A stretch of DNA of 23,919 nucleotides from positions 1-23,919 of IMG/VR virus record IMGVR_UViG_3300036466_000291. One strand, given 5' to 3'. Of this stretch, positions 1-23,919 are shown piece by piece. The position numbers and the translations under genes were made by a program. Within the stretch, counting starts at the first letter, position 1. Every line of letters begins with the position of its first letter. This DNA comes from a virus. Below the pieces are notes generated by a model. The model was not told the DNA's origin. It did no database searches and saw only the letters and a list, made by a program, of their open reading frames with translations.

Positions 1-1
1 A

Positions 2-154
2 GTGGAATATTTTCTGATGTCTCTCAAGGGTATCGGAAAAGTCAAAACCAGAAAGATAGCCAGAAGGTTAGAATTGCCACCACGTTGTCGCTTAGAGGAT
101 TTAAAACGGGATAAACTGGTAAAATTGTCCAAAATAGTTGAAAAGCACCAGTAA
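2..154 (+). CDS. C-terminal part of a small helix-hairpin-helix (S13/mIHF-like) protein, 5' end possibly outside window
   Basis: An open frame runs from the window edge to a TAA at 152-154 and encodes about 50 residues. The segment MSLKGIGKVKTRKIARRLEL has the GIGK/VxxA pattern of the helix-hairpin-helix or H2TH DNA-binding motif. That motif is seen in ribosomal protein S13 and in actinobacterial-type integration host factor, where the text 'L.GIGKV.A..I...L' is typical. The rest is basic, ending KHQ, which fits a small nucleic-acid-binding protein. An ATG lies at 17-19, but no ribosome-binding site can be judged because the sequence starts at base 1, so the real start may be upstream. I infer a phage nucleoid or architectural DNA-binding protein. 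A small unrelated fragment cannot be excluded. Confidence 0.6.
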   Translation: MEYFLMSLKGIGKVKTRKIARRLELPPRCRLEDLKRDKLVKLSKIVEKHQ

Positions 155-296
155 AGAGGGCATTAACAACAAACTTTTGCCATATAAGACGGCTGTTTTT
201 GCACTCTTGACGCAGAACATCATGTAATTAGACCAGAACACCAGCTGAGAGCTTCAATCTGCATAAAAATATAATGAAAAAATATTGAAGGAAGCC

Positions 297-334
297 GTGG
301 CAACTATAAGGCCGATGGCCCCAGTCACAGCTGG
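297..334 (+). other. Candidate structured RNA leader (short hairpins)
   Basis: GGCC-GAT-GGCC (310-320) and CCAG-N6-CTGG (321-334) form adjacent short GC-rich stems in an otherwise AT-rich leader. They lie directly before the terminator-like hairpin at 345-365. The arrangement (compact structured segment, then hairpin plus T-rich run) resembles an attenuator or small RNA. I compared it by eye with common riboswitch cores (SAM, cobalamin, purine, cyclic-di-GMP) and found no convincing match. Confidence 0.3.
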
Positions 335-344
335 TAAGTCTCAG

Positions 345-376
345 GGTTAGGTTAATTACCTAACCTATATTTTTAT
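345..376 (+). terminator. Terminator-like hairpin upstream of the amidoligase gene
   Basis: GGTTAGGT (345-352) and ACCTAACC (358-365) are a perfect 8-bp inverted repeat with a 5-nt loop, followed by TATATTTTTATATA. Hairpin plus T-rich tail fits intrinsic termination of the upstream unit. The symmetry would also suit an operator. Confidence 0.5.
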
Positions 377-483
377 ATATAAAGACAAAAATATGCGTTA
401 TTTTGAAAAATGGCGATTAGATGAGCTATTCAGAGGTAAACAGAGCACAATTTGAATCAATCCGTCTAAACAGTCCGTAGCAC

Positions 484-512
484 ATATGCCATCTGGCACG
501 TAATCAGATAAA
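484..512 (+). promoter_or_regulatory. Class I promoter-like motif, copy 1 (ATATGC-N17-GATAAA)
   Basis: ATATGC at 484-489 is followed after exactly 17 nt by GATAAA at 507-512. The downstream text ATAAAATTAAACTTG is shared with the copy at 3731-3759 and mostly with that at 2453-2481. The 17-nt spacing is that of sigma-70 promoters, but the -35-like hexamer is not TTGACA. It lies about 60 nt before the amidoligase start. Promoter function is inferred from the repetition and position. Confidence 0.5.
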
Positions 513-573
513 ATTAAACTTGTCAGAGAGCGACACGGACAAAAACCCCAAACTATAAAAGGAGAGATTCGAA

Positions 574-1425
574 ATGAGAAAAGCAGACGGATTCAATCAA
601 GAGAGAACATTTGGTGTAGAGGTAGAATTCTTCAACACAACCCCACAAGCTGTTGTAGATGCCATTCAGGCCAAAGGGATTGACGCATACTTCGCAGGGT
701 ACACACACGAGACATCAAGACAGTGGAAAGTTGTCACAGACGCAAGCGTAACATCCAGAGGCACAGGAATGGGTCGAGGTCTTGAATTGGTAAGCCCAAT
801 ATTAAGAGGAACAGAGGGCCTAGAAGAATTGAGAATAGTTTTAGAGGCATTGAACGAAACATCAGCTGAAGTTGACAGAAGTTGTGGTGTCCATGTTCAT
901 CACGACGCTGACGATTTTGATATCAAAGCATTCACAAATTTATACGGAATATACAGCAGATTTGAAGGTTCAATTGATGAATTATTCCCACTGTCCAGAA
1001 GAGACGACCGCAACACATATTGCCGTAGCATCAAAGACAAAACCCACTTGGACGCTTTCGCTGAATGCAACACATTAGCAGATTTAGCAGATTATCTTGA
1101 AGGTAGAACATATGACAGCTACAGATATTACAAATTAAACATAGCATCCTACAGAAGACATGGAACCGTTGAATTCAGACAACATTCTGGCTCAACCGAT
1201 TACGAGAAAATCTCCAGCTGGATAGTATTATCACAGGCAATGGTAGAGAAAGCTGTCAATTCCAGAGTGGCAATGAAACAGGGTGCTGACGATTGGTTCA
1301 ACTTTAAGAAAGTTATCCGTGGATACAAATGGATGGGGGCTGACGAATTAACCGTAGATGCTATCAAATTCTTCAACAAACGTCGCAGAGAATTAGCCAA
1401 GAAATTTGACCTAGAGTTGGCTTAA
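574..1425 (+). CDS. Putative amidoligase (COOH-NH2 ligase, Amidoligase_2 family)
   Basis: This 283-residue protein has the conserved blocks of the amidoligase_2 family of ATP-dependent carboxylate-amine ligases, which share the glutamine synthetase/gamma-glutamylcysteine synthetase fold. The blocks are FGVEVEF (13-19), TDAS (55-58), GLELVSP (69-75), CGVHVHHD (104-111) and GTVEFRQHSG (197-206). The acidic and histidine residues in these blocks are expected to bind Mg-ATP. Such enzymes join an amino group to a carboxylate, making isopeptide or peptide-like products; the substrate here is unknown. The ATG has a GGAGA ribosome-binding site 8 nt upstream. A gamma-glutamylcyclotransferase-like gene 2.6 kb downstream (4022-4456) is a partner often seen beside phage amidoligases. 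Family assignment is firm; the pathway is inference. Confidence 0.88.
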   Translation: MRKADGFNQERTFGVEVEFFNTTPQAVVDAIQAKGIDAYFAGYTHETSRQWKVVTDASVTSRGTGMGRGLELVSPILRGTEGLEELRIVLEALNETSAEVDRSCGVHVHHDADDFDIKAFTNLYGIYSRFEGSIDELFPLSRRDDRNTYCRSIKDKTHLDAFAECNTLADLADYLEGRTYDSYRYYKLNIASYRRHGTVEFRQHSGSTDYEKISSWIVLSQAMVEKAVNSRVAMKQGADDWFNFKKVIRGYKWMGADELTVDAIKFFNKRRRELAKKFDLELA

Positions 1426-1435
1426 CAGCCGACTC
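1414..1435 (+). promoter_or_regulatory. Hairpin enclosing the amidoligase stop codon
   Basis: GAGTTGGCT (1414-1422) pairs with AGCCGACTC (1427-1435), 9 pairs with one T·G wobble. The TAA stop (1423-1425) sits in the 4-nt loop. No T-run follows, so this is not a classical intrinsic terminator. It may stabilise or process the mRNA 3' end. It belongs to a series of similar gap hairpins in 1.4-4.0 kb. Confidence 0.5.
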
Positions 1436-1468
1436 TGGTTCCCTAAAATATTAAAGGAGGAAACAAAA

Positions 1469-1855
1469 ATGATTAGAATTAAATTGGAAGATGGGGCTGT
1501 GTTTATGGCCCAGAGCTACAGCGATTTGGTGTCTGGAATGAAATTGGATATGTACAGTGTGCCTGACACGAAGGATGAATACAAGCAGGGTGTGGCCCGC
1601 AGGTCTGAGATTTACGACGGCCAAGAGATTAGCTACAATACCGACAAAGAATTCATATTGGAATTGCAGAGAATTGGTGTTGTGGTTGACCTGACCGAGA
1701 CCGACAAGAAGATATGCCCGAGATGTGGCCGTATCTACGAGAGATATGGAGCTATCTCCAGACGGGATAATAAGACAGAGATTTGCTCAGAATGTGGCAA
1801 AGCAGAGGCATTGGAAGACTTTGTTGAACATTACAGAAAGGGTGATGTAGAATGA
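1469..1855 (+). CDS. Small phage protein with C-terminal zinc ribbon
   Basis: 128 residues. The C-terminal part has two CxxC pairs, CPRC (about residues 84-87) and CSEC (about 107-110), separated by a basic stretch including SRRDNKTEI. This is a classical zinc ribbon of the type found in many small phage and gut-bacterial proteins. The N-terminal 75 residues show no motif I recognise. The ATG is preceded by AAAGGAGGAAACAAAA, one of the repeated leader cassettes of this module. The stop overlaps the next start as ATGA, so the two are probably translationally coupled. The zinc ribbon may bind nucleic acid or protein. Its role in the amidoligase module is unknown. Confidence 0.75.
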   Translation: MIRIKLEDGAVFMAQSYSDLVSGMKLDMYSVPDTKDEYKQGVARRSEIYDGQEISYNTDKEFILELQRIGVVVDLTETDKKICPRCGRIYERYGAISRRDNKTEICSECGKAEALEDFVEHYRKGDVE

Positions 1856-2307
1856 GAGTAAGCAACCCATATTACGAAGGAGTAAGGGTCAAGGGTTCTG
1901 CAGTGAGAGCTGTTAAGGATATGGTTAGAGAAGGGTTCTACCAAGCAGACAGTGATACACAGTGGGAGATGCTGAAAGTGTTAGGTGTGAGAATATGCTC
2001 CGATTATGGGGTTGAAGCTCCCAAACTGAATAGGTCTAGAAGTGAGCATTATAGCCCTTCTGACAGGTCGATTGGTCTGCCTAAGACATCCAGTATAATT
2101 AGTTATCTGCACGAATTGAGACACCATCTGCAACACACACTGGATAAGCGTTATCCAGGACACAACCAAGAAGAAGATGCCAGAGCTTGGTCACTGAGAG
2201 TCTTCAAGGTTGCCTGTCCCAAGAGCTTTAAGAAGTCTGCTTTCAACGATAAAATAATGCATATCACTTGGGAGGGAGACAACATAGTCAACAGCAGGGG
2301 ATATTAA
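1852..2307 (+). CDS. Putative HExxH metalloprotein (metallopeptidase-like)
   Basis: 151 residues with HELRHHLQH at 87-95, which matches the HExxH zinc-binding helix of metallopeptidases. A downstream acidic/Ala segment, EEDARAWSLRVF (107-118), could supply the third ligand, as in gluzincin or SprT/ImmA-like enzymes. The preceding SIISYLHE fits the hydrophobic start of the active-site helix. It overlaps the zinc-ribbon gene by 4 nt (ATGA) and is followed by a 227-bp gap with two hairpins. Similar small HExxH proteins are common in phages and most are uncharacterised. An amidoligase beside a peptidase could make and process a peptide-like product, but that is speculation. Protease activity is a family-level inference. 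Confidence 0.7.
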   Translation: MRVSNPYYEGVRVKGSAVRAVKDMVREGFYQADSDTQWEMLKVLGVRICSDYGVEAPKLNRSRSEHYSPSDRSIGLPKTSSIISYLHELRHHLQHTLDKRYPGHNQEEDARAWSLRVFKVACPKSFKKSAFNDKIMHITWEGDNIVNSRGY

Positions 2308-2325
2308 TAACAAACCGTGTCGCAA

Positions 2326-2373
2326 ACGGGTAGGTGTGGGGCCTGCCCGTCTACAAATTATTTCCGAAATAAT
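2326..2373 (+). promoter_or_regulatory. Tandem hairpins after the HExxH gene
   Basis: ACGGGTAGG (2326-2334) pairs with CCTGCCCGT (2342-2350), 9 pairs with one wobble and a 7-nt loop. ATTATTT (2357-2363) pairs with AAATAAT (2367-2373) around a 3-nt loop. No T-run follows the first. They may be an RNA processing or stability element, or a phage-type terminator. Confidence 0.45.
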
Positions 2374-2452
2374 GAAAATGTGCGATATAAGGAGGTAAAC
2401 AGAGGTTTTTGTCGCTAAAGTATGTTTTTGTGTCTAGAGACATTTAAATCGG

Positions 2453-2481
2453 ATGTGCATTATATGCCATTAGGGTATAAA
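2453..2481 (+). promoter_or_regulatory. Class I promoter-like motif, copy 2 (ATGTGC-N17-TATAAA)
   Basis: ATGTGC at 2453-2458 and TATAAA at 2476-2481 are separated by exactly 17 nt. The block CCATTAGGGTATAAAATTAA is identical to that in the 3731-3759 copy. It lies 53 nt before the start of the 82-aa gene. The repetition across three gaps supports a regulatory role. Confidence 0.6.
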
Positions 2482-2510
2482 ATTAAAATTAAGAAATATC
2501 CGCAACACTT

Positions 2511-2531
2511 AAATTATAAAAGGAGGCAACA
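2511..2531 (+). repeat. Leader cassette copy (matches 3999-4019)
   Basis: AATTATAAAAGGAGGCAACA is identical at 2512-2531 and 4000-4019, with one more matching A before each. Related versions precede the starts at 574, 1469 and 2869 (C/A-TATAAAAGGAG or ATTAAAGGAGGAAACA). The repeat covers the ribosome-binding site and probably standardises translation initiation in this module. Confidence 0.6.
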
Positions 2532-2534
2532 AAA

Positions 2535-2783
2535 ATGAAAAAGGTAGGAACAGTTAATGGCAATGATGTGGTAAGATTTAAGGATTACGAAGAGATGAGA
2601 ACATACATTGAAATGAGAATTCAAGAAATTAAAATCGAGAATAAAATGACCCTCCATACAGAGCAGAAAGTGATTGACGACATATTCAAGATAGCACACC
2701 ACCAGTCTAGAGGAACAGACCACATGGCAGATTTAGGTCTCATAGATGTGATAATTAAGACAATCCTAGACCAAACCAAATAA
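2535..2783 (+). CDS. Hypothetical protein (82 aa)
   Basis: I do not recognise this family. It is a small, charged, probably helical soluble protein with no signal peptide, membrane segment or cysteine motif. The C-terminal half, ending DVIIKTILDQTK, has the heptad-like pattern of an amphipathic helix. The ATG at 2535 has the repeated leader AATTATAAAAGGAGGCAACA directly upstream and the class I promoter-like motif before that. This makes it the likely first gene of its own short unit. Two stable hairpins follow its stop codon. Confidence 0.65.
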   Translation: MKKVGTVNGNDVVRFKDYEEMRTYIEMRIQEIKIENKMTLHTEQKVIDDIFKIAHHQSRGTDHMADLGLIDVIIKTILDQTK

Positions 2784-2789
2784 GTCGAA

Positions 2790-2827
2790 ATGCCCTTCGG
2801 GGCATCTGGTTGAGATGGTCTCCAACC
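2790..2827 (+). promoter_or_regulatory. Two adjacent hairpins, the first with a UUCG tetraloop
   Basis: ATGCCC-TTCG-GGGCAT (2790-2805) is a perfect 6-bp stem with the very stable cUUCGg tetraloop. It is followed by GGTTG/CAACC (2808-2827) extended by AGA/TCT with one bulged C. No T-run follows. This suits a barrier to 3' exonucleases or an RNA processing signal between genes. Confidence 0.55.
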
Positions 2828-2868
2828 ACTGATGAGACAGACCAAAAATATAAAAGGAGGAAACAATT

Positions 2869-3177
2869 ATGGGTATCAGCATCAAATTTAACGAATACGA
2901 GGTTAATTTGGAAGAAACAGGGTTGATGGAATTGAGAACACTGGATGAAGAAATCTGGGAAGAAATCGAGGATATTTACGACGGTGTTAATCGCAGGTGG
3001 GAGAAAGAAAAACATTCCTTCAACATGAGAGGTAATCACGAGATTGAAACCACCACGTATAAGACACAGGTTGAGCTCCCAAGCATCCACAAAGAGAAGA
3101 AGGCCGAACTGACCAAGACAGAGACCTACGACAAATATACAGGTAGTTTACACATCCTAATCATGGAGGTGCAATAG
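2869..3177 (+). CDS. Hypothetical protein (102 aa)
   Basis: I do not recognise it. It is an acidic, soluble protein with a Glu-rich N-terminal half (segment EEIWEEIEDIYDG) and a more basic middle. There is no cysteine cluster, membrane helix or catalytic motif. The ATG is preceded by the leader TATAAAAGGAGGAAACA. The stop at 3175-3177 is one base before the next start, so it is co-transcribed with the following two small genes. This tight run of three small unknown proteins is typical of phage early or host-takeover clusters, but that role is only inferred from context. Confidence 0.65.
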   Translation: MGISIKFNEYEVNLEETGLMELRTLDEEIWEEIEDIYDGVNRRWEKEKHSFNMRGNHEIETTTYKTQVELPSIHKEKKAELTKTETYDKYTGSLHILIMEVQ

Positions 3178-3178
3178 C

Positions 3179-3388
3179 ATGGAAGAAAGAGATAATGTAA
3201 TATGGTTGAGAGGCAGCAAGGAAGATTTCGAGAATGGCAAGGGGTATTTCGCAGCAGAATTTGGTGGAGACGGTTCAATCCATTTCCACGAACGTTGCGA
3301 GTTCTCTGGGGAAGAGCACCACAACTTTGCTTTATCAAAATCCGATTTTGACAAATTAAAGAAGGAGATGGAAAAATATGAGAGGTAA
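3179..3388 (+). CDS. Hypothetical protein (69 aa)
   Basis: A small soluble protein of unknown family. The middle reads as beta-rich (GKGYFAAEFGGDGSIHFHE) and the end as a basic helix (SDFDKLKKEMEKYER). GGAGGTGCAATAGC gives the ribosome-binding site, placed inside the end of the upstream gene. The downstream gene overlaps its end by 11 nt. Histidines and a single cysteine are present, but I see no convincing metal site. Confidence 0.65.
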   Translation: MEERDNVIWLRGSKEDFENGKGYFAAEFGGDGSIHFHERCEFSGEEHHNFALSKSDFDKLKKEMEKYER

Positions 3389-3653
3389 AATGATTGCCCG
3401 TAAGGATTTGAACCTGTTGATTAAGAATGTCACTGATATAGCTGTAGCCAAACATAGCATAGAGATGGATTTGAACGACAAATACGACATGAAAACTAAG
3501 TGGGAATTCAAGGACAAAGAGAGAACAGACGACCGTGAGACCGAGATATACACAGCCACAGCCAGAAAGGGTGACAAGAGATACCAGCTGACAAAGGTTG
3601 AGGCCTACGAGGGCATGAACTTTTTTGTTGAGATATATGAGAAGGAAATTTAA
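3378..3653 (+). CDS. Hypothetical protein (91 aa)
   Basis: I do not recognise this protein. It is highly charged (many Asp, Lys, Glu and Arg), without cysteines or membrane segments. A probable N-terminal helix is followed by a beta-rich C-terminus (EIYTATARKGDKRYQLTKVE). It starts inside the last codons of the 69-aa gene, using AAGGAGATGG as the ribosome-binding site. It is the last gene of the run, and a large hairpin follows in the next gap. Confidence 0.62.
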   Translation: MRGKMIARKDLNLLIKNVTDIAVAKHSIEMDLNDKYDMKTKWEFKDKERTDDRETEIYTATARKGDKRYQLTKVEAYEGMNFFVEIYEKEI

Positions 3654-3668
3654 GAAACAAAGACAGAC

Positions 3669-3713
3669 GGTGCTAATCATAGTTATTAAGAGCTGATAGC
3701 TGTTATTGGCACC
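3669..3713 (+). promoter_or_regulatory. Long stem-loop in the 3654-3790 gap
   Basis: GGTGCTAAT (3669-3677) pairs with ATTGGCACC (3705-3713) through a T·G wobble. The enclosed 27-nt loop contains the secondary stem AGCT-GAT-AGCT (3691-3701). There is no T-run after it. It resembles the other U-less gap hairpins of this module. Confidence 0.45.
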
Positions 3714-3730
3714 ACAGGTCTGCTTACCTA

Positions 3731-3759
3731 ATGTGCATTTTTGTCCATTAGGGTATAAA
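3731..3759 (+). promoter_or_regulatory. Class I promoter-like motif, copy 3 (ATGTGC-N17-TATAAA)
   Basis: ATGTGC at 3731-3736 and TATAAA at 3754-3759 are separated by exactly 17 nt. The text CCATTAGGGTATAAAATTAA matches copy 2, and AAATTAAACTTG matches copy 1. It ends 31 nt before the 58-aa gene. Confidence 0.6.
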
Positions 3760-3790
3760 ATTAAACTTGCAAGACAAGGAGGTGGATTTC

Positions 3791-3967
3791 ATGAAAGGGT
3801 ACCGATTCAAGTATATCGAAACTGCAACACATGAAGCCGTTGTATATGCCGACGATTTAGAAGAGGCAGAAGACAAGCTTGAAAATTTCAAGGCCGACAA
3901 GGATAAGGTTGTTGAGTGCGAGATTGATTTTAGAGAGACCGAGTTGGTAGAGACTTGGGAAGAATAG
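3791..3967 (+). CDS. Hypothetical protein (58 aa)
   Basis: A small acidic protein with a beta-alpha-beta look: KGYRFKYIETATHEAVVYA, then a helix rich in Glu/Asp, then KVVECEIDFRETELVE. I do not recognise the family. I chose the ATG at 3791 because AAGGAGGTGG lies about 6 nt upstream. The in-frame TTG at 3767 would place the ribosome-binding site inside the coding sequence. It follows the class I promoter-like motif closely and is followed by a strong hairpin. Confidence 0.65.
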   Translation: MKGYRFKYIETATHEAVVYADDLEEAEDKLENFKADKDKVVECEIDFRETELVETWEE

Positions 3968-3974
3968 CAAAATA

Positions 3975-3996
3975 TGGGGTGGGATTACCTGCCCCA
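3975..3996 (+). promoter_or_regulatory. Strong hairpin between the 58-aa gene and the AIG2-like gene
   Basis: TGGGGTGGG (3975-3983) pairs with CCTGCCCCA (3988-3996), 9 pairs with two wobbles and an ATTA tetraloop. A T-run is absent. It is another of the serial hairpins found after genes in this module. Confidence 0.5.
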
Positions 3997-3998
3997 AC

Positions 3999-4019
3999 AA
4001 ATTATAAAAGGAGGCAACA
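3999..4019 (+). repeat. Leader cassette copy (matches 2511-2531)
   Basis: This is the second copy of the 21-nt leader, directly before the AIG2-like gene. Because the flanking genes are unrelated, the identity suggests selection on the leader or its spread by recombination. Confidence 0.6.
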
Positions 4020-4021
4020 TT

Positions 4022-4456
4022 ATGTATTATTTCGCTTATGGGAGCAATCTTAATTTATCACAGATGCTGGACAGGTGCCAAGATGCAATACCCGTAACAC
4101 AAGGTTTAATCAACAATTACGAGCTGTTGTACAGAGGGAACAAGCGTGGTATTGGTGTAGCCACAATAGAACCAAAGAAGGGTAAAACCGTGTACGGAGC
4201 AATTTACGAGGTCAGTGAAGACGACGTGAAGGCCCTAGATAGATATGAAGGTTTTCCTTGGTTGTATTACAAGGAATGGATTGAAGTTGAGACACGTGGC
4301 AGGGGAATGGTGAAAGCTCTTGTGTATGTGATGCACACAGATAGATACAGCTTCAAAGCACCAAGCAAAGCATATTTTGAAACAATTCTGACTGGATATG
4401 AAGATTGGGCACTGCCTGTAGAAATCTTGGACGATAGCATAGAAAATATAGGATAA
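4022..4456 (+). CDS. Gamma-glutamylcyclotransferase-like protein (GGCT/AIG2 family)
   Basis: 144 residues. The N-terminus MYYFAYGSNLN is the hallmark of the GGCT/AIG2 fold, and YGSN (6-9) forms the substrate-binding loop. LDRYEGFPW (72-80) carries the expected catalytic glutamate, E76. Family members release 5-oxoproline from gamma-glutamyl amines or trim gamma-glutamyl tags. I start at 4022, after AAAAGGAGGCAACATT, rather than at the upstream ATG at 3974. The fold homology begins exactly at 4022, and 3974 lies in the hairpin region. It shares a leader cassette with the 82-aa gene. Together with the amidoligase it forms a make/cleave pair seen in other phages. The substrate is unknown. Confidence 0.88.
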   Translation: MYYFAYGSNLNLSQMLDRCQDAIPVTQGLINNYELLYRGNKRGIGVATIEPKKGKTVYGAIYEVSEDDVKALDRYEGFPWLYYKEWIEVETRGRGMVKALVYVMHTDRYSFKAPSKAYFETILTGYEDWALPVEILDDSIENIG

Positions 4457-4482
4457 CATAAAACCACTGGAGGGGTCTCTTG

Positions 4483-4980
4483 ATGAATAAAACTAAAAAC
4501 AGAAATAAGATGGTCAAAGAAAATATCGAGCTGGCTTATTACATAGCCAACAGGTTCACAAACAAGAGGGTAGACAGGGATGATTTGAAACAGATTGCAA
4601 GCATAGGGCTCATCAAAGCAGCAGAGTCCTATGACCCTTCTAAGGGTGTTAAATTCGGCCAGTATGCAGGCAGGGTTATCAGGAACGAGCTAATCAACGC
4701 AACCAGCAAAGCAGACAAATTTCCTCTGCCTATGGAACAAGAAGACGTGAATAAGTTGGAAGAAGAAAGCATCTCACCAACAGAGAAGGAATTGTTCCTA
4801 CATGAGATAGAAGGTCAGCTGGAGAGCAGGGAATTCATCGCTCTTCAGTTGGAGGCGATATGTGATTGCACCCAAGAGCAGATAGCAGGGCAGATTGGGG
4901 TAAGCCAAGCACAGGTTTGTAGAATTCTTAAGAAAGCTAAAGTTAAAGCCAAGAGATTTTTATTAGAGGGAGGAAGATAG
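4483..4980 (+). CDS. Phage-encoded sigma-70 family RNA polymerase sigma factor
   Basis: 165 residues with the two core parts of a small sigma-70 family factor. Region 2 spans about residues 17-70. DDLKQIASIGLIKAAESYDP binds core polymerase, and FGQYAGRVIRNEL matches the -10-recognition/melting helix. Region 4 spans about 114-160, where CTQEQIAGQIGVSQAQVCR is the helix-turn-helix for the -35 element. Region 1.1 and region 3 are missing, as in sporulation-type and phage sigmas. The ATG at 4483 lies 7 nt after GGAGGGG, and the in-frame TTG at 4480 is less well spaced. The stop abuts the helicase start. It probably redirects host polymerase to phage promoters, and the repeated CGAATTA-N17-TATAGT sites are natural candidates. 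Confidence 0.87.
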   Translation: MNKTKNRNKMVKENIELAYYIANRFTNKRVDRDDLKQIASIGLIKAAESYDPSKGVKFGQYAGRVIRNELINATSKADKFPLPMEQEDVNKLEEESISPTEKELFLHEIEGQLESREFIALQLEAICDCTQEQIAGQIGVSQAQVCRILKKAKVKAKRFLLEGGR

Positions 4981-6639
4981 ATGTCTGTTCTTGACATTAA
5001 TGAGAAAAAGAAACTGTCTTTGACATGCACATACAGAGAGAAAGAGAAAGCCAAAATGGTGGCAGGGTACAAGTGGGATGGAGATAATAAGGTTTGGACA
5101 TACCCACTCAATTACCAGACAATTTCAGAGCTTAAGGAACAATTTCCGAGATTGAGCTTGTCCGATGACGTTAAGAGATACATAGCCAACGTGGAGAAGG
5201 CCCGTAGGGCATTCATCGCTTTGAAGCAACAGAAGAAAGTGAAATTGAACATCCCTTGGTACAACACGCTGAGGGATTACCAGACGGTTGGGGCTTATTT
5301 TTTAATGAAGGGCAAGAAGATAATTATGGGCGACGATATGGGCACAGGTAAAACGCTCCAGACCTTGACAGCAATTGAAGCCCTAGATTTGACAAGGGTA
5401 ATAATTGTTGTTCCTAATTCCCTAAAATATAACTGGGAAGAGGAAATCAATAAATGGACTGACAGCAAATGCTTGGTAATGGATGGTGGCAGAAAAACAC
5501 GTGAAAGTATAATTGAACAATACAAAAACGACAAAAGTATAAGATACCTAATCACTAATTATGCCTCTGTTAGAAATTACGAGGGCCTACAGAAAATTAA
5601 GTGGCAGGCAGAGGTCTATGATGAAGCACACAAACTGAAGAATAGAAAATCTCAGCAGACCAAGAAAGCTAAGAAAATCAAGGCAGAATATACCTTCTTG
5701 TTGACAGGTACACCAATCCTAAACCGAGCTGAAGAATTGTGGTCTCTGCTTAACAAGCTATACCCCAAGAAATTCAGCAGTTATTGGAGGTTTGTAGAGA
5801 ATTATTGTGAGATGAGAGATAACGGTTTTGGCATAGATATCCTAGAAGGAGATGAGCACCAGAAGGAACAATTGAGGCAGCTAATTGCACCAGTAATGAT
5901 TAGAAGAACCAAGAAAGAAGTCATGCCAGAGCTACCAGAGAAAATACACCGAGATTTGCCAGTCAAGTTGGAAGGTAAGCAAGCTAAAATATATAAGGAA
6001 ATGGAGCAGAATATGTTCACCGAGCTGGAGAATGGAGAAATCGTCGCAGCACCAGTTGTGATAGCCCAACTAATGAGACTGAGACAGATAGCTATCTCAC
6101 CCGAGCTAATTGGGGAAGAGGGGGCCAAAAGTGCCAAGTTTAAGGCTTTGTTGGAATTGGTGGAAGATAATATTGAAGACCAGAAGATTGTTGTTTTCAG
6201 CCAGTTTAAACAGGCTATAAAGCTCTTCGGGAAGATACTGACTGACAAGGGTATTGATTGGTTAGAGGTCTCTGGGGATGTCAAAGGTAAGGCCCGTCAA
6301 CAAGCAACCAACGAATTCCAGAACAATCCCGACAAGAGAATTATGCTAGCTACAATAGAGGCAGCATCACTGGGGCTAACTTGGACAGCTGCAAACATTG
6401 GGGTGTTCCTGGATAGACATTGGACACCAGCAATCAACCGTCAAGCAGAAGACAGGCTTCACCGTATGGGCCAGAAGGGTGATGTGACTATAGTCAACAT
6501 GATAGCCAAGGGTACAGTGGAAGAGAGAATTCAACTTATGTTGGCAGATAAGGCCCAGACTTTCGACGATATTATTAATGATTCAATTAAGATTACACCA
6601 CAGATGGTTTACAAAATATTAGGAAGGGAGAAAAAGTAA
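4981..6639 (+). CDS. SNF2-family DNA helicase/translocase
   Basis: 552 residues with a full set of SWI2/SNF2 (superfamily 2) motifs. Motif I is DDMGTGKT (118-125), motif II is DEAH (214-217), motif III is LTGTP (241-245), and motif VI is QAEDRLHRMGQ (488-498). Residues 17-45 (GYKWDGDNKVWTYP) look like the small module found before SNF2 domains in phage and SMARCAL1-type proteins. It uses ATP to move on duplex DNA and probably remodels forks or protein-DNA complexes during replication or recombination. Length is normal for phage SNF2 proteins without accessory domains. The start follows GGGAGGAAG, directly after the sigma stop. It overlaps the next gene by 1 nt. Confidence 0.93.
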   Translation: MSVLDINEKKKLSLTCTYREKEKAKMVAGYKWDGDNKVWTYPLNYQTISELKEQFPRLSLSDDVKRYIANVEKARRAFIALKQQKKVKLNIPWYNTLRDYQTVGAYFLMKGKKIIMGDDMGTGKTLQTLTAIEALDLTRVIIVVPNSLKYNWEEEINKWTDSKCLVMDGGRKTRESIIEQYKNDKSIRYLITNYASVRNYEGLQKIKWQAEVYDEAHKLKNRKSQQTKKAKKIKAEYTFLLTGTPILNRAEELWSLLNKLYPKKFSSYWRFVENYCEMRDNGFGIDILEGDEHQKEQLRQLIAPVMIRRTKKEVMPELPEKIHRDLPVKLEGKQAKIYKEMEQNMFTELENGEIVAAPVVIAQLMRLRQIAISPELIGEEGAKSAKFKALLELVEDNIEDQKIVVFSQFKQAIKLFGKILTDKGIDWLEVSGDVKGKARQQATNEFQNNPDKRIMLATIEAASLGLTWTAANIGVFLDRHWTPAINRQAEDRLHRMGQKGDVTIVNMIAKGTVEERIQLMLADKAQTFDDIINDSIKITPQMVYKILGREKK

Positions 6640-6857
6640 TGGCACGCTCAATTGATGAATTGCATTTAGCTAAAGGGGCATTGTCAGACAGGGTTTACGT
6701 TGGGTTCTTGAACAGTGACAAAAGCGTTTTCACCAAGAAGAAAGATGTCACAGGGGAATTCATGAGGGCAATCGTTGAACGGCATGCTGGGTATATCGAA
6801 TCGTTTTATCTTAATGGCAAGAAATATACAATTGAAGTCAAGGAGGTAGAAGAATGA
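6639..6857 (+). CDS. Conserved phage hypothetical protein (72 aa)
   Basis: A small soluble protein of mixed alpha/beta character. The pattern 'RVYVGFLN...KKDVTGEFMRAIVE' resembles short phage proteins with 'xIYxGxxx...KKDVTxEf' (a DUF7446-like pattern, from memory). Their function is unknown. It begins one base inside the helicase stop (TAATG) with AGGGAG upstream, so it is translationally coupled. Its last bases overlap the following zinc-ribbon gene as ATGA. The context suggests an accessory role in recombination or replication. Confidence 0.68.
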   Translation: MARSIDELHLAKGALSDRVYVGFLNSDKSVFTKKKDVTGEFMRAIVERHAGYIESFYLNGKKYTIEVKEVEE

Positions 6858-7048
6858 CAAGAAGGGAGGTGGTTGAATATCTGGAAGAAACGTTGTTTCC
6901 AAGAGAATTAAGGAGCTATATTGCCATAACTTGCCCTAACTGCAAAAATATGGGGAATGTGGATGGTAGGGTTTGTCCAATTTGTCAAGGAGAAAGGTTC
7001 ATTGTCCCAAAAGAATTCATACAACACACAAAGGAAGGTGGTTATTAA
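6854..7048 (+). CDS. Small zinc-ribbon protein (64 aa)
   Basis: Two CPxC knuckles, CPNC (about 29-32) and CPIC (about 42-45) with GR and G nearby, form a compact zinc ribbon of the DnaJ-like/rubredoxin-knuckle type. The N-terminal 25 residues form a probable acidic helix. It sits between the SNF2 helicase and the RecB-like nuclease with 1-4 nt overlaps on both sides (ATGA, TAATG), so it is certainly part of the operon. It may act as an adaptor or nucleic-acid-binding subunit. No specific function can be read. Confidence 0.68.
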   Translation: MTRREVVEYLEETLFPRELRSYIAITCPNCKNMGNVDGRVCPICQGERFIVPKEFIQHTKEGGY

Positions 7049-8028
7049 TGGGTACAGGATTAAGATTGAGTTATTCACAAATTAGAACATGGCAAAGGTG
7101 TAGGCAGAAGTGGTATTATAGATACCAGATGGGGTTGTCACCCAAGGAATTCATCGAGAAATTAGAGCTTGGAAGTTATGGTCACGAATTGTTGGAGGCA
7201 TGGTACAATGGCAAGGATTGGAGAAAGGCCAGTGAAGAATACTGGAAAGAGAAAACAAAGAATATGTTCGAAGAGGAAATGTACCAATTCGAAGAAGTCA
7301 GGGCTGACGCAGAGCTAATTATGGAACGATATGTTGCCAGATATGCCGAACAACGCAGCAGGTGGGATATCATTGGGGTGGAACAAGAATTCGAGGTTAT
7401 CATCCCCACACACAAAGGATACCCGTCACAGAGCAGGCTATATGGAATATTCGACATGGTAATACAGGATGAATTGGATAATATTTGGCTTGTTGACCAC
7501 AAGATTACCAGCAGGGATATCGAGAAAACCGACAATGATTTGGTTCAAGACCAACAGGTCAATTATTATATTTGGGCTCTAAACAAAATGATGGATGGGG
7601 GCAAGGTATCTGGCATAATTTACAATATGTTGCGAAGCAAAACCCCAACTGTTCCAAGGGTGCTCAAAAGTGGAAAGTCTTTAAGCCGTGCCAAGAACAT
7701 AGATACCGATTATGAAACATACAGGCAGGCAATTATTGACAATGGGTTTGATGTGGCAGATTACAGTGAGATGCTGACCCACGTGAAGGAAAATACCAAA
7801 CCTTTCTTTACCCAGCTGAACAGCTATAGGAATGAACATGAGCTCAAAGTGATTGAGAAGGAACTATATGATGTTAGTAAAGATATCCGACAGGGCAGAA
7901 TTTTCCGCAACCAGACAAGCAACTGCAGTTGGGATTGCCCTTACAGAGAGCTATGCGTAATGGATATGAAAGGGGCAGACGCTGAGAGCTACATTGAATT
8001 GAACTTCGAGGAAAGAAAGAGAAAATAA
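7048..8028 (+). CDS. RecB-family PD-(D/E)xK nuclease with Cas4/AddB-type Fe-S cysteines
   Basis: 326 residues. The nuclease core is visible as H46, D136 (GIFD) and D150-H-K152 (VDHK), with Q/Y text (DQQVNYYIWAL) after it that matches RecB motif QxxxY. C18, C293, C297 and C303 are spaced as in the iron-sulfur clasp of AddB and Cas4 nucleases, where one N-terminal and three C-terminal cysteines hold a 4Fe-4S cluster. It probably resects DNA ends for recombination. I chose the ATG at 7048 (TAATG junction, AAGGAAGGTGG upstream). The longer reading from 6973 overlaps the zinc-ribbon gene and lacks a ribosome-binding site. A promoter-like site and inverted repeat lie at its 3' end. Confidence 0.9.
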   Translation: MGTGLRLSYSQIRTWQRCRQKWYYRYQMGLSPKEFIEKLELGSYGHELLEAWYNGKDWRKASEEYWKEKTKNMFEEEMYQFEEVRADAELIMERYVARYAEQRSRWDIIGVEQEFEVIIPTHKGYPSQSRLYGIFDMVIQDELDNIWLVDHKITSRDIEKTDNDLVQDQQVNYYIWALNKMMDGGKVSGIIYNMLRSKTPTVPRVLKSGKSLSRAKNIDTDYETYRQAIIDNGFDVADYSEMLTHVKENTKPFFTQLNSYRNEHELKVIEKELYDVSKDIRQGRIFRNQTSNCSWDCPYRELCVMDMKGADAESYIELNFEERKRK

Positions 8029-8053
8029 TTTGTGAAAAGGCGAATTATTTTCT
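8020..8053. repeat. Perfect 11-bp inverted repeat at the end of the nuclease gene
   Basis: AGAAAATAATT (8020-8030) and AATTATTTTCT (8043-8053) are exact complements around 12 nt. The right arm contains most of the -35-like GAATTA of the promoter-like site at 8042-8070. It could be a weak bidirectional terminator or an operator that masks this promoter. Confidence 0.5.
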
Positions 8054-8070
8054 GGGTTGAACTGTATAGT
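8042..8070 (+). promoter_or_regulatory. Class II promoter-like motif, copy A (GAATTA-N17-TATAGT)
   Basis: GAATTA (8042-8047, preceded by C in all three copies) and TATAGT (8065-8070) are separated by exactly 17 nt, with CTG before TATAGT. The same arrangement occurs at 13671-13699 and 19068-19096. It precedes the 118-aa gene, Sak4-like and SSB-like genes. Confidence 0.65.
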
Positions 8071-8095
8071 TATAAGTGAAGGGAGGTGATTGAAC

Positions 8096-8452
8096 TTGGC
8101 AAGAGCAAATAAGCAAAGTATTGAGGAATTGCCGAACGTTTGGGTGGTGAACAATTCAGGGCATGACTTTTCTCCAGCATATGAATACGGAGAAGATGTC
8201 TATTATCTCACAACTGGCAGGGTCAATATTTTCAAGACCAACAAGTTGATATCTGAATTCAAGGGTAAAATGGCAAATTTTAAAGAAGACGATTGGTTGC
8301 TATTAAGTGGGAACGCAATACTCAACGTGTTGGCTGTGACCGTAGCATTAGAGAAACACGGCATGGTGCAAACCCTGCTATACAATGCTATCACAAACAA
8401 CTATGCGAAGACAATATTGGATAAGGAGACCTTCCAAGGAGGGGTATATTAA
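8096..8452 (+). CDS. Conserved phage hypothetical protein (118 aa)
   Basis: A soluble alpha/beta protein whose N-terminus (ELPNVWVVNNSGHDFSPAYEYG) matches a type I recall from many Firmicute phages next to recombination genes; function unknown. I place the start at the TTG at 8096 because GGGAGGTG (8081-8088) is 7 nt upstream. The TTG at 8090 would be too close. The stop abuts the ATG of the Sak4-like gene. It is the first gene after class II motif A. The C-terminal part reads as helical (NAILNVLAVTVALEKHG), not as a membrane segment. Confidence 0.68.
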   Translation: MARANKQSIEELPNVWVVNNSGHDFSPAYEYGEDVYYLTTGRVNIFKTNKLISEFKGKMANFKEDDWLLLSGNAILNVLAVTVALEKHGMVQTLLYNAITNNYAKTILDKETFQGGVY

Positions 8453-9250
8453 ATGAGCAAAAAGAAGGAAGAATTCATAAAGAGAATTAATGCTAAAGTC
8501 TCAGATGTCTACGAGACACCAGCCAATGCAAATATCTTGGTGTACGCTCCAGCAGGTGTTGGTAAAACAACCTTAGCTGCTTTGGCACCCAAACCTATGG
8601 TGATAAGTGTAGAGGGTGGATTGAGCTGTTTACGCAAGCTGAAACCGTGGCAGGATAAACTGGATATCAAGACATACCCAGTGGATGGGTTCACTGACTT
8701 GAATGATATCTACGAATATCTAAGAGATTATGACCATGACAGAGAAACCGTAGTGATTGACACACTTACAGAGACCCAGAAGAAGTCAATGGATGGCATC
8801 TTGGATGACCCAAACAGAGATACTGAAAAGTACCCAAGAGATAAGCCAATCTTACAGGATTACGGCCGTAACACTCAACAAATGAGAAAGTTAATCCGTG
8901 CATTCCGAGACCTACCCATGAACGTGATATTTACATCACACGACATGGAGAACAAGGATGATGAGACAGGTGCAGTGCAGATTATGCCGAGCCTAACACC
9001 AAAGTTAGCTACAGACGTAATTGGCTATGTGGATGTTGTGGGATATCTGTATGTTGCTGATGATGAGGGAACCAGAAAGATGCTGACACAACCAAAGGGT
9101 AAGTGGACAGCTAAAGACAGATTTGGTATGTTGGGAGCAGGAATGACTGAACCTACAGGATACGAAATTCTAAATATTCTAACAGAGGGTGCTGTTAAAG
9201 TGCCTGATTGGTTAGAGGAAATCAAACAGGAGGTAAAGAATAATGGCTAA
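8453..9250 (+). CDS. Sak4-like RecA-fold ATPase (AAA_24), single-strand annealing/recombination
   Basis: 265 residues. Walker A is APAGVGKTT (32-40) and Walker B-like VVIDTLT is at 100-106. QDYGRNTQQMRKLIRAFRDL and VIFTSHD follow. This is the signature of the phage nucleotide-binding protein family AAA_24, which includes Sak4 single-strand annealing proteins related to the RecA core. Sak4 proteins work with an SSB partner, and the next gene encodes one, overlapping by 8 nt. It has a GGAGGGG ribosome-binding site 7-8 nt before the ATG. It probably mediates homologous recombination or recombination-dependent replication together with the upstream RecB-like nuclease. Length is typical for the family. 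Confidence 0.9.
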   Translation: MSKKKEEFIKRINAKVSDVYETPANANILVYAPAGVGKTTLAALAPKPMVISVEGGLSCLRKLKPWQDKLDIKTYPVDGFTDLNDIYEYLRDYDHDRETVVIDTLTETQKKSMDGILDDPNRDTEKYPRDKPILQDYGRNTQQMRKLIRAFRDLPMNVIFTSHDMENKDDETGAVQIMPSLTPKLATDVIGYVDVVGYLYVADDEGTRKMLTQPKGKWTAKDRFGMLGAGMTEPTGYEILNILTEGAVKVPDWLEEIKQEVKNNG

Positions 9251-9719
9251 AAGAAAATATGATTTTACAGATGTGGATGACCAGGATTTTGGAGCATTAC
9301 CAGCAGGGAAGTACCCAGTGTATGTTTTTGAGCACAACTTTAAGGAAAGCAGCAGTGGCAACCCAATGACCGTGCTGGTACTTAAGGTGGCAGAAGGCAA
9401 GGGTAAGGGCCGACAGTTTTGGTTCAACCTTGTTGAGACACCAAAGTCAATGTGGAAGATTAAAGAAACATTAGAGGCATTAGGGTATGATATACCCAAG
9501 AAGGCTGTGAGCATTGACTGGGATGAAGTGCTTGGTAAGAAGGCGATAGCAGTTGTCACTAAGGGCAAGTACAAAGGCAAGGACACCAACAACGTGGAGA
9601 AATTGCTGCCCTATGATGGAGAAGAAACCCCAGACACACCAGACGACACACCAGATTCACCATCTGAAGAAATCGACGACGAAGAATTCGATGCTGATGA
9701 CTTCGATGTTCCGTTTTAA
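9243..9719 (+). CDS. Single-stranded DNA-binding-like protein (DUF669) with SSB-type acidic tail
   Basis: 158 residues. The first 115 match the DUF669 family of phage SSB-like proteins (LPAGKYPVYV..., GRQFWFNL, IKETLEALG). The last 40 residues are a disordered Pro/Asp/Thr/Glu tail with the repeat PDTPDDTPDSPSEE, ending DADDFDVPF. That ending closely mimics the DDDIPF tip with which bacterial SSB recruits replication and repair proteins. It coats ssDNA and probably loads Sak4. The ATG lies inside the end of the Sak4 gene with AGGAGGT upstream. The tail mimicry is seen directly; partner recruitment is inferred. Confidence 0.88.
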   Translation: MAKRKYDFTDVDDQDFGALPAGKYPVYVFEHNFKESSSGNPMTVLVLKVAEGKGKGRQFWFNLVETPKSMWKIKETLEALGYDIPKKAVSIDWDEVLGKKAIAVVTKGKYKGKDTNNVEKLLPYDGEETPDTPDDTPDSPSEEIDDEEFDADDFDVPF

Positions 9720-9732
9720 GGAGGTGTTGTAG

Positions 9733-9903
9733 GTGGACAAATACACCGTGACAGTTGAAGTAGCAGTTGAAGCTAGGTACAGAGAGGTAGCACAGAAACG
9801 TGTTGACAGATTGCTTGGTAGCAGAGACAAACAGTGGGCTAAGGATTGCAACATGGAAGTTGAAGTTGGAGAGCTAGAGAAGGTCGAAAACTGCAAGTGC
9901 TAA
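9733..9903 (+). CDS. Small hypothetical protein (56 aa, GTG start)
   Basis: A GTG at 9733, 6 nt after AAGGAGGTG (9718-9726), opens a 56-residue frame ending TAA at 9901-9903. The strong, well-spaced ribosome-binding site and position directly after the SSB gene support it. The protein reads MDKYTVTVEVAVEARYREVA then a basic helix, then EVEVGELEKVENCKC. The beta-helix-beta look suggests a compact fold. No family is recognised. It is the last gene before the terminator at 9909. Confidence 0.7.
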   Translation: MDKYTVTVEVAVEARYREVAQKRVDRLLGSRDKQWAKDCNMEVEVGELEKVENCKC

Positions 9904-9908
9904 AACTG

Positions 9909-9943
9909 AAAGTCAGTTCTGAAAAGGGCTGACTTTTTCTTTT
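9909..9943 (+). terminator. Intrinsic terminator of the recombination operon
   Basis: AAAGTCAG (9909-9916) pairs perfectly with CTGACTTT (9929-9936), followed by TTCTTTT. It starts 6 nt after the stop of the 56-aa gene. It is a textbook rho-independent terminator closing the 4483-9903 unit. Confidence 0.85.
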
Positions 9944-10036
9944 AGTCAATTAGCCTAAGGCTCATTCCGACGAAGTTATAATACTGTCACTTGCTCAGAC
10001 ACCAAAATGCTTGGCCTAGCTAACTCTTTTAAAAAT

Positions 10037-10125
10037 TCATCTCCCGAGAATAAAACCAAGGGGGGTCACCTACTTTTTTTACAAATGCTTGCGGGAGTAC
10101 CCTTCTGAAAATTCTTAGGAGATGA
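10037..10125. repeat. Spaced inverted repeat TCATCTCC / GGAGATGA
   Basis: TCATCTCC (10037-10044) and GGAGATGA (10118-10125) are exact complements 73 bp apart. They lie inside the larger inverted pair CACCAAAATGC (10000-10010) / GCATTTTGGTG (10144-10154). The nested symmetry suggests a looped protein-binding region. Confidence 0.5.
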
Positions 10126-10141
10126 GAGGGTGTATACGGGG

Positions 10142-10190
10142 GAGCATTTTGGTGTATAACTGAGCATTTTGAAGCACCAACTGTTATAAT
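10142..10190 (+). promoter_or_regulatory. Extended -10 promoter with two upstream GAGCATTTTG repeats
   Basis: TGTTATAAT (10182-10190) is an extended -10 element, but no TTGACA lies upstream. Instead, GAGCATTTTG occurs at 10142-10151 and again at 10162-10171, exactly 20 bp apart. The second copy covers the -35 position. The arrangement fits an activator, or repressor, binding two sites on one face of the helix. Confidence 0.5.
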
Positions 10191-10210
10191 CTTGACCGGA
10201 ACGGCTGTCA

Positions 10211-10260
10211 GAGCTTATAAAGAGCTTTAATCGCTTATAATTAGGATTAATTAGGCAAGT
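10211..10260. repeat. Five 10-bp phased repeats, four ending in TAA-type ends
   Basis: GAGCTTATAA, AGAGCTTTAA, TCGCTTATAA, TTAGGATTAA and TTAGGCAAGT follow one another with a 10-bp period. GCTTATAA recurs at 20 bp and AATTAGG at 10 bp. Helical phasing of AT-rich words is typical of iterons, bent DNA or operator arrays. Confidence 0.5.
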
Positions 10261-10322
10261 TTTTGCTTAGCTGTCGTAAAACGGCTGAAAAACGATGAAA
10301 AATTGTCTAATTCAATTTGCTA

Positions 10323-10355
10323 CAATTCCCTAAAAATTCAAATTGTAGGGAATTG
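10323..10355. repeat. Perfect 10-bp inverted repeat CAATTCCCTA / TAGGGAATTG
   Basis: CAATTCCCTA (10323-10332) and TAGGGAATTG (10346-10355) are exact complements around 13 nt. A second pair, CTACAATT (10320-10327) / AATTGTAG (10341-10348), overlaps it, so two alternative stems compete. No T-run follows, so an operator or origin element is more likely than a terminator. Confidence 0.55.
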
Positions 10356-10371
10356 AACATAAAACGTAATC

Positions 10372-10395
10372 ACAAAAACGTAGATTAGTTTTTGT
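10372..10395. repeat. Perfect 8-bp inverted repeat ACAAAAAC / GTTTTTGT
   Basis: ACAAAAAC (10372-10379) and GTTTTTGT (10388-10395) flank 8 nt. TATTTTTGT follows, so on the plus strand it could also act as a weak terminator. It lies about 115 bp before the RHH gene and could be its autoregulatory operator. Confidence 0.45.
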
Positions 10396-10510
10396 ATTTT
10401 TGTAAAACTTGTACAAATTATCATCAAATCAATTCCAAAAGCATTGAAGGTATTATGATATCAACCGAGAATACAATACTTTGAAACCAAAATCTATGGG
10501 GGGTAATATA

Positions 10511-10810
10511 GTGAAAAAGCATATCAACTTATATTTGGATAGAGATGTGGCTGAAGAAGTCAAGAAACGGTCGAAGAACAACGAGAGAAGTCTCAGTGGT
10601 GAAATACGTAGGTTGGTTAAGATAGGATTAGCACAAGTCAAGCATGGAGGTTCTACAGCTGGAAACCAGCAACCCACGAACGATAAGCCAACCAACTGTC
10701 CAGAATGTGGTCAGAAACAGGACGAGCTAGGCAATCCAACCCTAACAGTCAATGAGAGTGGAACATGGTATTGTAGGGCTTGTAATTCAAGTGGAAGGTG
10801 GGATTCATAG
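10511..10810 (+). CDS. Ribbon-helix-helix DNA-binding protein fused to a zinc ribbon
   Basis: 99 residues. Residues 3-42 (KKHINLYLDRDVAEEVKKRS...LSGEIRRLVKIGL) show the ribbon-helix-helix pattern of Arc/MetJ/CopG-type dimers: a basic beta strand followed by two helices. A polar linker leads to a zinc ribbon with CPEC (63-66) and CRAC (88-91). The GTG at 10511 is 7 nt after GGGGGG (10498-10503), and the in-frame TTG at 10481 has no site. The stop overlaps the primase GTG as TAGTG. It lies directly downstream of the repeat-rich region, so binding those repeats as repressor, copy control or origin-recognition protein is a natural guess, not shown. Confidence 0.8.
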   Translation: MKKHINLYLDRDVAEEVKKRSKNNERSLSGEIRRLVKIGLAQVKHGGSTAGNQQPTNDKPTNCPECGQKQDELGNPTLTVNESGTWYCRACNSSGRWDS

Positions 10811-13647
10811 TGACAAGACGAGAGTGGATAGAGAATTTTTACGCTGAACATTTCCCAGTTGGACGTATCAACAGTGAAGGTGAAATGGATGTAAAATGTC
10901 CTTTCCACGACGATAACAGGGAATCAATGTCCCTTAACATGAGAACGGGGCTGTGGTATTGCCACGTTTGTGATGAAGGTGGAGATGAATACGACTTCTA
11001 CATGAAGTACCACGACAAGAATTATAGGGAGACAATTGCAGCTTGCAATTCTAAATTCGGAGAAAGGCCCGAATATGACGAAGAATCTAACCCCAATAGT
11101 TCTGCCCAGAGGGAAGAGCGTAAACCAGTCCCAAAGACGTTGGTCAAACAATGGCACAGAATGTTGAAGAAAGCACCAAAAGTTTTAGACTACCTTCTTA
11201 ATAAAAGAGGGCTGACAGAAGAGACATTAGAAAAGTATGATATTGGTTGGGATGTAGAGCGTGTCACAATACCAATACCAAATGAAGAAAACGATTACAT
11301 TAATGTGAGACGTTATTCAGCCCAAGGGCGTGGTGGTAATAAGATGGTGTCCTATAAGGCAGGGTACGGACAGGCCGTGTTATATCCAGTCGAGAATCTG
11401 AGGGAAGATACAATACTTCTCTGTGAAGGTGAGATGGATTGTCTCTTAGCTAACCAGCTGGGGTTCAACGCTGTCACCACTACAGGTGGAGCAGGCACTT
11501 GGAGAGATGAGTGGGAAGATGAATTCGTGGACAAAGAGGTCTACATTTGCTATGATGTTGACCCAGCTGGAGTTAAAGGTGCACAGAAAGTGGCACGTAA
11601 GATACATGACGTGGCAAAGTCTGTTAAGGTGATGTCCCTACCCATAGTGGATATTAAGGGTGGAGATTTGACTGATTATTTCATTAACTTAGGTCACACC
11701 AAGGAAGATTTCATCAAGCTGATGAATGAAACCCTTTCATATAATAGGGAAGAAGAAATCCCTTCCCCAGACCAGCAAGAATATAAAGTACATCTGAGTC
11801 AGGCCAGTGAAGCCCAGTATCACCACAAGAATATCAGTATGGAAACAATCGTTGCAGGTAAGGATTTGGCACCATATCTTATCCCTAAGACAGTTGAATT
11901 GTTCTGTCCTGCAGATAGCAAGAAGTGTGCTAGCTGTGGACTTGGCATCCAGAATGGTGCTGCAACAGTTACATTCAAACCTGATGATAGGTCTGTGTTA
12001 CAGCTGATAGATAGCTCAGACAGTCAGAAAAAGGGCATAATTAAGAGAAAACTTGGGATACCTAAGAATTGCAGCTCTTTCGATGTGGTAGAGACTGAAG
12101 CTCAGAACGTGGAGGAAGTCACCCTGATACCAGAACTGGATTTCTCTTCAGAAGAGCATGAATATGTGGTAAGGAGAGCGTTCTATGTAGGACATGGACT
12201 TGGTTCCAACCAGAGCTATGTTATGCACGGTGTGACAGTTCCTGACCCGTGGCACCAGTACGCAACACATGTAATCAGCAACGCAGAACCCAGTCAGGAT
12301 AATATTTCAAACTTCAGCATGTCGCAGGAAAAACACGAAAGACTTAAGAAATTCCAGCCAGCTGAAGGCCAAACAGTGGAAGAAAAATTTGATGAGATTC
12401 ACGAAGATTTTGAGCATAACATTACACACATCTATGGAAGAAAGGATGTATTGACTGCAGTTGATATGGTTTTCTATTCGGCTCTTTCTTTCAACTTTCA
12501 AGACAAGTTGATTAAGCGTGGTTGGGTTGAAGCCCTAATTATTGGTGATACCAGAACAGGGAAGTCCGAGACCGTGCACCAGATGATGAACCATTACAAA
12601 CTTGGAGAGCTTGTGACAGGTGAGAACACATCCTTCGCAGGGTTGATTGGTGGTATGCAACAGACACAAAAGCGTTGGTCAATCACGTGGGGTAAAATTC
12701 CATTGAACGATAGAAGGTTAATCATTATTGATGAGGCATCAGGGTTATCAGAGAATGAAATAGGGAACATGTCAGGTGTACGCTCCAGTGGGATAGCAGA
12801 AATTACCAAGATACAAACCGAGCGAACCCACGCAAGAACCAGACTAATCTGGATATCCAATACCAGAACAGGTCAGGCCCTAAGAGAATATGGGTTCGGG
12901 GTTGAAGCTATACCACAGTTAATTGGTAAGATGGAGGATGTTGCTAGGTTTGAATTCGTGGTAAGCTGTGCCAGTGAAGAAGTGCCAATGGAAACCATTA
13001 ACCAACGTATCAGCAAACATGGGGAAGTCGAGCACCAGTACACATTCGATATCTCCAAGCAGCTGATATTATGGGCATGGTCTAGAACCCCAGACCAGAT
13101 TGTATTCCAGAGTGACACTATTGATGCTATACTGGAGAAAGCCACTGAGATGGGTGAAACCTATGTGTCACAGATACCATTGGTCGAAGGTGCTAACCAG
13201 CGTATCAAATTGGCCAGACTTGCTGTTTCAACTGCAGCTAGGATGTATAATACTCCAGATGGTGAACGCTTAATTGTTGAGCCAGAGCATGTGCAATTCG
13301 CTTATGACTATCTCAATAAAGTGTATAAGAAACCATCCCTTGGATACTGGGATTTCAGCAGGCAGATTAGAGAACAAGAAGAGGTGGCAGAACAAGCCAA
13401 ACCGAAAGTGGTAGAATATCTGAAGAAGAACCCACAGGTAGCCAACCTTTTCCTAGCACACAGTGCGATATCAGGCCGTGACTTAGAAGATTTAGCAGAC
13501 TTGGACAGGTCAACAGTTAGGAGACATCTTAAATTTCTAGCAAAGAACGGGATGATTAGAAAGTCAACCAGTGGGTATCGGAAAGCCCCAGCATTTGTGA
13601 CTATTCTCAGGGAATACAAACGTAATAAGGCCATGGAAGAAGAATAA
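10810..13647 (+). CDS. Primase-helicase: CHC2 zinc finger + TOPRIM + MCM-like AAA+ helicase + winged helix
   Basis: 945 residues. The CHC2-type zinc finger uses C30, H33, C51 and C54. The TOPRIM primase core shows CEGEMD (E206) and YDVD (D249, D251). A second cysteine cluster, CPADSKKCASC, starts at about residue 363. The AAA+ motor has Walker A GDTRTGKS (579-586) and Walker B IIIDEAS (638-644), then SNTRTG. The AAA+ core text (GENTSFAGLIGG, RRLIIIDEASGLSENE) resembles MCM rather than DnaB/T7 helicase. An MCM N-terminal-like zinc/OB segment and a C-terminal winged helix (about 870-930) support this. It makes primers and unwinds DNA. The GTG at 10810 is 7 nt after GGAAGGTGG. The domain calls are firm; MCM affinity is moderately sure. 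Confidence 0.9.
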   Translation: MTRREWIENFYAEHFPVGRINSEGEMDVKCPFHDDNRESMSLNMRTGLWYCHVCDEGGDEYDFYMKYHDKNYRETIAACNSKFGERPEYDEESNPNSSAQREERKPVPKTLVKQWHRMLKKAPKVLDYLLNKRGLTEETLEKYDIGWDVERVTIPIPNEENDYINVRRYSAQGRGGNKMVSYKAGYGQAVLYPVENLREDTILLCEGEMDCLLANQLGFNAVTTTGGAGTWRDEWEDEFVDKEVYICYDVDPAGVKGAQKVARKIHDVAKSVKVMSLPIVDIKGGDLTDYFINLGHTKEDFIKLMNETLSYNREEEIPSPDQQEYKVHLSQASEAQYHHKNISMETIVAGKDLAPYLIPKTVELFCPADSKKCASCGLGIQNGAATVTFKPDDRSVLQLIDSSDSQKKGIIKRKLGIPKNCSSFDVVETEAQNVEEVTLIPELDFSSEEHEYVVRRAFYVGHGLGSNQSYVMHGVTVPDPWHQYATHVISNAEPSQDNISNFSMSQEKHERLKKFQPAEGQTVEEKFDEIHEDFEHNITHIYGRKDVLTAVDMVFYSALSFNFQDKLIKRGWVEALIIGDTRTGKSETVHQMMNHYKLGELVTGENTSFAGLIGGMQQTQKRWSITWGKIPLNDRRLIIIDEASGLSENEIGNMSGVRSSGIAEITKIQTERTHARTRLIWISNTRTGQALREYGFGVEAIPQLIGKMEDVARFEFVVSCASEEVPMETINQRISKHGEVEHQYTFDISKQLILWAWSRTPDQIVFQSDTIDAILEKATEMGETYVSQIPLVEGANQRIKLARLAVSTAARMYNTPDGERLIVEPEHVQFAYDYLNKVYKKPSLGYWDFSRQIREQEEVAEQAKPKVVEYLKKNPQVANLFLAHSAISGRDLEDLADLDRSTVRRHLKFLAKNGMIRKSTSGYRKAPAFVTILREYKRNKAMEEE

Positions 13648-13670
13648 TTCAAATTATTTTCATGGAAAAC

Positions 13671-13699
13671 GAATTAAACGGTGGTCTCAGCTGTATAGT
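13671..13699 (+). promoter_or_regulatory. Class II promoter-like motif, copy B (GAATTA-N17-TATAGT)
   Basis: GAATTA (13671-13676), 17 nt, TATAGT (13694-13699). The upstream block AATTATTTT-NN-TGGAAAAC is shared with copy C, as is GCTGTATAGTCTTATTGA. It lies 24-52 bp after the primase-helicase stop and drives, by position, the transglycosylase-to-SDR unit. Confidence 0.7.
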
Positions 13700-13713
13700 C
13701 TTATTGAGACCAC
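13681..13713. promoter_or_regulatory. 9-bp inverted repeat bracketing the -10 of copy B
   Basis: GTGGTCTCA (13681-13689) and TGAGACCAC (13705-13713) are exact complements, and the TATAGT box sits in the 15-nt loop. Copies A and C lack this perfect palindrome. A repressor operator, or a hairpin at the 5' end of the transcript, would explain it. Confidence 0.5.
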
Positions 13714-13758
13714 TTAATAAACTTGGTCATTATCAAATAACCCAAAGGAGGAAAAGAT

Positions 13759-14493
13759 ATGTGGCTCCAAGACAGAATGAAAGAGCGTTTAAAGTTTGCA
13801 ATCAAGTGGGTAGTTATCATCATTATGATAGGTATCTTAATCGGAGGTGCTAGCAGGCTGTTCTACCAAATAGACCAACAACAAAAGCGAATTCGTGAAC
13901 TTGAAGATTTGATTATGGAACAACGAGAAAGTATATCCGATATGCAGATAAGCAAGGCTGAAACCGTCAAACTTTTGAATGAAAGGGATTGGACAAAACA
14001 CTGGACGAGAGAGCTTCACATCCAGTTGGCAGATGAAATTGAGGAAGTCCATAAAATTAGGAATGAAATATTATACTATAACCCTAATATATCAAGAGAA
14101 TTGGCTAGTTATCAAGGTTTATGGATATACACCAGAGCTAAACAAGCAGGTATTGACCCATACAAAGTTGCAGCCGTAGCTGTCTTGGAGAGTGATATCA
14201 GCCACGATATGGATGGTATCATGTACAAAAGCCACAAAGGGGCAACAGGAATGATGCAATTGACCCCACTCATTGCCAAGCATTATCAGATAAATCCAGA
14301 TATCTTCGAAGAGAACATAAAAGGTGGTGCTGAATTCTTGGCAGACTTGGAGAAAATTTACGATGACCCACGCTTACAGCTGGCTCATTACAATGCTGGG
14401 TCACAACCAAGAAAGGCTTTGAGAGAATATTCAGAAACAAAGAATTATGTCAAAGGGGTAAGTGAGGTATATGAATCTCTAACAAACAATTAA
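13759..14493 (+). CDS. Membrane-anchored lytic transglycosylase (SLT domain)
   Basis: 244 residues. A hydrophobic helix at 13-31 (IKWVVIIIMIGILIGGAS) follows a basic start, which is a signal anchor with no visible cleavage site. A coiled-coil stretch (36-105) leads to a soluble lytic transglycosylase domain. Catalytic E144 lies in AVAVLESDISH, followed by GATGMMQLTP (161-170) and AHYNAG (209-214). It cleaves the MurNAc-GlcNAc bond of peptidoglycan from outside the membrane. CCCAAAGGAGG precedes the ATG. Its place among nucleotide-metabolism genes, directly under class II motif B, is unusual for a lysis or virion enzyme. It may act early on the envelope or in late lysis. Confidence 0.88.
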   Translation: MWLQDRMKERLKFAIKWVVIIIMIGILIGGASRLFYQIDQQQKRIRELEDLIMEQRESISDMQISKAETVKLLNERDWTKHWTRELHIQLADEIEEVHKIRNEILYYNPNISRELASYQGLWIYTRAKQAGIDPYKVAAVAVLESDISHDMDGIMYKSHKGATGMMQLTPLIAKHYQINPDIFEENIKGGAEFLADLEKIYDDPRLQLAHYNAGSQPRKALREYSETKNYVKGVSEVYESLTNN

Positions 14494-14507
14494 TGGAGGT
14501 GTAGGAA

Positions 14508-14942
14508 TTGCAGAAAGGCGACAGGTTAATGTTGTCAATAGCAGAGCAATTAGGTGAAGCATGGTCAACATGCACCAGAAGGCAGATTGGTTGTCTAATA
14601 TATGATAAGGAAGGAACAATGATAGCTACAGGTGTGAACAGAACTGCATCAGGTCACGAAGAATGTAAGGAGAAAGGCTGCATCCGAGACCAGAGAGGTA
14701 TTCCAAGTGGTACACAGTTGGGGGTTTGTCGTGCAGTTCATGCAGAAATCAATGCTCTTCTCAAGGCAGGCCCACAAGCTGAAGGTGGTGTGTTATATGT
14801 GAGCACTTCACCGTGCCCTATATGTGCGAGGGCCATAGCTTCAGCAGGAATTCGCAAGGTGTTCTATCTGAGTGAATATTCCAACACAGAGGGGATTAAT
14901 ATATTAGAACATTATGGGGTAAGGACAGAAAATATCAAATAA
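14508..14942 (+). CDS. dCMP/cytidine deaminase (zinc-dependent, ComE-like)
   Basis: 144 residues. The deaminase zinc motif is HAE (H78, E80) with PCPIC (C103, C106). H50, C53, C58 and C74 around GHEECKEKGC probably form the second structural zinc site of phage dCMP deaminases. The start is TTG at 14508, 6 nt after GGAGGTG. The ATG at 14529 would remove part of the first helix. It converts dCMP to dUMP, the substrate of thymidylate synthases, and a ThyX-like gene is present at 19593. Fifteen nt separate it from the transglycosylase and 11 nt from the next gene, so it is part of the same unit. Confidence 0.9.
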   Translation: MQKGDRLMLSIAEQLGEAWSTCTRRQIGCLIYDKEGTMIATGVNRTASGHEECKEKGCIRDQRGIPSGTQLGVCRAVHAEINALLKAGPQAEGGVLYVSTSPCPICARAIASAGIRKVFYLSEYSNTEGINILEHYGVRTENIK

Positions 14943-14953
14943 GGAGGAATGAC

Positions 14954-15784
14954 ATGGCAAGGGTGGCAATAATTGGAGCAGGAATGTCAGGAATGTTAAC
15001 AGCTAAAGCGTTGGTAGATAAGGGGTTCGAGAATTTTACCATATTCGACAAAGAGATGCCAAGCAAAGAACCAAAGAAGGGGTTACATTATTTACACAAT
15101 CCATGTGGTTTGCCGTTGAAAGCAGAATTGGTTCATAACATAGTTATTGGTGCAAATGGCACAACCCCACCATATATGCAATATGCAGATAAATTGAGAA
15201 TTCCCCACAATAACAGTGTTAATGGTCTGCAATCTTACACCAGAGTGTATGATTTCAACAAAGCTTATCGGATGTTATTGGATATATTCAGAGAAAGAAT
15301 AAATGTTGAGAATATGAATAGGGATTCTGTCAAGAGATTGCTTAAATACGGGGATTACGACAGGGCCGTAAGCACGATACCAAGAGATTGCGTTGACAAC
15401 AAAGCTAAGTGTGGAGGTAAGAGGGTTATAACAATAACAGGCAGGCCAATTAACTGGGATGGAGAACTTTTCCCCCAGCTGAAGAATGTGGTTGTTTATA
15501 ACCTTGATGAGAAGGTCAGTTGGTATCGTTACAGCAGGGTTTTTGGCCATGAAGTCACAGAATATGGCAGACGACCAGAGGGGGTTGCCGATAATTGCCC
15601 GACAGTCACTAAAATTATCAATGATGAACACGGTGATATTCTCAATTGGTCAGATGGAGAGGTTCTGTTAGCAGGCAGGTGGGCCAGATGGAAACGTGGT
15701 TATCTTGCTCATCAGGCATATTATGATACACTGGAATGGTCGCATAGTTTTATAGGGGGCAACAATGCCGATTACATGGACTGA
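14954..15784 (+). CDS. FAD/NAD(P)-binding Rossmann oxidoreductase
   Basis: 276 residues. IIGAGMSGMLTAKAL near the N-terminus is the dinucleotide-binding GxGxxG motif, with an acidic end to the second strand (FTIFDKE). The C-terminal VLLAGRWARWKRGYLAHQAY resembles the closing FAD-contact segment of flavoproteins such as amine oxidases or UDP-galactopyranose mutases (GR...G). It is shorter than those enzymes (about 370-450 residues), so the substrate domain is reduced. Substrate is unknown. The gene starts after AAGGAGGAATGAC, and the next gene overlaps its end by 20 nt. Its company of nucleotide and SDR enzymes suggests modification of a small metabolite, possibly a nucleotide or sugar. Confidence 0.72.
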   Translation: MARVAIIGAGMSGMLTAKALVDKGFENFTIFDKEMPSKEPKKGLHYLHNPCGLPLKAELVHNIVIGANGTTPPYMQYADKLRIPHNNSVNGLQSYTRVYDFNKAYRMLLDIFRERINVENMNRDSVKRLLKYGDYDRAVSTIPRDCVDNKAKCGGKRVITITGRPINWDGELFPQLKNVVVYNLDEKVSWYRYSRVFGHEVTEYGRRPEGVADNCPTVTKIINDEHGDILNWSDGEVLLAGRWARWKRGYLAHQAYYDTLEWSHSFIGGNNADYMD

Positions 15785-15956
15785 GAAGAATGTCAGGATG
15801 AAATTAGAGCTGTTCCCCGAGATTGCTGGGATGACAATATTAGAATATAAAGATTTCAGGCAGGGGTGTGGCTTAGATTTGCCTAGCATCCTTACCATAA
15901 GCAAGCTGTATGGCAGTTGGAACGAATTCAAAACAAAAGTATATGGAGGGTTATAA
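15765..15956 (+). CDS. Mini-protein with a homing-endonuclease-associated repeat (HNR-like)
   Basis: 63 residues. The pattern ILEYKDFRQGCG-LPSILTISKLYGSWNEF matches the repeat '..eY..fr....LPs..ti.r.fGSWneal..aG' found beside HNH and other homing endonucleases in phages, where it acts as a small DNA-binding module. No nuclease domain is attached. It begins at 15765, inside the end of the FAD gene, with AGGGGG upstream. It stops 2 nt before the next start. It may be a remnant of a homing element or an independent regulator. Confidence 0.65.
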   Translation: MPITWTEKNVRMKLELFPEIAGMTILEYKDFRQGCGLDLPSILTISKLYGSWNEFKTKVYGGL

Positions 15957-15958
15957 TA

Positions 15959-16927
15959 ATGAAGGACATTTTTGATATGATTTGGGAAGACCAAGCGAAA
16001 TTCAACGAAAATATCTATGACAAAGATAAATTAGATAAGGAAGGGCTTAGACACTGGACGAATTATTACACTTTGGCTTTGCACAGGGAGGCAAGTGAAG
16101 CCCTAGATGAACTGGATTGGAAAGTCCACAGGGAAGAACATAAAGATGTTGTACGCTCTAATCTGTTGGAGGAATTGGTTGATGTATTCAAATACTGGAT
16201 GTGCTTAGCCCAACTGCATGGGTTCTCACTGGATGAAGTCACAGATGAATACTTTAGGAAGAGTGCCGTTGTGGAGCAAAGATACAGACAAGAGAAACAG
16301 CTGCAATTCGGCCCAGAAGATAAGATTGTTGGGGTTGACATAGATGGTGTGCTTGCCAAATATCCTGATGAATTTGTTAAATTTATCAATGATGAAATGG
16401 GCACGGAATTCAAGCGTGAACAGGTCACAAGCTATAATATCTACGAGGATTTGGGGATACCGTTGGAGCAAGGTATTAAGCTCAAAGACAAATTTCGTCA
16501 GACTGGCAGAAATCGTGACATTGGGGTTCACCATAAATCCAAGGAATTCTTGAAAGGGTTGAAAGATAAAGGGTATAAAATCGTGCTTCTTACAGCTAGA
16601 CCATACGAGAAGTACAAGCGTATCCTAGCAGACACCATGCAGTGGCTTGACAGCAACGAATTATATTATGATGCTCTAGTTTTCGCTGAGAAAAAGCATG
16701 AGAAACTGCTAGAGAAGTATGACCCAGACCAGATTGTGTTCTTTGTGGATGATGTTCTAGGTAATGCTGAAGATATCACCAGTCTTGGTGTACCGTGCTA
16801 CCTAATGGACGCTCCATACAACCAGAACAAAGAATTGAGAGACGGCATAACACGGGTGTATAATTTAGAAGATATCATGATAAAGGAGGAATTATCAGAC
16901 TATGAAAATCCTAACAACGAAAATTAG
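15959..16927 (+). CDS. Fusion of all-alpha NTP pyrophosphatase (MazG/dUTPase-like) and HAD phosphatase
   Basis: 322 residues. The N-terminal half (1-112) is all-helical with EASE (44-47) and LLEELVDVFKY (69-79), giving the ExxE/ExxD metal-binding set of MazG and dimeric dUTPases. The second half (122-322) is a HAD phosphatase. VDIDG (126-130) supplies nucleophile D127 and D129, LLTARP is motif II, and VFFVDD is motif IV. It resembles 5'-deoxynucleotidases. The two activities in series would turn a dNTP into dNMP and then nucleoside, or discard an unwanted nucleotide. The ATG at 15959 follows GGAGGG, and the upstream in-frame ATG at 15917 lies inside the previous gene. Substrate specificity is inferred. 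Confidence 0.84.
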   Translation: MKDIFDMIWEDQAKFNENIYDKDKLDKEGLRHWTNYYTLALHREASEALDELDWKVHREEHKDVVRSNLLEELVDVFKYWMCLAQLHGFSLDEVTDEYFRKSAVVEQRYRQEKQLQFGPEDKIVGVDIDGVLAKYPDEFVKFINDEMGTEFKREQVTSYNIYEDLGIPLEQGIKLKDKFRQTGRNRDIGVHHKSKEFLKGLKDKGYKIVLLTARPYEKYKRILADTMQWLDSNELYYDALVFAEKKHEKLLEKYDPDQIVFFVDDVLGNAEDITSLGVPCYLMDAPYNQNKELRDGITRVYNLEDIMIKEELSDYENPNNEN

Positions 16928-17564
16928 ACAAAACAATTTAGCAGGAGCTTTCTACAGGGTGATGTCCAGATTCCCAGAGGTACAGGTGGTGGGTATGCCA
17001 ACGGATATGGATATCAGGAGCATGGAATGTTATGAGTGGTTTGAACAACACAGTGATGCAGATGCATTCGTAAATATGGCAGGTGTCACAGATATGTGCA
17101 ACATAGACGATTGGACTTTTGAGAGGGCATCAAGTGTGGTGTCTGTTAATCTCACAGGTGCAATCAATCTAACCACAGCATTTGTCAGGGGTACTTGGGA
17201 TAATCCTAACAACAAAACCATTGTCCATGTAGGCAGTCTCTGGAGCAGAAAAGCTGCAACGGGTGGTGCTGCATATAGTGCCAGTAAGGCAGGTTTGGCC
17301 CAATATGTTATCTCAGCTGGTTATGAATTGCCCAACAGATATGCCGTAATTGGATTGCATCCTGCGAACATAGCAGACACTGGCATGTCAAGGCAGGTGC
17401 AGGATAATCTACAGAACAGACGGGGTATGTCCAAGCAACAGGTTCAGGAAATTTATCAGGATGTAATTACAGCTGAAGAGGTGGCTGAAGAAATCAGGGT
17501 TCTCTTAGATGCCCACTGGTATGATGGTGAGAATATCTATCTAGGTAAAGGGGACAAACGATAA
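16902..17564 (+). CDS. Short-chain dehydrogenase/reductase-like protein lacking the N-terminal glycine motif
   Basis: 220 residues. The SDR catalytic tetrad is complete: N83, S112 (HVGSLWS), Y125 and K129 (YSASK). NMAG (58-61) corresponds to the NNAG structural motif, and a C-terminal ENIYLG fits the family end. However, the first strand KILTTKIRQNNLAGAF lacks the TGxxxGxG turn that binds NAD(P), so cofactor binding is altered or lost. The start overlaps the fusion gene by 26 nt. AAAGGAGG lies 12 nt before the ATG, a long spacing. A second, canonical SDR is encoded at 18229. The substrate is unknown; the two could act in sequence or as a heteromer. Confidence 0.78.
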   Translation: MKILTTKIRQNNLAGAFYRVMSRFPEVQVVGMPTDMDIRSMECYEWFEQHSDADAFVNMAGVTDMCNIDDWTFERASSVVSVNLTGAINLTTAFVRGTWDNPNNKTIVHVGSLWSRKAATGGAAYSASKAGLAQYVISAGYELPNRYAVIGLHPANIADTGMSRQVQDNLQNRRGMSKQQVQEIYQDVITAEEVAEEIRVLLDAHWYDGENIYLGKGDKR

Positions 17565-17794
17565 TGGATATGGTGAAGGTTTGGTTCCAGTTGAGAGGTT
17601 ATATAGCCAATGAGAAAACGAGCTATGGCAGGAATCAGTTGTTGGAGGTGATGAATGAATTTGAGAGGCAAGCAATCGAGGAAAAAGAGAAGACAGTTCA
17701 TTTGATAGGAGAGGGTGTAATTGACAAGGAGAATTTCATCAAGGACACACTTTGTATGTATAAGAAAGGAGGTGGAGAAGTAAATGAGGGATGA
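17564..17794 (+). CDS. Hypothetical protein (76 aa)
   Basis: A small, charged helical protein with no motif I recognise. The segment LLEVMNEFERQAIEEKEKT is an amphipathic helix, and the C-terminus (YKKGGGEVNEG) reads as a flexible tail. It starts one base inside the SDR stop (TAATG) and ends 11 nt inside the next gene, so it is translationally coupled to both. Its last codons carry the ribosome-binding site AAAGGAGGTGG of the Nmad1-like gene. Confidence 0.6.
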   Translation: MDMVKVWFQLRGYIANEKTSYGRNQLLEVMNEFERQAIEEKEKTVHLIGEGVIDKENFIKDTLCMYKKGGGEVNEG

Positions 17795-18236
17795 CGGGCA
17801 GTTGGAATTGTTTGACATGCCAGAGGTTGAAAACCAAGAAGAAAAAGACTTGTTAGAGAGAAACTATTACACAGCAGAATTCCGTAAAATATTAGAAGAG
17901 GTATTCCAAAAGGCCAGAGGGCCGAAGACCGCAGATTACAAAGAAACTTGGAAACGTGTAGGGTTGAAGGGTAATTATATAAAACTAATGATAAAAGATG
18001 GACGTCTACGTAATCTCATCTGGGAGGGAAAAGAACCAGAAGTTGGGAATGAAAGTTTGAGAGATACCCTGATAGATTTGACAGCGTATGGGGTTTATAG
18101 TTTGATTTGCTTAGATGAAGGCAATATAGAAGGACAAGAAGAAGTGAAAGAAGACCATATGGCTTTATTGGACAAAGTTGTAAAACAATTTAATGAGAAA
18201 TATAATCTAAATTTGGAGGTTGTTAATAATGAATAA
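17784..18236 (+). CDS. Nmad1/DUF1599-like protein (nucleotide modification associated domain)
   Basis: 150 residues. The pattern ADYKETW (50-56), GNYIKLMIKDGRLRNL (63-78), NE (89-90) and DTLIDLTAYGVYSL (94-107) matches what I recall of DUF1599, also called Nmad1. In that family 'K..DYG.sW', 'K..Rl' and 'E...Dt..DlanY' are conserved. It is a helical domain that recurs in phages near thymidylate synthase and nucleotide-modifying genes; its reaction is not established. The N-terminal 40 residues are acidic. A strong AAAGGAGGTGG precedes the ATG, and its end overlaps the second SDR by 8 nt. Family assignment rests on motif memory and should be checked with a profile search. Confidence 0.7.
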   Translation: MRDDGQLELFDMPEVENQEEKDLLERNYYTAEFRKILEEVFQKARGPKTADYKETWKRVGLKGNYIKLMIKDGRLRNLIWEGKEPEVGNESLRDTLIDLTAYGVYSLICLDEGNIEGQEEVKEDHMALLDKVVKQFNEKYNLNLEVVNNE

Positions 18237-19005
18237 CGTTAATCGCAAGGGTGTAGTTTTAGTTGGTGGCTGTGGTAGAGAAGGTAATATTGGACAGGCA
18301 GCAGTGACAAAGTTCAGCGAAGAAGAGTACATTGTAGTGGGAGTAGATATTAAGGAATTCGCTGAAGCAGGCTTCAACGGTGACACTTATATCCAAGCAG
18401 ACCTGACCGACAAAGCACAGGTGCAAGAATTGTTTGGTGAAATTAGTCACTTATATGGTAGACTGGACATTGTAATTAATGCAGCAGGGGTTAATCTCTT
18501 GGGGCCAATTGGCACTTACCCAGAGGACTATTTTGATAAGACTATCGATGTTAATCTCAAATCAAACTTTCTGATGTTGCAGCAATATGTCAACGAATTT
18601 GATAACGACGGTGTGGAGAAGAGGTTTATTGTTGTGGGTTCTGACACTGGTATGGTAGCCAAGACCAGCACATTCGCTTACGGGGCATCCAAAGCAGGTG
18701 TTCACCACTTTGTTAGATGTACAGCCCGAGAGCTCAACAAATATCATGCTGATGATTGGATGGTATCTGCCCTAGCTATAGGGATGGTCGAGGGTACACC
18801 AATGGACAACAAAACCATTGCTGACTTGACAGAACAGCGTGACATCAGCGAAGAAGAGGCACGCTCTATGTTAACAGCTAATATTCCTACAGGCAGAGGT
18901 GCAACACCACGTGAGGTGGCTGAATGGTTATACTTCATGGCAACCAAAGGTGAATATGCAACAGGTAATGTTCTCAAAGTTGACAGTGGTCAGCTGCAAG
19001 GTTAG
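18229..19005 (+). CDS. Short-chain dehydrogenase/reductase (SDR)
   Basis: 258 residues with all classical SDR features. The nucleotide loop is GGCGREGNIG (13-22), D59 of DLT contacts adenine, and NAAG is at 84-87. The catalytic residues are N109, S138, Y151 and K155 (YGASK). The text resembles 3-oxoacyl-ACP-reductase-type SDRs. It uses NAD(P)(H) to reduce or oxidise a carbonyl/alcohol; substrate unknown. D39 after VVGV at the end of the second strand favours NAD(H). I start at the ATG at 18229, 9 nt after GGAGG; the TTG at 18220 is adjacent to that site. It is the last gene of the unit, and a terminator follows. Confidence 0.88.
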   Translation: MNNVNRKGVVLVGGCGREGNIGQAAVTKFSEEEYIVVGVDIKEFAEAGFNGDTYIQADLTDKAQVQELFGEISHLYGRLDIVINAAGVNLLGPIGTYPEDYFDKTIDVNLKSNFLMLQQYVNEFDNDGVEKRFIVVGSDTGMVAKTSTFAYGASKAGVHHFVRCTARELNKYHADDWMVSALAIGMVEGTPMDNKTIADLTEQRDISEEEARSMLTANIPTGRGATPREVAEWLYFMATKGEYATGNVLKVDSGQLQG

Positions 19006-19012
19006 TCCTAGA

Positions 19013-19046
19013 AGGGGTGGGTTATTCAGCCCATCCCTATTTTCTT
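19013..19046 (+). terminator. Intrinsic terminator after the second SDR gene
   Basis: AGGGGTGGG (19013-19021) pairs with CCCATCCCT (19030-19038), 9 pairs with one G·T wobble and an 8-nt loop, followed by ATTTTCTT. The strong GC stem plus T-run clearly ends the 13759-19005 unit. Confidence 0.85.
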
Positions 19047-19067
19047 ATAATTATTTTGTTGGAAAAC

Positions 19068-19096
19068 GAATTAAAAACCAATCACGGCTGTATAGT
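19068..19096 (+). promoter_or_regulatory. Class II promoter-like motif, copy C (GAATTA-N17-TATAGT)
   Basis: GAATTA (19068-19073), 17 nt, TATAGT (19091-19096), directly after a terminator. The flanks TGGAAAAC and GGCTG are near-identical to copy B, and CTTATTGA follows the box in both. A promoter just after a terminator is the expected layout for a new transcription unit. Confidence 0.72.
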
Positions 19097-19116
19097 CTTA
19101 TTGAAGGGTGATACTA

Positions 19117-19260
19117 TTGAAGACACTGTCAGAGAAAGATAGCTATTACGCTTTGTTAATATCAATTATAAAAGGATGGTCATGTGCATCTGCTGTCACT
19201 TACATGGAGAAGGGTAAATGGCCTGCAGATAGCAAACTAAACAAACCAAAGGAGGAATAA
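19117..19260 (+). CDS. Possible small protein (47 aa, TTG start)
   Basis: A frame from TTG at 19117, about 6 nt after AAGGGTG, to TAA at 19258-19260 encodes MKTLSEKDSYYALLISIIKG and then a Trp/Cys/Lys-containing tail. It would be the first gene after class II motif C and would end against the next gene, whose AAAGGAGG lies inside it. This is normal phage packing. The ribosome-binding site is modest and the start is TTG, so I am only moderately sure. No family is recognised. Confidence 0.48.
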   Translation: MKTLSEKDSYYALLISIIKGWSCASAVTYMEKGKWPADSKLNKPKEE

Positions 19261-19262
19261 TG

Positions 19263-19592
19263 ATGGAAGGTGCTGTAAAGATTAGAGTAGAAGAAATTGA
19301 GACAGGAGAATTAATAATAGACAAGGTGGTGGACAAATTCTCAGGTGTTGTGATTGATGGAGACCAGATAGGGCATTTCTCAGCAGGAACATTTAATGTA
19401 ATTGATGCCATGGAGATGAAGAGTGAATTGGTGGAAGAAGGTAATACCCTCTTATCCACAGTGGTGGAAAAAGCTGTAGAAGTTGGCATCACTGAGATGC
19501 ATTTGACACCAGACCAGATTGACGAAATCAGAGGAATGGCAGACAGGGTGGACAAGAAAATTAGAGAATCAAGAGCGAGAGGTGAGCTATAA
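19263..19592 (+). CDS. Hypothetical protein (109 aa)
   Basis: An acidic soluble protein I do not recognise. The N-terminal half is beta-rich (AVKIRVEEIETGELIIDKVV), followed by helices and a charged C-terminal helix (IRGMADRVDKKIRESRARGE). There are no cysteines or membrane segments. Two ATGs are adjacent; I choose 19263 because it lies 7 nt after AAAGGAGG, whereas the one at 19260 is only 4 nt away. The stop abuts the ThyX-like ATG, so they are co-translated. Confidence 0.65.
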   Translation: MEGAVKIRVEEIETGELIIDKVVDKFSGVVIDGDQIGHFSAGTFNVIDAMEMKSELVEEGNTLLSTVVEKAVEVGITEMHLTPDQIDEIRGMADRVDKKIRESRARGEL

Positions 19593-20615
19593 ATGCCAAA
19601 GGTTACATTAATAAGTTGGCCAACCAATCCATTGAAGGCCATAGTTGCAGCCGTTGAAAATATGTCAGGGAATATGATTCATGACATGGACGAAATAACA
19701 GATGAGCAAATTAGGGAAATAGTGCATCAGCTTAACAAGACCAAAATTAATGGAGCTTTTGAATTCGGAGGGGACTATGTATTCCAGATAGAGGGTGTGC
19801 CAAGAGCTTTTACCCATCAAGCTGTTAGAAAGCGTGTTGGAGCAACTTATAGTCAAGAGAGCATGCGTTTTGCCAGCAAGTATGGTGAACAATTCGATTA
19901 CGACACAGGCCCAAGCATCAAAGGTGACCCATTAAGAGAGAAAGTCTATGACGCAATTATGGACGAAATCAGCAAGGCTTACGATAAGCTGATTGATGAA
20001 GGTGCTGAGACACAAGATGCCAGAGGTGCATTACCGATTAATACCCTGACCAAGATTGGGGTTAGATTCAACCTGATGACATTAATGCATATAGCAGATG
20101 TCCGTCTGTGCTATCAGTCACAGGGGCATTGGGTGAATATAGTTAAACAAATGAAACAAGAGATAGCAGAGAAAGTCAGCCCAATCGTAGCAGGGTTGTT
20201 GGTCAAGGCCTGTGACAGAACAGGTAAGTGTGAATTCAAAGCTATATTTGACCGTGATTGTCCGGTAGAGAAAACCCTAATCAAGAATGTTTGTGCATCC
20301 TGTACCAAGCAAAAAATGTGCAAACCAGAACGATACGGATATTGTGCAGCAATCAAGAAATTCATGCTTAAGCAGGATATAATGTTGGGTAAGAAAGTGG
20401 TTGTAATTGACCCATTCCGTGAGAACAACAGTCACCCAGATTGGTACCACGAGGCAGATTGGGATGATGCTAAAGATATGTTAGGTGCTACAGGTGAAGT
20501 GGTAGACGAGAGCATGGATGAAGATGATACCCCACTATATCGGGTATTATTCACAGATGGAGATTCTGGAGAATTTTACGAGTTTGAACTTAAGGAGGTC
20601 TTGGGAGATGGATAA
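19593..20615 (+). CDS. thyX: Divergent flavin-dependent thymidylate synthase (ThyX family)
   Basis: 340 residues. The ThyX core is recognisable: VFQIEGVPRAFTHQAVRKRV (63-82) and SQESMRFA (87-94) form the signature region, and ARGALPIN (143-150) and LMHIADVRL (164-172) match the later conserved blocks. ThyX makes dTMP from dUMP with methylene-tetrahydrofolate, FAD and NADPH. Differences from the classic RHRx7S motif are visible: RKR replaces RHR, and the serine (S90) is one residue further away. The last 130 residues add a Cys-rich segment and an acidic tail, longer than usual ThyX (about 220-250 residues). With the dCMP deaminase it could supply thymidylate or a modified dUMP. Confidence 0.78.
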   Translation: MPKVTLISWPTNPLKAIVAAVENMSGNMIHDMDEITDEQIREIVHQLNKTKINGAFEFGGDYVFQIEGVPRAFTHQAVRKRVGATYSQESMRFASKYGEQFDYDTGPSIKGDPLREKVYDAIMDEISKAYDKLIDEGAETQDARGALPINTLTKIGVRFNLMTLMHIADVRLCYQSQGHWVNIVKQMKQEIAEKVSPIVAGLLVKACDRTGKCEFKAIFDRDCPVEKTLIKNVCASCTKQKMCKPERYGYCAAIKKFMLKQDIMLGKKVVVIDPFRENNSHPDWYHEADWDDAKDMLGATGEVVDESMDEDDTPLYRVLFTDGDSGEFYEFELKEVLGDG

Positions 20616-20832
20616 CAAATCAGGTGCAGCCCTTTTCTTCGCTGTTGTAGGTGCAATCTTTGTTCTTCTTAAGGGCATAGGTTATATAACAGCATCTTGG
20701 TGGCTTGTTCTTGTACCCGTTTGGGGGCCAGTATTTGTTATTATGGCGACATTAATTATAATTTCTGCTTTCGGATTGCTAACAGGGTTCATAGGTTCTT
20801 TATTTGGAGGGGATGGTGATGTAGATGGTTGA
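20608..20832 (+). CDS. Small two-helix membrane protein (74 aa)
   Basis: Two hydrophobic segments, about 7-27 (AALFFAVVGAIFVLLKGIGYI) and 32-66 (containing SWWLVLVPVWGPVFVIMA), are joined by a short WW-containing turn, with an acidic Gly/Asp tail. This is the look of the small phage 'transmembrane fragile-X-F'-type proteins, whose function is unknown. The ATG at 20608 lies 9 nt after AAGGAGG, within the end of the ThyX gene. Its own end overlaps the polymerase gene by 8 nt. A longer reading from 20518 would overlap ThyX extensively and is rejected. Confidence 0.75.
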   Translation: MDNKSGAALFFAVVGAIFVLLKGIGYITASWWLVLVPVWGPVFVIMATLIIISAFGLLTGFIGSLFGGDGDVDG

Positions 20833-23800
20833 TTTTGTTCCTCTGCATGTGCACAGCTCATTCAGTTTGTTGGATGGGTTTGGCACACCAGAGATGATAA
20901 TCAACAGAGCAGAGGAATTGGGATTGAAAGCAATAGCTCTGACTGAACACGGCAACACTTCAAGCCACGTTTGGTTGGAGAAAGAGGCAAAGAATTCAGA
21001 CGTCAAACCGATATATGGTGTTGAGCTATATATGGTGGAAGATATCAATGAGAATAGACAAAAGAAGAACCATTTGACAGTATTAGCCAAAGACAAGGCA
21101 GGGTACCAGAACCTGCTTAAATTAGCCAGTATCGCACACAGAGACGACCATTTTTATTATATGCCGACTGTGGATTTACAAGATGTTTTTGAACACCAAG
21201 AGGGGCTGATTATTCTCTCAGGGTGTCTATCAGGTATATTATCCAAGATGGTTCTTGAAGAAGAAGAATATAACACAATAAAGACAATGGCAAATACCAT
21301 GAATGCTGGTATAGAGCACTTTTACCTTGAGATACAGCCATTGGACTTAGAAGATAGCCAGAAAGTGAACGAGGTTCTCATCAAGGTTGCCGAAGACACA
21401 GGCATCCCTCTGGTGGCTACCAATGATGTCCATTATGTTAACAAGGGTGAACAGAATGTCCAACATTTTTTGAGCATGGTAAAACGTCGCACCAATGTTA
21501 AGAAAGACAAGTGGGGTGAGATGTCAGAACGTTGCTACATTCCAGATGGTGAAACCATGATTGAGTGGGGAGCACCAGAAGTATCAGTCACAAACACAGC
21601 CAAAATAGCAGAAATGGTGGAAGAATTCGAATTGCCTAGAGCTAAGGCTGTAAAGTACCCTGATACCGACAATGCCAAAGAGACCATCTTAGAATGGTGT
21701 AGAGAAGGATGGGTCAAGCGTGATATTCCCAGAGACAAGTGGGACGAATACAAGGAGAGATTGTTTTACGAGATTGACATAATCGAGCAGAAAGACTTTC
21801 TGGATTATTTCCTTGTGGTAGGTGATATGGTCAGGTGGGCTAAGAGCGATGAACCTTTACCCAGTGAAAAGCACAATGCTCCAATAGAGGTAAAATGTAC
21901 AGGGTGTGGCAGTTGGCTTAATGCAGAGAAAGCATATGATGGAGAATATGAAGGAAATACCATTTATAAATGCACTGACTGTGAACATGCATTCACAGAA
22001 TTCGAGATTGGGGATGACAGTTATCGCAAGAGCATCCCAACTAAAGTGCCAATACTTGTAGGCCCAGCCAGAGGTTCTGCAGCAGGTTCACTGCTAAGTT
22101 ATCTGCTGGGGATTACAGAAGTTGACCCAATCGAGTGGGACTTGTTATTTGAGAGGTTCATGGATGTGGAACGATATGATCCCCCAGATATAGACCTTGA
22201 TTTCCAAGATGACAGACGGGGTGAAGTCAAAGAATATTTAGAAGATAGGTACGGCCGTGAGAAGGTTGCTAATATCGCAGGATACAGCATGTTTAAAAAT
22301 CTCAGCTTATTGGACGATTTTGGCAGGTGTTATAATATCCCCAAGTGGAAAATTAAAGAGGTAAAGGAAGAGGCAGTTGATAACGGTGGAGATAAGACAG
22401 CTGAAGAAATCCTTGAAGAATATTGGCCCGAATACAGTTATGTAGCTAAGGCCCTTGGAACTGTTAGACATCTTACCGTTCATGCAGCAGGGGTAATTGT
22501 ATCCACCGAGCCAATATCAAACATCACTACAATTGGCCGAGATGGCATAATGCTAGACAAGCGTGATGCAGCAGATTTAGGTCTATTGAAGATTGATGTG
22601 CTTGGTCTGACCCAGCTGAACATTATCAGTAAAATTCTAGACAAACTTGGGAAAGATACCGAATGGCTTTACAGCTTACCTTTGGATGACGAGAAGACTC
22701 TGGAGGCATTCAGCAAGGATGAATTCATGGGGATATTCCAATTCGAGGGTAACACAACCAAAGGTGTATGCCAGCAGGTTGAACCAGAGGGTTTTGACAC
22801 ATTGATAGATATCAACGCTCTTAGCCGTCCGGGGCCACTATCCAGTGGTGCAACAGATGCTTATATCAAAGGTAACAGGGATGATATTCACCCAGTTGTG
22901 ACCAAGTGGACAGACAGGTCAAGGGGGCAGATTCTATTTCAGGAACAGATTATGCGTATTCTCCGAGAGGCAGGTAATCTCAGTTGGTCAGATGTTAACG
23001 CTGTACGTAAACTGATTACCAAGAATAAAGGAGAAGAAAAGCTGGAAGGTATCAAAGATAGGTTCATGGAAGCATTCGAGGATAATCCAGAGCTTGGTGA
23101 AGAAATTTGGCACAGATGTGGGGAAAGTGGGGCTTACGGGTTTAATATCAGCCACAGCACCAGTTATACCTTCTTAGGATATTATACAATGTATCTTAAG
23201 GTGCATTACCCACTGGAATTCTATTGGGCCAATATGGCTGTCAGGCCAGACAATGAGAGAATGCTGAGAGAATATATGCAGAAAGGTGGCAAGGTTTACC
23301 CAGTCAAATATCCCAAGTCAGGCAAAGGTTGGACAATCGATAACGGTGGTCTCCGAGCTGGGTATATGACACTGCATGGCATAGGGCCTAAGACGGCCGA
23401 GAAACTTATGGACGGTAATGTCACAGGCCGAGCTAAGACTATATTGGAGGAGGCAGACGCTTTCGAAGACGAAGGGGGTTCGGTCGATTATCTAGGGTTG
23501 GATGCCCTGCAAGAAGAGCTTGCTAAGATTGAAGATAGAACCAAGATTGAAAATATTATACCAGATGAATTTGTTAGGATAGCAGGCAGAATCACCAAGA
23601 TGAAAATTAAGAATTTGAGAGAGGTGGTCGAATCACAGGGCAAGAATTATGAAGCAGAAGTATCATCCCCAGAATTCGAGACCTATATCAATATGATGTT
23701 CGCTGACGAAACAGGAGAAACGATGTGCACCATCAACAGATTCAAATGTGCTGACCCAATTCTCTGGGAGAAAGTGGTGGAAGACCATGAAGAAGAAGAT

Positions 23801-23902
23801 ATCTATGTGATAATCGGCCAACATTCTAGTGAATACCAGAAGGTGTACGTTAACAAGATTTTCAAATTAGAAGAAATGGGAATGGAGGCATGGAAAGCAT
23901 GA
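20825..23902 (+). CDS. dnaE: DNA polymerase III alpha subunit (DnaE-type) with PHP domain and zinc-ribbon insertion
   Basis: 1025 residues, complete. The PHP domain opens with LHVHSSFSLLDG, then LTEHGN, YGVELY and ATNDVHY, so most metal ligands are kept and proofreading or pyrophosphatase activity is possible. The palm has GPARGSAAGSLLSYLLG (from 413), catalytic DID (D455, D457) and D591 in KIDVLGL. Helix-hairpin-helix text LHGIGPKTAEKL and a C-terminal OB domain follow. Between about 345 and 412, where most DnaE proteins pass directly to the GxGRGSAAGS loop, about 60 extra residues carry a zinc ribbon (C358, C361, C383, C386). It replicates the phage genome. The start overlaps the membrane-protein gene after GGAGGGGATGG. 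Confidence 0.93.
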   Translation: MVDFVPLHVHSSFSLLDGFGTPEMIINRAEELGLKAIALTEHGNTSSHVWLEKEAKNSDVKPIYGVELYMVEDINENRQKKNHLTVLAKDKAGYQNLLKLASIAHRDDHFYYMPTVDLQDVFEHQEGLIILSGCLSGILSKMVLEEEEYNTIKTMANTMNAGIEHFYLEIQPLDLEDSQKVNEVLIKVAEDTGIPLVATNDVHYVNKGEQNVQHFLSMVKRRTNVKKDKWGEMSERCYIPDGETMIEWGAPEVSVTNTAKIAEMVEEFELPRAKAVKYPDTDNAKETILEWCREGWVKRDIPRDKWDEYKERLFYEIDIIEQKDFLDYFLVVGDMVRWAKSDEPLPSEKHNAPIEVKCTGCGSWLNAEKAYDGEYEGNTIYKCTDCEHAFTEFEIGDDSYRKSIPTKVPILVGPARGSAAGSLLSYLLGITEVDPIEWDLLFERFMDVERYDPPDIDLDFQDDRRGEVKEYLEDRYGREKVANIAGYSMFKNLSLLDDFGRCYNIPKWKIKEVKEEAVDNGGDKTAEEILEEYWPEYSYVAKALGTVRHLTVHAAGVIVSTEPISNITTIGRDGIMLDKRDAADLGLLKIDVLGLTQLNIISKILDKLGKDTEWLYSLPLDDEKTLEAFSKDEFMGIFQFEGNTTKGVCQQVEPEGFDTLIDINALSRPGPLSSGATDAYIKGNRDDIHPVVTKWTDRSRGQILFQEQIMRILREAGNLSWSDVNAVRKLITKNKGEEKLEGIKDRFMEAFEDNPELGEEIWHRCGESGAYGFNISHSTSYTFLGYYTMYLKVHYPLEFYWANMAVRPDNERMLREYMQKGGKVYPVKYPKSGKGWTIDNGGLRAGYMTLHGIGPKTAEKLMDGNVTGRAKTILEEADAFEDEGGSVDYLGLDALQEELAKIEDRTKIENIIPDEFVRIAGRITKMKIKNLREVVESQGKNYEAEVSSPEFETYINMMFADETGETMCTINRFKCADPILWEKVVEDHEEEDIYVIIGQHSSEYQKVYVNKIFKLEEMGMEAWKA

Positions 23903-23919
23903 GAAAATTATTAGTTGTG
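23899..23919 (+). CDS. Start of the next gene (truncated by the window edge)
   Basis: An ATG at 23899 overlaps the dnaE stop as ATGA, with GGAGG about 10 nt upstream. The seven visible codons read MRKLLVV, a beta-strand-like start. Nothing can be said about function. Confidence 0.6.

Follow-up and report, generated by a model that had tools for sequence, protein, structure and literature searches.

In the lytic phages phiEco32 and Salmonella phage 7-11, a phage-encoded sigma factor uses a few, highly conserved promoters, which were found by comparing intergenic regions and are set by a motif in the -10 region (TAATGTATA / TGATGT); an early class read by the host sigma precedes the switch (PMC4331800). 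Bacillus phage SPO1 replaces the host sigma with gp28 (middle) and gp34 (late) and turns on its later promoter classes. The middle promoters of SPO1 are changed in both boxes. The SPO1 sigmas are indispensable for the phage (PMC9429907). Phage sigmas of the SigF/G/K type are linked to host sporulation genes, and ECF (group 4) sigmas consist of regions 2 and 4 without region 3. ECF-type promoters carry AAC in the -35 element and a CGTC-like -10. In T4 middle promoters, which depend on MotA and AsiA, a phage box replaces the -35 while a host-like -10 is kept, and the MotA box lies 12 ± 1 bp from the -10 (PMC2988021). SigB promoters combine a GTTTAA -35 and a GGGTAT -10 with a spacer near 14-15 (PMC9847131).

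We analyzed a 23,919-nucleotide stretch of viral DNA (IMG/VR record IMGVR_UViG_3300036466_000291), referred to here as the window. It shares with phiEco32 and 7-11 a lytic lifestyle, a sigma factor of its own, few and highly conserved promoters, and a putative early class that the host sigma would read before the switch, but its promoters differ from the host at the -35 and stay near TATAAT at the -10. The proposed replacement of the host sigma is like that of SPO1, whereas the window promoters change the -35 only and the gene set differs, being syntenic with that of phages Youna2 and BSTP12. As in T4, a phage box stands in place of the -35. The encoded sigma has the region 2 plus region 4 arrangement of ECF factors, but GAATTA and TATAGT are not ECF-type boxes; nor do the sites fit the SigB promoter GTTTAA-N15-GGGTAT, which only the -35 of relatives G001-G004 resembles. 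Phage sigma regulons are already known; the present case lies in an undescribed phage lineage of bacterial viruses, and its unusual point is that the -35 boxes vary among relatives while the -10 remains near TATAAT throughout.

Three promoter-like sites head gene blocks

The window contains three matches to GAATTA-N17-TATAGT and no more (sites A, B and C; Table 1), all intergenic and on the coding strand. With CGAATTA and spacers of N15 to N19 the same three are found (8041-8070, 13670-13699 and 19067-19096), each with N17, and a scan from N10 to N25 placed 3/3 sites at N17 only and none within coding sequence. Dinucleotide shuffles of the window gave a mean of 0.00 matches and never reached three. 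When the 4 intergenic TATAVT sequences were fixed and the upstream sequence was shuffled, a 5-mer common to three sites at one distance appeared in 0 of 500 cases. The earlier note on this DNA had described three such sites with a spacing of exactly 17, at the heads of gene blocks and with a -35 unlike TTGACA. All of this is borne out: no match is expected by chance, strong terminator-like hairpins end blocks A and B, and GAATTA agrees with TTGACA at the last base only. Block A holds gp32-like, AAA_24 and DUF669 genes, block B extends from 13759 to 19005, and site C comes after the terminator of block B. With repeated, non-host promoter-like sites heading phage gene blocks, the window has the layout of a phage regulon, and on sequence grounds we infer that sites A-C act as promoters.

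Table 1. Features of the window and the evidence for each
Feature	Position	Strand	Basis or remark
Putative early-class promoter 1, ATATG-N20-TAAAAT	484..514	+	spacing scan
Putative early-class promoter 2, ATGTG-N20-TAAAAT	2453..2483	+	repeat D12; spacing scan
Putative early-class promoter 3, ATGTG-N20-TAAAAT	3731..3761	+	repeat D12; spacing scan; 5' of sigma-gene block
Small sigma70-family protein, 165 aa, regions 2 and 4, without region 3	4483..4980	+	Pfam, TIGRFAM, PHROG, AlphaFold2
Codons of putative region 4.2 recognition helix SQAQVCRILKKA	4903..4938	+	alignment with relatives
A/T-rich block 5' of -35 at A, UP-element-like	8016..8041	+	72% A+T; part-aligned to B and C
Promoter-like site A, GAATTA-N17-TATAGT	8042..8070	+	heads gp32-like / AAA_24 / DUF669 block
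Intrinsic terminator-like hairpin ending block A	9908..9937	+	13 pairs then T run
A/T-rich block 5' of -35 at B, AATTATTTTCATGGAAAAC	13646..13670	+	repeat search, alignment, A+T
Promoter-like site B, GAATTA-N17-TATAGT	13671..13699	+	heads transglycosylase / nucleotide-metabolism block
9-bp inverted repeat GTGGTCTCA/TGAGACCAC	13681..13713	+	across -10 and predicted start, promoter B only; direct reading
Intrinsic terminator-like hairpin ending block B	19013..19038	+	11 pairs then T run; 29 nt before -35 of C
A/T-rich block 5' of -35 at C, AATTATTTTGTTGGAAAAC	19043..19067	+	repeat search, alignment, A+T
Promoter-like site C, GAATTA-N17-TATAGT	19068..19096	+	heads ThyX / DnaE block

In a three-way alignment, CGAATTA and CTGTATAGT are invariant and an A/T-rich block lies upstream. 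The similarity previously reported between B and C holds, with 56 nt shared at 82% identity; copy A has less of the upstream block in common with them, and its own A/T-rich block may act as an UP element. It is distinctly unlikely that the sites are ordinary host sigma-A promoters in which an UP element offsets a poor -35. That idea would account for the conserved A/T-rich block directly 5' of the -35 and for a -10 one base from TATAAT, but GAATTA is invariant at all three sites, which is unexpected for a neglected -35. None of the sites has the TTG that a sigma-A promoter (TTG at -35, 17 ± 1 spacer, TATAAT) would carry, a sigma70 consensus scan omits them, and there is no extended -10 TGN. 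Relatives in which no sigma was found, moreover, do have TTG at this spacing.

It is scarcely credible that the repeat is no promoter and instead regulates through RNA or DNA, for instance as a hairpin or an operator. The inverted repeat around the -10 of copy B folds well as RNA (z = -3.1), but neither A (z = -0.15) nor C (z = 0.5) has it, a search of the three sites against Rfam matched no family, and position, spacing and the parallels in relatives fit promoters. A local hairpin as a feature common to the sites was ruled out, A and C not folding.

A small two-domain sigma factor

The phage gene contains both sigma region 2 and sigma region 4, as the earlier note had it. Region 2 matches Pfam PF04542 (Sigma70_r2; E = 8.8e-16), for region 4 the Pfam match is weak, at 20.7 bits versus a cut-off of 24.1, and the whole protein is covered by TIGR02937 (3.3e-26) and PHROG 351 (1.8e-33). 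The gene boundaries given there stand at the ATG start, with a TTG one codon upstream, at 4480, as an alternative. Of the specific families, the SigB/SigF/SigG and SigF models give the protein its highest scores, but it falls under all curated cut-offs (for SigBFG, TIGR02980, 9e-25 and 87.6 bits versus 234.35). It also differs from SigF/G/K-type phage sigmas in lacking region 3 and in its link to phage promoters. The AlphaFold2 model has two helical domains joined by a disordered linker at residues 78-95; the domains are not mutually oriented, so that whole-chain Foldseek comparison (rmsd 11-28) is uninformative. In sigma70 proteins region 4.2 carries the helix that reads the -35, and we take the SQAQVCRILKKA helix to be this one.

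Relatives carry their own sigma and their own -35 box

Relatives were found by alignment search; single-sequence searches with the primase, DnaE and sigma found none, and a scan with the SNF2 helicase gained no closer sigma-bearing relatives. In five of them (primase identity 46-61%), a two-domain sigma70 protein is encoded directly before the SNF2-helicase gene. In the window, L014, L016, L017 and L018 the GGCT and SNF2-helicase genes flank the sigma gene; in L020 it comes before the SNF2-helicase gene. The syntenic sigmas are only 32-39% identical, compared with the 46-61% of the primases. In G040, which has a sigma gene outside this syntenic position, TTGATT-N17-TATAAT promoters nevertheless occur.

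An unbiased 5-mer-by-distance scan above intergenic TATAAT-like sites, with corrected E values, returned CGAAT@-24 as the top word in the window (E = 5e-3), GGAAT@-24 in G007 (6 of 30 candidate sites, E = 7e-9) and GGGTC@-24 in G005 (3 of 7 sites, E = 9e-5). Each of the five relatives has its own repeated non-TTG box 16-17 bp 5' of TATAVT: GGAAT in G007, GGGTC in G005 and GGGTY in G001, G003 and G004. GGAAT-N19-TATAVT has five intergenic sites in G007 and none at 15 other spacings. Taken singly, the G001-G004 families do not clearly win over shuffles (15-116 of 500) and rest on parallelism among related phages. A promoter-like site occupies position A in the window, G001, G003, G004, G005 and G007, with differing -35 boxes, and position C is also used in L014, L015, L016 and G007.

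Intergenic TTG(A/C)-N19-TATAVT, the canonical 17-bp spacing, is absent from the window, G001-G005 and G007. Relatives without a detected sigma mostly have ordinary TTG(A/C)NN-N17-TATAAT promoters, with 8 TTG(A/C)-N19-TATAVT sites in Youna2, 9 in BSTP12 and 6, 2, 2 and 2 in others; L026, L069 and L087 are exceptions, with 0-1 sites and no excess of this class. The absence of a sigma is uncertain in most of these records because they are fragments. Farther afield, a scan of virus contigs gave 10 matches to the N17 motif and 7 to an N18 control, so in those contigs the exact motif occurs no more often than by chance and is not widespread. The promoter B region had no match among phage records, and bacterial genomes scanned for a host or prophage gave merely distant, partial primase matches.

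Similarity in sigma region 4 goes with the -35 box

The window and G007 have a GAAT box in common, and their region 4 sequences are more alike (19/45 matching) than those of the window and L014-L018 (13-14/44). For region 2 the order is reversed (21/69 with G007, 28-34/69 with L014-L018), following phage phylogeny. The interaction has p = 0.007-0.03 on few sequences, namely six sigmas and four box types. That likeness in region 4 goes with likeness of the -35, and likeness in region 2 with phylogeny, suggests that the encoded sigma is the reader. Together with the relatives' boxes, this pattern lends support to the earlier proposal that the encoded sigma reads a regulon specific to the phage.

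An activator that binds the GAATTA box and directs the host sigma-A holoenzyme to TATAGT, as in T4 sigma appropriation, would not predict that region 4 tracks the box, and we regard it as unlikely. The 17 bp between box and -10 is the canonical distance for sigma region 4, as against 12 ± 1 for MotA, and none of the 20 proteins scanned in this window, itself from a fragmentary record, matched MotA or AsiA. Such an activator would fit a promoter like those of the T4 middle class, with a -10 close to TATAAT and a departure from the host consensus at the -35 only (PMC2988021), and a weak match points to an RHH/Arc-like protein at 10511-10810; however, tblastn gave no match to it in L014-L018, though parallel promoters occur there.

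It is very improbable that a host alternative sigma (SigB/F/G-like or stress) is exploited at these sites, with the phage sigma employed otherwise, for example in redirecting host genes. In its favour, sporulation-like phage sigmas are able to work on host genes without being needed by the phage itself (PMC9429907), and the boxes found in G001-G004, GGGTTRA, look like the -35 of SigB, GTTTAA (PMC9847131). On the other hand, SigB has a GGGTAT -10 and spacers near 14-15, compared with TATAVT and 16-17 here, and the -35 type varies between phages along with their own sigma.

A proposed middle-class switch

From the sequence comparisons we infer both the identity of the promoter reader and the timing: sites A-C are probably middle-class phage promoters, read by the host core with the phage sigma in place of the main host sigma. 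Early genes, including the sigma gene, would first be transcribed by the host enzyme, and the small phage sigma would next join the RNA polymerase core. Its region 4 would touch GAATTA and its region 2 would open the TATAGT -10, with the polymerase alpha domains probably touching the upstream A/T block. The resulting enzyme would activate block A (recombination/SSB), block B (nucleotide and cell-wall enzymes) and block C (ThyX/DnaE replication). TATAGT is one base off the sigma-A -10 and may be read by the host sigma, which counts against this model, as does the presence of TTG promoters in sigma-bearing G040.

More tentatively, a two-domain sigma held anciently in one phage lineage may have drifted in -35 specificity (GAATTA, GGAATN, GGGTTRA, GGGTCAA) with the -10 staying near TATAAT and orthologous promoters changing in step. 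If so, the series would be a natural set for reading the recognition code between region 4.2 and the -35, and behind the drift there may be a private transcription code by which neither related phages nor the host sigma can use one another's promoters. The sequence by itself allows a likely regulon and promoter sequence to be assigned to the sigma of this lineage. Small sigmas matched with their -35 boxes, the -10 hardly changing, offer transcription switches that are simple, open to testing and perhaps orthogonal; they also bear on the evolution of -35 specificity.

A second, putative early promoter class

The early transcription proposed above would start from a second promoter class, AT[G/A]TG-N20-TAWAAT, which sits before the block holding the sigma gene. 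No terminator-like sites were found on the + strand from 4400 to 8041. This class, absent from the earlier note, lies ahead of the sigma gene in the window, G001 and G003, with a single, constant spacing, and rounds out the temporal picture.

Three exact sites and a small sigma factor

The CGAATTA-N17-TATAGT sites that the earlier note claimed were recovered exactly, all on the + strand, with 0 expected from dinucleotide shuffles. When spacers of 10–25 nt were scanned, sites appeared at 17 only, as claimed, and the coding sequence of the window held no site at any of these spacers. From this record, a 23.9 kb virus fragment, no copies beyond these three (A, B and C) are available. Common to all three are CGAATTA, CTGTATAGT and, upstream, part of an A/T-rich block; B and C are 82% identical over 56 nt. 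The claimed placement at the heads of gene blocks also holds, and the best two + strand terminator-like hairpins close the blocks that A and B head. Of the three sites, only B has an inverted repeat, perhaps an operator or an element that shapes read-through RNA.

The small sigma factor with regions 2 and 4 was likewise found as described (region 2, E=8.8e-16; region 4 weaker). Its ORF matches PHROG 351 and sigma70-ECF superfamily models; the next best model, SigB/SigF/SigG, reaches 87.6 bits, far below the cut-off of 234. The AlphaFold2 model has two helical domains, a disordered joining stretch at residues 78–95, and no region 3.

Features of the window and related records
Feature	Record	Position	Strand	Remark
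Site A	window	8041-8070	+	
Site B	window	13670-13699	+	
Site C	window	19067-19096	+	
Sigma ORF	window	4483-4980		
Terminator-like hairpin	window	9908-9937	+	end of block A; among two best on +
Terminator-like hairpin	window	19013-19038	+	end of block B; among two best on +
9-bp inverted repeat	window	13681-13713		covers -10 and predicted start of B
Gene-free stretch, about 560 nt	window	9946-10510		between block A and primase region; candidate replication origin
Early-class site	window	484-514		-10 at 509
Early-class site	window	2453-2483		-10 at 2478
Early-class site	window	3731-3761		-10 at 3756
Amidoligase, GGCT, DUF1599, oxidoreductase, NT5C-dUTPase fusion, two SDR-like proteins	window	574-1425, 4022-4456, 14508-18236, 18220-19005		
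Hammerhead type II	window	2783-2846	+	short gap between early genes
Hammerhead type II	L016	1048-1115		short gap between early genes
Hammerhead type II	L197	15548-15615	-	short gap between early genes
GGAAT-N19-TAAAAT	G007 (L191)	C1:240-269		heads block holding G007's own sigma gene

Sigma genes and -35 boxes in related phages

Searching with four aligned primases retrieved 80 relatives, of which L014–L018 (57–61%), L019 (52%) and L020 (46%) are nearest; some carry two handles (G001 = L014, G002 = L015, G003 = L016, G004 = L017, G005 = L018, G007 = L020, G040 = L078). Several of those compared are fragments, including G002, whose fragment is without the sigma region. The order SNF2 helicase, PD-(D/E)XK nuclease, AAA_24, DUF669, primase is conserved, and the gene core extends to the cultured phages Youna2 and BSTP12. 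L014, L016, L017, L018 and L020 have a sigma in the syntenic place, 32–39% identical to that of the window over the aligned protein. When 50 whole records were searched by profile, sigma region 2 turned up in these five, in G046 and, away from the syntenic place, in G040; the others, Youna2, BSTP12 and Sparcetus among them, gave no match.

At orthologous positions, the -35 boxes differ. Upstream of the gp32-like/AAA_24 block, the window has GAATTA-17, G001 and G003 GGTTAC-16, G004 GGTTGA-16, G005 GGTCAA-17 and G007 GAATAC-17; ahead of the ThyX block, the window has GAATTA, G001–G003 GGATTGA or GGTTGA, and G007 GAATTG. An unbiased search that allowed every 5-mer at every distance of 19–26 nt above intergenic TATAAT-like sites returned CGAAT at -24 in the window (E=5e-3), GGAAT at -24 at 6/30 sites in the 62 kb G007 (corrected E=7e-9), GGGTC at -24 in G005 (E=9e-5), and words putting TTG at -23 in Youna2, L028, L086 and BSTP12. 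GGAAT-N19-TATAVT has five intergenic and two coding sites in G007, with no intergenic site at 15 other spacings; GGGT(T/C) in G001–G004 is mostly at N18 or N19. Upstream-sequence shuffles matched the observed result in 0/500 cases for the window and G007, 5/500 for G005 and 15–116/500 for G001–G004, so the -35 families of the last four rest on being parallel between phages.

Intergenic TTG(A/C)-N19-TATAVT is absent from the window, G001–G005 and G007. Sigma-less relatives have 8 (Youna2), 9 (BSTP12), 6 (L086), 2 each (L028, L021, L022) or 0–1 (L026, L069, L087), and sigma-bearing G040 has 10. G040 (L195, L196) has a different, non-syntenic sigma and, between its genes, some ten nearly identical TTGATT-type N17 TATAAT promoters; the presence of any sigma gene is therefore not predictive by itself.

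Region 2 of the window sigma is closer to L014–L018 (28–34/69) than to L020 (21/69), which is also the primase order, whereas region 4 is closer to L020 (19/45 versus 13–14/44). These opposed rankings mean that the -35-reading half pairs two GAAT-box phages against the rest of the genome. Permuting columns between domains gave p=0.007–0.03 in four non-independent comparisons. With six sigmas and four box types, this is supporting evidence, not proof, that region 4 tracks the -35 box. The main rival is T4-like appropriation, in which an activator acts on the GAATTA box in the style of MotA/AsiA; the T4-like box, however, lies 12 bp from the -10 (PMC2988021), as against 17 in the window.

A putative early class and a possible order of expression

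In the window, AT[G/A]TG-N20-TAWAAT lies ahead of early genes at three places; at this spacing G001 has two copies and G003 one. The only further intergenic match in these records overlaps the site at 2478. Its TG, at -35 positions 2–3 in the N17 register, would be compatible with host sigma A. The last window site stands upstream of the sigma-containing block, and between 4400 and 8041 the + strand showed no terminator-like site.

From the observed sites, sigma gene and comparisons, we infer the promoter function, reader and timing of the GAATTA class. Host holoenzyme would read the early class and the sigma would be made; it would then capture core and read the GAATTA class, activating the recombination, nucleotide and DNA polymerase blocks. 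Positive feedback could come from the GGAAT site that heads the block containing the G007 sigma gene. Among described systems, phiEco32 and 7-11 (PMC4331800), and SPO1 and sporulation-like phage sigmas (PMC9429907), come nearest.

The window's amidoligase-to-SDR-like set, in which DUF1599 is a nucleotide-modification-associated domain, is suggestive of a pathway for DNA base hypermodification; Youna2 and BSTP12 have queuosine-type genes in its stead. The Hammerhead type II ribozymes (48.9–53.7 bits; cut-off 37) possibly process mRNA 5' ends; in L014 and L016, the GGCT gene is preceded by GAAAC / CTGATGA-like sequences.
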